From contig NZ_JADNBB010000031.1 of NCBI RefSeq assembly GCF_015550595.1, forward strand, positions 1 through 57,965: a DNA stretch of 57,965 nt, read 5' to 3'. The notes beneath the pieces are model-generated. The model had not been told where the DNA came from. It did not search any database and saw only the letters and a program-made list of their open reading frames with translations. A program made the translations under genes and the position numbers. Shown here piece after piece: positions 1 through 57,965 of this stretch; the first letter of the stretch is position 1; every line of letters begins with the position of its first letter. This DNA is from Parabacteroides goldsteinii. Its GTDB lineage: Bacteria; Bacteroidota; Bacteroidia; Bacteroidales; Tannerellaceae.

Positions 1-77
1 CTGAAAAGGTAAAAGAGATGGTAGCCCGGTATGAGGAATGGGAGAAAGACTATATGGTCGTTCCCCGTCCGAAATAA
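1..77 (+). CDS. C-terminal end of an upstream gene, possibly a sulfatase (partial)
   Basis: An open frame enters from the left edge, starting at base 3, and stops with TAA at 75-77. It gives 24 residues ending EEWEKDYMVVPRPK. The tail with a Trp a few residues before a V-P-x-P motif resembles the C-termini of many Bacteroidales arylsulfatases, but 24 residues cannot prove a family. It is followed directly by a hairpin terminator, so it is the last gene of its transcript. I infer that it is the 3' end of a real gene; the sulfatase call is tentative. Confidence 0.45.
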   Translation, partial: EKVKEMVARYEEWEKDYMVVPRPK

Positions 78-84
78 GAATAAG

Positions 85-116
85 AAAGGGGCTGTCCATG
101 TATGAACTGCCCCTTT
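85..116 (+). terminator. Rho-independent terminator after the left-edge gene
   Basis: An 8-bp perfect stem (AAAGGGGC at 85-92, GCCCCTTT at 109-116) encloses a 16-nt loop and lies 8 nt after the stop codon of the partial gene. The T-run is short, because part of it is in the stem. It separates the upstream gene from PUL A. Confidence 0.7.
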
Positions 117-223
117 AATAATTCCTTCGAGAGAATCCCTATAATAGACTTAACTAAAACTAACAAAACCAGAGAAACTTCAGAATTATTTCCATACATC
201 AAGCACTAATTCGCATTTTTCCC

Positions 224-231
224 TACATTTG
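224..231 (+). promoter_or_regulatory. Candidate -7 box for the PUL A sigma gene
   Basis: TACATTTG matches the Bacteroides -7 consensus TAnnTTTG and lies 72 bp before the sigma-factor start. No TTTG -33 element is visible at 19-21 bp upstream, so this is only a half match. Bases 117-303 otherwise hold nothing recognisable. Confidence 0.3.
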
Positions 232-303
232 CCTCCATAATTAAATAAAAAAATCACATCTAAAGAATGGTATACCTTAGAACATCCCATTTTACTTTCA
301 CTC

Positions 304-858
304 ATGCAAAAGACAAAGACTGAAAAAGAACGGCTATCAGATTTAAGTAACGGAGACACAAAAGCATTTAATGATCTCTTCATGCTTTATTTCCCCAAAC
401 TCAAACTATTCCTGTCAGGTTTTTTGGACAATGAAGCTGAAGCAGAAGACCTGGCCCAGGATGTATTCGTGAAACTATGGCAAAATCGGCAATCACTCAT
501 AAAAGTAGAGAATCTGAACGCTTATCTTTACCGGATAGCCAGAAATACACTATATACATACCTTAACCGCTCTTTTTCTCCAGATCTGATTAACGAAACA
601 AACGCCACCCATATTCCATCTATTGATGAACTGGAAGAACTGATCTTTGCAAAAGAACTGGAAGAATTAATAGATATGACTGTCGACAAAATGCCTCCTC
701 AACGAAAAGCAATCTTCTGCCTGAGCCGCAAGCAGGGACTGAGCAATGACGCAATAGCCCTTCAATTAAACATCAGCAAACGAACGGTGGAAACTCATAT
801 TTCTGCTGCATTATCAGATCTACGTAAAGTTATTTCCATTTTACTGCTATTTTTTTAG
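304..858 (+). CDS. ECF-type RNA polymerase sigma-70 factor (PUL A)
   Basis: This 184-residue protein has the two-domain ECF layout. Region 2 covers about residues 20-90, with an acidic DLAQDVFVKLW helix and the YLYRIARN segment. Region 4 covers about residues 125-180, with the helix-turn-helix AIALQLNISKRTVETHI. The length is normal for Bacteroidetes ECF factors paired with FecR. It directs RNA polymerase to the promoter of its cognate glycan-utilisation operon once released by the anti-sigma factor. The next gene, 58 bp downstream, is that FecR-type anti-sigma, followed by a SusC with an STN signalling domain. That order is the known trans-envelope signalling cassette, so regulation of genes 2052-15866 is a strong inference. 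The start was chosen because it is the first ATG in frame before region 2. Confidence 0.93.
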   Translation: MQKTKTEKERLSDLSNGDTKAFNDLFMLYFPKLKLFLSGFLDNEAEAEDLAQDVFVKLWQNRQSLIKVENLNAYLYRIARNTLYTYLNRSFSPDLINETNATHIPSIDELEELIFAKELEELIDMTVDKMPPQRKAIFCLSRKQGLSNDAIALQLNISKRTVETHISAALSDLRKVISILLLFF

Positions 859-916
859 AATACCAACTACGTGTGTTTTTCATTTTTGTAGTCTTACTAT
901 ATATAAACATAGTGAG

Positions 917-1927
917 ATGGAAAAAAACAGAGTTTATAATATACTACGGCGTCTGGTGGATCATACGGTTCCATCGGAACATCGTTCTGTAATAAAAAAC
1001 TGGTTGGCCGGTAGCATCGACACTCCTGAGAAGGAAGCGGCCATGAGACAGATATGGCAGGAAATGGTGGCAGAAGCGGACAACAACACTAGCCGATCTC
1101 TTCAGAAAACTTTGCAAAAAATTCATCATGCAGACCATCAATCGATTAAAGTATCTTTACAAAGTCGCCTACTACGCTATGCCGCAATCCTTATTTTACC
1201 ATTAATAACCGGTATTGCAGCCTGGTGGCTGACAAAAAACGAATATACAGAACCCGAAATGATAGAATGTTATGTCCCTAACGGCCAACAAGAAACCATA
1301 CAATTACCCGACGGTTCCGTCATACAAGTAAACTCCGGTAGTTTACTTGTTTATCCCCGTGAATTTTCAAAGGGGAAACGTTCTGTATTTTTAAGCGGAG
1401 AAGCCAATTTCATTGTAGCTAAAAACCCACACAAACCTTTTATTGTCAGTACCGGTCCACTGAAAGTGGAAGTCTTAGGTACAAAATTCAATATAGAATC
1501 ATACCCGGACAATGAACGTATCATCACTACGCTGGAAAACGGTTCTGTCAAGATATACAAGAATGACGAACCGGAAAAAACTATTATTATGCATCCGGAT
1601 GAGCAGGTTATTTATGATGGACAAAGTCAGGTATTCAGTACCAGCTATGTGGAAGCCAGTGATTACGCCGTCTGGACTCAAGGAGAATTACGATTTGTTA
1701 ATCAGCCATTAATGCAGATACTAACTGTCATGGAGCGTAAATATAATGTACACATAAAAATAAGTCCGGATATCAAATCATCCGATTTGTTTACAATGAA
1801 ATTTAAACAGCATGAGACAGTAGAAGATGCCATACATATATTTACCCAGCTGGCAGGAAATATCAATTACAAAATTGAAGGAAAAGATATCCTTCTGTTC
1901 AAAAATAGAAAGGAGGTTACACGCTAA
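917..1927 (+). CDS. FecR-family anti-sigma factor (PUL A)
   Basis: This 336-residue inner-membrane protein has a cytoplasmic N-terminal domain (about 1-85) that binds the sigma factor. A single membrane helix lies at about 86-105 (LLRYAAILILPLITGI). The periplasmic part has a FecR domain (about 125-215, with motifs PDGSVIQVNSGS and FLSGEANF) and a C-terminal DUF4974/STN-like domain (about 255-325). In this family the periplasmic part senses the STN domain of the partner SusC when glycan is bound, then releases the sigma factor. It sits between the ECF sigma gene and the STN-containing SusC gene. Family assignment is firm; the exact partner interaction is inferred from gene order. Confidence 0.94.
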   Translation: MEKNRVYNILRRLVDHTVPSEHRSVIKNWLAGSIDTPEKEAAMRQIWQEMVAEADNNTSRSLQKTLQKIHHADHQSIKVSLQSRLLRYAAILILPLITGIAAWWLTKNEYTEPEMIECYVPNGQQETIQLPDGSVIQVNSGSLLVYPREFSKGKRSVFLSGEANFIVAKNPHKPFIVSTGPLKVEVLGTKFNIESYPDNERIITTLENGSVKIYKNDEPEKTIIMHPDEQVIYDGQSQVFSTSYVEASDYAVWTQGELRFVNQPLMQILTVMERKYNVHIKISPDIKSSDLFTMKFKQHETVEDAIHIFTQLAGNINYKIEGKDILLFKNRKEVTR

Positions 1928-2051
1928 TAAAAAGACACCGGAAAGCACCTCTCACAGCAACTTCCCGGCATCTGAAATAGACTTTACTATGTTTTAAATA
2001 AAACTTCAACGAATTTATTAACATTTACAATAAAATCTAATACACAAAAGT

Positions 2052-5000
2052 ATGACTTTTAAGTTTAAAAGGGGATTAATTATACCCATAAAAAACAGTA
2101 AAAAATTATTTTTCACGCTTTGCCTATTTGTATCCGGGACTCTATACAGTCAAAATCAGATGATCAATCTTCCCAAAGGAGCGAACACGATACAAATTAT
2201 TTTTCAAGAAATTGAAAGACAAACAAATCTCTCCGTAGATTATAATCAAAGCAAATTGAACATTAATAAAAAAATAGAAACGAAGGGGCAGAACAAAACC
2301 TTATCAAGCATGCTGGATGAGGTTTTGGACGGAAGTGGTCTGACTTATAAAATAGAAGCTGGACATATTCTGATAATACCTGCTACAGAAGTACAAGAAG
2401 GGGGTAAATCCGGTAAACAAATAAAAGGTAATGTCACAGATAAGAATGGGGAACCCATCATCGGTGCAAACATATTTGTTAAAGGTACTACAATCGGAAC
2501 AGTCACAGATTTGAATGGACAATTCTCTTTGAATGTTCCGAACAATGCTACAATTCAAATTTCATATATAGGCTATCTGCCTCAGGAAATCACTATTGGA
2601 AACAAGAGAGATATTTCGCTCATTCTAAAAGAGGATACTAAAATTTTGGATGAGGTCATTGTGATCGGTTATGGAACGACATCTACACGGAAAATGGCAT
2701 CCGCCGTAACTTCTGTAAAAGGAGAAAAATTACAAGACTTACCATTTAACGACATGAGCTCTACTCTGCAAGGGCGTGCTACAGGTGTGATTGTACAGAA
2801 TCAGGGAGGTGAACCCGGTTCTAATGCAAAGATATCTATCCGTGGTGGCAACGATCCTGTATATGTTATTGATGGAGTGATCAGTACCGCCTGGGAATTT
2901 AATACATTGAATTCCGTAGATATTGAAAGTCTATCCGTATTGAAAGATGCGGCATCATTAGCTGTATATGGTTCTAGAGCTGCAGATGGTATCATTTTGG
3001 TTAAAACCAAACAAGGAAGTAAGGGTAAAACCTCCATAACATATACATTTAATGCAGAATATAGTCAGCCAACTGTACTGATGGAAAAAGTAGATGCATA
3101 TACCTATGCAGAAACTCAAAATAAAGCTGCGATGTTTGATGGTCTCCCTGCTTACCATCAGTATAGCGAAGAAGAAATGAACAAAATTCTAAATCAGACA
3201 GATCCACTTTATCCAAATGTAGACTGGCTTGATCTAGGACTTAAAAATTTTGCTCCACAATATCGCCATACTCTTTCAATGAATGGTAGTGGTAAATTAA
3301 TAAATTATTATTTATCATTAGGTATGATCGATCAAGGAAGTTTGTTCACGTCAAACTCGCTGGATTACAACAGATATACTATACGTAGCAATGTAAATAC
3401 GACTTTTGACAATATTGGGCTTACTGTTGGTGTTAATTTGAATGGAGCCATAGAAAAAAAGAATAGTCCTTATATAGGAGCAGGGACTATCTTGGGGCAT
3501 TTATACAGTCAGTTAGCTCTTACTCCGGCTTTTAATGAAGACGGAACCTACTCTTCTGCAACCGACCATCCATTGGTGGATATGGATAAACGTTCCGGTT
3601 ATAACAAAAACAACAAGAAGTATATTAATGCTCAATTCGTTGCAGACTGGAATTTACCTTGGGTTCAAGGACTTTCCTTGGGAACAATGTTAAACTATAG
3701 AGTTAGTGATGAATTTAAAAAAGAATTCAACACACGTGCTCCGCAGTATTATCCGAATGGGATCGACTATCCGATTGCAAAACCAACGTTAAAAGAAAGT
3801 GCCGACTTCAAGGAATCATACAATTTTGAAGTAAGTGCTTCTTATATGAATACATTCAATGAAGATCACAGCATTGACGCAAAAGCAGTATTTACTGTTG
3901 CTGAAAATAATGGAGATAATTTCTGGACTTCACGTAAAGATTACCAGTCATCGGCAGTAGATCAGATTTTTGCCGGATCACCAGTAGGAATCTTAAATGA
4001 CGGTAGTGGTGAAGAAGGAGGTAGAATGGGTGTAGTAGGCCGTCTGAAATATGACTATAAGAACCGCTATATTATAGAAGGTAGTTTTCGCTATGATGGT
4101 TCAGACAACTTTGCTCCCGGATATCGTTGGGGATTCTTCCCTTCCGGTGCTGTAGCCTGGGCACTTAGTGAAGAACCGTTTTTCAGATCTTTGAATTGGA
4201 AAGATGTGGATTTGATTAAATTACGCGCTTCTTATGGTCAGACAGGTACCGAAAACGGAGTTAACCGTTTTGGTTACATGCCTGTTTACGATCTGGATAA
4301 AAACATAATTGTAATCGGTGGCAACATGCAATCTGGTTTCAGCGAAGGTAAATTAGTATCACCTTCTTTATTGAGTTGGTACACTCGTAATTCACTCAAC
4401 TATGGTATTGATATGGCATTCTTAGGCAATCGGCTAAAAGGTACAGCAGATTATTTTTTCTATGTTACAAAGGGAGGACTGATGAGTCCGAGTGACAGAT
4501 ATACGACGCCATTAGGAAAAGATCTTCCACAAATCAAGTCTGAGAGTGAACAAAGAAGAGAAGGTGTTGAATTTTCTTTGCGTTGGAGTGATAAAGTTGG
4601 AAAAGATTTCACCTATGATTTAGGGTTCAACATGACTTATTTCAATAATTTATGGAAGGTAAAAGCAGACGAGTCAATGACAGATTTGATGAACCCCTGG
4701 AAACGGACAACGAATCAGACAGACTTTTATGATGTCAGATTGGTTTCTCAGGGATATTATCAAACAGTAGAACAGATTTTAAACTCCCCGCGCCGTCCAC
4801 AGGCTTCCGAACTAAAATTTGGAGATATTGCTTATAGGGATATCAATGGCGATGGTAAAATCGATGATCAGGATCAGACACGAGTAGGAAATACCTCCAT
4901 GCCCCATTTTACGTATGGATTTGATTTTTCTTTCGGATATAAAGGTTTCTCTTTATCCGGCTTGTTATACGGAACAGGAAAACGAAATATGGAACTTAGC

Positions 5001-5402
5001 GTACAATATAAAGGAACAAAACCATATTACAAAGAGCAATTGAATTATTGGACAGAAGAAAATAGAAATGCGACATTCCCACGTCTGACGTCTGCTACCT
5101 CCAGAAATGGAGATAACAATATTCAGAAATCGGATTTCTGGTTGAAAAATGCTTCTTTCTTAAGACTTAAAAACATACAATTGTCTTACGATTTGAAATA
5201 CAGCGTATTAAAGAATGTTGACTGGCTCAATATGTGTAGAGTGAATCTCTCTGGAGCCAATTTATTCACTATCTCAGGAATGAATAAATTTTACGACCCG
5301 GAAAGCCCTAATATCAATGACAAAGGAGAAACTTATGCAACAGACGGTAGTGCATATCCTGTACAGCGAGTGATAGCATTTGGTTTAACAGTCGGATTTT
5401 AA
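2052..5402 (+). CDS. SusC/RagA-type TonB-dependent outer-membrane glycan transporter with STN domain (PUL A)
   Basis: This is an 1116-residue protein. After a signal peptide (about 15-33) comes an STN domain (about 45-110), which talks to a FecR anti-sigma. A CarboxypepD-reg-like beta-sandwich follows (about 124-193, GNVTDKNGEPIIGANIFVKG), then the TonB-box-like DEVIVIGYGT at 200-209, the plug (about 210-325), and a long beta-barrel ending in aromatic FGLTVGF. It imports oligosaccharides with energy from TonB and is capped by the SusD lipoprotein encoded next. The STN domain is absent from the SusC proteins of PULs B and D but present in PUL C, matching the presence of sigma/FecR genes. The 125-bp upstream gap should hold the ECF-dependent promoter, whose sequence I do not recognise. 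Confidence 0.95.
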   Translation: MTFKFKRGLIIPIKNSKKLFFTLCLFVSGTLYSQNQMINLPKGANTIQIIFQEIERQTNLSVDYNQSKLNINKKIETKGQNKTLSSMLDEVLDGSGLTYKIEAGHILIIPATEVQEGGKSGKQIKGNVTDKNGEPIIGANIFVKGTTIGTVTDLNGQFSLNVPNNATIQISYIGYLPQEITIGNKRDISLILKEDTKILDEVIVIGYGTTSTRKMASAVTSVKGEKLQDLPFNDMSSTLQGRATGVIVQNQGGEPGSNAKISIRGGNDPVYVIDGVISTAWEFNTLNSVDIESLSVLKDAASLAVYGSRAADGIILVKTKQGSKGKTSITYTFNAEYSQPTVLMEKVDAYTYAETQNKAAMFDGLPAYHQYSEEEMNKILNQTDPLYPNVDWLDLGLKNFAPQYRHTLSMNGSGKLINYYLSLGMIDQGSLFTSNSLDYNRYTIRSNVNTTFDNIGLTVGVNLNGAIEKKNSPYIGAGTILGHLYSQLALTPAFNEDGTYSSATDHPLVDMDKRSGYNKNNKKYINAQFVADWNLPWVQGLSLGTMLNYRVSDEFKKEFNTRAPQYYPNGIDYPIAKPTLKESADFKESYNFEVSASYMNTFNEDHSIDAKAVFTVAENNGDNFWTSRKDYQSSAVDQIFAGSPVGILNDGSGEEGGRMGVVGRLKYDYKNRYIIEGSFRYDGSDNFAPGYRWGFFPSGAVAWALSEEPFFRSLNWKDVDLIKLRASYGQTGTENGVNRFGYMPVYDLDKNIIVIGGNMQSGFSEGKLVSPSLLSWYTRNSLNYGIDMAFLGNRLKGTADYFFYVTKGGLMSPSDRYTTPLGKDLPQIKSESEQRREGVEFSLRWSDKVGKDFTYDLGFNMTYFNNLWKVKADESMTDLMNPWKRTTNQTDFYDVRLVSQGYYQTVEQILNSPRRPQASELKFGDIAYRDINGDGKIDDQDQTRVGNTSMPHFTYGFDFSFGYKGFSLSGLLYGTGKRNMELSVQYKGTKPYYKEQLNYWTEENRNATFPRLTSATSRNGDNNIQKSDFWLKNASFLRLKNIQLSYDLKYSVLKNVDWLNMCRVNLSGANLFTISGMNKFYDPESPNINDKGETYATDGSAYPVQRVIAFGLTVGF

Positions 5403-5404
5403 TT

Positions 5405-5411
5405 AAGGAGG
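5405..5411 (+). promoter_or_regulatory. Strong Shine-Dalgarno site before SusD (PUL A)
   Basis: AAGGAGG lies 7 nt before the ATG at 5419, immediately after the SusC stop codon. Bacteroidales genes mostly lack such sites, so it stands out and fixes the SusD start. It may boost translation so that SusD keeps pace with SusC from the same transcript. Confidence 0.6.
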
Positions 5412-5418
5412 AAAAAAT

Positions 5419-7149
5419 ATGAATAATATCAAAAATATAATAGTAGTCGTTCTACTCTCTTTATCATGTTTTTCATGTAGTGACGTTCTTGATAAAGGGC
5501 CATTAGATAAATACTCGGAAGAAGACGTATGGAATAACAAAGACCTGATCCAGGCTTTTTCGTATACTACACTCCGAAGGGCGACCGATTTAATGATTAT
5601 GGTAGATGAATATACAGACAACAGTGTTATCGAACCCAACTCCAATGCTATCTCTTTCAATAAGGAGCAAATGGATCGTTATTACGATGTAGGCTGGAAC
5701 AAAATAAATGATGATTTGAAAGTTTATGAAAATATCAGAAGATGTAACATGATCATTGCTAAAGCCCCGGAGTCACCCGTATTGTCAGACTCGGAAAAAG
5801 CATATTTTATTGCTCAAGCTAAAACAATGAGAGCTATGACCTATTTTTCTAGAGCTCGTTGGTTTGGGAAATTAATGATCATAGATCGTTTGATTAATCC
5901 GGAAGAAAACATGCAATTCCCCAGAACAGCAACCATCAAAGATACGTATGATTTTATCCTGAATGACTTGAAAGAAGCTACAAATGATTTATCGGAAACA
6001 TTGAATAATCAACAAGGTATGCTAACCAAAGGAGCTGCCTATGCATTACTGGCAGAAGCAGCATTACACGGTGCAGCTTATATCGAATCCGGTCAAGATG
6101 AATATTATAACATAGCAAAAACGGCCAGTGAAAGTCTTTTTAATCTGGGTGTTTATGAACTAGATGAGGATTACAAAGGTATGTTTAACGATTTCAACCA
6201 TTCGTTAAATTCAAAGGAAATCATCCTAGCTCAATGGAAACATGAAGACGCAACAAAGTTTGCTGATACCTGGATGCAGCAGTTGGTACCCAATACAGAC
6301 AATAATAAAGTGAAACCGGGTACTGTTCCGACATTTGCAGAAGAATTTGCCGGATGGCTTCAGCAAATGCCTTCTATCGATCTTGTTAATGCTTATGAAG
6401 TTATTGATGAGGATGGCAAAGCAAAAGACTGGGATCAAACTTCTTATTATAAAAATTTCCTGAAAAACGGTGGATACGTGTCTGATGCCATTTATAAAAA
6501 TCGTGACAACCGTTTTTATGCCAGCATCGTTTACGATTCAACTATGTTCTTCAAAAACGAAGTATGGACCAGACTGGAAGGTAACTTGAATTGGGCTTCT
6601 GCTCTTGGAGGAGGCGACTGGGGCATGACAAAAACCGGTTACATCTACCGTAAATGTGTTTACGAAGCAAAAAGACTACTAAACGACCAACCTACAAATT
6701 ATCATTATGTATTATTACGTTTGGGACGTTCTTATCTGAATTATGCAGAAGTGATGTTAAGACAGGGGAATATTAATACGGCTATCGACTATATTAATAA
6801 AACCCGTACCACTCATGGAGGATTACCTGCTCTGGCAAAGGATATATCTTTCGAAGATGCTTGGAAAGCTTACAAACGGGAAAGGCGTGTTGATCTGACA
6901 ATGGAAGGAGACCGTTACTGGAGTTTATTAAGATGGGGTAAAGCAGATAATTTACCGACAGTAAAGGAATTGACAATTGTCCATAAAGCTATCGAAATTG
7001 CAGCCGATGGCAAATCATTCAGAATTATTAATCTTCCGTTTAACGAAGCTGATAATATACGTGTATTTACAACAAAACGTTATTTAATGCCTGTTCCCCA
7101 GAAAGAGATTGAACAAAATCCAAGTCTGGATCAGAACACCGGATGGTAA
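5419..7149 (+). CDS. SusD/RagB-type glycan-binding surface lipoprotein (PUL A)
   Basis: This 576-residue protein has a lipoprotein signal peptide ending at Cys20 (CFSC), followed by the LDKGPLDKYSEEDVW stretch typical of SusD N-termini. It has TPR-like helices, the conserved KRERRVDLTMEGDRYWSLLRWG segment near residue 495, and the terminal PVPQKEIEQNP...GW motif that ends nearly every SusD. SusD closes over the SusC barrel and captures oligosaccharides at the cell surface. It starts 16 bp after SusC and uses a strong Shine-Dalgarno site. Ligand specificity cannot be read from the sequence. Confidence 0.95.
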   Translation: MNNIKNIIVVVLLSLSCFSCSDVLDKGPLDKYSEEDVWNNKDLIQAFSYTTLRRATDLMIMVDEYTDNSVIEPNSNAISFNKEQMDRYYDVGWNKINDDLKVYENIRRCNMIIAKAPESPVLSDSEKAYFIAQAKTMRAMTYFSRARWFGKLMIIDRLINPEENMQFPRTATIKDTYDFILNDLKEATNDLSETLNNQQGMLTKGAAYALLAEAALHGAAYIESGQDEYYNIAKTASESLFNLGVYELDEDYKGMFNDFNHSLNSKEIILAQWKHEDATKFADTWMQQLVPNTDNNKVKPGTVPTFAEEFAGWLQQMPSIDLVNAYEVIDEDGKAKDWDQTSYYKNFLKNGGYVSDAIYKNRDNRFYASIVYDSTMFFKNEVWTRLEGNLNWASALGGGDWGMTKTGYIYRKCVYEAKRLLNDQPTNYHYVLLRLGRSYLNYAEVMLRQGNINTAIDYINKTRTTHGGLPALAKDISFEDAWKAYKRERRVDLTMEGDRYWSLLRWGKADNLPTVKELTIVHKAIEIAADGKSFRIINLPFNEADNIRVFTTKRYLMPVPQKEIEQNPSLDQNTGW

Positions 7150-7189
7150 TAAAATGTAATTCAATGTAAAACCATAAAAATATCATCAA

Positions 7190-7642
7190 ATGAAAAATAT
7201 AGCAAGATTCACCTTATTTATATTATTGGTAATTTCCTTTTCTTCCTGCCTGAAGATGGGGTTAGACGAATTACCTACATCTGATAAAGCAGAGATAACA
7301 AATGTAAAGTTTGAATACCGCTGGTGGGATGAAACAGCAGAACAAATTAGAGTTGTAGAGATGACAACCAATAATCAAATAACAGATCATACCATTAATT
7401 GTACAATAACAGTTCCCGACATAACAGAAAAGTTTACCCCTGAAATACGGGAAAAAATTTCATTGTCCAATTTAGTATGTATAACTGATATTTCTGCTGC
7501 CGCATCTATTCGTCCGATAAATGGTGCACCAGCATTAGGGACTCCGGGTGATTTTTCCGGAAAAACATTTAGTTACCTGGTTGTAGCTGCTGATGGTTCC
7601 GATATTGAATGGAAAATCAACATCATTGCACTTAATAAATAG
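7190..7642 (+). CDS. Small surface lipoprotein, DUF5018-related
   Basis: This 150-residue protein has a lipoprotein signal peptide ending at Cys20 (SFSSC). The remainder is rich in beta-strand, with a VKFEYRWWDETAEQIRV stretch and a C-terminal DGSDIEWKINIIAL stretch. It resembles the short DUF5018-type lipoproteins often found directly after SusD, but I am not certain of the family. Its position between SusD and the first glycoside hydrolase, about 40 bp from SusD, suggests an accessory glycan-binding protein of the transport complex. No catalytic motif is visible. Confidence 0.75.
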   Translation: MKNIARFTLFILLVISFSSCLKMGLDELPTSDKAEITNVKFEYRWWDETAEQIRVVEMTTNNQITDHTINCTITVPDITEKFTPEIREKISLSNLVCITDISAAASIRPINGAPALGTPGDFSGKTFSYLVVAADGSDIEWKINIIALNK

Positions 7643-7745
7643 TTATTCTTCAAAAAAGGGGGATTTCAAAAGTATGTATGATTATATACATCTTTTAATC
7701 CTCCTCTTCTTTCATTATCTAAAATCATTCTTAATATATAGATCT

Positions 7746-10154
7746 ATGTTCATAAAGAAATATAGCCTGATCTTTCTATTCATTTTTTTCTTTTCGTGCA
7801 ATGCAGTAAAAGAAGAACGGGAATATAAGATTTGGTATAATCAACCTGCAAACGCATTAGAGAAAGATAATCCCCTAAGTTGGTCGGACGATCAGGAATG
7901 GTTGAAAGCATTGCCCATCGGCAATAGCTATATGGGAGCAATGATCTTTGGAGACGTAGCAATAGAAAGAGTACAGTTAAATAATAAAACGTTGTGGTCC
8001 GGAAGCCGGCAGGAAGCGGATAATCCAGGAGCTTTTGCTGCCAGGGAAAAAATAAGAGAACTTCTCTTTCAGGGAAAAAATAAAGAGGCTGAAGACCTGG
8101 CACAAAAAACTCAGGTGTGTTTGGGTACCGGTTCAAATACCGCACAGGGAGCAAACGAACCTTATGGTACTTTTCAAACGCTTGGAGATCTGTATATCGA
8201 CTTTGGAAAACCCGGAGAATACCGGAATTACCATAAAGAACTAAGTCTGAATACCGGAATCGCATCCGTTTCTTATCAGCTTGATTCGAATCAAATCAAG
8301 CGCACTTATTTTGCCAGTTACCCGGATAATGTCATTGTTATAAAGATTGAATCCGCGCAAAAAAAAGCACTAAACTTTACTATTCGTATGGATCGCCCGG
8401 AAAGATATGCGGTCAAAGAAGACAACGGACAACTACTGATGTATGGGGCTATGAACAATGGTTCAGGCGGAGAAGGCATGAAATATTGGGTTCGTTTGGA
8501 CGCCAAAGTAAATGACGGAACGAAAAAGATGGAGGGGGGCAATTTAGTCGTAAAAAATGCAAGTGAAGTGATCCTCTATCTGACTTCTTCTACCAATTAT
8601 ACAGGAGAATATCCTGTGTACCTGAACGCAGACTACAAGGAAAATACATCGGAAATACTCGATCGGGCTATGAAAAAGCCTTATAATAAATTGTTGCAGG
8701 AACATTCCAATGATTTCAGTAAATACTTTAACAGGGTTCTGATCGCTTTACAGGAAAATAAACCGGATACTATTCCAACCAATATTAGGATCAAACAGGT
8801 CAAAGAAGGAAAAACAGATCTTCATTTGCAGGAATTACTGTTTCAGTTTGGCCGTTACGAACTGATAGCCTCTTCACGGGAAAATACATTACCGGCAAAT
8901 TTACAAGGTGTCTGGGGAAACAAATTGAATGCTGCCTGGAATGGAGACTACCACATGAACATTAACCTGCAAATGAATTACTGGCCGGCACAGGTAACCA
9001 ACCTATCGGAGCTATTTCTGCCTTATGCAGATTATATACAATCCCTGCAGGAACCAGGAAATAAAACAGCAAATATTCATTACCACTCTGATGGATGGTG
9101 CATACATGCTATCTCAAACGTTTGGGGATTCACCTCTCCGGGAGAAGATGTACAATGGGGTAATTACTTGGGGGGAGCCGGTTGGACCTGCCAGAACATC
9201 TGGGAACAGTATGCTTTTACATTAGATAAGCAATACCTTATAAAGGTGTATCCGATATTGAAAGCCGCTACACTTTTTTACACTGACTGGCTCATAAGAA
9301 ATCCGGAGAATGGACTATGGGTATCTGCTCCTTCTGTTTCTCCTGAAAACGGATTTTTTATTGACAATGTAAAAGAGAGAGTCTATACATGTATAGGCCC
9401 AACCCATGATCAACAAGTCATATACGATTTGTTTACTAACTTTATAAAAGCATCCGAAGTTTTGTCTATCAATGATGCTTTGATAGAAAAAGTAAAAGAT
9501 ATGCGTGCCAATCTCCAACAAAACGGGATTGGTAAAGATGGAAGATTGCTTGAATGGGATAAGGAATATGTAGAAGATGATCCCGGTCATCGCCATATTT
9601 CGCATTTATACAGTTTATTCCCCGGTAATCAAATTACAAAAGATACACCTGAATTATTCGATGCCGCCAGAAAATCTCTCGATACACGAATAGCACATTC
9701 CCGCGAAAACGTTGGATGGAGTTTGGCTTGGATGATGAATGTAGGAGCTCGCTTTGAAGATGCAGACTTAGCCTATTCCTCTATAGAAAAACTATTGAAA
9801 AACGGCATTGCCCCTAATCTGTTTTCTATGCATGCTCCTTTTCAAATAGATGCTAACTTTGGTGCTACTGCCGGTATGGCTGAAATGTTATTGCAAAGCC
9901 ACACTGGAAAGATCGTTATACTACCTGCTTTACCAGAAGCCTGGAAGAACGGATATGTGAAAGGATTATGTGCTCGCGGAGGATACGAATTAGATATCTA
10001 TTGGGAGAACAATAAACTGAAGAAAGTATATATTTTATCTAAAATACAAGATAGCGACATTCGGTTATCTTATAAAGAAGCAGAACGATCGGTCAATCTT
10101 AAAAAAGGGGAAAAAACAGAAGTTCTTTTTTTCTCAAAAAGAACTGGGTTATAG
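7746..10154 (+). CDS. Glycoside hydrolase family 95, alpha-L-fucosidase (PUL A)
   Basis: The mature-type start is the ATG at 7746, giving 802 residues with a lipoprotein signal peptide (Cys18, FFSC). The open frame extends to 7593, but that extension overlaps the previous gene and lacks a signal peptide. The GH95 N-terminal beta-sandwich motif LPIGNSYMGAMIFGD and the (alpha/alpha)6 barrel are clear. By comparison with the bifidobacterial AfcA enzyme, the catalytic set is conserved: His403-x-Asn405-x-Asn407 (YHMNINLQMNYWPA), general acid Glu603 (RLLEW) and Asp702 (QIDANFG). The retained His favours fucose over L-galactose in this family. It probably removes alpha-1,2-linked fucose from galactose ends before the GH35 and GH2 enzymes encoded next act. 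It is likely anchored to the periplasmic or surface membrane. Confidence 0.93.
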   Translation: MFIKKYSLIFLFIFFFSCNAVKEEREYKIWYNQPANALEKDNPLSWSDDQEWLKALPIGNSYMGAMIFGDVAIERVQLNNKTLWSGSRQEADNPGAFAAREKIRELLFQGKNKEAEDLAQKTQVCLGTGSNTAQGANEPYGTFQTLGDLYIDFGKPGEYRNYHKELSLNTGIASVSYQLDSNQIKRTYFASYPDNVIVIKIESAQKKALNFTIRMDRPERYAVKEDNGQLLMYGAMNNGSGGEGMKYWVRLDAKVNDGTKKMEGGNLVVKNASEVILYLTSSTNYTGEYPVYLNADYKENTSEILDRAMKKPYNKLLQEHSNDFSKYFNRVLIALQENKPDTIPTNIRIKQVKEGKTDLHLQELLFQFGRYELIASSRENTLPANLQGVWGNKLNAAWNGDYHMNINLQMNYWPAQVTNLSELFLPYADYIQSLQEPGNKTANIHYHSDGWCIHAISNVWGFTSPGEDVQWGNYLGGAGWTCQNIWEQYAFTLDKQYLIKVYPILKAATLFYTDWLIRNPENGLWVSAPSVSPENGFFIDNVKERVYTCIGPTHDQQVIYDLFTNFIKASEVLSINDALIEKVKDMRANLQQNGIGKDGRLLEWDKEYVEDDPGHRHISHLYSLFPGNQITKDTPELFDAARKSLDTRIAHSRENVGWSLAWMMNVGARFEDADLAYSSIEKLLKNGIAPNLFSMHAPFQIDANFGATAGMAEMLLQSHTGKIVILPALPEAWKNGYVKGLCARGGYELDIYWENNKLKKVYILSKIQDSDIRLSYKEAERSVNLKKGEKTEVLFFSKRTGL

Positions 10155-10218
10155 AGTGATCCGTTGATCAAAAGTTTATCAATAACTCTTATAAATAATT
10201 ATTTTTTAATAAATACAA

Positions 10219-12879
10219 ATGAAACACTTAATTATTGCATGTTTATCAATGGCAGCCTTATCTACTGCCCAGGGACAATACAAAATAGATTTGAGCCGGA
10301 TAACCCCTCCCACGATAAAATATCTGGAGTTAGGACATCCCGGTTTGGTCGGAAAAGAAATCCGTGTGAATAACCTATACATGGAAGAAAGTGGTATTCC
10401 TCAACTTCCTGTCATGGGAGAAATCCATTACAACCGGATGGACTCCAGATACTGGCGGGATGCTTTGTTGAAAATGAAAGCCTCCGGTATTGATATTGTG
10501 GCAACTTATTGTATCTGGTCACTCCACGAAGAGTTTGAAGGCGAATTATCCTGGGAAGGACATCTCAACCTCCGTCGTTTTATCGAATTATGTAAGGAAT
10601 TGAATATGAAAGTACATCTGCGTTTTGGTCCTTATTGTAATGCTGAAATAAAGAACGGAGGACTGCCGGATTGGATTGTCAATAATAAAAATCTGGTTAC
10701 CCGTTCTAATGACCCTTTATATCTTGAATATTCTCGCCGGTGGTATCAGGCTGTATATGATCAGGTAAAAGGATTATTATGGAAAGACGGTGGTCCTGTC
10801 ATGGCCCTTCAGCTGGAAAATGAATATGTACGTCCCGGAATGATTATCTCACATCTGCTCAATTTAAAGAGAATGGCCGTTGAAATAGGCTTTGATGTTC
10901 CTATTTATTCAATGACACACTGGATGGACAGTGAATATCCGAAAGGGGAAATCATTCCTTATGCCGGTTTCTATATCGAAGCTCCGTGGACTGCTTCGGG
11001 AAAGAATGAGATACCTACTTCCAACTTTGAATTTTTTACCTACAATCGTCTTTCAGACAACATTGGTACCGATATTATCAAAATAGAAGGAGATGTAGAG
11101 TCGTTAAGTGGAGACAATAATGACTCTCCCTTCTTTACTTGTGAAATAGGCGTAGGCACAACAGCCTTCTACCAACGCCGCGCTGTCGTACCGGAAGAAA
11201 TGGCTGGAGAAAATATTAACCTTCGTTTGGGATGCGGAGCTAATATGATGGGATATTATATGTATACAGGTGGTACTAATCCTGTTGGAAAAACAAGAAC
11301 ATACCAATCATCCGGGCCACGCGTCAGTTATGACTATCAGGCTCCCATCCGCGAATTTGGGACTTTAGGTACCGTCATGCAGGAAACAAAAAAATATAAC
11401 TATTTTATGAATGATTTCGGGACAACGCTGGCTCCGGCTGTAGCTTACTTGCCTACCAGCAACCAGGACAAGAATAACCTGCAATGGGCAGTACGATTGA
11501 AAGAGAATACAGGCTATCTATTCTGTTCCAATTATTTATACAAACATAGCCGGAAAGACTATAAAAACGTCCAGTTCTCTTTAAAGCTGAAAGATGAAAC
11601 GATCCGTATGCCACGCCAGAAAGTGACTGTGAAAAACGGTACTTACTTTCTCTGGCCGTTCAATCAGGAATTAAGTAATGTACTGTTGAAATACTCAACA
11701 ACACAACCTATTTGCTCTTTAAAAGAAGGCAATAACAATACTTATTTCTTCTTTGAAGATGATGCAATATCAGGAGAATATCTAATTGAAAACAAAGATA
11801 TCCGGAATATCGAAGTAGAGAACGGCACTTGCCGGAAAGAAAAAAACGGATATTTTATCAATCAATTGACTCCGGGAAAAGAGTGTATCATAAAAATCAC
11901 AAAAGAGAACGGTTCTACAGTACGCTTTGTCACACTGACCGAGGAAGAGTCGGATCATATCTGGAAAGGTACGATTAAAGGAAAAGAGTTTGTCTCTATT
12001 ACTAATTCTTCATTAATCTACGACAACGATAAGATCACTTTGATTAATGATCAGCCATCAACAGATATCTGGATATACAAAGACGGAAATTTCAAACAAC
12101 AAACATTCCGAAATGAAGCACACAGCCTACAGGCAATCTTCCGTTCGATTACCCCCATGGAAAAAAGCAAATGGATCCGTCCGACAGAAGGTAATGTTGT
12201 AAAACGCCTGTTCGCCTTGAATACTTTTTCTAAAATAGAAAGGGCTTATTTACGCTATGTGTCGCCAGTCTCAGCCGATTGCAATATCAACGGAAAAGAA
12301 ACAAAAGCTACGGTCATGGGAGATTATTTCTACGCAGATGTAACCTCCTTTGTTCAGGAAGGCGACAATACAATTGAACTAACTCTTCCCGGCAACCAAG
12401 AGATTACTGCGGAAATTGAGATTCTTTTGAAAAATGGTAAACGAATCGTCTGGAATACCGACGCAACATGGCTATCTACAAACAATAAACCTGTTACTAC
12501 AGTAACCGCAGAAAGAAAATCTTCGGCATTTGCTCCGGAAGAACATCTCGGACTCTATGAAGTAAAAGCTCCGGTACCCGTTTGTGGTGATGAAGAAACC
12601 CGTATGTACATCTCTTACAAAGGAGATGTAGCCAACGCATATCTGAACGGAGATCTGGTGGCAGACTCCTATTACGACGGAACAGAGTGGATTATCAGTC
12701 TGAGTCGTTTGCGCGAATCGATCGATACTAACCCGATGGTTATCCGTATTGATGGATTGAAATCGGCTGATGCACCGGTTTACTTTGAAAAGAATGTGGT
12801 TCCGCAAGAGTGTGTAGTTCCTTCAATGTCTGACATTAAAGTAAGACAGGAGTATCGGTTTGAAGTAAAGAATCAATAA
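10219..12879 (+). CDS. Glycoside hydrolase family 35, probable beta-galactosidase (PUL A)
   Basis: This 886-residue protein has a signal peptide (1-19, ending AQG). The TIM barrel starts with GEIHYNRMDSRYWRDAL (about 67-83), and the GPYCNAEIKNGGLPDW segment follows. The acid/base is Glu202 in LQLENEY, and the nucleophile is Glu309 in FFTCEIGVG. The GGTNPVG...SYDYQAPIREFG region also fits GH35. The GPYCNAEIKNGG loop differs from the commoner GPYVCAEWEFGG version, so this is a divergent subgroup and the linkage preference is uncertain. C-terminal beta-sandwich domains follow from about residue 500. It lies 64 bp after GH95 and 26 bp before GH2, consistent with a fucosidase then galactosidase sequence of trimming. 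Confidence 0.92.
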   Translation: MKHLIIACLSMAALSTAQGQYKIDLSRITPPTIKYLELGHPGLVGKEIRVNNLYMEESGIPQLPVMGEIHYNRMDSRYWRDALLKMKASGIDIVATYCIWSLHEEFEGELSWEGHLNLRRFIELCKELNMKVHLRFGPYCNAEIKNGGLPDWIVNNKNLVTRSNDPLYLEYSRRWYQAVYDQVKGLLWKDGGPVMALQLENEYVRPGMIISHLLNLKRMAVEIGFDVPIYSMTHWMDSEYPKGEIIPYAGFYIEAPWTASGKNEIPTSNFEFFTYNRLSDNIGTDIIKIEGDVESLSGDNNDSPFFTCEIGVGTTAFYQRRAVVPEEMAGENINLRLGCGANMMGYYMYTGGTNPVGKTRTYQSSGPRVSYDYQAPIREFGTLGTVMQETKKYNYFMNDFGTTLAPAVAYLPTSNQDKNNLQWAVRLKENTGYLFCSNYLYKHSRKDYKNVQFSLKLKDETIRMPRQKVTVKNGTYFLWPFNQELSNVLLKYSTTQPICSLKEGNNNTYFFFEDDAISGEYLIENKDIRNIEVENGTCRKEKNGYFINQLTPGKECIIKITKENGSTVRFVTLTEEESDHIWKGTIKGKEFVSITNSSLIYDNDKITLINDQPSTDIWIYKDGNFKQQTFRNEAHSLQAIFRSITPMEKSKWIRPTEGNVVKRLFALNTFSKIERAYLRYVSPVSADCNINGKETKATVMGDYFYADVTSFVQEGDNTIELTLPGNQEITAEIEILLKNGKRIVWNTDATWLSTNNKPVTTVTAERKSSAFAPEEHLGLYEVKAPVPVCGDEETRMYISYKGDVANAYLNGDLVADSYYDGTEWIISLSRLRESIDTNPMVIRIDGLKSADAPVYFEKNVVPQECVVPSMSDIKVRQEYRFEVKNQ

Positions 12880-12905
12880 TATCCTTACAACTATAAAAGT
12901 AGTAA

Positions 12906-15866
12906 ATGAAAAACAAGAGACTCTGTTTTACTTTTCTGTTTATTTTGATGGGCATTTGTATAAATGCTCATCAAAATGACTCTGTATTTACATTTAAAAC
13001 GGTAGAAAATTTGTATCCTGTTTTAAATGAAAAGATCAAAACGATACATACTCCAACCCCTGCATTTGTAAAAGGAACTACGCAGCCAACCCTATCATTA
13101 AACGGTAGTTGGTTGTTTACAAACAAAATAAACAATCCGTTTGAAGGAATAAGAAAAACAGATACCGAATGGTATTCTATTGATGTGCCCTCGGAATGGT
13201 ATATGGAATCCTTTCAGGTAGAACCTGGCAAATGGGCTGGATATTATAAAGAATTTGTACTTCCTTCAGACTGGAAGGAACAAAAAACACTGATTCGTTT
13301 CGGTGCTGTCGAAAGCGAATGCAAAATTTTTCTTAACGGGAAATATGTGGGAGAACATATAGGCTCCATGACACAATTTGAAAAGGATTTAACGCCTTTT
13401 TTACTTTCTGGGAAAAATCAATTGATAGTATATGTACGAAACGAATCATTGGCAAGCGAAATATCAAAGATCTCCCACTATGCAAAACATCAGGCCGGAG
13501 GAATATTGCGTGGAGTTGAATTGATTACTGTCCCCCAAACCTACATCAATGATCTGTATTGTAACGCTAAATTATCCGATAATCTGTCTCAGGGTATATT
13601 GGATATTCATATCTCATTATCCGGAAAACTTCAAAATAAAAAAGTCGAAGTAATTGTAAGGGAAAGAGGTATAGAAGGCTTACCTATGAACGGAAAAGTA
13701 ATCTATAATGAGAAGATGGCACTAAAACAGTTAAATCCCGTTACTATAGACGTTCCTAAATTGTGGCATGCCGAAACTCCTTTCCTGTATACTGTTGAAG
13801 TCGCTCTCCTGGAAAATGATGAAAAAACGGAAATTGTAAAAAGAAACTTCGGATTCAGAAAAATCCAAATAAAAGGGAATGTACTGTACGTCAATAATCA
13901 TCCGGTTAAACTAAGGGGTGTCTCCCGACATGACATCTCTGCTTACGACGGACGCGCGATAAGAGATACAGCCACTTTACGTCGGGATATCGAACAATTG
14001 CGTAATGCCAACTGCAACTATATCCGCACTTCTCATTATCCTCCTGACAGTTATATGCTGGATTTATGTGACCGATATGGTATTTTCGTTGAAGACGAAG
14101 CTCCCGTTTGTTGGGAATCCGGAAAAGATTCATACAACCGGATAGAGCAAATTTTTTATGGTTTCAAATCTATGGTAGTCAGAGACCGGTCACACCCTTG
14201 CATTTTACTCTGGTCTTTAGGGAATGAAAGTGATTGGAAACCTAAATTTTACAACAGTTTACTTTTAGCAAAGGAACTAACTCCCGATATTCCTGTTAAA
14301 TTCTCCCACTCAGAAACCCACGGGATTATTAAGGCAACCGATATCGGAACCAAGCATTATCCTGGTTGGAAAGGCTTAATGGCATTCGAAAATTACTTCC
14401 GCCCGATTATATTCGGGGAAGCTCTTCATTTGAATTGCTATAACACGTCTGAGAACATAACAGATCCCGGATTAAGGGATATGTGGGGGGATTATCTTAA
14501 GTATTTTGTTGATTTCATCCAGGAATCTCCCTCTATTAGCGGATTAGGTATCTGGGGATGTACCGACGAAATGTTTTATCCGAAAGGAAACAAACCCTGT
14601 GGATATGGCCCCTGGGGAGTAGTCGATGGATTCAGAAGGGAAAAACCGGAATTCTGGCATATGAAAATGTGTTACTCCCCTATTATTGTGACCAGTAAAC
14701 ATTTCCAAAGTTCCGGTAATGAAACACTGGTTACTTTGGAAAATCGCTACAACACACAAAATGCCAACCAAATAGAAATATTATGGAAAGATACGGATCG
14801 GCAAGGGACTGTAGAAATTGATATGGCCCCCGGGACGCAAGGGACTCTCCACATACCTCACAATGTAAAAGGAGATACCCTTACAATCACAATGAGAGAC
14901 CGACGGGGATTTGACCTATCTGTCTGGAAAATCCCAAGAAACTATTCACCTTATTATCTCATGCCTGAACTGTCGAAAGGAGAAGTAAAAGTCATTTCTT
15001 CAGATTCTTCTTACCAGATCACTTCAAAAGAGATTCAATACACTTTTTCCCGGACGACCGGCATGCTAGTCTCTGTCAAGAAAAAAGGAGAACAAATTAT
15101 AACCGGGCCGGTAAATATATATGCCATTCCTCATTTGAAGGAAAATGAAGTAATTGATTACATTCCACAAGAACGTTCGGGAGGAGAAGTAGGTTTTACC
15201 TCTGATCCCCTGACCGGTTGGACATTCGAATCCGAATGCTTGACGCATACAGAGAATGGTATTTCAATTACAATACACGGTAAGTATGGTGTAAATCCGA
15301 TAGAATTGGTATATTCCATTGATAACGACGAAAGACTCAAGATCGATTACATACTGAACATTTTCAAAATCGGCAATGGTATTCGGCAAATTGGGATAGG
15401 TTTCAATCTACCCAAAGCATATGATACAATAGGATGGAAACGAAAATCTCTGTGGAGTGTTTACCCCAATGATCATATCGGCCGTACTGAAGGGATAGCA
15501 AAAGCTTTCTATCCGGAAACCCAATCCGATTATCTCCAACAAAGAACGATTCCGACACACGGTTTTAATAAAGACGGGAATGAATACGGATCCAATGACT
15601 TCAGATCGACAAAGCAAAACATCATAACTGGCAAGCTGATCAATGAGAGAGGAAATGCTGTAACGATCGAATCGAATGGAAAACAACATTTTAGAGCTTG
15701 GGTTTTACAAGATGCAATAACTTTCTTGGTTGCCAACTATTCCGATGCCGGCAATGAGTTTTACCTCAATTACGATTCCAACAGGACAAGGTATCTGGAT
15801 TCATATATCGCTGAGGATGGGGACGTAGCCGGATGGATACAGCTTAATTTCAATCTTAACAAATAG
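12906..15866 (+). CDS. Glycoside hydrolase family 2, LacZ-like beta-galactosidase (PUL A)
   Basis: This 986-residue protein has a signal peptide (about 1-21). In order it has a GH2 sugar-binding domain, an immunoglobulin-like domain, a TIM barrel beginning near LRGVSRHDISAYDG, and a C-terminal Bgal_small_N-type domain (about 695-985), which is the five-domain LacZ layout. The acid/base is Glu441 (LGNESDW), and the nucleophile is probably Glu505 (IFGEALH). The conserved RTSHYPP segment is present. It hydrolyses terminal beta-linked galactose or a related sugar. It is the last gene of PUL A and is followed by a hairpin with a T-run. Confidence 0.93.
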   Translation: MKNKRLCFTFLFILMGICINAHQNDSVFTFKTVENLYPVLNEKIKTIHTPTPAFVKGTTQPTLSLNGSWLFTNKINNPFEGIRKTDTEWYSIDVPSEWYMESFQVEPGKWAGYYKEFVLPSDWKEQKTLIRFGAVESECKIFLNGKYVGEHIGSMTQFEKDLTPFLLSGKNQLIVYVRNESLASEISKISHYAKHQAGGILRGVELITVPQTYINDLYCNAKLSDNLSQGILDIHISLSGKLQNKKVEVIVRERGIEGLPMNGKVIYNEKMALKQLNPVTIDVPKLWHAETPFLYTVEVALLENDEKTEIVKRNFGFRKIQIKGNVLYVNNHPVKLRGVSRHDISAYDGRAIRDTATLRRDIEQLRNANCNYIRTSHYPPDSYMLDLCDRYGIFVEDEAPVCWESGKDSYNRIEQIFYGFKSMVVRDRSHPCILLWSLGNESDWKPKFYNSLLLAKELTPDIPVKFSHSETHGIIKATDIGTKHYPGWKGLMAFENYFRPIIFGEALHLNCYNTSENITDPGLRDMWGDYLKYFVDFIQESPSISGLGIWGCTDEMFYPKGNKPCGYGPWGVVDGFRREKPEFWHMKMCYSPIIVTSKHFQSSGNETLVTLENRYNTQNANQIEILWKDTDRQGTVEIDMAPGTQGTLHIPHNVKGDTLTITMRDRRGFDLSVWKIPRNYSPYYLMPELSKGEVKVISSDSSYQITSKEIQYTFSRTTGMLVSVKKKGEQIITGPVNIYAIPHLKENEVIDYIPQERSGGEVGFTSDPLTGWTFESECLTHTENGISITIHGKYGVNPIELVYSIDNDERLKIDYILNIFKIGNGIRQIGIGFNLPKAYDTIGWKRKSLWSVYPNDHIGRTEGIAKAFYPETQSDYLQQRTIPTHGFNKDGNEYGSNDFRSTKQNIITGKLINERGNAVTIESNGKQHFRAWVLQDAITFLVANYSDAGNEFYLNYDSNRTRYLDSYIAEDGDVAGWIQLNFNLNK

Positions 15867-15895
15867 ATGATATTTATTTTTTCATGAGAAAATGG

Positions 15896-15928
15896 CCATA
15901 GTCTGTGTAGGACTATGGTTCTTTTTTT
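15896..15928 (+). terminator. Terminator-like hairpin after GH2, overlapping the left inverted repeat
   Basis: CCATAGTC (15896-15903) pairs with GACTATGG (15911-15918) across a 7-nt loop and is followed by TTCTTTTTTT. It ends PUL A transcription about 30 bp past the last stop codon. The same bases form the left arm of the inverted repeat described separately, so this hairpin may be both a terminator and a recombination site. Confidence 0.7.
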
Positions 15929-15953
15929 AATCAATATTTATTAAGGAGAACGA

Positions 15954-16001
15954 ATGTTGCAAATCAGAATAAATTTTGTTTTCCCAATAAATAAATACTA
16001 G
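15954..16001 (+). other. Tiny open frame with Shine-Dalgarno site inside the candidate inverton
   Basis: AAGGAG at 15943-15948 precedes an ATG at 15954 that opens 15 codons (MLQIRINFVFPINKY) and stops at 16001. It could be a leader peptide, a decayed gene start or chance. It matters because inversion would point it away from SusC. Confidence 0.15.
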
Positions 16002-16078
16002 AATCTATCTATTTATCTCCATTACTAAAACTTTAAACATTGTAAACAGACTGAATTACAGCACGTTTTTCAACGAAT

Positions 16079-16086
16079 CAAATTTA
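16079..16086 (-). promoter_or_regulatory. Candidate -7 box inside the invertible segment, facing away from SusC
   Basis: On the minus strand the bases read TAAATTTG, a full match to TAnnTTTG. It is the only full match on either strand between the inverted repeats. No good -33 TTTG is present at 19-21 bp. In the sequenced orientation it points left, away from PUL B SusC, so if real the switch would be in the OFF state here. Confidence 0.25.
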
Positions 16087-16344
16087 TAACATCTTATTCC
16101 TTCTTTCCAGTTTTTCATTCTTTGAGTAGTGGATTATATGGAGTTTATTGTGAAATTAAGTATACATAACGGAATTACTATTGTTTCATTTAGTATGTAG
16201 ACACTTTGTTTCAACTCGAAAAACACGATACACATATCTATATATCAGCAATATACGAAAACCACTGCCTACCATAGTCCTACACAAACTATTACCTATT
16301 TCTCTCTATAATATTTATTATTTATTTAAAATCTTAAAAGAATT

Positions 16345-19300
16345 ATGAGGAAACAATTCAGAAGTGTAGTATGTGCCATAGGCATCCTTTCCGGCTCCCT
16401 TCCGGTATTGGGTGTAACACATGCTACTAGTAGTGAAGCCTCCGGAAATATTCTACAATCCGGAAGTGTTAACCAAAAAGGCAAAACAATCACAGGGACA
16501 GTTGTTGATGAAACCGGCTTGCCAGTGATAGGAGCCAACGTTGTACAAAAAGGTACGACGAACGGTATTATTACTGATATAGACGGACGATTTTCATTGG
16601 ATGTTCCGGAAGGAACCACTTTGGAAATTTCTTATATCGGCTATTTAACCCAAACGATACCGGTTGGAAGTAAATCTTCGTTCCAAATCACTCTACGGGA
16701 AGATACACAAAAACTAGACGAGGTCGTTGTTGTCGGTTTCGGTACACAGAAAAAAGCAAATATGACAGGAGCTGTAGCAACGGTATCAGGAGATGATTTG
16801 ACCAAGAGACCTGTATACAATGTAGCTTCTTCTTTGCAAGGTAAATTACCCGGTTTATCAATATCTCAAGGTTCAGGACAGCCTGGTGGCGAATCTATAA
16901 GTATGCGTGTTCGTGGTATGGGTACATTCTCTGATGCAGGCTCTGATCCTTTGGTAATAATAGATGGTATCGCAGGAGATATCAATAGTATTAATTCGTC
17001 GGATATAGAAAATGTAACGGTATTGAAAGATGCTGCTTCTGCGGCAATTTACGGTGCCCGCGCTGCCAATGGTGTAATATTGATTACAACCAAAAGCGGA
17101 AAGTCCGGGAAAATGAATATCACGTATGACGTTAATTATGCAGTTCATAACCCGACAAGGATGCTGGAATTGGTAACAAACTCGGCTGACTATATGGAAT
17201 TGAAGAATGAAGCATTGAAAAACTCAGGATTGTCTTCTAATAGAATGTATCCACAGGAAACCATTGATTTGTACAGAAATGCGACTGATCGGACGAAATA
17301 TCCTAATTATGATTGGATTGACTTGATGTTTAATCCGGCATTGGCTTACTCTCATAATTTGAATGTAAATGGTGGAGGTGAGAAAACGTCCTATAACGCA
17401 TCTTTAGGATATTCGAATCAGGATGGTGTTATGAGAGGATTCAACAATCAGAAAGTAAATTTTAGTATCAACACGAAAACCGATATAAACAAATACATCT
17501 CTTTCGGAACGAAAGCCAACATGTATTATTATGATCAGGAAGCTCCTGTTGTCGGTGCTTCAGATTTGTTCCTTTCTACTCTGGCACAAGCTCCAACATA
17601 CGGTCCTACTTTGCCAGATGGAAGATATGCATATCGGGCTTACGATTATGAAGATAATAACAAGAACCCGTATGCCAATGCTAAAGAGGCTTTAAGTAAT
17701 ACACGTGGTTATGATGTAAGTGCACAAGCCTGGGTGGATATTAAATTTACTGATTACCTGACATGGCATACGAAAGGGGCTGTGAACGGAACTTTCAAAA
17801 AAGGCAAATCTTTTTATCCGTTAATTCCTCAATACAACTGGCATACAGGTGACTTCTCCACCAATCTGAATGTAGCTGGAACAAATAAATCTTTAACAGT
17901 GAAAGATGAGAATGACATGTTAGTGACATTGTACAGCCATTTGACATTCGATAAAAGATTCGGCGATCATTCACTAAAAGTATTGGCCGGCTATAATCAA
18001 GAGTCTTATAAATATGAATATCTGCAAGGATACAGAGAAGGATTTCCCGGAAACAATCTGCATGAAATCAATGCCGGTGCGACAAATGGACAAAAGGCAG
18101 AAGGCTCTGCCAAAGAATGGGCCATCCAGTCGTTCCTGGGACGTGTGAACTATGATTATCTAGGGAAGTATCTTGTGGAAGGTAATATTCGTTATGACGG
18201 AACTTCCCGTTTGCATAAAGACTCCCGCTGGGGGGCATTTCCATCAGTATCTGTAGGATGGCGTATGTCGGAAGAAAGTTTTATGAAACCGCTTACTTTT
18301 GTTAGTAATTTGAAATTGAGAGCCTCTTTCGGTGAATTGGGTAACCAGAATATCGGTAATTATCCTTATCAAGAAATGCTGAAATTAGGTTATAATTATG
18401 TATTCGATAATCAAGCTGTATCTCCCGGAGCAGCTCCGGAAAGTTTAGCCAATCAGAATTTACTTTGGGAAAGAACCAGTGCCTGGGATATTGGTGCAGA
18501 TGTATCCGTTTTAGATAATAAACTATCTTTTGTGTTCGACTGGTATAAGAAAGAAACAAAAGATATTCTTCGTTCGTCTCAAATTCCAGGAAGTATTGGA
18601 TTAAATGCTCCAACGGTCAATAACGGAGGCGTAACCAATACTGGTATCGAATTAAGTGTTACCCACCAAAATCAATTGGAAAACGGTCTATATTACTCTG
18701 TTTCGGCAATGATTAATAAAAATAAAAATGAATTGACAACCTTTGGTGAAAATGAAATAGGTACTTATTCTATAAAACAAGAAGGACAACCCTGGAATTC
18801 ATTCTACCTGTATAAATGGGTTGGTATTTTCCAAGATGAAGAGGAGATCAAGAATCATGCTACACAACCGTATAATCCGCAACCGGGTGATTTGAAATAT
18901 GAAGATATCAGCGGACCGGACGGTAAGCCGGATGGTAAAATCGATTCTCATGATAAGGTAATTGTGGAAGGTCGTTTCCCGAAATTCGAATACTCATTCA
19001 ATCTGAATGCAGAATATAAGAATTTCTATATATCTGCCTTTTTCCAAGGGGTACAAGGTATTAAATTCTATGTTGGCGGATGGGGGTTTGAGCCTTTCTG
19101 TCAAGGTGCAGCTCCTACTGTTGACTGGATGGATCGTTGGACCCCGGAAAACAAGACAAATGAAAAACCTCGTATTTATGTAGGTAGAGAAACTCCTGCC
19201 ATGTCTGGTATGCCGTCTACTTATTTCTTGCAAAATGGTTCGTATTTCCGCTTAAAGAATCTGCAAGTCGGATATACATTCGAACAAGAATGGCTTAAAC

Positions 19301-19461
19301 AGATCAAAGTGAATTCAATTCGCCTATATTTCTCTGGAGATAATTTGTTTACAATTACGAAATATCCTTACCTGGATCCGGAAAGATCCAGCAGTGACGG
19401 TTCGTTCGCTCTTTATCCCCAAAACAGAGTACTTTCTTTAGGCGCTAGTGTCAACTTTTAA
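16345..19461 (+). CDS. SusC/RagA-type TonB-dependent outer-membrane glycan transporter (PUL B)
   Basis: This is a 1038-residue protein. After the signal peptide (about 1-27) it goes straight to the CarboxypepD-reg-like domain (about 48-121, GTVVDETGLPVIGANVVQKG), the TonB-box-like DEVVVVGFGT at 125-134, the plug, and the barrel ending LGASVNF. There is no STN domain, and no sigma/FecR pair accompanies this operon, so its control must differ from PUL A. Upstream is the candidate invertible promoter ending 48 bp before the start. It pairs with the SusD encoded immediately downstream. Confidence 0.95.
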   Translation: MRKQFRSVVCAIGILSGSLPVLGVTHATSSEASGNILQSGSVNQKGKTITGTVVDETGLPVIGANVVQKGTTNGIITDIDGRFSLDVPEGTTLEISYIGYLTQTIPVGSKSSFQITLREDTQKLDEVVVVGFGTQKKANMTGAVATVSGDDLTKRPVYNVASSLQGKLPGLSISQGSGQPGGESISMRVRGMGTFSDAGSDPLVIIDGIAGDINSINSSDIENVTVLKDAASAAIYGARAANGVILITTKSGKSGKMNITYDVNYAVHNPTRMLELVTNSADYMELKNEALKNSGLSSNRMYPQETIDLYRNATDRTKYPNYDWIDLMFNPALAYSHNLNVNGGGEKTSYNASLGYSNQDGVMRGFNNQKVNFSINTKTDINKYISFGTKANMYYYDQEAPVVGASDLFLSTLAQAPTYGPTLPDGRYAYRAYDYEDNNKNPYANAKEALSNTRGYDVSAQAWVDIKFTDYLTWHTKGAVNGTFKKGKSFYPLIPQYNWHTGDFSTNLNVAGTNKSLTVKDENDMLVTLYSHLTFDKRFGDHSLKVLAGYNQESYKYEYLQGYREGFPGNNLHEINAGATNGQKAEGSAKEWAIQSFLGRVNYDYLGKYLVEGNIRYDGTSRLHKDSRWGAFPSVSVGWRMSEESFMKPLTFVSNLKLRASFGELGNQNIGNYPYQEMLKLGYNYVFDNQAVSPGAAPESLANQNLLWERTSAWDIGADVSVLDNKLSFVFDWYKKETKDILRSSQIPGSIGLNAPTVNNGGVTNTGIELSVTHQNQLENGLYYSVSAMINKNKNELTTFGENEIGTYSIKQEGQPWNSFYLYKWVGIFQDEEEIKNHATQPYNPQPGDLKYEDISGPDGKPDGKIDSHDKVIVEGRFPKFEYSFNLNAEYKNFYISAFFQGVQGIKFYVGGWGFEPFCQGAAPTVDWMDRWTPENKTNEKPRIYVGRETPAMSGMPSTYFLQNGSYFRLKNLQVGYTFEQEWLKQIKVNSIRLYFSGDNLFTITKYPYLDPERSSSDGSFALYPQNRVLSLGASVNF

Positions 19462-19473
19462 ATCAAATTGGAA

Positions 19474-20997
19474 ATGAAAAAATATATAATATATGCTTCG
19501 GCGTTATTAATGACGGTTACATCCTGTGACTCTTTACTGGATAAACAACCGTTAGATCAATTAGCATCAGAAACTTTCTGGAAAACAGAGTCGGACGTGG
19601 AAATGGCATTGACTGCTTGCTACAGTATGTTGAATAACTCGTTAATGTCATGGGATTTGACAACATTGGATGCTATGTCGGATGATTTGTATCACCAACA
19701 CGGACATTATGGGATTAACGCCTTATCCAGAGGCATTATAGAGCCCACAAGCGGAGGAGCTGTCAGTGATATATGGAACTATTCCTATAAAGGTATAGCA
19801 AAATGCAACTTCTTCCTGGATGGCATAGAAGCTGTGGAAATGGATATGGCTAAAAAAGATGCATATAAAGCTGAAGCCCGCTTTTTGAGAGCTCATTTCT
19901 ATTTTTACTTAGTTGAATTTTATGGAGGTGTCCCTCTTTATTTAACAACACCTACGGTAGAAGAAGCTAAAACAACTACACGTTCTTCGAAAGAAGATGT
20001 GTTGGAAGTTATATACGAAGATCTGGATTTTGCTATCGAAAAGTTGGCAGATAAACCATACAATGGTCATTGCGTCAAAGCTTCTGCCATAGCATTGAAG
20101 TCACGTGTACTACTTCATAACGAACAATGGATAGATGCTGCAAAATTGGCTAAGCAAGTCATGGATAATACGAATTTCGGCTTAAGTGAAAATTATATGG
20201 ATATATGGGATGCACAAAAGCAAGAGAATAATCCGGAAATAATATTCTCTGTCAAATATCTCAATCCAGACTTCGCTCAACCTTTTTATGGAGCTGATAT
20301 TGTATTCAACTGGTGGCATTCAACAGGTCCTTTGAAATATATAATCAATGTGTATGAATGCGAAGACGGTAAAGATATTTCAGAATCTCCGCTTTACGAT
20401 CCCGAGCATCCTTATGAGCATCGTGATCCCCGTTTAAGATGGTGTAATTATGTAGATATGGATCCCTGGTATTACGGACAGGACGTTTTGGGTGATGGAG
20501 TCAAAAGATGGAGACCCGGTTTCTCCGGAGGAGATGCAGCAGCTGCAACAGACTTTTTGTTGAAGAAATTCTCGACTGAATCTTATTTCCCAATAAGTTA
20601 TTCTACTAAAACAGATTATGATGCCGTGTTGATTCGTTATGCAGAAGTCTTGTTGATGTATGCAGAGGCACAGAATGAAAGTGCAGGTCCGGATCAATCC
20701 GTCTACGATGCCGTGAATGCAGTTAGAGAACGTGTTGGAATGCCTCAGTTACCTACAGGTTTAAGCAAGGAGCAAATGCGTGAAAAAATCCGGAAAGAAC
20801 GTCGCATAGAATTGGCCTATGAAGGCAAGCGTTATATGGATTTGAAACGCTGGAAGATCGCGCATGAAGTTATTCCTACAGTCGTAAATCCTGGAGGAAC
20901 AACTCGTTCCTTTGAGAATCCGAAACATTACCTGTTCCCGATTCCTCAAAGTGAAATCGATATTAACGGCAACCTGGAACAGAATCCCGGATATTGA
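19474..20997 (+). CDS. SusD/RagB-type glycan-binding surface lipoprotein (PUL B)
   Basis: I chose the ATG at 19474 because it opens a clean lipoprotein signal peptide (MKKYIIYASALLMTVTSC, Cys18). An in-frame TTG six bases earlier is unlikely. The 507-residue protein has the SusD signatures: LLDKQPLDQLASETFW at the N-terminus, RFLRAHFYFYLVEFYGGVPL, the RKERRIELAYEGKRYMDLKRW segment near residue 445, and the ending FPIPQSEIDIN...QNPGY. It follows SusC by 12 bp. It binds the imported glycan at the surface; specificity is unknown. Confidence 0.95.
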   Translation: MKKYIIYASALLMTVTSCDSLLDKQPLDQLASETFWKTESDVEMALTACYSMLNNSLMSWDLTTLDAMSDDLYHQHGHYGINALSRGIIEPTSGGAVSDIWNYSYKGIAKCNFFLDGIEAVEMDMAKKDAYKAEARFLRAHFYFYLVEFYGGVPLYLTTPTVEEAKTTTRSSKEDVLEVIYEDLDFAIEKLADKPYNGHCVKASAIALKSRVLLHNEQWIDAAKLAKQVMDNTNFGLSENYMDIWDAQKQENNPEIIFSVKYLNPDFAQPFYGADIVFNWWHSTGPLKYIINVYECEDGKDISESPLYDPEHPYEHRDPRLRWCNYVDMDPWYYGQDVLGDGVKRWRPGFSGGDAAAATDFLLKKFSTESYFPISYSTKTDYDAVLIRYAEVLLMYAEAQNESAGPDQSVYDAVNAVRERVGMPQLPTGLSKEQMREKIRKERRIELAYEGKRYMDLKRWKIAHEVIPTVVNPGGTTRSFENPKHYLFPIPQSEIDINGNLEQNPGY

Positions 20998-21032
20998 TTA
21001 GACCCAAAAGGAAAGGTCATCCTTCAATGCAA

Positions 21033-21183
21033 CACGGTACGCTAAGCCGGAGATGGCGCGAGAACTCCGACATAATGGACTACCCTGAAATTTTCTGTCG
21101 ACAGGAAGGGTTCAACCTCCCATAAGCGATGCCGTGACTTCTTATAGGTGACGTGGTGACTTCTTATAGGTCATCACGTCATC
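21033..21183. ncRNA. Folded GC-rich intergenic element, candidate structured RNA
   Basis: The 499-bp gap between SusD and GH29 contains a patch that is GC-richer than its flanks and full of nested pairings. An outer stem joins CACGG (21033-21037) to CCGTG (21132-21136). Inside are CGGAG/CTCCG (21048-21052 with 21065-21069), ACCCT/AGGGT (21082-21086 with 21107-21111) and the palindrome CTGTCGACAG (21095-21104). A further 14-bp stem with two G-U pairs joins 21147-21160 to 21170-21183 and favours a plus-strand RNA. The 16-nt unit GTGACTTCTTATAGGT occurs at 21134-21149 and 21156-21171, exactly 22 bp apart. I recognise no Rfam family. Confidence 0.35.
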
Positions 21184-21209
21184 TCACTAAAGTTATTTTG
21201 CTTTTACAA

Positions 21210-21218
21210 TACCTTTGC
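21210..21218 (+). promoter_or_regulatory. Candidate -7 box for the GH29 to GH2 enzyme operon (PUL B)
   Basis: TACCTTTGC is a full match to the extended Bacteroides -7 box TAnnTTTGY. No TTTG is found at the proper -33 distance. If used, it gives an enzyme transcript independent of SusC/SusD with a leader of about 270 nt containing the hairpin at 21330-21370. Confidence 0.4.
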
Positions 21219-21329
21219 TTTATGGAATTAATTTAACTAAAGATAATCCATCTAGTCCCAAATAATATCCATTGCCATTCACATCAAAATGAGTTTTATT
21301 TGCCAGTTATTAAGTCCGACAACTCCGGT

Positions 21330-21370
21330 ATGTGAACTTATTTTCGCAATAAGCCCCATATAGTTCACAT
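21330..21370 (+). other. Two-level hairpin in the GH29 leader
   Basis: ATGTGAACT (21330-21338) pairs perfectly with AGTTCACAT (21362-21370). Just inside it, TTATT (21338-21342) pairs with AATAA (21348-21352) around TTCGC. There is no T-run, so it is not a terminator. It may be an operator half-site pair or an RNA element in the leader. Confidence 0.35.
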
Positions 21371-21496
21371 CTCAAAGAGGATGAAGGATAAGAAAAACAA
21401 ATCAAACATATTATATTTGAATCAACAGAAATGGAAGTGTCATCTCCCTTGTCTATTAAGAATATAACAAAACAGAAACAAAAAATGATTTAACAA

Positions 21497-22864
21497 ATGA
21501 ACAAAAAAAAGAGGCAATACCCCAAATGCCTACTCCTGCTTGCCACATGTTTTGTTACTTTTGCCGCATCTGCACAAGATGACGAAGTGGCAAAAGCACA
21601 ACACACCATCCTCGGACAGAACTCGGCACAAGTAGGCGTTTCTGTTCCGATAAGGAATACGCATCCGGATGCACAATGGTTTCCTCAAGATGGTTTCGGA
21701 TTGTTTATACACTTTGGACTGGCAACCGTTCATGGAGGAATCGATCTGTCCTGGAGTATGTTAGCAAATAAATCCTGGGAAGACGGAGAAATAACTCCCA
21801 ATGCCTACTGGAAATTAGCAGACCGGTGGAATCCGGTCAATTTCAACGCCGAAGAAATTGTCACTAAAGCAAAAAAAGCCGGTTTCAAATACATCGTATT
21901 CACAACTAAACATCATGATGGTTATACTATGTGGCCGAGTAAATACAGTGCTTTAGGGGTTAAACAGAAACTAAACGGACGTGATTTGGTTAGAGAGTTT
22001 ACGGATGCCTGCCATAAAAACGGTATAAAAGTCGGACTGTATTATTCTCCACCTGATTGGTTGTTCGATGCACAGTACAAAAATTGGGATTATTCCGGAA
22101 AGAAAATCCTGGATATGGATCATAAGGAAATTAATCGACTACCAGAAAAACCAGCCGGACATGATCAGGCACGAAGAGAAATGGTTGCCAACCAAATGCG
22201 TGAACTACTTACCCAATACGGTAAAATCGATCTCTTTTGGTTTGACGGAGGAAGCGGTGAAATATCAAATGATGAAGTCAGAAAGTTACAACCGGGTATC
22301 GTCATTAACCGTCGAAACGGAGAACCCGGAGATTACGGAGACTCAGAAGGTACACTACCCACAAAACGATTCACCGGATGGTTCGAAACATGTGACCCAT
22401 GCTGGCCCAGCCGTTGGTGGACTTATTCTACCAGCGACCGGATGGACACAGGAGCTGATGTAATAGAGAAATTGGTTATCCTGCGTGCCTGGGGAGGAAA
22501 CTTACTGGCAAATATAGGCCCTTGTGCCGATGGAAGCCTGCCAAAAGAAGCCTTAGAGGCTTGGGATGAAATAGAAAAATGGATGAAACATTCCGGAGAA
22601 TCCGTTTATGATGTGACCGGTGGTTCCTTCCCTGAGAAAGCCAACCAACCGACCACAATAAAAAAGGATATAGTTTATATACACGCATTCCCGAATTTCC
22701 ATAAAACCATTGTTCTGAAAGAGATACAATCCTCTCCCAAGCAAGCGATATTATTACGGACAGGGGAAACCATTCCATTCTCTTATGCAGAAGGAGAGAT
22801 CCACATACAGGTGTCTCCTGAAAAACGTTCACGTATGGTAGATACAATTAAACTGACATGGTAA
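21497..22864 (+). CDS. Glycoside hydrolase family 29 alpha-L-fucosidase (PUL B)
   Basis: This 455-residue protein has a signal peptide (about 1-26, ending ASAQ). The GH29 barrel shows the FGLFIHFGLATVHGG entry, the YIVFTTKHHDGYTMWPSKYS metal-like His pair motif of the family, and the nucleophile Asp250 in LFWFDGG. The GNLLANIGPCADGSLP motif (about residues 334-349) is also classical. A small beta-sandwich closes the protein from about residue 380. It releases alpha-linked L-fucose. The stop codon overlaps an in-frame ATG of the following GH95 frame, and the two genes are co-transcribed. With GH95 encoded next, the operon covers both retaining and inverting fucosidase mechanisms. Confidence 0.94.
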   Translation: MNKKKRQYPKCLLLLATCFVTFAASAQDDEVAKAQHTILGQNSAQVGVSVPIRNTHPDAQWFPQDGFGLFIHFGLATVHGGIDLSWSMLANKSWEDGEITPNAYWKLADRWNPVNFNAEEIVTKAKKAGFKYIVFTTKHHDGYTMWPSKYSALGVKQKLNGRDLVREFTDACHKNGIKVGLYYSPPDWLFDAQYKNWDYSGKKILDMDHKEINRLPEKPAGHDQARREMVANQMRELLTQYGKIDLFWFDGGSGEISNDEVRKLQPGIVINRRNGEPGDYGDSEGTLPTKRFTGWFETCDPCWPSRWWTYSTSDRMDTGADVIEKLVILRAWGGNLLANIGPCADGSLPKEALEAWDEIEKWMKHSGESVYDVTGGSFPEKANQPTTIKKDIVYIHAFPNFHKTIVLKEIQSSPKQAILLRTGETIPFSYAEGEIHIQVSPEKRSRMVDTIKLTW

Positions 22865-22887
22865 TAACTTCTAAACTTTATCTATCA

Positions 22888-25290
22888 ATGAAAACTCTAA
22901 TAATTTCAACATGTATCTTGTGTTTTACTGCCTGCACTGTAGAACACAAAAAAGCACCATTGACACTATGGTATAACACACCCGCCGATGCCACCGTCGC
23001 TGATAATCCCCATGCAGGCTACAAAGACGATCCGGAATGGCTGAAAGCTTTACCACTAGGCAACGGTTCTCTGGGAGCCATGATCTTCGGAGATGTACAC
23101 AAGGAACGCATCCAACTGAATGAAGAGACCCTATGGTCGGGAAGCATGCAGCATTGCGATAACCCGGAAGCAGCCAAGCATGTGGAGAAGATCAAGCAGC
23201 TATTGTTCGAAGGCAAATACAAAGAAGCCACAGAGTTGACAAACCGTACGCAAATTTGTACCGGGAAAGGCTCCGGACACGGACAGGGTTGTAACGTCCC
23301 TTTCGGATGTTACCAAACCTTGGGAGACCTGTGGATCGACTTCGATAACAAATCTCCCTACACCGATTACCGTAGGGAACTGAATCTGGATAACGCGACA
23401 GTCCGAGTTTCTTACAAGCAAGGAGAGGCCAATTTCAAACGTGAAATCTTTATCAGCCACCCAGACCAAGCGATGGTCATGCGGTTATCGGCAGATAAAA
23501 AACAACAACTCGCTTTCACTTGTCGGCTGAACCGGCCGGAACGTTATTCCACTTATGCAGAAAACGAACAATTGATCATGGCGGGGGTTCTTTCAGATGG
23601 TAAAGGAGGCGACGGACTTCAATACATGACCCGGCTAAAAGCTGTGCCGGTAAATGGCTCCGTCACCTACTCCGATTCGACGCTGACAGTGAAAGGAGCC
23701 GACGAGGTTTTACTTTTCCTGACCGCCTCAACGGATTACAAAATGGAATACCCCTCCTACAAAGGACGCGATTTCCGCGGTATCACCGAAGCATCCTTAA
23801 ACAATGCCGCCAAGAAATCATATAACCAGCTTTACAAAGCGCACGTAAAAGAATATGCTACCTATTTCCAAAGAACCTGCTTGTTGCTGACCGACGCCCC
23901 CGATACAATACCGACTGACGTAAAGGTACAAAACGCCCGGAAAGGAACGATAGACCCTCACCTATACGAACAGATGTTCCAATACGGCCGTTATCTCTTA
24001 ATCGCGTCATCGCGACCGGGAACCATGCCTGCCAACTTGCAAGGAATCTGGGCTAACAAACTGCAGACAGCTTGGAACGGCGACTATCATACTGATGTCA
24101 ATATCGAAATGAATTACTGGCCTGCCGAAGTAACCAACCTGTCGGAGTTGCACCTGCCAATGTTCGATCTGATCGCTTCGCTGGTTGAACCGGGAACCAA
24201 GACGGCACAAATCCAATACAACAAAAAGGGGTGGGTAGTACACCCCATCACCAATATATGGGGATATACTTCTCCGGGGGAAAGTGCTTCCTGGGGGATG
24301 CATACCGGTGCTCCGGCATGGATTTGCCAACATATCGGCGAACACTACCGGTTTACGGGCGATAAGGACTTTTTGCGTAAGACCTATCCGGTCTTAAAAG
24401 GGGCGGTTGAGTTTTACATGGACTGGTTGACTGAAAACCCGAAAACAAAAGAGCTGGTTTCCGGACCCGCCGTTTCTCCGGAAAATACCTTTGTCGCTCC
24501 CGACGGTAGCCATAGCCAGATCAGCATGGGACCAGCTCACGACCAGCAAACCATCTGGCAACTATTTGACGACTTCGCGATGATCTCCAACGAATTATCC
24601 ATCGATGACGACTTTACCCGCCAGGTAGTCGATGCCCAAAAACGCTTGGCCGGAACGAAGATAGGTGCTGACGGACGTATCATGGAATGGGCGGATGAGT
24701 TTCCGGAGGTAGAACCCGGCCACCGTCATATCTCCCACCTGTTCGCCATCCATCCGGGATCGCAGATTAACATGCTGCAAACTCCCGACTTGGTCGAGGC
24801 AGCCAACAAATCGCTGGATTACCGCATCCAGCATCGCAGAGGGTATGTCGGTTGGAGTTCCGCCTGGGCAATCAGCCAGTACGCCCGCTTGCATCAGGCT
24901 GAAAAAGCAAAAGAAAACCTGGATGATATCATCGGAAAATGCATCAACCCGAACCTCTTCACAATATGTCCTCCTTTCCAGATCGACGCTAACTTCGGAA
25001 CAACGGCAGGTATAGCCGAAATGTTGTTACAGAGTCATGTGTACGATCAGGGACAGGAAAGCTATATTATCCAACTGCTCCCCTCCCTTCCCGCCGATTG
25101 GAAGAAAGGAGAGTTCTCCGGCTTAAAAGCCCGTGGAGGATTTGAAGTGGCTGTGAAATGGGAAAACGGAGAAATTGTAGACGCTTCCGTTAAATCGTCA
25201 CAAGGGAACAAATGCCGTATCTGGTATAACGGCGACTATTTACAGACAAACGATTTGAAAAAAGGGGAAACCTGGAAATGGCATAAATAA
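22888..25290 (+). CDS. Glycoside hydrolase family 95, alpha-L-fucosidase-like (PUL B), with an Asn-to-Asp change at a catalytic position
   Basis: The start at 22888 gives an 800-residue lipoprotein (MKTLIISTCILCFTAC, Cys16). An earlier ATG at 22858 overlaps GH29 and lacks a signal peptide. GH95 motifs are clear (LPLGNGSLGAMIFGD, general acid Glu600 in RIMEW, Asp700 in QIDANFG). The paired catalytic Asn motif reads His401-Thr-Asp403-Val-Asn405, so the first Asn is Asp here, whereas the PUL A paralogue keeps Asn405-x-Asn407. The retained His suggests fucose recognition. It may be an ordinary natural variant or have an altered base. The two window copies are clearly diverged and not a recent duplication. 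It lies in one operon with GH29 and the phosphodiesterase, whose start is 2 bp downstream. Confidence 0.9.
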   Translation: MKTLIISTCILCFTACTVEHKKAPLTLWYNTPADATVADNPHAGYKDDPEWLKALPLGNGSLGAMIFGDVHKERIQLNEETLWSGSMQHCDNPEAAKHVEKIKQLLFEGKYKEATELTNRTQICTGKGSGHGQGCNVPFGCYQTLGDLWIDFDNKSPYTDYRRELNLDNATVRVSYKQGEANFKREIFISHPDQAMVMRLSADKKQQLAFTCRLNRPERYSTYAENEQLIMAGVLSDGKGGDGLQYMTRLKAVPVNGSVTYSDSTLTVKGADEVLLFLTASTDYKMEYPSYKGRDFRGITEASLNNAAKKSYNQLYKAHVKEYATYFQRTCLLLTDAPDTIPTDVKVQNARKGTIDPHLYEQMFQYGRYLLIASSRPGTMPANLQGIWANKLQTAWNGDYHTDVNIEMNYWPAEVTNLSELHLPMFDLIASLVEPGTKTAQIQYNKKGWVVHPITNIWGYTSPGESASWGMHTGAPAWICQHIGEHYRFTGDKDFLRKTYPVLKGAVEFYMDWLTENPKTKELVSGPAVSPENTFVAPDGSHSQISMGPAHDQQTIWQLFDDFAMISNELSIDDDFTRQVVDAQKRLAGTKIGADGRIMEWADEFPEVEPGHRHISHLFAIHPGSQINMLQTPDLVEAANKSLDYRIQHRRGYVGWSSAWAISQYARLHQAEKAKENLDDIIGKCINPNLFTICPPFQIDANFGTTAGIAEMLLQSHVYDQGQESYIIQLLPSLPADWKKGEFSGLKARGGFEVAVKWENGEIVDASVKSSQGNKCRIWYNGDYLQTNDLKKGETWKWHK

Positions 25291-25291
25291 C

Positions 25292-26248
25292 ATGAAAAAT
25301 ATGAAAAACTCAAGAAGAAACTTCTTTAAAAAAGGATTGGCGGGAGCTGTCGCATTAGGCACTGCCTCCATTACCCGACCTGTAACGGCAGCTACTGCCA
25401 AAGTGAATGCACCTGCTGCCAAACGCATCGTATTGATCTCACTCGATGGAATCTGCGTCGACGGATTCCTGAAAGCAAAAACACCGAATCTGGACGCATT
25501 ACTGGCTGAAGGTTCCCTCTCATTGGACACACGCGTGGTCATGCCCTCGGTCACACTACCCAACTGGACCAGCCATCTTTGCGGAAGCGGTCCGGAACAA
25601 CACGGCATAGTCGACAATAGCTGGGAGATCTCCAAATTCGTATTACCCGCGATCGAGAAAGACAGTGCCGGATATTACCCCTCTGTGTTCAAAGTATTGA
25701 AAGACGCAATTCCGGAAGCAAAAACTGCCTTCTATTACAATTGGATCAACCTGTTCTATCCATACAACAAACAATATTTGGATGAAGTCAGCTATCTGGA
25801 AAACGATGCCTATGTGCCAAACTATGAGAAAGCACTCTCTTTCCTGATGGAGAACCGCAAAAAACCAACACTGGTATTCCTCTATTCCGTACATACCGAC
25901 CATGCCGGTCACAAACATAAATGGATGTCACCGGAATACATACAATCCATCGAGGAAGCCGATGTAGAGATCGGAAAATTCATCGAAAAGATGAAACAGG
26001 AAGGATTATACAAAGATACTCATTTCTTGTTCCTGACAGATCATGGCGGTATTAACTACGGACATGGCGGAGTAAGTACAGACGAAATGATCGTCCCCTG
26101 GGGTATCGCCGGACCGGGAATAAAGAGAGGATTCAAGATCACGGAAGCCAATAACACGGTAAACACAGCAGCCATCATCCTGCACCTGTTCAAGATTAAA
26201 CAACCCTTATCCTGGACAGGTGAAGTGATAAAGACAATATTCAAATAA
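25292..26248 (+). CDS. Alkaline-phosphatase-superfamily phosphodiesterase/nucleotide pyrophosphatase, Tat-exported
   Basis: This 318-residue protein starts with a twin-arginine signal (NSRRNFFKKGLAGAVALG), implying export in folded, metal-loaded form. The start could equally be the second Met at 25301. Metal and catalytic residues of the type I phosphodiesterase branch are visible: Asp52 (SLDG), nucleophile Thr88 (SVTLPNWTSH), Asp203/His207 (HTDHAGHKH), Asp250/His251 (LTDHGG) and His258. The Thr nucleophile separates it from sulfatases, which use Cys or Ser in CxPSR. It sits between two glycosidase genes, 2 bp after GH95 and 17 bp before GH2. A role removing a phosphodiester-linked group from the glycan is inference; the true substrate is unknown. 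Confidence 0.88.
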   Translation: MKNMKNSRRNFFKKGLAGAVALGTASITRPVTAATAKVNAPAAKRIVLISLDGICVDGFLKAKTPNLDALLAEGSLSLDTRVVMPSVTLPNWTSHLCGSGPEQHGIVDNSWEISKFVLPAIEKDSAGYYPSVFKVLKDAIPEAKTAFYYNWINLFYPYNKQYLDEVSYLENDAYVPNYEKALSFLMENRKKPTLVFLYSVHTDHAGHKHKWMSPEYIQSIEEADVEIGKFIEKMKQEGLYKDTHFLFLTDHGGINYGHGGVSTDEMIVPWGIAGPGIKRGFKITEANNTVNTAAIILHLFKIKQPLSWTGEVIKTIFK

Positions 26249-26265
26249 TCCTATAACAAAAAACA

Positions 26266-29100
26266 ATGACAACACTCAAAAGTTTTCTACTTCTTTTGTG
26301 CATCAGCTTCTCTTTACAGGCTTATGGACAGGAAAAAGTAACCACCCGGGAAGTTCTGTCCTTAGACAAAGGATGGAGTTTTCATAAGGGAGATATCCCC
26401 TACCCGGTTATTAAAGGACACAACGCGACCTACCGGAACGCCAAAGCGGGATACGTGAGTGGAGCCGCTTCCCCGAACCACGACGATTCTTCCTGGCGCA
26501 TCGTAAACCTTCCTCACGACTGGGCTATCGAAGGGAACGTAGATCCGGAAGCCAACCTTTCGCAAGGATACTACAATCGCGGTTTCGGTTGGTACCGCCG
26601 TAAATTCAAACTGTCTCCCGAAGATAAAGGGAAACATCTGGAAATACAGTTTGATGGTATCGCCACACATGCAACGATCTGGGTAAACGGAACCGTACTG
26701 CATCGTAACTGGTGCGGATACACCTCCATGTATATCGACATCACTCCGTATGCCACTTATGGGGATAATGTAAACACCATTGCCGTACGCGTGGATGCGG
26801 ATGCCCAGGAGGGTTGGTGGTATGAAGGAGCCGGTATTTACCGTCATACCTGGCTGGTAAAACGTTCGCCGCTGCATATCATTACCGATGGTGTATTTGC
26901 TCATCCTGTAAAGAAGAACGACAACCAATGGGAAATACCCGTGGAAGTTTCTTTGTATAACTCGGGAAAGTTACCGGCAGACGGAGAAGTCGAAGTAACC
27001 CTGTTCGCTCCCGATGGCAAGCAAATGACAACACTGTCAAAAGCAGTCTCTGTCACAGCATTGAGAGAAAGTATTGCCAATCTCCCGCTGACCGTGTCAG
27101 ACCCGCAACTTTGGTCACCCGACAATCCTACCCTCTACAAGGTAAAGACTACGGTGAAACAAAACGGCACCATAACCGACGAGGTCGAAACCAAATGCGG
27201 TTTCCGTACAATCCGTTTCGATAACAACACAGGTTTTTGGCTGAATGGGGAAAACATCAAGATAAAAGGTGTTTGTAACCACCAGGATCATGCCGGAGTC
27301 GGTGTTGCTGTTCCCGATGCACTTTGGGAATTCCGCCTGCGCAAACTGAAAGAGATGGGAGTCAATGCCTATCGTGTAGCTCACAATCCGGTTGCCAAAG
27401 AGTTTATGGCTGCTTGCGACAGCATGGGTATCATGGTGTTGGATGAAAACAGGTTGTTCAACACTTCACCCGAATATGTTCGTCAACTGGAGTGGCAAGT
27501 ACGCCGCGACCGTAACTGTCCGAGCGTAATCCTTTGGTCTGTTTTCAACGAAGAACCGATGCAGGGCACGGAAAACGGGGTTGAAATGGTTCGTCGTATG
27601 TACGACGTAGTGAAAAAGATGGACCCGACACGCCCTATAACAGCTGCAATGAACGGAGGATTCTTCTCTGAATATAATGTATCGCAGGCTGTAGATGTCG
27701 GAGGGTTCAACTATCAGATCGAAAGTTACGACCGTTTCCACGAAGCCAATCCAAACCTACCTCTGACCAGTTCGGAAGACGGTTCCGCCTTTATGATAAG
27801 GGGTGAATATGTCACAGACCGGTCGAAGAACCTGATGGATTCATACGATACGCAATGTGCAGACTGGGGAGCCACCCATCGCAGAGCCTGGAAAGCCGTG
27901 GCAGAACGCCCCTGGATGGCAGGGTGCTTCTACTGGACCGGATTCGATTATCATGGTGAGCCGACTCCGCATCGCTGGCCTACAGTCAGTTCTTTCTTCG
28001 GTATCATGGACTTATGCGGCTTCCCCAAAATGGCTTATTACTTACACCAGGCACAATGGGTAAAGGATAAAGATATCCTGGAACTGGTGCCTCACTGGAA
28101 CTGGCCTGCCGACTCCATCGGAAAGCCTATCAAAGTAATGGCATTGAGCAACGCGGATAAAGTAAAGTTATTACTGAATGGCAAAGTTATATCCGAACAA
28201 GTAGTCGACCCATATGAAATGAATACCTGGTCTGTTCCTTATAAACCAGGCAAACTGGAAGCCATCGGCTACAAGAACGGAAAGGTCGTCTCACGTGCCA
28301 AAGTGGAGACAACCAAGGACCCCGTCCAGGTTCGCCTGACACCGGACCGTAACAGTTTGGCCAGTGATGGTCGTGACGCTATGCCGATCACCGTAGAAGT
28401 GATAGACTCCAAAGGCCGTCATGTACCAACAGCCGACAATATGATGGAATTCACCCTGACGGGTCCCGCCGAAATCATCGGTGTAGGAAACGGTAATCCG
28501 AACTGCCACGAGCCGGAAAAGGGTAATAAACGCAGCCTGTTCTATGGACTTGCACAAGTCATCATCCAGAGCAAAGAAGGTTCAGGGCCAATCACTCTGA
28601 CTGCCTCGACTCCGGGATTAAAACCGGCAACGATCACGATCAATACCGAAGAGGTCGCTCCCATACCATCCGTCGCACCAGAGTTTCCTCCAATGTTGCT
28701 GAACAGATGGGTAGCCTCTTCCCTTTCCACAGACAAACCTGACGCAACCCGTCAGATTGCCGATAACGATATGAACAGCTGGCAACCCGTTACAAGTGGC
28801 GACCTGATCAAACTGGAGAATGCTAAATTCGTCATTTTACGTGCGACATTCAATCCTTATCAGGCCCATCGGGAAGAAGGCGGAAGTATCCTTTTCAAAC
28901 AACTGACAGGGAAAGCCGAAATCTGGCTGAACGGTCAACTGATCGGCTCTAAAACGACAGATGAGGAAGAAGACTTCACCGTTGAATTTTCTTCTGTCAA
29001 GGATAGATGTGACCTGCGGGTACTGCTGAATGGTGCGACAGGTGAAGCTGTAGGCTTAAAAGGAAATGTAACAGTCCGGACGAAACTGGCTGTAAAATAA
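26266..29100 (+). CDS. Glycoside hydrolase family 2, probable beta-galactosidase with DUF4982-type C-terminus (PUL B)
   Basis: This 944-residue protein has a signal peptide (about 1-21, ending AYG). The GH2 sugar-binding domain carries LPHDWAIEG and GWYRRKFKL. An Ig-like domain follows, then the TIM barrel with GVCNHQDHAGVG and acid/base Glu429 (SVFNEEP). The nucleophile is probably Glu504 (TSSEDGSA). Next are a DUF4982-like domain (about 620-690), an invasin-like beta domain (about 695-800) and a last beta-sandwich. This layout differs from the LacZ-type GH2 of PUL A, so linkage specificity probably differs too. It ends the operon and is followed by a strong bidirectional terminator. Confidence 0.93.
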   Translation: MTTLKSFLLLLCISFSLQAYGQEKVTTREVLSLDKGWSFHKGDIPYPVIKGHNATYRNAKAGYVSGAASPNHDDSSWRIVNLPHDWAIEGNVDPEANLSQGYYNRGFGWYRRKFKLSPEDKGKHLEIQFDGIATHATIWVNGTVLHRNWCGYTSMYIDITPYATYGDNVNTIAVRVDADAQEGWWYEGAGIYRHTWLVKRSPLHIITDGVFAHPVKKNDNQWEIPVEVSLYNSGKLPADGEVEVTLFAPDGKQMTTLSKAVSVTALRESIANLPLTVSDPQLWSPDNPTLYKVKTTVKQNGTITDEVETKCGFRTIRFDNNTGFWLNGENIKIKGVCNHQDHAGVGVAVPDALWEFRLRKLKEMGVNAYRVAHNPVAKEFMAACDSMGIMVLDENRLFNTSPEYVRQLEWQVRRDRNCPSVILWSVFNEEPMQGTENGVEMVRRMYDVVKKMDPTRPITAAMNGGFFSEYNVSQAVDVGGFNYQIESYDRFHEANPNLPLTSSEDGSAFMIRGEYVTDRSKNLMDSYDTQCADWGATHRRAWKAVAERPWMAGCFYWTGFDYHGEPTPHRWPTVSSFFGIMDLCGFPKMAYYLHQAQWVKDKDILELVPHWNWPADSIGKPIKVMALSNADKVKLLLNGKVISEQVVDPYEMNTWSVPYKPGKLEAIGYKNGKVVSRAKVETTKDPVQVRLTPDRNSLASDGRDAMPITVEVIDSKGRHVPTADNMMEFTLTGPAEIIGVGNGNPNCHEPEKGNKRSLFYGLAQVIIQSKEGSGPITLTASTPGLKPATITINTEEVAPIPSVAPEFPPMLLNRWVASSLSTDKPDATRQIADNDMNSWQPVTSGDLIKLENAKFVILRATFNPYQAHREEGGSILFKQLTGKAEIWLNGQLIGSKTTDEEEDFTVEFSSVKDRCDLRVLLNGATGEAVGLKGNVTVRTKLAVK

Positions 29101-29119
29101 GAGATACTATTTCACTACA

Positions 29120-29159
29120 AAAAACGGAGATACTGCCGGTGGCTGGTATCTCCGTTTTT
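29120..29159. terminator. Bidirectional terminator between PUL B and PUL C
   Basis: A perfect 14-bp stem (29120-29133 with 29146-29159) has A-rich and T-rich ends and a 12-nt loop. It stands between convergent transcripts, 20 bp after GH2 and 42 bp from the SusD stop of PUL C, so it can stop both. Confidence 0.9.
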
Positions 29160-29200
29160 GATAATAATCAGCTAAGAATCAAAAACACATTCCCTCTACT

Positions 29201-31102
29201 TTACTCCCATCCCGGATTTTGAATTAATGACGGGCAACGTTTCAACTCTTCCTGATAGATTGGCCAGAGATAAGAACGCGGGGAACTGAATACACGGCCG
29301 TCATTCACTACGATACGTTTCATTTTATACTTTTTATCACCAATGATTATCTTTCCGTCCGGATCTTCCACCGGCTTCATTCCATGGGAAAAACGTTGTG
29401 TTCTGGCATAAGGCCAGCTATCAGCGTCCCTATAGGCCCTTTCCTGAGCAAGTTGTTCCGTATCATCCGGCTCCATATACAAACGAGCCGTCCAGTAGCG
29501 GAAGTTTTCATAAAAAAACTCTACACGACGTTCGCGTTGAATATAGCTATTCATCAACTTTTTATCCGTTTTAGTTTCCGGAGGCATCGGAGCCATGAAT
29601 GAACGGGCACGAACTTCATTTATCAATTTATAGATTTCTTCGTTCGGACCGCTTAGCTCATTGACGGCTTCACAATAGATGTAAATAAAAGCAGGAAGTC
29701 TCCATACCCCCGGGCCATTAATAACATGCCCTCCATGACCTCTTGTCCAACCATCTTTATAAAATTTACGCAGATAATATCCGGTATGGGAAGCCTGATC
29801 CAGATAACTGCCGCTCACTGCATCATCACCGGAAGCTGTATTCAATTGCTGTCCTCCATACCAAGAACCGTGGTAACGGATATCACGGTATAGACGCGGA
29901 TCACGACGAATGCCTTCATACGGATTTTCATCATCATAACCATCAGACTTTGCACGGTCTGCATAAATAGGATAACCATAACCATCCGGCCCGATATATT
30001 CGTACTCATCCACCTGCTCCTGCAGAGGACGCTGGCGGGCATGTCCACCTTGGCTGGGAGGCAGGATATCTCCGGACCATCCGGTATCCTTATCTCTTGT
30101 TACAAACCATACCCATTCATTCATGATTGCTTCCATCTCAAAGTTCATACGCCACAAACGTTGTTGAACTTTTTCATTATTCGTATCTGATTTGCCATCA
30201 ATATCCTTAAAATCACTTGCTTCATATTTGTTATACAACTGATACCGGTTCGAACCATCTCCCTTTTTGGCATCCATAACTGCTTTGGCCGCATCTCGCG
30301 CTGCTTCCCAGCGCTTAACGTCATAGCTATATTCGTTCTTAAAGACACGGGTATCATTAGGCAAACTTCCTCCATTCCATAGTGGAGTAGCCTGCATCCA
30401 GCGGATTATAGCTTTCAATCCCAGACAAGCCCCCTTATCGACGCGACCGAAATAATTACCGCCATTTGAAGCATCCACCCGGGCATATGCCTCATCCGCA
30501 TCTGCACATATCTTATCGGCAATAGCGTGAAAAGACTCTTTTGTAAAAGTCATATCATCGTCAGGATTGATTACATGGTCAACATATACCGCTTCACCAT
30601 AAGCCCGAAGTACCAGATAATGCAGATAGCCGCGCAAGAAATAAACCTCACCGATACGCCTGTTCAGGTCTCCTTCACGTCCACTCTGTGGATTATCGGG
30701 TGTATTATACCGGGCAACTCCTTCCAGGATAATATTTGCTTTACGAATCCTGGAATATAAACCATTCCAATACTGACCGACATCGCTGCCGTTAGGCATT
30801 TTCTGCAGAGCCCCATAGTTGCCTACATGGAATTGATGAGGAATGGCTCCTTCATGGCTACTGGCTGAACATTCATCTGAAATACTGGATAAGCTGAAGT
30901 GGTTGAAATAAATCAACGGCTTATTGGCCGATTTACAGTTGGCATATAAATCTGATACCAGCCCATCCACTTTCTCGTAACGTGTGAAAACCTGTTGTTC
31001 TGTAGTTTTATCATCCGGAGTCCTGTCCAGATAATCTTCACATGAAGTAAATACGGAAAGACAAGTTGCCAATCCTGCTAATAAAAATATTTTATGCTTC
31101 AT
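29201..31102 (-). CDS. SusD/RagB-type glycan-binding surface lipoprotein (PUL C)
   Basis: The start at 31102 gives a 633-residue lipoprotein (MKHKIFLLAGLATCLSVFTSC, Cys21). The open frame runs on to 31177, but that would overlap the SusC gene. SusD marks are EDYLDRTPDDKTTEQQVF, GEVYFLRGYLHYLVLRAYG, QRERRVEFFYENFRYWTARLY and the end LWPIYQEELKRCPSLIQNPGWE. It is longer than the other SusD proteins in the window (507-576 residues), with extra loops near 340-420. It starts 19 bp after its SusC. No glycosidase follows, so the ligand cannot be guessed from neighbours. Confidence 0.95.
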   Translation of the reverse strand: MKHKIFLLAGLATCLSVFTSCEDYLDRTPDDKTTEQQVFTRYEKVDGLVSDLYANCKSANKPLIYFNHFSLSSISDECSASSHEGAIPHQFHVGNYGALQKMPNGSDVGQYWNGLYSRIRKANIILEGVARYNTPDNPQSGREGDLNRRIGEVYFLRGYLHYLVLRAYGEAVYVDHVINPDDDMTFTKESFHAIADKICADADEAYARVDASNGGNYFGRVDKGACLGLKAIIRWMQATPLWNGGSLPNDTRVFKNEYSYDVKRWEAARDAAKAVMDAKKGDGSNRYQLYNKYEASDFKDIDGKSDTNNEKVQQRLWRMNFEMEAIMNEWVWFVTRDKDTGWSGDILPPSQGGHARQRPLQEQVDEYEYIGPDGYGYPIYADRAKSDGYDDENPYEGIRRDPRLYRDIRYHGSWYGGQQLNTASGDDAVSGSYLDQASHTGYYLRKFYKDGWTRGHGGHVINGPGVWRLPAFIYIYCEAVNELSGPNEEIYKLINEVRARSFMAPMPPETKTDKKLMNSYIQRERRVEFFYENFRYWTARLYMEPDDTEQLAQERAYRDADSWPYARTQRFSHGMKPVEDPDGKIIIGDKKYKMKRIVVNDGRVFSSPRSYLWPIYQEELKRCPSLIQNPGWE

Positions 31103-31121
31103 CTTTTCTTCGTTTATTAAA

Positions 31122-34100
31122 TTAATAAGTGATATCAACGCCAAAATTGAAGATACGCTGGATAGGATACCAGGCACCGTTACCCTTCTTTGTTTCAGGG
31201 TCTACATCCACATCTTTCAATCCGTCAAATGTAACCAGATTCATACCTTGTGCATAGAAACGTACATTTTGGAATCCGGCAAAACGGATCCAGTTTTTCG
31301 GTAATGAATAGCCAACTTCCACATTCTTCAAACGCAGATAAGAGGCATTATACAAATAAAGACTGCTACTTTCATTCTTATTGTTCTCGTAAGCACCGAT
31401 CGTAAGTCGCGGATAGGTGGCCACATCCTTTGTCTCTTCCGTCCAACGGTTCAGGTGCATCGGTTTTACCTTACCTATCTGGTCTTGTTCGTATGCCGGA
31501 AAATCCCAGGTGGCAGGACCATTCAGCAACAAACTCGTACTGGCAGCTCCCTGGAATAAGAAACTAATATCAAAGCCTCTATACTGGATTCCCAACGGGA
31601 TACCAAACTGTATCTCCGGAGTACGCGGATTCCCCATAGCACGCCTGTCATCATCATTAATCACACCATCACCGTTCAGGTCTTTATAAACAACGTCACC
31701 CGGATACAACTTACCCCATTGCTGGAAACCGTTATTATTGTTCATCGCATTCAACTTGTCGGCTTCTGCCTGATCGTAAACGAAATGATCTACTTCATAT
31801 ACAAAATGTTCATCGATGCGTTTACCGGTATTCCGACGCCAATCGTCCGCATAGACCACTTCATTCATAAACTGGATTTTGTTGCGGGCAAAAGTAAAAT
31901 TCGGCTTAATATAATAACGCAGGTCTTTTCCGATACGTCCGTTCCAACCGACCTCAAAATCAATCCCACGATTATCTACAACACCTGAGTTGAGAAACGG
32001 AGCATCCTTCCCTACAATTTGTGGGAAACCCAGTTTATCGCTACCTCCTAAATAAGTAATTATATCAAAACGGTGTTCATGGAAATAGTCGGCACTAATT
32101 GTTAAACGTTCACCGAAAAATGAGGCATCAACACCTACATTTAGCTTCCGTGCCTTCTCCCAAGTCAGGTTCGGATTCGCAAAATTCCCTTCGCTAACTC
32201 CACCTGTCCACTGGTTAAATTCATTTTCTCCAAAATCATATCCACTGCCATCACCATAGAATTGTAAATAAGCAAAACGATCGCCATCATTATCTGAAAT
32301 CTTATCGCTACCTACTAATCCGTAAGAGGCCCTTATTTTCAGCACATCCAACCATTTGCTGCTATTCTTCATAAAGTTTTCACGGGAAATGACCCAACCG
32401 ATAGAACCGGCAGGGAAAGTGCCATACCGTTTGCCGGGGGCAAAATTCTCCGATCCGTTATAACCGACATTAAATTCAGCCAGATATTTATTTGCATAAG
32501 CATAAGTAGCCCGAGCTGTCAACCCCTGATAACGGTAAGCAACACGGTTGTCGATGGTACGGTGTGAACGGTTGAACAAGACCATCCCTGTTACATCATG
32601 CTTTTCGAATGTACGCATATAGTCCAACTTCAACTGGTAATAGGTTTTCGCTTCGGCTTCGTTATGGGAAAAGCCGTTAACGATCGTTTCATCCTGTGCA
32701 TACCAGGGATTACCTTTGATATAAGTCCCGTCATAAGGAGCACTGTTATTCATATAGTATGAGCCATAGCTCCCTTCACCCGGCTGAAAAGTAGCATATC
32801 TTGCATAACTCGCATAACCATCGGAACGATCACCCAATACGCGGTTAATCCAGTTTCCTTCTTTAGCGTCATAAGAGAATACACCTTCCACACGTAAACC
32901 TTTCGTGATAAAATCCAATTTATGACCAATAGAGAAAGAGCCATTCAGGTAGGTCTTCTTTTCTGTCAGACTACCTGTTCTGGATAATTCTCCTAAGATA
33001 TTACGACGGTGTTTATAATCTCCGTACAAAAGTCCGTACGGATTTTCCAATACAAATGTTTCGTTCTCCGGATTCCCATTGTCCGGTACAGTGATAGGCA
33101 GATAGGAAGGCTGCGTATTACATAAGGCGACAATCCTGTCGGCTGTTGTTCCCGGTGCCTTACGATCCGTAATCTGGGCTCCCAAATCCAGCTTGATATA
33201 AAAATCTTTCGTAATATCGACATCTACATTGGCGCGGAAGTTATAACGCGTGAAGTTGGCCTGCGTGTCCGTATCCGTCATGTCGGTATGCCTGTAATTA
33301 CCGCTTTGAGTGTAATAGTTAGCCATTACATAATAGCGGGCACGTTCCGAACCACCTCGTACAGACAGACTATAATCCTGCTGTACACCCGGTTTGAATG
33401 CATAATCAAAATAATCCCAGTTATATCCAAGACCATCCGAATTATCTCCTTTCGCAATCCGATAATTGTCGATAGCCTGCTGAGTGAACAATCCTAATTT
33501 AGAAGGATCCGTACCCGGATTAGTATTGATCATTGCTTCATTATATAAAGTAGCATAATCGGCCGAACCCAAATAAGTCGGGAATTTTACAGGACTGTTT
33601 GTTCCGGCAGAAGCTTTAAAGTTTACATTCGGCTTTTCAGAAGCTTTACCACGTTTGGTCGTGATAATGATCACACCGTTCGCACCGCGTACACCATAAG
33701 GTGCAGTTGCCGAAGCATCCTTCAGGATAGTAAATGTTTCAATTTCTTCCGGTGCCAGGTAACTCATATCCCGTTCCACCCCATCCACAATTACAATAGG
33801 TGACTGATCTCCATAGGTAGCCATACCACGAATACGGATATCCGATTTATCAACTCCCGGTTCGCCTCCGCTGAACTGATTCACCATCAGACCCGGCATA
33901 CGTCCGGCCAGTGCATTGTTCAGATTGGCGGTAGGGCTCTGTTTCAGATCTTTAGTCGTAATAGTAGCCACAGAACCCGTGATCGTCGCTTTTTTCTGAG
34001 TAACATAACCTACTACCACCACTTCTTCCAAAGCCTTGGTATCCTCCACCAAAGTCACATTCAGCGTATGTTTCCCACTCAGATTAATTTCCTGAGGCTG

Positions 34101-34649
34101 ATAGCCGACATAGGAAAAGACAAGACTAGCCTTTGAATAAGGTGCTACAATCTCATAATGACCATCCACATCGGTAATAATACCGGTCATGGTACCCTTC
34201 ACCATGACATTCACTCCCGGTAATGGTTCTCCGAAGTTATCAAGCACTTGCCCCATCACTTTAAAGCCCTCCTGGCTGACTTCCGCAACAGAGGGAAATG
34301 TTTCCTTAGGATAAACCATCACCTGTCCTTTTTCTACTTTGAACGTGCAATTCTGATTCGCCAATAAAAGGGTCAAGGCCTCCTCCAATGTTACATTCTG
34401 TTTGTATACACTCACCCGTGTATTATCATTCAGAATATTGTCTGAATAAATAATACTCACCTGCGCCTGTTCCTGTAGTAATTCCAGCGCTTGTTTCAGC
34501 GTTAAGTTATTCACCGATAAACTCACCTGCGACTTCAGTACATTGGCACAGACAGATAATGAAACCAGGCTACAAACACCCAAAGCCAATACTTTCCTCC
34601 ATCGTTCTTTCCCACGAGGGAAACTTTCCTTTAGGATACTTCCTCCCAT
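31122..34649 (-). CDS. SusC/RagA-type TonB-dependent outer-membrane glycan transporter with STN domain (PUL C)
   Basis: This is an 1175-residue protein. After a basic leader (ESFPRGKERWRK) and signal peptide (about 18-36) comes an STN domain (about 40-112, NNLTLKQALELLQEQAQV). A CarboxypepD-reg-like domain follows (about 130-203), then the TonB-box-like EEVVVVGYVT at 208-217, the plug and the barrel ending FGVDITY. The STN domain fits regulation by the FecR/ECF pair encoded upstream in the same direction. It is the largest SusC in the window and imports an unknown oligosaccharide with its SusD partner. Confidence 0.95.
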   Translation of the reverse strand: MGGSILKESFPRGKERWRKVLALGVCSLVSLSVCANVLKSQVSLSVNNLTLKQALELLQEQAQVSIIYSDNILNDNTRVSVYKQNVTLEEALTLLLANQNCTFKVEKGQVMVYPKETFPSVAEVSQEGFKVMGQVLDNFGEPLPGVNVMVKGTMTGIITDVDGHYEIVAPYSKASLVFSYVGYQPQEINLSGKHTLNVTLVEDTKALEEVVVVGYVTQKKATITGSVATITTKDLKQSPTANLNNALAGRMPGLMVNQFSGGEPGVDKSDIRIRGMATYGDQSPIVIVDGVERDMSYLAPEEIETFTILKDASATAPYGVRGANGVIIITTKRGKASEKPNVNFKASAGTNSPVKFPTYLGSADYATLYNEAMINTNPGTDPSKLGLFTQQAIDNYRIAKGDNSDGLGYNWDYFDYAFKPGVQQDYSLSVRGGSERARYYVMANYYTQSGNYRHTDMTDTDTQANFTRYNFRANVDVDITKDFYIKLDLGAQITDRKAPGTTADRIVALCNTQPSYLPITVPDNGNPENETFVLENPYGLLYGDYKHRRNILGELSRTGSLTEKKTYLNGSFSIGHKLDFITKGLRVEGVFSYDAKEGNWINRVLGDRSDGYASYARYATFQPGEGSYGSYYMNNSAPYDGTYIKGNPWYAQDETIVNGFSHNEAEAKTYYQLKLDYMRTFEKHDVTGMVLFNRSHRTIDNRVAYRYQGLTARATYAYANKYLAEFNVGYNGSENFAPGKRYGTFPAGSIGWVISRENFMKNSSKWLDVLKIRASYGLVGSDKISDNDGDRFAYLQFYGDGSGYDFGENEFNQWTGGVSEGNFANPNLTWEKARKLNVGVDASFFGERLTISADYFHEHRFDIITYLGGSDKLGFPQIVGKDAPFLNSGVVDNRGIDFEVGWNGRIGKDLRYYIKPNFTFARNKIQFMNEVVYADDWRRNTGKRIDEHFVYEVDHFVYDQAEADKLNAMNNNNGFQQWGKLYPGDVVYKDLNGDGVINDDDRRAMGNPRTPEIQFGIPLGIQYRGFDISFLFQGAASTSLLLNGPATWDFPAYEQDQIGKVKPMHLNRWTEETKDVATYPRLTIGAYENNKNESSSLYLYNASYLRLKNVEVGYSLPKNWIRFAGFQNVRFYAQGMNLVTFDGLKDVDVDPETKKGNGAWYPIQRIFNFGVDITY

Positions 34650-34707
34650 AATACCAGATTTAAATTGTTAAACAATAAAAGATTAAAAAACACTTTTCCT
34701 ATAATAA

Positions 34708-35838
34708 TTACTTGGTCGTTATTTCATAAAACAATTGATTTTCTGAGCTATAATCAGGAACCAGAATACTCATTACCACATCCAGAGTTTCCATTGCAGT
34801 ATTCCTTATATCTAAATCGCCGGATATCCTGTAATCTTTATATTCCGGCTTAAGAAGTGTGATTTGTATATTGTATACTTTCTCCAGTTTATGCAAAACA
34901 TTGTATAATGGTTCTTTCCTGAATTTCAATTTACTGTTGATCCATGAAATATAATCCTGTGGATCTACTATTTTAAGCTCTTCCTCCCCCGATGCGGAGA
35001 AGAAAGTATAAAGCTGATCGGGCGCCATCACTATTTGTCCGGCACTACCATCCAGAGCTATCTTACCTGAGACTAAGACTGCTTCAAATTTATTAAGTGA
35101 TTTATCGATGGAGACATTAAACTGTGTGCCGAGCACCTCCACCGCTTTATAAGCTGTCTGCACAATAAATTTGCGATCAGACTCCTTAGCTACTTCAAAA
35201 TAAGCTTCACCATCCAGATATACTTCCCGCTTATTTGCCGTAAATTCAATGGGATAGGCCAAAGAAGAACCAGAGTTTAGATATACTCTTGTTCCGTCTT
35301 CCAAAATAAGGGTAGAACGTTTACCATAAGGAACATGGATTGTATTTAATGTATGCTTTTTTTCCCCAGAGATTTCCACAGTATCATTTATGACAATTTG
35401 CCCCCGTCTGTTATAAGCAACGACCACAGACGTATCGGCCAGCTTTATCCTTTTATCAGCTTGTAACGTCAATGTTATTTCCGTTTGATTGCGACCTGTA
35501 GCCAAAGCCTTTTCATAATCATAGTAAGGTTCTTTGCCGGAAGGTGAAAAGAAAAAGAACAGCAGAATAGCTGCAACACCGGCAATTGCCGAAATATAGT
35601 AAGCAATATATCGGGGCAATCGCTTTCTGCGTATTTTGTCCATGATAAATCGTACCTCTTCCTGATCTGCTTCCCCTTTCTGCATTGCATAATACACATC
35701 AGCAGAGGCCCACAAAGACTGTAATTGAGCAAAGCGGGCTTTGTTTTCATTGCCTGACTCAATCCACAGAAGTATCTCCCGTGCCTCTTCTACAGAACAT
35801 TGTCTCTCTATAAACCGTATTAATATTTCGTCGTTCAT
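34708..35838 (-). CDS. FecR-family anti-sigma factor (PUL C)
   Basis: This 376-residue protein has a cytoplasmic sigma-binding region (about 1-72), one membrane helix (about 76-97, ending ILLFFFF), a periplasmic FecR domain (about 165-265, with LEDGTRVYLNSGSSLAYP and VYLDGEAYFEV), and a DUF4974/STN-like C-terminal domain (about 300-370). It holds the ECF sigma factor until the STN domain of the PUL C SusC signals ligand. It is followed by SusC after 58 bp. Unlike PUL A, where sigma and anti-sigma genes are 58 bp apart, here 603 bp with a repeat array separate them. Confidence 0.93.
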   Translation of the reverse strand: MNDEILIRFIERQCSVEEAREILLWIESGNENKARFAQLQSLWASADVYYAMQKGEADQEEVRFIMDKIRRKRLPRYIAYYISAIAGVAAILLFFFFSPSGKEPYYDYEKALATGRNQTEITLTLQADKRIKLADTSVVVAYNRRGQIVINDTVEISGEKKHTLNTIHVPYGKRSTLILEDGTRVYLNSGSSLAYPIEFTANKREVYLDGEAYFEVAKESDRKFIVQTAYKAVEVLGTQFNVSIDKSLNKFEAVLVSGKIALDGSAGQIVMAPDQLYTFFSASGEEELKIVDPQDYISWINSKLKFRKEPLYNVLHKLEKVYNIQITLLKPEYKDYRISGDLDIRNTAMETLDVVMSILVPDYSSENQLFYEITTK

Positions 35839-35945
35839 TTCCTGTTTTATGTCGGATACAAGAGAAGAACAACATTTTCAGGTTTTACCCTAACCATAAT
35901 ATAGTATTAATTCATTGACGGAATTAATTCTTACCATATTTGAAT

Positions 35946-35973
35946 GTTACTTTTCTCTTGAAAGAAAAGTAAC
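35946..35973. other. Perfect hairpin GTTACTTTTCT...AGAAAAGTAAC upstream of FecR
   Basis: Eleven-base arms (35946-35956 and 35963-35973) are perfectly complementary with a 6-nt loop CTTGAA, followed by CAAAAGTAGG. Similar GTTACTTTT...AAAAGTAAC hairpins are scattered in many bacterial genomes, and I cannot assign a function. It lies in the leader of the FecR-SusC-SusD transcript. It has no T-run in either direction beyond the stem. Confidence 0.6.
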
Positions 35974-36061
35974 CAAAAGTAGGTTCATCTTTCTAAATCC
36001 GCATCTATCCTTATTGTGTTTTTCGGTATGTAATGAAAAGCTGTTGCAGGGGAAGTATTAA

Positions 36062-36171
36062 TTTCCTCCTTAGGACACACCAATTTCCTAAGGAGGAAAT
36101 TCGCGTTTCCTGCCTGGGAAATTACAGTTTCCTGCGCAGGGAACTAGAGTTTCCTAAGGATGGAATTGTCA
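36062..36171. repeat. 22-bp tandem repeat array of small palindromes (5 units plus degenerate edges)
   Basis: Units start at 36062, 36084, 36106, 36128 and 36150, exactly 22 bp apart, each beginning TTTCCT and most continuing to GGAA (for example TTTCCTAAGGAGGAAATT). Degenerate units are visible on both sides (36040-36061 and 36172-36193). The half-sites TTTCC and GGAAA are complementary, so each unit is a small dyad two helical turns from the next. A period of 22 is not a multiple of three and the region carries no credible gene. The rest of 35839-36441 is AT-rich DNA with nothing recognisable apart from the hairpin at 35946. Confidence 0.85.
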
Positions 36172-36441
36172 GGAAACTGGAGTTTTCATATCGAAAGACT
36201 ACGAAGAAACTGTAATTAATTGATTAATAACAAATAAATGCAATTTTAATACAGCTGTATATCTATGCTTCTTTCTATCTCGATGGTAAGTATAAAAAAT
36301 ATTTTCTGCTGTAATTAGTTTGATCTTTCCCATGATCGGACGTTTTAGTTATTGTCAGAAATGAATGTTTCAATTTTTTCTATATTAGAGACTCACATTC
36401 TAAGAGGGAAATATATTAATTCCGCCAATCGGTTAGTACTC

Positions 36442-37044
36442 TTACTTTTTTATCAGAAGAAACTGAAGTATACAAAACAGAATGGTAAAATAATCTTTTG
36501 ATAAATCGCTTCTCAATTGCTTTAAGGCGTTGCTTATATGATATTCCACGCCTTTTATCGAGATTCCCAATTGTTCGGCAATTTCTTTGTTTTTTAATCC
36601 ACTATAACGGCTTAGCATAAAAATCTTCCTGGTTCGGGGTGGTAATTTCTCTAAAGAGGCTGCTATAGCACTGGTTAGCTCTTTCGTTGTAAGTATCTCC
36701 AATGAATCATCCTCCAGAACATATACATTACTTCTTTGATAAACGGCATATTCACTAAGATTATCGATAGGAATAGTTTCTAGTTGCAGACTCTTCAAAT
36801 AGTTCAGGCATTTGTTGCGGCTGACCACCATCAGATAGGTTATCAGACAGGTTTTATCATCCAGATTTCCTCGTTGTTCCCAAAGAGCCAGGAATGTATC
36901 TTGTACAATCTCTTTTGCCACCTCCTGGTCCACTACATAGATATTGGCGAAAGAATGCAGACGGGGCCAATAAGACTTGACCATTTGTTCGAAGACTTTT
37001 TCATTGCCGTTTTTTAATTGCTGTATCGGAAAAGACTGATCCAT
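36442..37044 (-). CDS. ECF-type RNA polymerase sigma-70 factor (PUL C)
   Basis: This 200-residue protein has region 2 at about 15-85 (EIVQDTFLALWEQRGNL and YLMVVSRNKCLNYLK) and region 4 at about 130-185 (LPPRTRKIFMLSRYSGLKNKEIAEQLGISIKGVEYHISNAL, a helix-turn-helix). A hydrophobic C-terminal tail (YFTILFCILQFLLIKK) extends past region 4, which is common in this subgroup. It should be held by the FecR protein of PUL C and should activate SusC/SusD. It is the first gene of the PUL in the direction of transcription. Confidence 0.93.
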   Translation of the reverse strand: MDQSFPIQQLKNGNEKVFEQMVKSYWPRLHSFANIYVVDQEVAKEIVQDTFLALWEQRGNLDDKTCLITYLMVVSRNKCLNYLKSLQLETIPIDNLSEYAVYQRSNVYVLEDDSLEILTTKELTSAIAASLEKLPPRTRKIFMLSRYSGLKNKEIAEQLGISIKGVEYHISNALKQLRSDLSKDYFTILFCILQFLLIKK

Positions 37045-37497
37045 AATCTAAATGGAATTTTATCCATCAGTTCCCGAAGTGGATGGTTTATAAATAAAGA
37101 AGCGTGAGAACTGTTGATATATCTAAATTCGAGGCTCTCGACTGCCCATAACTCTGATATAAACAACAGGCTCACGCGCTTTATCCTGAATACACAGATA
37201 TGGAACACATACCTGCCAGCGTATAACAAGAAAAAGAACATGAGCGTTTAGTTGCCTATTATCCAGAGTTATTGAAATTGTCGAGATTTCGAATTTAGGA
37301 TAATATCTTTAAACGCTTATGTTTTATTAATAAGTTGCAGAATCAGCAACGCTTTGCCTGCCTGCACATTCATCGCAAATATAAATAGAAGATATGGAAT
37401 TCTTAAGCCTCTGCTCCATTTTTTTACAAGAATCGAAATACTTATAGCTACCAGAGATAAAAATCTTCCTCCATTTTGCTGAATTAACAGATATTGT
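37045..37497. other. Intergenic leader of the PUL C sigma gene with a long imperfect inverted repeat
   Basis: No gene is supported here. An imperfect inverted repeat spans 37243-37317: AGCGTTTA (37243-37250) pairs with TAAACGCT (37310-37317), and TATTATCC (37257-37264) with GGATAATA (37298-37305). A minus-strand TATATTTG at 37376-37383 matches the Bacteroides -7 box but lies far (about 330 bp) from the sigma start and lacks a -33 element. Otherwise I see nothing. Confidence 0.4.
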
Positions 37498-37550
37498 TTA
37501 TCATAAAAAAAGCCTGAAAGAGTTATTCCTTCAGGCTTTTTTTATGATAA
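37498..37550. terminator. Strong terminator after the S46 peptidase gene
   Basis: A perfect 21-bp stem (37498-37518 with 37530-37550) contains seven-base A and T runs flanking GCCTGAA/TTCAGGC, with an 11-nt loop. It begins 10 bp past the S46 stop codon on the minus strand and is bidirectional in form. Confidence 0.92.
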
Positions 37551-37560
37551 TTATGTAAGA

Positions 37561-39693
37561 TTATCTCACCAGTTTCAATTCCTCGATCAAACGTGGGCAT
37601 TTTCCCCACTTGTCGATCATGTAAAGTACATAACGGATATCCACTGCAATACAACGCTGCAAATCCGGTTCGAATGCGATATCGCCACTCATTGCTTCCC
37701 AGTTTCCATCGAAAGCAAGACCAATCAAACGGGCATTTTTATCGAAAACAGGGCTACCGGAGTTACCGCCTGTTATGTCGTTGTTCGATAAGAAGCAAAG
37801 CTGTAATTCCCCTTTTTCATTAGCATACTGGCCAAAATCCTTGCTACGGATCATATCCAGGATTTCAGGTTGTACCCAGAATTCATCGTCTTCCGGATTT
37901 TCTTTTTCCAGAATACCTTTTTCCGTAGAATAATAATCATACCAGGCGGCATCATACGGATGGTATCCACCGATTGAACCGTAGCTTAAACGCATGGTAA
38001 AGTTTGCATCCGACGAAAGGGCTTCATCAGGATACATTTCTTTCAGACCGGCAAAATACAGACGTTCGCCTTTTTCTATATCGTAATGGGCATCCCCCAT
38101 GAACTGCTGCAATTCGAACAGAGAGATCAATGTAGACAGACTCAGTTCTGCTGCCGGATCTTTCTTCAGTTTTGCATACAGTTTCGGATTCTTCAGCATC
38201 TTCTCGATATTATCGTAAGATAAAAGTGAAGTCTTTTTAAAGACATCCGCCGCATATTTAGCATAGTCTCCTTTATACTTTTTATCGACTTTCTGATAGA
38301 TATCCGGAAGATACTGGGCAGGAACACGCTCTTTCACCACCTTCATCATGGCGGCGAGTACTTTCTGGTCGAGAGTAGCATCGTAATCCTTAAAGAACGG
38401 TTTGATCTTATCTTCCAGGACAACGTCTATTTCCTCCGGAGTAGAACCGCTGACATCCACACCCTGCACCATACGTGCCAGACGCACAATTTCAGTTCCG
38501 CTGACAAACGCTTCCATCAGATAAGTCGATACATTCTTATATTCATCGGTTGAAGTATACCCTTTTTCCAACAAACCTAATACTTCACCATATTTAGCCT
38601 GACGTTCCGGAGTCTGGCTCACCCAGTTTGCAAAAGCAGCTTCTTCCTCCTTCTTGCGCTCCAATACATTCAGGTTAGCTAAACCACGGTTCATTCCGAT
38701 CGAATTCTTCCAGTAATTGGAACTACCGGCATATTTGGAAGCATATTTGATACGTACTTCGTCACTGGCCAGCATGGCTTCTTTCCAGATAGCCTGCTTA
38801 ACACCACGTACATCGATACGGGGTTTATTACTGTCTTCAATACGTTGTTTCACACCCCAAGAGGATAGATAACGGTCTGTACTTCCCGGAAAACCGATCG
38901 TCATGGCGTAATCCTTATCCTGATATCCCTGCAGAGAAACTTCAGCTACATATTTAGGACTATAAGGTTTGTTATCCTTGTTATATGCTGCCGGCTTATT
39001 ATCTGCATCAGCATATACGCGGAATACAGAGAAATCGCCCGTATGACGTGGCCACATCCAGTTATCGGTATCACCACCGAACTTTCCTACTGAACTGGGT
39101 GGAGCAAATACCATACGCACATCGTTAAACACATCATATACAACCAGGAAATATTTGTTATTATTATAGAAAGGCACTACATCGGCTGCCTGAAACTCTG
39201 TGTTTCCGATAGAATCGCAAATAACCTGTCCGATAGAGTCGGCAGCGGCCAAACGAAGATATTCTTCTTCGATATTAGCGATTTCACCGTTGATACGGTC
39301 GCTTACGTCTACTGTTTCACGCAGGTAACGTACGCTTAAGCCCGGAACAGGCAATTCTTCTTCTTTGGTCTGAGAAACAAAACCATCTTTCAAATAATCG
39401 TGTTCAACACTACTCAACTGTTGGATCGAACCAAAACCGCAATGGTGATTGGTAAAGACCAATCCTTCTTCCGATACGGTAATACCGGTACATCCGCCAC
39501 CAAAAATAACAACAGCGTTGGCCACACACGGGTCAGTTTCACTGTAAAGCTGCTCATAGGACGGGACAAATCCCAGTTCCTGCATTTTCGCCAGATTCTG
39601 TTTGTTTAATTCCTTCAGAACCCACATACCCTCATCGGCATATACCTGGCCTGCAGCAATCAGAAGCAGTAAAACTGCCCACACCTTCTTCAT
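37561..39693 (-). CDS. S46-family dipeptidyl-peptidase, DPP7-like
   Basis: With the start at 39693 (MKKVWAVLLLLIAAGQVYA signal peptide) the protein has 710 residues, the usual S46 length. An alternative Met at 39702 is possible, but farther extension overlaps the upstream gene. The serine-protease triad motifs are visible: TNHHCGFG (His84), GGDTDNWMWPRHTGDFS (Asp) and ITGGNSGSP (Ser in GNSG). The specificity position, in LAFDGNWEAMSGDI, is Gly rather than Arg; in this family that points to DPP7-type cleavage after hydrophobic residues rather than DPP11-type after Asp/Glu. The enzyme removes dipeptides from peptides in the periplasm, supporting amino-acid-based growth. It follows the DUF389 gene by 17 bp, probably one transcript. 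Confidence 0.93.
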   Translation of the reverse strand: MKKVWAVLLLLIAAGQVYADEGMWVLKELNKQNLAKMQELGFVPSYEQLYSETDPCVANAVVIFGGGCTGITVSEEGLVFTNHHCGFGSIQQLSSVEHDYLKDGFVSQTKEEELPVPGLSVRYLRETVDVSDRINGEIANIEEEYLRLAAADSIGQVICDSIGNTEFQAADVVPFYNNNKYFLVVYDVFNDVRMVFAPPSSVGKFGGDTDNWMWPRHTGDFSVFRVYADADNKPAAYNKDNKPYSPKYVAEVSLQGYQDKDYAMTIGFPGSTDRYLSSWGVKQRIEDSNKPRIDVRGVKQAIWKEAMLASDEVRIKYASKYAGSSNYWKNSIGMNRGLANLNVLERKKEEEAAFANWVSQTPERQAKYGEVLGLLEKGYTSTDEYKNVSTYLMEAFVSGTEIVRLARMVQGVDVSGSTPEEIDVVLEDKIKPFFKDYDATLDQKVLAAMMKVVKERVPAQYLPDIYQKVDKKYKGDYAKYAADVFKKTSLLSYDNIEKMLKNPKLYAKLKKDPAAELSLSTLISLFELQQFMGDAHYDIEKGERLYFAGLKEMYPDEALSSDANFTMRLSYGSIGGYHPYDAAWYDYYSTEKGILEKENPEDDEFWVQPEILDMIRSKDFGQYANEKGELQLCFLSNNDITGGNSGSPVFDKNARLIGLAFDGNWEAMSGDIAFEPDLQRCIAVDIRYVLYMIDKWGKCPRLIEELKLVR

Positions 39694-39710
39694 AAAATTC
39701 ATTCTTTTAT

Positions 39711-41069
39711 TTATTCTATTAGTAATTTGATATTCTTTGCATTTACACGAGCTCCCAGCCACTCCCGTATTTTTTGTTGCTCTTTTTCATTGATGCGTTC
39801 TTTACTTTTCAGGTAAACCAACATGACCGTATCCTGCTTCATGCTGTCGGTCGTCATGATATAGGTATTCGAGCAGGAAGCTTCAAGAACCGCCGGAAAC
39901 AGCACTTTCATTTCCGGAATTAACTCAGATGTAATACGTGAAGCGCTTTTATAATGATCGACTGTCCGTTTCAACGAATCGATCTGTATGGATTGCACGC
40001 GGAGCACTTCTTCGCTATTTTTATAAAGATCCTGCATCAACATACTCTTCAGTTCGTTAATGTCTGTGGCCTCCTGGCCAAAACCTTGCTGGACGACTAA
40101 CGAAACGTCTTTCAAACCATATTTACGAAGTCGGCTCCGGGCTATTTCAATCATCGGGTCCGGTACATTTTCCCCGATCAATACGACCTTTACCTCTTTC
40201 TTCTCACTCGTATCCGTTACCGTTTTGCTCAATATCTGCGTATTCGGAAAAGCTAACTCTTCCGCCACAAAATTGGTTACCCGGTCATTGAAGTAACTGG
40301 AGCGGATCAGGTTATAACTCAGAAAAAGACTGGGAACAATGGTAAAAAAGACGATTACACCGACATACCGTGTCACCACTTTCTCCCGTTGCTTATCAAG
40401 AAATATCTTTTTAGGATACTTCAGAAGCCGAACCACCAGAAAAGTAGCCAGACTGATAAATACCGTATTGATAAAATAGAGATAAAAAGCACCGAAGAAA
40501 TAATAAAGGTTTCCGCTGGCTAACCCGAAACCGGCTGTACAAAGCGGTGGCATCAAGGCCGTAGCAATAGCCACACCCGGAATCACATTCCCCTTACTTT
40601 TTGTCGAGCTGGCTACAATTCCGGCCAATCCTCCGAAGAAAGCGATCAACACATCATACACGGTCGGTTGCGTACGCGCCAACAATTCACTTTGCGCCTC
40701 ACTGATCGGAGAGATAAGAAAAAACAAGGTGGATGTAATCACACTAAAGACCGTAGCCGTTAGAAAATTGCGGAAAGAACGTTTGATCAGTTCATAATCG
40801 TAGATACCCAAACCAAGACCGAATCCCATAATTGGTCCCATCAACGGAGAGATTAACATCGCACCGATAATCACCGCCGTAGAGTTCGTGTTCAAACCCA
40901 AAGACGCGACGAAAGTTGCAAATATTAAAACCCAAAGATTGGTACCTTTAAAGTCAATACCTTTTTTTATGGATTCTACTGTTTCAAGTTCATTTTCCTT
41001 CTCCTGACGGACATCAAAATTACGAACAAAGAAGTCTCTTATTTGCTTGTGTAACACTCCTTTTTCCAT
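39711..41069 (-). CDS. DUF389 (TIGR00341-type) integral membrane protein
   Basis: This 452-residue protein has a soluble N-terminal stretch (about 1-40) and a membrane part (about 45-265) with at least six helices. It carries the DUF389 signature: LNTNSTAVIIGAMLISPLMGPI, then GIVASSTKSKGNVIPGVAIATALMPPLCTAGFGLA. A soluble C-terminal domain of about 190 residues follows. The biochemical function of the family is not settled. Upstream is a well-matched Bacteroides promoter. The S46 peptidase gene follows closely, but the two are functionally unrelated as far as I can tell. Confidence 0.9.
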   Translation of the reverse strand: MEKGVLHKQIRDFFVRNFDVRQEKENELETVESIKKGIDFKGTNLWVLIFATFVASLGLNTNSTAVIIGAMLISPLMGPIMGFGLGLGIYDYELIKRSFRNFLTATVFSVITSTLFFLISPISEAQSELLARTQPTVYDVLIAFFGGLAGIVASSTKSKGNVIPGVAIATALMPPLCTAGFGLASGNLYYFFGAFYLYFINTVFISLATFLVVRLLKYPKKIFLDKQREKVVTRYVGVIVFFTIVPSLFLSYNLIRSSYFNDRVTNFVAEELAFPNTQILSKTVTDTSEKKEVKVVLIGENVPDPMIEIARSRLRKYGLKDVSLVVQQGFGQEATDINELKSMLMQDLYKNSEEVLRVQSIQIDSLKRTVDHYKSASRITSELIPEMKVLFPAVLEASCSNTYIMTTDSMKQDTVMLVYLKSKERINEKEQQKIREWLGARVNAKNIKLLIE

Positions 41070-41121
41070 CCCACTCTCTTGTATTGATAAATACTCCGAC
41101 TAATAGCCTCACCTTAACCGT

Positions 41122-41130
41122 GCAAAGATA
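41122..41130 (-). promoter_or_regulatory. Promoter -7 box for the DUF389-S46 transcript
   Basis: The minus strand reads TATCTTTGC, a full match to TAnnTTTGY. A TTTT at the expected -33 distance (41149-41152 on the plus strand reads AAAA) matches three of four bases. The distance to the start codon at 41069 is about 50 bp. Confidence 0.6.
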
Positions 41131-41210
41131 GAAATAGTATCCCGAAATAAAAAATAAGAAATGTAAACAAGAATAAGCAACATAAGCTCCAATCAGTAGT
41201 TGATTTTCAT

Positions 41211-41219
41211 TAACTTTGC
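41211..41219 (+). promoter_or_regulatory. Promoter -7 box for the histidine kinase gene
   Basis: TAACTTTGC fully matches TAnnTTTGY, 54 bp before the start codon. A -33 TTTG is not evident. The divergent DUF389 promoter lies about 80 bp away. Confidence 0.5.
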
Positions 41220-41273
41220 ACACAGTAGACAAACAGGTTCCGGAAAGGGGCTTATCTAAATATTTATATAAAA

Positions 41274-43343
41274 ATGAAACTCTGTTTAATTCTGATGTAC
41301 ATGCTTACCAACACATTCTTTATTGTAGCCAATAATGCTACAACCAAAGAAGCTTTGAGCATGAGCCTAAAGTCTGCATCCTCTACAGAAAAAAAGCTGG
41401 AAACACTGACCAACCTAATGGATATTTCCCGTCAGGAAGAGCAGGTTGAATACGCAAAAGAACTATATAAAGAGGCACTTGCCGATAACAACGATCATTA
41501 TAAAGAAGTCGCTCTCACAGAAATACTCCGGTTCTATGTCAACAACGATATTAAAGACAGTACCAGTGTATACATGGAAAAGGCCAGACAGGAACTGAAA
41601 GGAAAAGCACGTGATTTTCTAGTTACTTATATGCAAACGATCATCGATGTACGCGTTGTGTTTTATACGGAAGGAGAAGACAGAAAGAAGCTGATAGAGC
41701 AATACCGGCTCAAACTGGAAACAGATAAGAAGCTTTCGTCCCTTGAAAAAATGTCGATCAACTATGTTCTGGGAATGGCCTATAGTAACCGGATTGAACC
41801 GGGTAATGAGGAAGAACTACAAAAAATGGTAAGTGAGCGGTTTAAGGAAGTGATCGCTCTTTCGGAAAACATACCGTTACAATACTCTTATTTGTTCCGT
41901 TTGAACTCATTCAGCATTCTGACTCTTTATTCTCCCGACACTTCGGAACAAATAAAATATGCAATCCGTTATCTGGATATGCAGAATGAATACGCTGAAA
42001 CAAAAGAAATGAAAAAACGCCCTTACGTCACAAAGCGGCATTTATTGAATGCTTATTCTTCGCTCGCCCTTTCTGCCAAAACGCTGGGAAAAGACATCGC
42101 AACGTCCTATTATCGGCATTTCATGGAATTAAATGGCAAATATCCTGAGGATGCCGGTTTTTCCGCTGAATATGACCGTTTTTACACATCACTGAATTTC
42201 TATCGATTGATAGAAGATTATCCTAAATCTATCAAATATTGCGATTCGATTATCCATTATTTCCGCCATTCAGGTTTGAAGATCGACCTATCGGAACATG
42301 TCGTATCGACACTCAAGGATAAAATAGATATGTTAGACAGCCTCCACCTGTATAAGGAAGCCTTTTATGCTCATAAAGAATACGCAACCCTAGTGGATTC
42401 TGCACGAATGAAGAATATAAATGATAAGCTGGAAGACCTGGAAATCAAGAAACGGGTGGATGAACTGGTTATAGAAAAGAAAGCACTGGAAATTGATTTG
42501 CAGAAAAGTCACAACCAGCTCTATCTGTTTCTATCCTTATTTATACTGGCCATCAGTTCTGCTGTTTTCGTTGCATTCCGTTTATGGAAAATTAATTCCT
42601 TATATAAGAAATTACAGGAATCAAACCGCCAGGTTATTCTCGCCAGTGAAAAAGCACAAGAAAGTGAGAGGATGAAGAATGCGTTCATTAAGAACATGTG
42701 CCATGAAGTTCGTACGCCTTTAAACGCAATCAATGGTTTTGCCGAACTGATCACGGCTGAAGACATCTCTCTGGAAGAAAAACAAGACTTCAGCAAGATT
42801 ATTTTTGAAAATTGCAACCATATTACTTCCATGATGAACAGCGTACTGGAGATCGCTCAGTTAGATAGTAATAAAGATGATCTTCCGTTGTCAGCAGTTA
42901 ATATCCACCTGCTTTGTTCCTGTGAAATGGAACAGATAAAAAGACTTTACGGCAAACCGGGCATAGAATACAAACTCGAAGGTAACCGCGAAAAGGATCT
43001 GGCTTTCACAAACCAAAGTCATTTCAGCCTGATCCTGTCGCATCTGTTGAACAATGCGAACAAATTCACAGAAAAGGGTAATATCACGCTCTCTTACAAC
43101 CCGGAAGAAGAGCAGAACCGAATGGTCATAAGCATAACTGATACCGGCTGTGGCATTTCGGCGGATAAACGCGAATGGATATTCGAACGGTTCACTAAAG
43201 CGAACGATTTCGTTCCGGGATCAGGACTTGGACTATATCTGTGCCGCCAGATCGCTCACCGGATGAAAGGTAACATTTGTGTAGATCCGGATTATACAAC
43301 CGGATTACGCATTATTCTGACAATCCCGATCAAACCGGAATAA
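41274..43343 (+). CDS. Membrane sensor histidine kinase with TPR-like periplasmic sensor, no receiver domain
   Basis: This 689-residue protein has a signal peptide (about 1-19) and a helical periplasmic region of about 395 residues, probably TPR-like. A coiled coil comes just before the membrane helix at about 415-436. The cytoplasmic kinase has the H-box with phospho-His477 (MCHEVRTPLNAINGFAELI), the N-box (LLNNANKF), G1 (DTGCGIS) and G2 (GSGLGLYL). It autophosphorylates and would pass phosphate to a response regulator, but no regulator gene is adjacent and the protein carries no receiver, so it is an orphan in this window. It converges with the flippase gene with only 2 bp between. Confidence 0.92.
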   Translation: MKLCLILMYMLTNTFFIVANNATTKEALSMSLKSASSTEKKLETLTNLMDISRQEEQVEYAKELYKEALADNNDHYKEVALTEILRFYVNNDIKDSTSVYMEKARQELKGKARDFLVTYMQTIIDVRVVFYTEGEDRKKLIEQYRLKLETDKKLSSLEKMSINYVLGMAYSNRIEPGNEEELQKMVSERFKEVIALSENIPLQYSYLFRLNSFSILTLYSPDTSEQIKYAIRYLDMQNEYAETKEMKKRPYVTKRHLLNAYSSLALSAKTLGKDIATSYYRHFMELNGKYPEDAGFSAEYDRFYTSLNFYRLIEDYPKSIKYCDSIIHYFRHSGLKIDLSEHVVSTLKDKIDMLDSLHLYKEAFYAHKEYATLVDSARMKNINDKLEDLEIKKRVDELVIEKKALEIDLQKSHNQLYLFLSLFILAISSAVFVAFRLWKINSLYKKLQESNRQVILASEKAQESERMKNAFIKNMCHEVRTPLNAINGFAELITAEDISLEEKQDFSKIIFENCNHITSMMNSVLEIAQLDSNKDDLPLSAVNIHLLCSCEMEQIKRLYGKPGIEYKLEGNREKDLAFTNQSHFSLILSHLLNNANKFTEKGNITLSYNPEEEQNRMVISITDTGCGISADKREWIFERFTKANDFVPGSGLGLYLCRQIAHRMKGNICVDPDYTTGLRIILTIPIKPE

Positions 43344-43345
43344 AT

Positions 43346-44851
43346 CTATTTCTTCTTGGTGAAATAACGTCCTACATAAGGTAATTCCTGCAACGGAAGA
43401 TCCCGTTTGATCACAATACCTACGAAAAAGAAAAGCAACAAAGTACGGTAACCCAAACGCAAAATCTCCGATTCAATCGTAGGTTGCATACCGGCCAGAA
43501 AGAATACTGCGGCCAAAACCGAATAGATTACAACAGATTTAATATCATATTGGATCGGGAACTTCTTCTGTCCGATAATGTATGATAATGCCATCATAAT
43601 AAGGTTACTTGCAAAAGAGGCCCAGGCACAAGCCATATATCCGTATGTCGGAGCAAAAAACACAATAATCAGGATCGTTGTAATACAACCTATTGTTGAG
43701 AAATAAGCCCCCCACTGCGTCTGATCGATCAATTTATACCAGAATGACAGGTTAAAATAGATGCCAAAGAACAATTCGCCCAGCATAACGATAGGGACAA
43801 CACGTAGGCCCGGATAATAAGCAGCAGCCACAAAATGTTTCAATATATCGATATAGAACATTACCCCCAGGAATATGATCAATGCGAAAATAATAAAATA
43901 CTTCATTGCCTCCGAATAGGATTTCTTACTGTCATCATCTTTGTTCTTCGCAAAAATGAATGGCTCATAAGCATACCGAAAAGCCTGGGTAAACATCACC
44001 AGTACAACAGCAATTTTAAAGCAGGCGCCATATATTCCCAGCTGTGTATTTGCCAGCTCCTTATCTTCAAACAGGAAAGGGAATAATATCTTATCTGCCG
44101 TCTGGTTAAAAATACCGGCTATTCCCAAGATCAATATAGGGAAAGAGTATTTGAGCATTTGCCGGAGCAAAACAAAACTGGCTTTCTCACGCAATCCCGG
44201 AACCATATCCGGAATAAGCAAAACAAAGGTAACCACCGAAGTTATCACATTGGCAATAAAGATATAACCGACCTGATAACCGGGCATATAAAACCAATTA
44301 ACCAAAGCTGGAACATGATCGGATAACCACGGACAAGCTATTAAAAAGAAAAGAACCAGGATGATATTTAAAAAGATACTAAACAGTTTTATAGAGGCAA
44401 AACGAACCGCTTTTCCCTGATATCTCAGAAAAGCAAACGGGATACAGCAAAAGGCATCTATCGCTACAATAGCCGCCATCATTCCGACAAATTCCGGATT
44501 CGAAGCATATCCCAAAGAACTGCTGACCGGATGCAGGGCATTAAAAATAATCACCAAGAACAGGACAGAAGTAGAAGCTATACTAAACAAAGTAGTTGCA
44601 TATACCCGCATCGGAAGCGTTATTTCCTTCTTATTCATAAAACGGAAAAAGCCCGTTTCCATCCCATAAGTAAGCATAACCATCAACAACGCCGTCCAGG
44701 CATATAAATTCGTAACAATCCCGAAATCACTTTCTGTTGCCAGTACACGTGTGTACATGGGAACCAGCATCCAGTTCAGGAACTTTCCGACAATACTACT
44801 AACGCCATAAATCGCAGTCTCTCCTGCGAGCCGTTTCATACCTCCAGCCAT
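43346..44851 (-). CDS. Oligosaccharide flippase (Wzx/MOP-like polysaccharide exporter)
   Basis: This 501-residue polytopic membrane protein has about 12-14 predicted helices. The N-terminal segment GETAIYGVSSIVGKFLNWMLVPMYTRVLATESDFG is the typical polysaccharide-biosynthesis (MOP superfamily) opening. It would flip lipid-linked oligosaccharides across the inner membrane. It is isolated, with no glycosyltransferase genes alongside, so its pathway (capsule, LPS or glycoprotein) cannot be named. A minus-strand TAGTTTTGT at 44879-44887 matches the -7 box 28 bp before the start. Confidence 0.9.
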   Translation of the reverse strand: MAGGMKRLAGETAIYGVSSIVGKFLNWMLVPMYTRVLATESDFGIVTNLYAWTALLMVMLTYGMETGFFRFMNKKEITLPMRVYATTLFSIASTSVLFLVIIFNALHPVSSSLGYASNPEFVGMMAAIVAIDAFCCIPFAFLRYQGKAVRFASIKLFSIFLNIILVLFFLIACPWLSDHVPALVNWFYMPGYQVGYIFIANVITSVVTFVLLIPDMVPGLREKASFVLLRQMLKYSFPILILGIAGIFNQTADKILFPFLFEDKELANTQLGIYGACFKIAVVLVMFTQAFRYAYEPFIFAKNKDDDSKKSYSEAMKYFIIFALIIFLGVMFYIDILKHFVAAAYYPGLRVVPIVMLGELFFGIYFNLSFWYKLIDQTQWGAYFSTIGCITTILIIVFFAPTYGYMACAWASFASNLIMMALSYIIGQKKFPIQYDIKSVVIYSVLAAVFFLAGMQPTIESEILRLGYRTLLLFFFVGIVIKRDLPLQELPYVGRYFTKKK

Positions 44852-44878
44852 AATCCGAAATTATTTATAAAACAAACC

Positions 44879-44887
44879 ACAAAACTA
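44879..44887 (-). promoter_or_regulatory. Candidate -7 box for the flippase gene
   Basis: The minus strand reads TAGTTTTGT, matching TAnnTTTGY, 28 bp before the flippase ATG. No -33 element is evident, so support is moderate. Confidence 0.4.
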
Positions 44888-45043
44888 TTAAATAATATCT
44901 CCACTATTTGAATTATTTTCTGGCCCTTTCACAGTCCTATCAACAAAAATGGACTAACAGTTTAAAATCAAGCCCTTAAAAACATACTCAAAGTTCAATA
45001 AAAAAGAAAAAGAACGTTTTTTTGGCCCTTTTTTGGCCCTTTT

Positions 45044-46561
45044 CTAATTATCATCTTTAGAGGATAAGCATTCTTTCATCATTTCATTCAATCCGATATT
45101 CATAGCCTTCTGCAAAATCTTCACATTTTCTTCATTGGCTGGGCTAAGTATATAATAAGTACCACTACCCTTTCCTTCAACATTTAGCCATTTACGCTCT
45201 ACAAGTTTATCAACAACTTTACGAGTTTGCTTTCTTGTCAGTCTTCCCTCAAACAGACAAACGATTTCTCCCATCTTTATCTTACCATATTTTTCCAGAT
45301 ATGGCCTGACGACATTGAATGCTTGGTCTTCATCCCAGTCTGTAAGTTTTATATATTCTGCCTTCTGATCCGTAAATACATAGTACTCTTTTGATAAAAG
45401 ATAATAAATACCGTTTGTATGTCCTTTCTTTTCAATAAGTTTCCGTTGAAGTAATGACTTTACAGATTGTATATCCAGTTTTTTCCTATTTATGCCGCGT
45501 TTTATTTGTTCAAGTGTCACAATTTCAAAAACAGAAAGTTTCCTGTTTTCCGGCAAAGAAGACTGAACAGATTCAATAAACAAAGCGAATGCCTGATCTT
45601 CAATAACAGATGAAATACTTAAATAAACATTGAAACAGTCCGATTTAGAATAATCAGGAATTGTTTTCCCTTCCATAAGTGTATTATAAAAGATTTTATC
45701 AATGCCTTGTCCGGAGCGCTCAACAACTCCTGTTTTTTGTAAAACATCAGCCAGCAAACGATTTCTGGGAGTACTTGGGACTGTCAATAAATTATCAATA
45801 GTTACCCCAAAAGGGAAGCTTCCCGGATTAACAACATCCAATCGTTTAGGATACTGCTTTATAACTATTTCCCCATTTCTCCTATAATCACGATGAGTAA
45901 TCGCATTATTTACCGACTCACGAATAACCTCCTCATTAAAAAAAGGAATATTAAAGATATAGGCACCTTCTTGTATCGGTACGCTTCCATTCCTCAAATC
46001 GATCATTTGCCACAATTCATCGATCAAAAGGAAAAAGGCCTTACGAAAAGAATAACGATTATCAAAATGGATCTGTGATTCCGTATTGCGATATTCCAAC
46101 ATAACAGCACATTGAGGCAAATATTTTTTAAGAATATCTTCTTTCCCCAATAAGATAAGAGCTGCATTTGTCAGTTTTCCATCTTTCAATAAATCCAAAT
46201 CAACTAAAACCTGATAATCAGAAAGCGCTCTAAATCGGGGATTATTCTGTTTAAGTGCATATTTTTCCTTCATAACCTCCAAAGCCCGTAAATCGAGATC
46301 CGACAAAGTAAGATTTTCGCAAACTTGTTGGGAGAAATCCGGTTCCTGTTCTTGCAGAATTTTTAAAAGAACTTCATCCGACATCGGTTTCAGCTCTTCC
46401 CCAATACGCATTAATGTAACATAGCCTAAAATACAACGTCTTCGTTCTGAAGGAGAGGTTTTACTTCCGCCATTATAGGCAATATTACCCCCTTCACCTT
46501 TTTTAAACTCAACGTGATCTTCAGATTCTTTTAATTGTTTCAGTTGCTCTATCGTAAACAT
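45044..46561 (-). CDS. Schlafen AlbA_2 / RecG-C-type ATP-binding putative regulator, AlbA_2 domain apparently internally deleted
   Basis: The 505-residue protein opens like Schlafen-type AlbA_2 proteins (ESEDHVEFKKGEGG, then SERRRCILGYVT at about 38-49) and then jumps at once to LMRIGEELKPMSDEVLL. In relatives as I remember them, some 75-85 residues carrying the GGG-containing core of AlbA_2 lie between these two motifs. After the join the protein is normal: a linker, the HATPase/RecG-C region (about 200-310, EEVIRESVNNAITHRDYRRNGEIVI, then PRNRLLADVLQKTGVVERSGQGI), and winged-helix domains to the end. The frame is intact, so it may be functional or a quiet deletion. It lies 3 bp after RuvB, in the same direction. 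Confidence 0.8.
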   Translation of the reverse strand: MFTIEQLKQLKESEDHVEFKKGEGGNIAYNGGSKTSPSERRRCILGYVTLMRIGEELKPMSDEVLLKILQEQEPDFSQQVCENLTLSDLDLRALEVMKEKYALKQNNPRFRALSDYQVLVDLDLLKDGKLTNAALILLGKEDILKKYLPQCAVMLEYRNTESQIHFDNRYSFRKAFFLLIDELWQMIDLRNGSVPIQEGAYIFNIPFFNEEVIRESVNNAITHRDYRRNGEIVIKQYPKRLDVVNPGSFPFGVTIDNLLTVPSTPRNRLLADVLQKTGVVERSGQGIDKIFYNTLMEGKTIPDYSKSDCFNVYLSISSVIEDQAFALFIESVQSSLPENRKLSVFEIVTLEQIKRGINRKKLDIQSVKSLLQRKLIEKKGHTNGIYYLLSKEYYVFTDQKAEYIKLTDWDEDQAFNVVRPYLEKYGKIKMGEIVCLFEGRLTRKQTRKVVDKLVERKWLNVEGKGSGTYYILSPANEENVKILQKAMNIGLNEMMKECLSSKDDN

Positions 46562-46564
46562 AGC

Positions 46565-47590
46565 TTAGTCAAATAAAAAACCTTGTTCGCTTCCTCTTGT
46601 TCGTCCCAGGTGAGTATAAGCAAGCTCTGTAACCTCACGTCCCCGCGGCGTGCGTTTGATGAACCCTTCTTTGATCAGGAAAGGCTCGTATACTTCTTCC
46701 AGTGTCCCGGGATCTTCGCCCAAAGCCGTAGCGATCGTTGTCAAACCGACTGGTCCACCGCTGAATTTATCAATAATTGTTGTCAGTAATTTATTATCAA
46801 TCTGATCCAGACCGTAACGGTCGATATTTAATGCTTCCAGTGCATAACAGGCAATCGCCTTATCTATTTCACCGGAGCCTTTTACCTGTGCGAAGTCACG
46901 CACGCGCCTCAACAATGCATTGGCAATACGAGGCGTTCCACGGCTACGGGAAGCTATTTCCTTGGCGGCACTCAGTTCACATTTCACATTCAGGATATCC
47001 GCACTACGAAGAACGATCTTCGTCAATGTCTCCATCTCGTAATATTCCAGATGCATATTAATCCCGAAGCGGGCACGCAACGGACTGGTCAGCAACCCAC
47101 TACGGGTAGTTGCTCCAACCAGTGTAAACGGAGCCAGATCGATCTGGATAGAACGTGCGCTAGGCCCTTTATCGATCATAATATCAATCCGGTAATCTTC
47201 CATGGCCGAATAAAGATATTCCTCCACGATAGGACTCAAACGATGGATCTCATCGATAAAAAGCACATCATCTTTTTCAAGCGAAGTCAACACTCCCGCC
47301 AGATCACCGGGTTTATCCAATACCGGTCCGGAAGTCACCTTAAACCCTACCCCCAACTCATTAGCTATGATATTAGACAACGTTGTTTTACCTAATCCGG
47401 GAGGGCCATGCAACAATACATGATCCAATGCTTCCTTACGCATGCGGGCAGCCATCACGAAAATCTTCAGGTTCTCAACCACTTTGGCCTGTCCGCTGAA
47501 ATCGTGAAAAGAAAGCGGACGGAGTGCATTTTCATACTCCCGTTCACTTTCAGGCATACGCGTATCCCTTATATCAAAATCGTCTTCCAT
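46565..47590 (-). CDS. ruvB: Holliday junction branch-migration ATPase RuvB
   Basis: RuvB is the hexameric AAA+ motor that drives branch migration with RuvA. Visible motifs are Walker A (GPPGLGKTT), Walker B (LFIDEIHRL), sensor 1 (GATTRSGLL), the arginine finger region ([19 protein letters not shown]) and the C-terminal winged helix ([14 protein letters not shown]). I chose the start at 47590 (MEDDFDIRD, 341 residues). A perfect -7 box at 47609-47617 would place transcription start near 47603, which leaves the alternative ATG at 47602 almost without a leader. No ruvA or ruvC gene is adjacent. Confidence 0.97.
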
Positions 47591-47608
47591 ATTCTTGCTC
47601 ATTGACTG

Positions 47609-47617
47609 GCAAAGATA
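47609..47617 (-). promoter_or_regulatory. Promoter -7 box for ruvB
   Basis: The minus strand reads TATCTTTGC, a full match to TAnnTTTGY. It lies 19 bp before the ATG at 47590, which argues for that start over the ATG at 47602. No -33 TTTG is evident. Confidence 0.5.
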
Positions 47618-47667
47618 ATAAATATATTTACTTTATCCCCGGCAGTCACTGAGACAAGAAAAGAGTA

Positions 47668-49092
47668 TTATCCAATTTTCACTATCGGAATATTCAACAG
47701 GAAAGCAAACTTTTCCAATTTATCGGCCTGATGACCTATACCGATGGCACAATGATGCGAAGGCCCCGCCTTACTCCATGCATTTATAAAATCGCGGGCA
47801 CCACAGTTAAAACGATAACGGCTATTGGTATTACCTATTTGTAGAACCGGACCGTCAACTGACTCTCCTTCCGCCACTAACAGAAAGACACCTTCTTTGC
47901 CTTCACACACCGACAGCAAAGTAACAGGGCCATGTCTGACCGTCATTTGAATAGAGAGTCCTTTACCCGGTTTACCGTGATAAACAGGGAGCGGAACCAG
48001 TTTAACCGCCCCCTCCGCCATAGCAAAATGAGCCGGTCCATCATGGCCTAACAAAATAATATCATCCTCAAAATCCATTGCATAGAACTCAGCAAAAGAA
48101 CCACCGGCTTCCAACAACGACAGTATCTTCATTGCCTGTACATTCTTCACTTCACATTCTCCGGCAATAGGAATATTTCTTCCGGTGAGAAGAGTATTTC
48201 CAGCAATGACAGATGTAACGATATTTTCATATTCATTTCCTGCATAACCCTCATAATAATAGGCCATCGAACCCAGGCGATGAACCGTAACCAATTTATC
48301 CAGTGCAACGGAAGTACGGGCAGCCCTCTCCAGTTCGTAAGGATCACATTGCGGCACAATTTCAAAGTATAAACCAAACTCCTGCAGTTTCCTTTCCAAT
48401 TCTTCCAAAGTAACGCTATCCCTATAAGCTTTCAGTTCGCACATTTCCACGATCTCGACATGAGTACCGAATGTCGTAGCCTGCCGAGCCATATCCGTGT
48501 ATACATCCAGCATCCCGCAATAATAATGCCCCAATACTCCCATCCGGTTGTTTTTCATGCCTTCTACCACCCGAGATGCATCAACCCATCCTCTGATCTG
48601 CTCCCACACAAAGTCTTCCTGCAGATAGCCGGTGACAATATCATAAGCTATACCAGCTTTATTGAACACATTCGCAAATTCCGGCACGGAACAAGCTTGG
48701 CAATGAGCAAGCCACTCCCCCGTCATCTTCCCTCTATCTCCCAGATTATTGATATAATCGTAGTCTATCCGAGGTGCCGGTTGAATATTCAACAGAATAA
48801 CCGGCACCTTCAGCTGTTGGGCAAAAGGCAACACTGTCGAAGATAAAGCATAGGTCGATATATAGATAAAGAGAATACTTATATCCTGTTTTTGCAGCAT
48901 CTCCGCCGTTGTTTTTGCCTTCGCCGGATCATCGATTATTCCGGCATTGATAACTTCTATATCGGGGTGAGACATCTTTTTACCGATCTCTTCCTGATAT
49001 CCACACAAACGTTTATAAAGACCTTCAAACTGTGCCCAGTATGTATCCAATCCCAGTCCTACAAGACCGATTTTCACCTTTTTATTTTCCAT
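47668..49092 (-). CDS. L-arabinose/L-fucose isomerase-family protein
   Basis: This 474-residue cytoplasmic protein, without a signal peptide, has the fold markers of the AraA/FucI family. The N-terminal Rossmann-like domain ([19 protein letters not shown]) is followed by the middle domain and the active-site Glu and His positions in [28 protein letters not shown] and [10 protein letters not shown]. In this family those residues bind Mn2+ and isomerise an aldose to a ketose. The sequence is not close to classic AraA, so the sugar (L-arabinose, L-fucose or another) is unknown. It is divergent from the AraC regulator gene and near a SusC/SusD/GH106-like cluster, suggesting it handles the sugar that the cluster releases. 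Confidence 0.85.
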
Positions 49093-49138
49093 AATATATA
49101 CTTGATTTCCATTTTATTCGAATGCATATAAATATATT

Positions 49139-49147
49139 ACAAATATA
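49139..49147 (-). promoter_or_regulatory. Candidate -7 box for the isomerase gene
   Basis: The minus strand reads TATATTTGT, matching TAnnTTTGY, about 47 bp before the isomerase ATG. No -33 element matches. It lies in the divergent region shared with the AraC regulator, which probably binds here. Confidence 0.45.
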
Positions 49148-49190
49148 GTTCGTTCACTCTCCCGGCTTTTTGTGTATTTGATTTTAATCT

Positions 49191-49223
49191 TTCGTAAAAT
49201 GATAGATATAATAGTATCTTTGT
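49191..49223 (+). promoter_or_regulatory. Promoter of the AraC-family regulator gene
   Basis: TTCG at 49191-49194 (three of four -33 bases) is followed after 20 bp by TATCTTTGT at 49215-49223, a full -7 match. This is the best two-part Bacteroides promoter in the window. The start codon is 43 bp further. Confidence 0.65.
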
Positions 49224-49265
49224 CAAAAGAATATTTAACCGTTTCCGGACAAAAGACAACGTTAT

Positions 49266-50171
49266 ATGGCTACACAAAAAAACAATAACATAAGATACCT
49301 GAATGTAAGCGTGACCGATGAAAAATGGGGAATCACTGTTACCACCGCAGGACACCAATGCATTCCACCTCATAGTTCCTATCCTTTATCCCAGCATCCG
49401 AAAGCCTATGCCTTCAATCCGCAGAACGGCCGTATCTTAAACGAGTACCAGTTGATCTATATTTCCAAAGGGAACGGCTATTTCCAATCGGGGTCATGCA
49501 AGAAGCAAAAGATCAAAGCCGGAACCATGATCTTACTTTATCCCGACGAATGGCATAGTTACTATCCGGAGGAGGAAGGCTGGTATGAACACTGGGTCGG
49601 CTTTAAAGGACACTATATCGAAAGCCTGATCCAAAATAAATTCTTCTCCAAGGAAAAGCCGGTTTATGAGATCGGCATGAATACAACGATCATCAGCCTT
49701 TATGAAGACATTGTCACTTATGCTACCGAAGAACGTGTCGGGTACCAGCAATTAATATCGAGTATGGTTCTCTATATTATGGGAAATGTCTATTATAAAG
49801 AGAAAAACAGTACTCTCGGACAATCCATTGCCCTGGAAAAGATCGATGAAGCCCGGGCCATCATGAAAAAGACCATAGACTCTCCTATTCCTATTGAAAC
49901 GATCGCTCAGAATCTGAATGTCGGTTATTCCTGGTTCAGAAGTATGTTTAAAAAATATACAGGTGTCTCACCTGCCCAATATCAACTGCAACTCCGCTAC
50001 CTCAGGGCCAAAGAGTTATTAAACACAACCCAGATGACTATATCGGAGATCGCTTATGCCTTGAATTTCGAAAGCGTGGCGCAATTTTCTACCTTCTTCC
50101 GTAAAAAAGAAGGAATCCCTCCTTTCCAATTCAGGAAAAGAGGGAACCCTCAACAAACAAATACTAAATAA
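49266..50171 (+). CDS. AraC-family transcriptional regulator
   Basis: This 301-residue protein has an N-terminal cupin sugar-sensing domain (about 45-165, with the GNGYFQSGSCKKQKIKAGTMILL strand pattern and YPDEWHSYYP). The C-terminal double helix-turn-helix domain is at about 195-290 (IETIAQNLNVGYSWFRSMFKKYTGVSPAQY, then ISEIAYALNFESVAQFSTFFRKKEGIPPFQFR). It binds an effector, likely a sugar, and activates or represses transcription. It is divergent from the isomerase gene and converges on SusD of PUL D, so it is the likely regulator of both. It takes the place of the sigma/anti-sigma pairs used by PULs A and C. Confidence 0.94.
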   Translation: MATQKNNNIRYLNVSVTDEKWGITVTTAGHQCIPPHSSYPLSQHPKAYAFNPQNGRILNEYQLIYISKGNGYFQSGSCKKQKIKAGTMILLYPDEWHSYYPEEEGWYEHWVGFKGHYIESLIQNKFFSKEKPVYEIGMNTTIISLYEDIVTYATEERVGYQQLISSMVLYIMGNVYYKEKNSTLGQSIALEKIDEARAIMKKTIDSPIPIETIAQNLNVGYSWFRSMFKKYTGVSPAQYQLQLRYLRAKELLNTTQMTISEIAYALNFESVAQFSTFFRKKEGIPPFQFRKRGNPQQTNTK

Positions 50172-50179
50172 AAGTACAT

Positions 50180-50203
50180 CCGGGAATTAATATCCCGGGT
50201 TTT
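50180..50203 (+). terminator. Short hairpin between convergent AraC and SusD genes
   Basis: CCGGGA (50180-50185) pairs with TCCCGG (50193-50198) around ATTAATA and is followed by GTTTT. It overlaps the last codons of SusD on the other strand. It is a probable terminator of the AraC gene but is short. Confidence 0.45.
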
Positions 50204-51704
50204 GGGTAAGCTGCGTATTCACCTGTCTCTCCTTAAACGGAATAGGAAATATCAAACGTTCCTGAGTGACATTATAGGTTCGTTCTTGTAAATAAGGATA
50301 AAGCTTCTTGGCTTTCTTTCCGTACTCGTTCATAACGGAGACAGCCATACCTGTTCTTACCAGGTCGAACCATCTGTGGTTTTCGAAGGCCAGTTCATGA
50401 CGGCGTTCGTTGACCACCACCTGTTTGTCAACAGCCGGAACTTCTTTCAAACCGGCACGAACACGAACCTGATTCACATATTGGACAGCTTCACCAGCTT
50501 TACCCTGCTCCACCAGGCATTCAGCCAATGAGAGGAGAACATCTGAATACCGGTAGATAGGCCAGTTGTCGTCCGTATTATCCACACGGGCATGGGCATG
50601 ACGGTATTTATTAATGAAGTAATAAGAAACAGGATAGTTTTTTATCTCCGGATCACCGACATTCAAGACAACATCCGGGATGAAAGAACCGTCTTCACTA
50701 TTGTGTCCGGCAGCCACGGCCACCGATGTATTCAGACGAAGGTCACCCGGTTCATACGAATCGATCAAATCCTGAGTCGGTGTATTATAACCACCGTAAG
50801 TCATCGTATTTGTTCCCTCGACACCTGTTATAACAGCACCGTCCGGTGTTTTAGGCATAAAGAGATAAAGCCAGTTACTCTGTTGTCCCTGATTTCCCTG
50901 TTGATACTGAACTTCGAAAACAGACTCTTCATTATTCTTCCGGGCCGTATCAAACACGTCATTATAATCCGGTAATAATTTGTATCCCATCTTCATAATT
51001 TCCCGCAGCTGAGTTTCAGCACCGGCATAATCCCGTTCAGGCATCGTCATCAGTACCTGGGCCAGCAACATACGTGCAGCCCCTTGTGTGGCCAAACCGG
51101 ATTGAGGGAATTTCACGACTTCCAGTTTTGCAATAGCATCTGTCGCGTCGTTAATAATTGATTTATACACATCTTCCACCGACGAACGGGGCAGAAAAGC
51201 ATTGTCCGTACCTTTTACCTCTTCCAGATGTAAGGAGACACCTCCGAAACAACGAACCAACATAAAATAATAATACGCTCTCAGAAATTTACTTTGTCCG
51301 ATGATCTTATTTTTAAACTCTTCCGGGAAATCAGTTCCTTCTATACGCCCCAAGACAGTATTGGCTCTTGAAATACCTTTATAACAATAATCATACATAT
51401 TATTTGTCACCTTATTCTGGTCGTCATCTACGAAATCGGTCACATCTTCCGGTCGGAAACTATGGGCCAGGCTGGATAAGATATAATGAGTATTGTCCGA
51501 ACGCGATTCGCCGATCAGGAAACCGGGCCAGGTCAGTGTCTCTCTCAATTCATTGTAAATACCACCGACAGCCTGGTTAAAATGACCTTCTGTCTTGAAA
51601 AAAGTATTCTCGTTAGGAGTAGCTTGCGGAGCCAGATTCAGGAAGTCGTCCGAACAAGAAGAAAAAAGGACTAAAGCAGTTATTATATAGATGAACTTTT
51701 TCAT
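50187..51704 (-). CDS. SusD/RagB-type glycan-binding surface lipoprotein (PUL D)
   Basis: This 505-residue lipoprotein has signal peptide MKKFIYIITALVLFSSC (Cys17), followed by the DDFLNLAPQATPNENTFFKTEGHF N-terminus. SusD signatures include KFLRAYYYFMLVRCFGGVSLHL, YRYSDVLLSLAECLVEQG, VVNERRHELAFENHRWFDLVRTG near residue 435, and the ending IPFKERQVNTQLTQNPGY. It starts 29 bp after its SusC. It is the last gene of the leftward GH106-like, SusC, SusD transcript. Confidence 0.95.
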   Translation of the reverse strand: MKKFIYIITALVLFSSCSDDFLNLAPQATPNENTFFKTEGHFNQAVGGIYNELRETLTWPGFLIGESRSDNTHYILSSLAHSFRPEDVTDFVDDDQNKVTNNMYDYCYKGISRANTVLGRIEGTDFPEEFKNKIIGQSKFLRAYYYFMLVRCFGGVSLHLEEVKGTDNAFLPRSSVEDVYKSIINDATDAIAKLEVVKFPQSGLATQGAARMLLAQVLMTMPERDYAGAETQLREIMKMGYKLLPDYNDVFDTARKNNEESVFEVQYQQGNQGQQSNWLYLFMPKTPDGAVITGVEGTNTMTYGGYNTPTQDLIDSYEPGDLRLNTSVAVAAGHNSEDGSFIPDVVLNVGDPEIKNYPVSYYFINKYRHAHARVDNTDDNWPIYRYSDVLLSLAECLVEQGKAGEAVQYVNQVRVRAGLKEVPAVDKQVVVNERRHELAFENHRWFDLVRTGMAVSVMNEYGKKAKKLYPYLQERTYNVTQERLIFPIPFKERQVNTQLTQNPGY

Positions 51705-51733
51705 TTGAATTCATTTTTAGATGATTACAACAC

Positions 51734-54700
51734 TTAAAATGTAATATTACAACCGATACTGAATGTTCTCGGAACAGGATAAGTTGTACGGTCGACACCG
51801 AGGCCTCTCCATCCCATGCCGTTTGTGGCTACTTCAGGATTCATTCCTTTGTATTTGGTCAGGACGGCCAACTGTTGGGCTGTCAGGTACAAACGCAGTT
51901 TGGAGATATAAGGATTCACTTTGAACGGCACCGTGTATCCCAGTGTCACATTTTTGATAGCCAGGTAAGAACCGTTTTCTACCCAACGGCTGTTGTTGCA
52001 ACGGAATAAACCGGTTGTTCCTGTCTTGGTTCTTGGTGTAACACCGTCACCAGGGTTTTCGGGAGAGCGCCAACGGTTAGCCACAGAATTACGGACATTG
52101 AAAACGCCGTCCAAATTCTCGGTGAATTCGTAGTTTCCGTTCAATACATCGCCTCCTACAGCTCCGTTCAACAGAATACTCAGGTCGAAATTCTTATAAG
52201 CGAAGTTATTGGTCATACCAAATATAAAATCAGGGTTAGGGTCGCCGATGATCGTACGGTCGTTAGCATCAATAACACCATCGGGAACGCCATTCGGGCC
52301 GCTCACATCTTTCATTCTGACTGTTCCGATTTCTGAAGTCGCTTCTTTCGGCTGTGTCCTAAATTCTTCTTCAGTCATATAGACACCGTCATAAACATAC
52401 CCTACAAAGACCCCGATCGGTTGTCCTACCTGCAATCTGTTGAAATCGCCAGCCCAGTCTTCATATCCACCGATAGGTGTATTGTTGGTTCCCAGCTTCA
52501 GTATTTTATTTTTGTTGAATGAGATATTGAAGTCTGTATTCCATTTAAAGTCTCCTACCAGGTTCTTGGATGCAATCGTTACTTCATGCCCCCATGACTT
52601 GAAATCACCGACATTCGAATAGATGTTGTTGAAACCGGTGGAAGACGGAATATCAATCTGGTACAACATACCATTTGTCTTCTTCTGGTAAAAATCATAC
52701 ATCACATAAATACGGTCGTTAAGGAAGCCCAGATCCACACCGAGGTCGAACTGCTTTGTTTCTTCCCAGGTCAACTTAGAGTTTCCGATGCGTGAGAGTG
52801 AATTTCCGGGATATAAAGAGTTATTTACTACATAATTAGAGTTTGCCAGATCGGCTATATAAGTATAGTTTCCGATATTATAGTTACCAGTCAGACCATA
52901 ACTGGCTCTCAGTTTCACATAATTCATCACATTGGCTATCGGTTCCATAAACGCTTCTTCCGACATGATCCAACCTGCGGAAACAGAAGGGAAGTTGGCA
53001 TATTTATTACCCGGCCCGAAACGTGAACAACCGTCACGACGGAAAGTAGCCTGTAACAAATAACGATCCTTAAAGCTATAATTCAGACGGCCTATCAATG
53101 AGACCAAACTCCACTGCTCCATTCTGTTTTCACCGTTTTTAGTGGCAGCCGCATCTATCCAGGCAATATCATCATTCGGAAAATCAGTACCAGTCAATTT
53201 GCCCAGTTCATAAGTATATTTCTGCGCACTGTAACCAACCAAAGCATCGATCGAATGTTCTTTAAACGTCTTATTATACATCAACATGTTTTCCACATTC
53301 CAGCTATAATAAGTCTCCCCTGTATATTCGCCACTGGCCTTCTGGGGAGGAGCAACGAACATACCTCCGCTGGCCGTAGATGGGGTAAAAGCATGTGTCG
53401 TATGATGGCCCAGATCTACACCCGCCTGGAATTTATATTTGATACCGTTCCAGATATCCACCTCTGCAAACATATTGCTCAATATAGTCATGACCTTGTG
53501 CTCCGTTGTCTTTTCTTTCAACACGCGCAGCCAGTTAGGCTGAGGAAACATATTCGGCGCATTCAGCGATAAGACAAGATCACCCTTTTCATCGTACGGA
53601 CTCAGCAAAGGAGAAGCCAGAAACGCACCACTGATCACATTCCATACATTATCCGTATTTTGATTGTTGGATATCTGCAAAGAAGGTGCGATGTTGAGCC
53701 CCAATTTCACTTTATCGTTCACCTGGTAATCGTTATTGGCACGCAACGAATAACGTTCGAAATTCGTGTTATGCAAAACACCGTCCTGTCTAAAATATCC
53801 TAAAATAATCGCCGAATTGAATTTATCTTTACTGGCTGTAACACTCAGACTGTAATTCTGTATCGGAGCCGTACGCATCAGTTCACGATACCAGTCCGTC
53901 CCTTTTCCATATTGGTCCGGATTTTGATATTCAGTAGGTATTTTACCATCGTAACCTTCATATCTGATCTTATCCTCATAATATTCTTTTTCGTAACGGG
54001 CAAAATCGCGGGCATCCATCACATCCGGCTGTCTTAGACCGTTAATACTCTGAAGCCCGAAAGAGGCATCCAGGCTCACTTTGGTTTTACCTTGTTTTCC
54101 TCTTTTCGTCGTAATCAATACGACACCATTGGCTGCTCTCGAGCCATACAACGAAGTCGCGGCAGCATCTTTCAAGACGGAGAAACTTTCGATTTCATCG
54201 GGGTTTATATTATTCAAACCGGTAGAGATCGGGAAACCATCCACCACGAACAACGGTTCATTTCCTCCGTTAACAGAAGCAGCTCCACGGATACGGAAAG
54301 CCATTCCCTGCCCCGGTTGCCCTGTTGTCTGGTTGATCTGTACACCGGCTGCCTGTCCCTGCAACTTTTGTGCAAACTGCCCGGCAGGAATATCGGCCAG
54401 GTCTTCGGCATCCACTTTGGATATAGCGCCCGTCACATCTCGTTTCTTCTGGGTACCATAACTGACCACCACAACCTCGGCGAGGTTCTGCATGTCTTCA
54501 GCAAGCTTAACCGTATAGGTATTCTGGTTGTTTACCGTGATTTCTTTAGACGTATAGCCGATATAGGAAATGGATATAACAGCCTTTTCCGGAACATCGA
54601 GGCTGAAATTACCATCCATATCGGTGATGGTTCCGTTGGTTGTTCCCTTTACGGATACATTGGCTCCGATAATGGGCTCGCCTTTGATATCCGTCACTTT

Positions 54701-54868
54701 TCCGGTGATATTTTTAGTTGCTTGTAATGTTTTCAACTCACAAACTTCGGCTCTGGGAGATACTATAAATGCCGGAGATCCCAGGAAAGCAAGCGCAATG
54801 CTCCACTTACACAGATTATGCAATACTGTTTTGCGTGCAGGTATTAAAATATTTTTAGACTTTTTCAT
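51734..54868 (-). CDS. SusC/RagA-type TonB-dependent outer-membrane glycan transporter (PUL D)
   Basis: This is a 1044-residue protein. After the signal peptide (about 20-40) comes the CarboxypepD-reg-like domain (about 53-123, GKVTDIKGEPIIGANVSVKG), the TonB-box-like AEVVVVSYGT at 130-139, the plug with GAASVNGGNEPLFVVDGFPI, and the barrel ending FSIGCNITF. There is no STN domain, which fits the absence of a sigma/FecR pair here. It lies 254 bp downstream of the GH106-like gene. That gap shows no full -7 box and no clear terminator, so read-through from the GH106-like gene is possible. Confidence 0.95.
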   Translation of the reverse strand: MKKSKNILIPARKTVLHNLCKWSIALAFLGSPAFIVSPRAEVCELKTLQATKNITGKVTDIKGEPIIGANVSVKGTTNGTITDMDGNFSLDVPEKAVISISYIGYTSKEITVNNQNTYTVKLAEDMQNLAEVVVVSYGTQKKRDVTGAISKVDAEDLADIPAGQFAQKLQGQAAGVQINQTTGQPGQGMAFRIRGAASVNGGNEPLFVVDGFPISTGLNNINPDEIESFSVLKDAAATSLYGSRAANGVVLITTKRGKQGKTKVSLDASFGLQSINGLRQPDVMDARDFARYEKEYYEDKIRYEGYDGKIPTEYQNPDQYGKGTDWYRELMRTAPIQNYSLSVTASKDKFNSAIILGYFRQDGVLHNTNFERYSLRANNDYQVNDKVKLGLNIAPSLQISNNQNTDNVWNVISGAFLASPLLSPYDEKGDLVLSLNAPNMFPQPNWLRVLKEKTTEHKVMTILSNMFAEVDIWNGIKYKFQAGVDLGHHTTHAFTPSTASGGMFVAPPQKASGEYTGETYYSWNVENMLMYNKTFKEHSIDALVGYSAQKYTYELGKLTGTDFPNDDIAWIDAAATKNGENRMEQWSLVSLIGRLNYSFKDRYLLQATFRRDGCSRFGPGNKYANFPSVSAGWIMSEEAFMEPIANVMNYVKLRASYGLTGNYNIGNYTYIADLANSNYVVNNSLYPGNSLSRIGNSKLTWEETKQFDLGVDLGFLNDRIYVMYDFYQKKTNGMLYQIDIPSSTGFNNIYSNVGDFKSWGHEVTIASKNLVGDFKWNTDFNISFNKNKILKLGTNNTPIGGYEDWAGDFNRLQVGQPIGVFVGYVYDGVYMTEEEFRTQPKEATSEIGTVRMKDVSGPNGVPDGVIDANDRTIIGDPNPDFIFGMTNNFAYKNFDLSILLNGAVGGDVLNGNYEFTENLDGVFNVRNSVANRWRSPENPGDGVTPRTKTGTTGLFRCNNSRWVENGSYLAIKNVTLGYTVPFKVNPYISKLRLYLTAQQLAVLTKYKGMNPEVATNGMGWRGLGVDRTTYPVPRTFSIGCNITF

Positions 54869-55122
54869 TCGTACTCTATTTTTAGATTAATCATCTGAAA
54901 CTTCTGAAAGCCGGACTCGATGCCCGTTGCGGACAATTACAAATCCATAAGTAAAATAGTTCTTCACGATGAGTTTAATAAGCTGACAACTAGCATATTG
55001 ATATCATTTTAATTCGTTTAAACAGTCTGTTTTTAAGACAAACAAATCTCTTCTTCCCTCAAAATGAGAGAAGTACAAATACTATTCTTCCTGATTTCGT
55101 TTACCGGAATTACCCGGAAGTT

Positions 55123-57303
55123 TTACCTTCCATCGACGATGAACACAGAAGAATTCTTTTCAATGGATAGTATGACAGAGGTTATTTCTGTCTCGTGAGA
55201 GAGCTGATGTTTGTACACGACATCAGTTTGCCGTCCGGTATGCGGATCCAGTAATACCGGAGTTATTTTTCCCCGTAACACAACTTCTGCATGATAGGGA
55301 CGATCTTTCAGATTAGCAAAATAATAAACCGCCTGAGCACCGTTCATTTTATGAATATAATTCAGTTCCTGCCCGTCAGGAAAAGCGACATCGGGTACTT
55401 CATAACATGCTGCCAGCTTTTCTTTCAGTATCTCCGGTGCCGGTTTCTCGATGAAAAAGACTTTGCCGGAAGACGATTGCCTGTTACTACTCTCCGAAAG
55501 CATACGGTTAATTATTTTCTTGACTTCACCATCTTTTCCCGGTTCCACCGACTTTTCCGGTAGCTGAGTGGTGAATATGACACTACCGCCGGCCTGATGA
55601 AACGACGCTATTTTCTGTAAGTTGGCTAACGAGATCGTCTTCATGCCCGGGAGGATAATTAAGCGGAATGCCTCTTTGTTAATCTTATTATCCAAGTGTA
55701 GCAATCCGTCTTTTACGTCACATTTTGTCGACAGCACTTCCGGATGAAGATAGGTGAAATCCCGACCGAGCGTATCGGTCAATAAAGCGGAAACATGTAC
55801 GTAGTCTGTATTCGGAATACGGATACCACCCTCATAAAATCCCAACGAACCATCCAATACATGTTCACCTTGTAAAGACTCTATCGGATAAAGCATCGCT
55901 ATATCGGCCACATGCCTTCCCTCCTGCTGAAGAATGTAATTCAGGCGGGTCAGGAATTTGTTGAATGCAGGCAAAGAGTCTCTGTACAGTTCATTCCGCC
56001 AGGATAGTTCCGGCAGGAAAGTAACGTCTTTGTCGTTATACCAGACAGCATGAGGGATCAAGGTATTTATCCCTTTTGCATACTGTTCCATCGCAATATG
56101 ATAAAGTTCTTTGACCGTCAGGTTTCCCATTGCACCGAACGTTTCAGACATCACCTGCTGCTTGTCCCAGTTGTAAGCCGAAGAAGAGATAATCTTATAG
56201 AATAACTCAGCGGGACGGTTTCCGCCAATCTTATCTATTCCCGGAATATCCATGTATTTACCGCAAAGCATCAGGTCGCCAGCTACACTTACCGGGTTCA
56301 GTATCTCCTCCTGATCCTGATGGCCGGTAGAATAAATGCCATGTGCAGAGGCCCATTCCTGTATCGTTTTCATAAAACCTTCGGCATACAGGGAGGCACG
56401 CAATCCGAATAACCGGTTTCTGGCAGATTGTGTTTCTTCCCCGATATTGTACCACAAAGCCGGATAGAGTAACTCCGGAGAGTATCCATAACGGGCTGTA
56501 AATTTCTCGTTAAACTTATCCGTCCACATACGTCCTTCTGCACGGTACATGGTCGGCTCGTCAAAGAAAGTCTCGATAATCACATGACCGAAATCACCGG
56601 AAAAACGGTCGTAATAGGCCTGATGCGTTTCTTTAACAAACAGCTTTACAGCTTCCGGATCGAGATAATCGACATTCGGATCGCCATCTTTCACACAGAC
56701 AAAGAAAAATACTTTCCAAGCACCAGCCGGAGCACGCCAGTCCAGTTCCCCTGAACGGATATAAGAGGTGAGAGAAAGACGTTTACCCGACAAGGTATCC
56801 ATCGCAACAGCGGCCATCAATTTACCGGTGGGAACCGGCTTCCTGAACTGTGTACCGGCAGGTACATTATATTCTATCTTATCCAGTCTCTTAACCGTTG
56901 CATCCGGATATTTATTCATGAAGCGTGGGGTTCCATCTGCATTAATCGCTCCCATGCTTCCACTCGGAAAGCCGTATTCATCGTATAAAGACATACGGGC
57001 ATCCAGTTTTCGGGCCTCTTTGATGATCGCCCCGTAAAGGGAAAAGTATTCTTCAGATAAATACTCCGGCGTAAAATTCTTACCGAAAGGAAGAATAGCA
57101 CAACCTCCGTAACCATCCTTTTCTACCATCTGGCGGAACTGCTCTAATAGTTCAGTCTCATTTACGGTTGTATTATTCCAGAACCAAAGAGGAATGGGCC
57201 TGTACTGTTTTTCCGGATCGGCAAAAGCCTCCGGAGATATCTGTGCTCGTGTTGCCCCGGTAAAGGCAAATAAGATAAGTACTATTTTAAGCAGGTCTTT
57301 CAT
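55123..57303 (-). CDS. GH106-like secreted glycosidase (PUL D)
   Basis: This 726-residue protein has a signal peptide (about 1-20, ending TRAQ). The opening RPIPLWFWNN, then GGCAILPFGKNFTPEYLSEEYFSL and RMSLYDEYGFPSG, is the TIM-barrel start of the large uncharacterised glycosidase group related to GH106 alpha-L-rhamnosidases. Candidate catalytic Glu residues are Glu249 (FFDEPTMYR) and Glu387 (VMSETFGAMGN). A glutamine-amidotransferase-like or beta-strand-rich tail ends with a sandwich domain (about 640-726). It is shorter than typical GH106 enzymes (about 1000 residues), lacking their extra C-terminal domains. The substrate is unknown; rhamnose is a guess from family likeness. Confidence 0.8.
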   Translation of the reverse strand: MKDLLKIVLILFAFTGATRAQISPEAFADPEKQYRPIPLWFWNNTTVNETELLEQFRQMVEKDGYGGCAILPFGKNFTPEYLSEEYFSLYGAIIKEARKLDARMSLYDEYGFPSGSMGAINADGTPRFMNKYPDATVKRLDKIEYNVPAGTQFRKPVPTGKLMAAVAMDTLSGKRLSLTSYIRSGELDWRAPAGAWKVFFFVCVKDGDPNVDYLDPEAVKLFVKETHQAYYDRFSGDFGHVIIETFFDEPTMYRAEGRMWTDKFNEKFTARYGYSPELLYPALWYNIGEETQSARNRLFGLRASLYAEGFMKTIQEWASAHGIYSTGHQDQEEILNPVSVAGDLMLCGKYMDIPGIDKIGGNRPAELFYKIISSSAYNWDKQQVMSETFGAMGNLTVKELYHIAMEQYAKGINTLIPHAVWYNDKDVTFLPELSWRNELYRDSLPAFNKFLTRLNYILQQEGRHVADIAMLYPIESLQGEHVLDGSLGFYEGGIRIPNTDYVHVSALLTDTLGRDFTYLHPEVLSTKCDVKDGLLHLDNKINKEAFRLIILPGMKTISLANLQKIASFHQAGGSVIFTTQLPEKSVEPGKDGEVKKIINRMLSESSNRQSSSGKVFFIEKPAPEILKEKLAACYEVPDVAFPDGQELNYIHKMNGAQAVYYFANLKDRPYHAEVVLRGKITPVLLDPHTGRQTDVVYKHQLSHETEITSVILSIEKNSSVFIVDGR

Positions 57304-57360
57304 CTCTATTACGAATTTAGGTTGTTTTTACAGGACTTTTACGAAGCCAAAATTGATAAT

Positions 57361-57369
57361 GCAAAAATA
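57361..57369 (-). promoter_or_regulatory. Candidate -7 box for the GH106-like gene
   Basis: The minus strand reads TATTTTTGC, a full match to TAnnTTTGY, 58 bp before the start codon. No TTTG is seen at 19-21 bp. Bases 57304-57474 hold nothing else recognisable. Confidence 0.45.
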
Positions 57370-57474
57370 GAAGCTAACTCTAAACAGGCTATTTTCAAAA
57401 GTGACTATATTTTTTTGATTTTTGATATAACAAGAAAAGAGCGCTATCTACCATATAGATTTTATCCGCAAAAG

Positions 57475-57726
57475 TCATTCAAATATGATTTCCTCAATTC
57501 CATAGACAGTATATAAAAGACGTTCCGAAACATCAGGCAAAGGACTGTTCTTGTATATGCAAAAGCTACGGCGCTTACTTCGCCGTTTGCCGTTAAGCTC
57601 ATGTTCAGACAAATAATCATCATGAGCAGCCTCAAAATAGGGAAGCAAATGAGAAAACTGAATATGCGTCAAGCCAGTCAAGGCACGGAAACTTTTGGAA
57701 TTGTCTTTATGGTCGTTATAATTCAT
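57475..57726 (-). pseudogene. Truncated DDE transposase (IS5/IS1182-like N-terminal fragment)
   Basis: The frame from ATG 57726 reads MNYNDHKDNSKSFRALTGLTHIQF and continues with HLLPYFEAAHDDYLSEHELNGKRRSKRRS, which resembles the N-terminal helix-turn-helix region of Bacteroidales IS transposases. It stays convincing only to about SERLLY, then gives an unrelated tail and a stop. About 80% of a normal transposase is missing, and no inverted repeats or target duplication are visible. An upstream ATG at 57741 is possible. It is an inactive remnant of an insertion event; the precise IS family is uncertain. Confidence 0.6.
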
Positions 57727-57871
57727 GCTACAAAAATACACGCATACGCGATATATAGCAAATCTAATTTACATTAACTCTAATAACCGAACACGGTGGA
57801 GAAATAAAATGACAAGCGGTGACTAGTCCTAAATAACCGTTACAGTTATTGGACAAAAATAAAACATTCAG

Positions 57872-57905
57872 AACAGTTCAGCAAGGCTAGCCTTGCTGAA
57901 CTGTT
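57872..57905. terminator. Perfect 34-bp palindrome, probable terminator
   Basis: Bases 57872-57888 are the exact reverse complement of 57889-57905, with GGCTAGCC at the centre. It folds into a long hairpin with T-rich sequence after it (TGTTTTTAT) and A-rich sequence before it, so it can end transcription in either direction, probably of a gene to the right of the window. Bases 57742-57871 and 57906-57965 show no gene. Confidence 0.6.
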
Positions 57906-57965
57906 TGTTTTTATAACTTTTAATTTTAATTTGCCTCTGATGGTGCATATACTGCGGTGTTTTGT

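Follow-up and report, generated by a model that had tools for sequence, protein, structure and literature searches.

Organization of the locus

The window, i.e. the whole stretch of DNA that was analyzed, is an entire contig (C24) of 57,965 bp from a Parabacteroides goldsteinii assembly of 85 contigs and 6.53 Mb. It carries two glycan operons, PUL A and PUL B, separated by a pair of inverted arms. The relevant features are:

304..858, plus strand: ECF sigma factor, PUL A
917..1927, plus strand: FecR anti-sigma factor, PUL A
2052..5402, plus strand: SusC with an STN domain, PUL A
12906..15866, plus strand: GH2, the final gene of PUL A, with its stop codon 27 bases before the left arm
15894..15919, plus strand: left arm, with the recombination core AGTCT-GTGTA-GGACT at 15900-15914
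15920..16270: segment between the arms, 351 bp, putatively invertible
16271..16296, minus strand: right arm, with the core at 16276-16290 reading AGTTT-GTGTA-GGACT on the minus strand and having the same spacer
16345..19461, plus strand: SusC-like receptor of PUL B, with Plug and CarbopepD_reg_2 domains and no STN match at E≤1e-3
19468..20997, plus strand: SusD-like protein, PUL B
21497..22864, plus strand: alpha-L-fucosidase (Pfam Alpha_L_fucos), PUL B
22858..25290, plus strand: GH95 protein, PUL B
25292..26248, plus strand: type I phosphodiesterase/sulfatase-like protein, PUL B
26266..29100, plus strand: GH2 protein, PUL B

All genes of PUL A (ECF sigma, FecR, SusC with STN, SusD, GH95, GH35 and GH2) lie on the plus strand, up to position 15866. 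PUL B has no adjacent sigma/FecR gene, as the initial annotation had stated, and its SusC lacks the STN domain; an STN match is present in both sigma/FecR-linked SusCs of the window. Among eight aligned SusCs that are 74-87% identical to that of PUL B (relatives P0241-P0252), some have an STN domain and some do not, which suggests that swaps between sigma-linked and other control may have occurred.

The 26-nt arms match at 23 positions, differ at three and have in common a perfect 16-nt core, and 48 bases separate the end of the right arm (16296) from the SusC start (16345); both descriptions were accurate as initially given. The inverted pair can also be drawn as 34-nt arms (15886-15919 and 16271-16304) that are 85% complementary with 351 nt between them, and the runner-up inverted repeat within 15000-17000 measures 14 nt. 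Both arms contain a core of two half-sites, AGTYY-N5-RRACT, around the common spacer GTGTA, and each is near-palindromic, the left one reading CCATAGTC-TGTGTAG-GACTATGG. Rfam gave one match, whose 21 bits fell short of the gathering score of 100, and a sigma-70 scan of 15700-16500 returned one hit with 3.6 expected.

A genome-wide family of same-spacer inverted sites

The whole assembly was searched for further copies of the arm core, as had been proposed. The exact 16-mer TGTGTAGGACTATGGT is present only at the two window arms; with up to three mismatches, the core was found at further places in the genome, also with inverted partners. The arm sequence, previously described as unfamiliar, turned out to belong to a large family in the same genome that resembles the site of Tsr0667 from Bacteroides fragilis.

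A very loose core, AGTYYNNNNNGDACT, is hardly in excess on the two strands (218 matches versus 202 for the reversed control), relaxed patterns gave 44 matches versus 29 in the control, and CATAGTYC-N5-GRACTATG with at most two mismatches gave 32 sites versus 10. The pairing of the sites is what stands above chance. Among the loose-core matches listed for contigs C1-C19, at least 14 pairs of sites lie no more than 700 bp apart, of which 12 are inverted with identical 5-nt spacers and two (C2:45287/45477 and C6:47130/47776) do not fit this rule. Perfect cores 60-700 bp apart, taken from 23 sources comprising the 22 pair loci and L220, have identical spacers in 20 cases and spacers differing at 4-5 positions in two, but because these sources were chosen for their pairs, the count of 12 in 14 is the less biased one. 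In total, at least 22 same-spacer inverted pairs, the window's included, were found in this genome, and the 22 pairs analyzed below were selected for the site and a matching spacer. Spacers differ between pairs, which would fit a requirement for spacer identity in strand exchange. The same-spacer inverted AGTYY-N5-RRACT pair provides a simple rule by which such switches can be listed.

Several sites are arranged differently. A perfect 21-bp site at C9:71978 (L220) has no same-spacer partner within 2.5 kb. Same-spacer inverted sites also lie far apart, at C11:30022/56279 (26 kb) and C85:54276/62052 (7.8 kb), and matching spacers occur on two contigs (C22:372869 and C23:2994); these far-apart and two-contig pairs could possibly mediate large inversions.

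In titles and abstract openings covering part of the literature, we found no publication on an AGTYY-N5-RRACT site family in Parabacteroides. A P. distasonis genome has been scanned for invertible regions (PMC10939037).

Inversion of sister segments in related genomes

Site regions from two related genomes, G009 and G037 (20 from each), were compared with our 22, using both flanks and segments. Of the 20 resulting comparisons, 16 with a match in the segment plus one or both flanks were used, and four with matching flanks only or a matching segment only were dropped. The segment was oriented against its flanks in four of the 16 (L211/L287, L214/L274, L214/L253 and L202/L277), which represent three sister segments; the orientation was the same in the other 12. 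Seven of the 16, four flipped and three unflipped, were compared in detail. In the flipped ones the outer flanks were kept and the inner sequences were exchanged at the core, and the inverted score exceeded the direct one throughout: 467 versus 22 for L211/L287, 184 versus 9 over 194 bp for L214/L274, 103.5 versus 7 for L214/L253 and, in the weakest case, 153.5 versus 56.5 for L202/L277, with segments of 414 and 534 bp. Three sister segments are therefore flipped in related species, indicating that the site class is active. For L211/L287, L212/L276 and L214/L253, the spacers differ between species and both arms still agree (agreeing spacers being required by the script), which is best explained by continuing exchange.

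Of 37 other genomes of the genus, two gave a match to the window region itself (15700-16500), and both matches were short, one being a gene end of 135 bp and the other measuring 30 bp; no further counterpart was found. The window segment had no plasmid match, and no viral contig carried the exact arm letters. The nearest SusC in the named genome collection, 79-80% identical, comes from a Parabacteroides MAG (L064); it has no arms, and TAATTTTG is located 38 nt before its start. This MAG corresponds to genome G026 (1,200 identical bases), in which the relative of the candidate invertase described below is only partial (47% identity, residues 104-340) and which has one site versus one in the control. 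Because the window segment has no counterpart in relatives, its flipping is deduced from its class, and through this class the prediction that the segment is phase-variable and invertible is well supported.

The window pair might nevertheless be a relic whose sites are recognizable, whose segment no longer flips and which leaves PUL B locked OFF. Consistent with this, its 5' half-sites are AGTCT and AGTTT, versus AGTTC or AGTCC in most sisters, and its segment has no sister-like promoter (see below). However, the spacer identity has been retained, the arm identity of 23/31 falls inside the sisters' range of 17-25, and L202, which also has AGTCT, is in the opposite orientation in G037, so that we consider a relic improbable.

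A candidate invertase and its distribution

The genome contains 48 PF00589 matches, one of which adjoins sites of this class:

G000 C55:118890-120050, off the window: candidate tyrosine recombinase of 387 aa with Arm-DNA-bind_5, Phage_int_SAM_5 and Phage_integrase domains

Its best named match, 96% identical, is from P. goldsteinii, and its best-scoring paralog in the same genome is 30% identical. The gene comes after SusC/SusD cassettes whose SusC frames start at class sites: in the C55 locus (L128), the sites are at 2777 and 7520, the SusC frames begin at 2771 and 7556, and the recombinase occupies 12391-13554. These two sites point in the same direction instead of being inverted. The SusC frames of the cassettes have no CarbopepD_reg_2 domain, and the stretch at 2771-11908 of L128 likely represents silent shufflon cassettes without the N-terminal domain. 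Judging from its position and co-occurrence with the sites, the C55 recombinase is the likely trans-acting invertase of the family.

A full-length relative of this protein (at least 59% identity) was found in 18 of 38 genomes of the genus, our own included, and a partial one in seven. Stretches around 20 relatives (17 full-length and three partial; 16 stretches of 20 kb and four cut by contig ends) contained same-spacer inverted pairs in 10 cases, whereas 20 base-shuffled versions of the full set of stretches contained none. The site density was 2.59 per Mb in the 18 genomes with a full-length relative versus 0.83 per Mb in 13 without it (Mann-Whitney p=0.001; control pattern p=0.24; sites minus control p=0.016), with the seven partial-relative genomes left out and no correction for relatedness or genome size. 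Seven of the 18 (G002, G004, G017, G018, G019, G023 and G025) show no site excess over the control, G021, which lacks a relative, has 15 sites versus 8 in the control, and G008 and G010, counted as 'without', contain fragments of one. Given the 48 PF00589 matches, another recombinase is possible.

Outside the genus, relatives above 50% identity were found in two of the 247 genomes drawn from the order (the draw included the genus itself): G096 (54%) and G201 (53%, with stops). The G096 protein, which exactly matches a named protein of Bacteroides pyogenes, adjoins a SusC frame. The B. fragilis protein P0128 is 51% identical to the C55 recombinase (213 of 415 aligned columns) and bears no BF0667 name.

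A recombinase on C50, beside pair L119, was considered as the invertase and rejected; it is 33% identical to the C55 protein over residues 116-383, like other paralogs. A second switch family was also observed, consisting of six tyrosine recombinases of 304-317 aa, each adjoining inverted repeats CTTATT...AATAAG located 323-480 bp apart:

C85:15602 (L111)
C66:137843 (L114)
C66:237585 (L113)
C33:98256 (L116)
C11:424662 (L112)
C85:210100 (L110)

At a further locus, L115 (recombinase at C66:62484), perfect 23-nt inverted repeats are found at 2638-2660 and 2868-2890. The latter is located in the 3'-terminal part of the recombinase gene (2859-3848, minus strand), and inversion would therefore alter the C-terminus of the enzyme itself.

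Genes and promoters associated with the 22 pairs

SusC-like receptors adjoin 14 of the 22 pairs. The pairs are distributed as follows:

Adjoining a SusC-like receptor: the window, L201, L202, L206, L207, L209, L211, L212, L213, L214, L215, L217, L218, L219
Adjoining an ECF sigma factor gene: L208, L216, L127
Adjoining FecR: L205
Before HU-type DNA-binding/DUF4469 proteins: L203 (protein at 3791-4564), L204 (2746-3525)
Adjoining an outer-membrane efflux protein: L210
Adjoining a sulfatase: L119

None of the 14 switch-adjoining receptors has an STN match (E≤1e-3), whereas the sigma/FecR-linked SusCs of the window do, a hint that inversion and sigma signaling may be alternative controls of glycan uptake.

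The sequence TAnnTTTG, given as the Bacteroides -7 element in PMC4747536, occurs in 21 of the 22 segments, versus a mean of 8.5 and a maximum of 16 in shuffles (n=300). In 15 of the 22 segments, the motif is located 14-35 bp inward of one arm and fires outward. At the 14 receptor loci, the motif points towards the receptor in four (L202, L209, L211 and L214), away from it in eight (L201, L206, L207, L212, L213, L215, L217 and L219) and both ways in L218; in the window it is located mid-segment and faces away. Because these directions are mixed, the assembly looks like a mixture of putative ON and OFF states.

Promoter or terminator at the putative window switch

Two predicted elements between PUL A and PUL B bear on how the window switch would act:

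16079-16086, minus strand: TAAATTTG, the sole perfect TAnnTTTG within 15867-16345, directed away from SusC as assembled; weak evidence for a promoter
15885..15929, plus strand: predicted intrinsic terminator consisting of the left arm and its flanking A- and U-tracts

The segment could be an ordinary invertible promoter, in which TAAATTTG or a promoter of another type drives SusC in one orientation and the terminator insulates PUL A. The prevalence of TAnnTTTG in the class segments is in line with this, as is the frequent involvement of promoters in Bacteroidales inversions described in PMC10939037, and when the segment was flipped in silico the motif faced SusC, at position 16104, about 230 bp upstream. 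However, 48% of shuffled window segments also contain such a motif, no arm-proximal promoter of the sister type was found in the window segment, and a PWM built from 15 sister promoters reached at best 2.3 bits there, versus 13.5-22.7 bits on its own training set. We regard an ordinary invertible promoter as plausible, if somewhat short of probable. A promoter motif common to the leader of the PUL A SusC (1921-2052) and the segment was also sought, and the 10-mer obtained, TTCAACGAAT, was rejected, as 74% of shuffles reach its local score.

The predicted terminator, whose overlap with the left arm had no mention in the initial annotation, has a folding energy of -20.1 kcal/mol (z -5.75), and none of 200 shuffles was as good. 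A terminator scan likewise marked 15894-15920 on the plus strand, being one of two hits on both strands versus 0.6 expected. The U-tract (15920-15928) is part of the segment and would be carried along when the segment inverts; in the in-silico flip, the left hairpin folds with -14.9 kcal/mol and lacks the U-tract, and no strong plus-strand terminator appears at the right arm. Since the sigma/FecR-led, co-directional PUL A ends 27 bases before the left arm, these features open a model of a promoterless segment, in which polymerases reading through from PUL A would transcribe PUL B and the terminator would gain or lose its U-tract with each inversion. The prediction of a terminator in the assembled orientation only, the absence of TAnnTTTG between the right arm and SusC, and the precedent of the cwpV switch (PMC2784873) are in agreement with this model.

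In a comparison of the 22 pairs, in which the first arm met from each side was evaluated, an orientation-dependent arm terminator was clear in two, the window and L206, with L214 being intermediate. The L206 arm (2345-2395) forms the same kind of hairpin, a near-perfect terminator on both strands (-25.6 kcal/mol on the minus and -22.2 kcal/mol on the plus strand); in the 22-pair comparison, its plus strand gave -18.3 kcal/mol as assembled and -1.4 kcal/mol flipped. As assembled, the promoter of L206 faces away and the hairpin arm lies between the segment and the receptor. Two clear cases in 22 are few, the flipped window hairpin still folds, and operons are normally followed by a terminator, so that its presence here may be a coincidence; we therefore treat a pure terminator switch as possible but doubtful. 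That the left arm is by itself a good predicted terminator could also mean that its likeness to a sequence 350 bp away arose by chance, but with a same-spacer partner, a genome-wide family and flipped sisters, this is extremely improbable.

The initial annotation had proposed a phase-variable region, with reference to the invertible promoters before SusC genes in B. fragilis. Its phase-variable part holds by class, i.e. through the site family, the flipped sisters and the linked recombinase; the promoter part did not find equivalent backing in the segment. Taken together, 15894-16296 is probably an invertible switch of the site-specific type, belonging to a Tsr0667-like system of SusC/SusD phase variation. 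The best reading of the sequence is a phase switch assembled OFF that would act by terminator and/or promoter. In the mechanism we envisage, the trans-acting C55 tyrosine recombinase would exchange strands within the common spacer and turn the segment round. In the assembled orientation, the operon of the PUL B SusC and fucosidase is predicted to be OFF, as the left arm with its U-tract would end PUL A transcripts and the sole perfect -7 motif is directed away from SusC. Once the segment was inverted, the hairpin would lack its U-tract and transcripts from PUL A could therefore continue into PUL B, and the -7 motif would point towards SusC. The two elements would form a double lock, with a terminator and a misdirected promoter in the OFF state, and the terminator lost and the promoter turned in the ON state.

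Should the terminator model be correct, inversion would also be a means of placing one glycan operon under the control of another. A further, tentative idea, which we consider rather unlikely, is that a recombination site recognized by a master SusC invertase also serves as an intrinsic terminator and that inversion couples and uncouples PUL B and the sigma/FecR-led PUL A, as a cwpV-like switch in Bacteroidota; if true, regulon membership itself would be phase-variable.

Comparison with known systems

Our results suggest that Parabacteroides makes large-scale use of the SusC phase-variation machinery known from B. fragilis: a single site code covers at least 22 candidate switches, three of which are flipped between species. 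The Tsr0667 recombinase of B. fragilis reportedly is a tyrosine recombinase located beside a SusC/SusD cassette cluster, and its site consensus is reported as AGTYYYN4GDACT. The system described here shares with it the tyrosine recombinase by SusC/SusD cassettes with sites at frame starts (the C55 locus), the half-sites AGTYY and RRACT around a short spacer, which are close to that consensus, and inversion at the sites, in our case for the three sister segments and not for the window's. The reported targets of Tsr0667 are three SusC/SusD clusters and nine other regions (PMC4747536, PMC11852207); likewise, our genome has many distant inverted-repeat pairs, many of them (14 of 22) near SusC. The systems differ in that the sixth base of the core is G in the window and Y in that consensus, that the C55 recombinase is 51% identical to the B. 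fragilis homolog P0128, and that the window segment has a predicted terminator arm and lacks a sister-like promoter.

Mpi of B. fragilis is a serine recombinase with other repeats. It resembles the proposed invertase in being one master enzyme for many regions, 13 in its case, of which seven are capsule promoters (PMC4747536).

In the cwpV switch of Clostridioides difficile, an intrinsic terminator is predicted at the junction of the left repeat and the segment in one orientation and is altered by inversion (PMC2784873). The two switches share the orientation-dependent terminator at the left-repeat junction (in the window by prediction), imperfect repeats and a promoter upstream of the switch, here putatively that of the co-directional PUL A; the gene starts 57 bp after the repeats in cwpV and 48 bp after them in the window. 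The phylum, recombinase and sites are different, and the transcript entering the window switch would come from a complete glycan operon. The window switch would be a further member of the known SusC/SusD kind of phase variation, with a putative terminator variant that has its closest parallel in cwpV.
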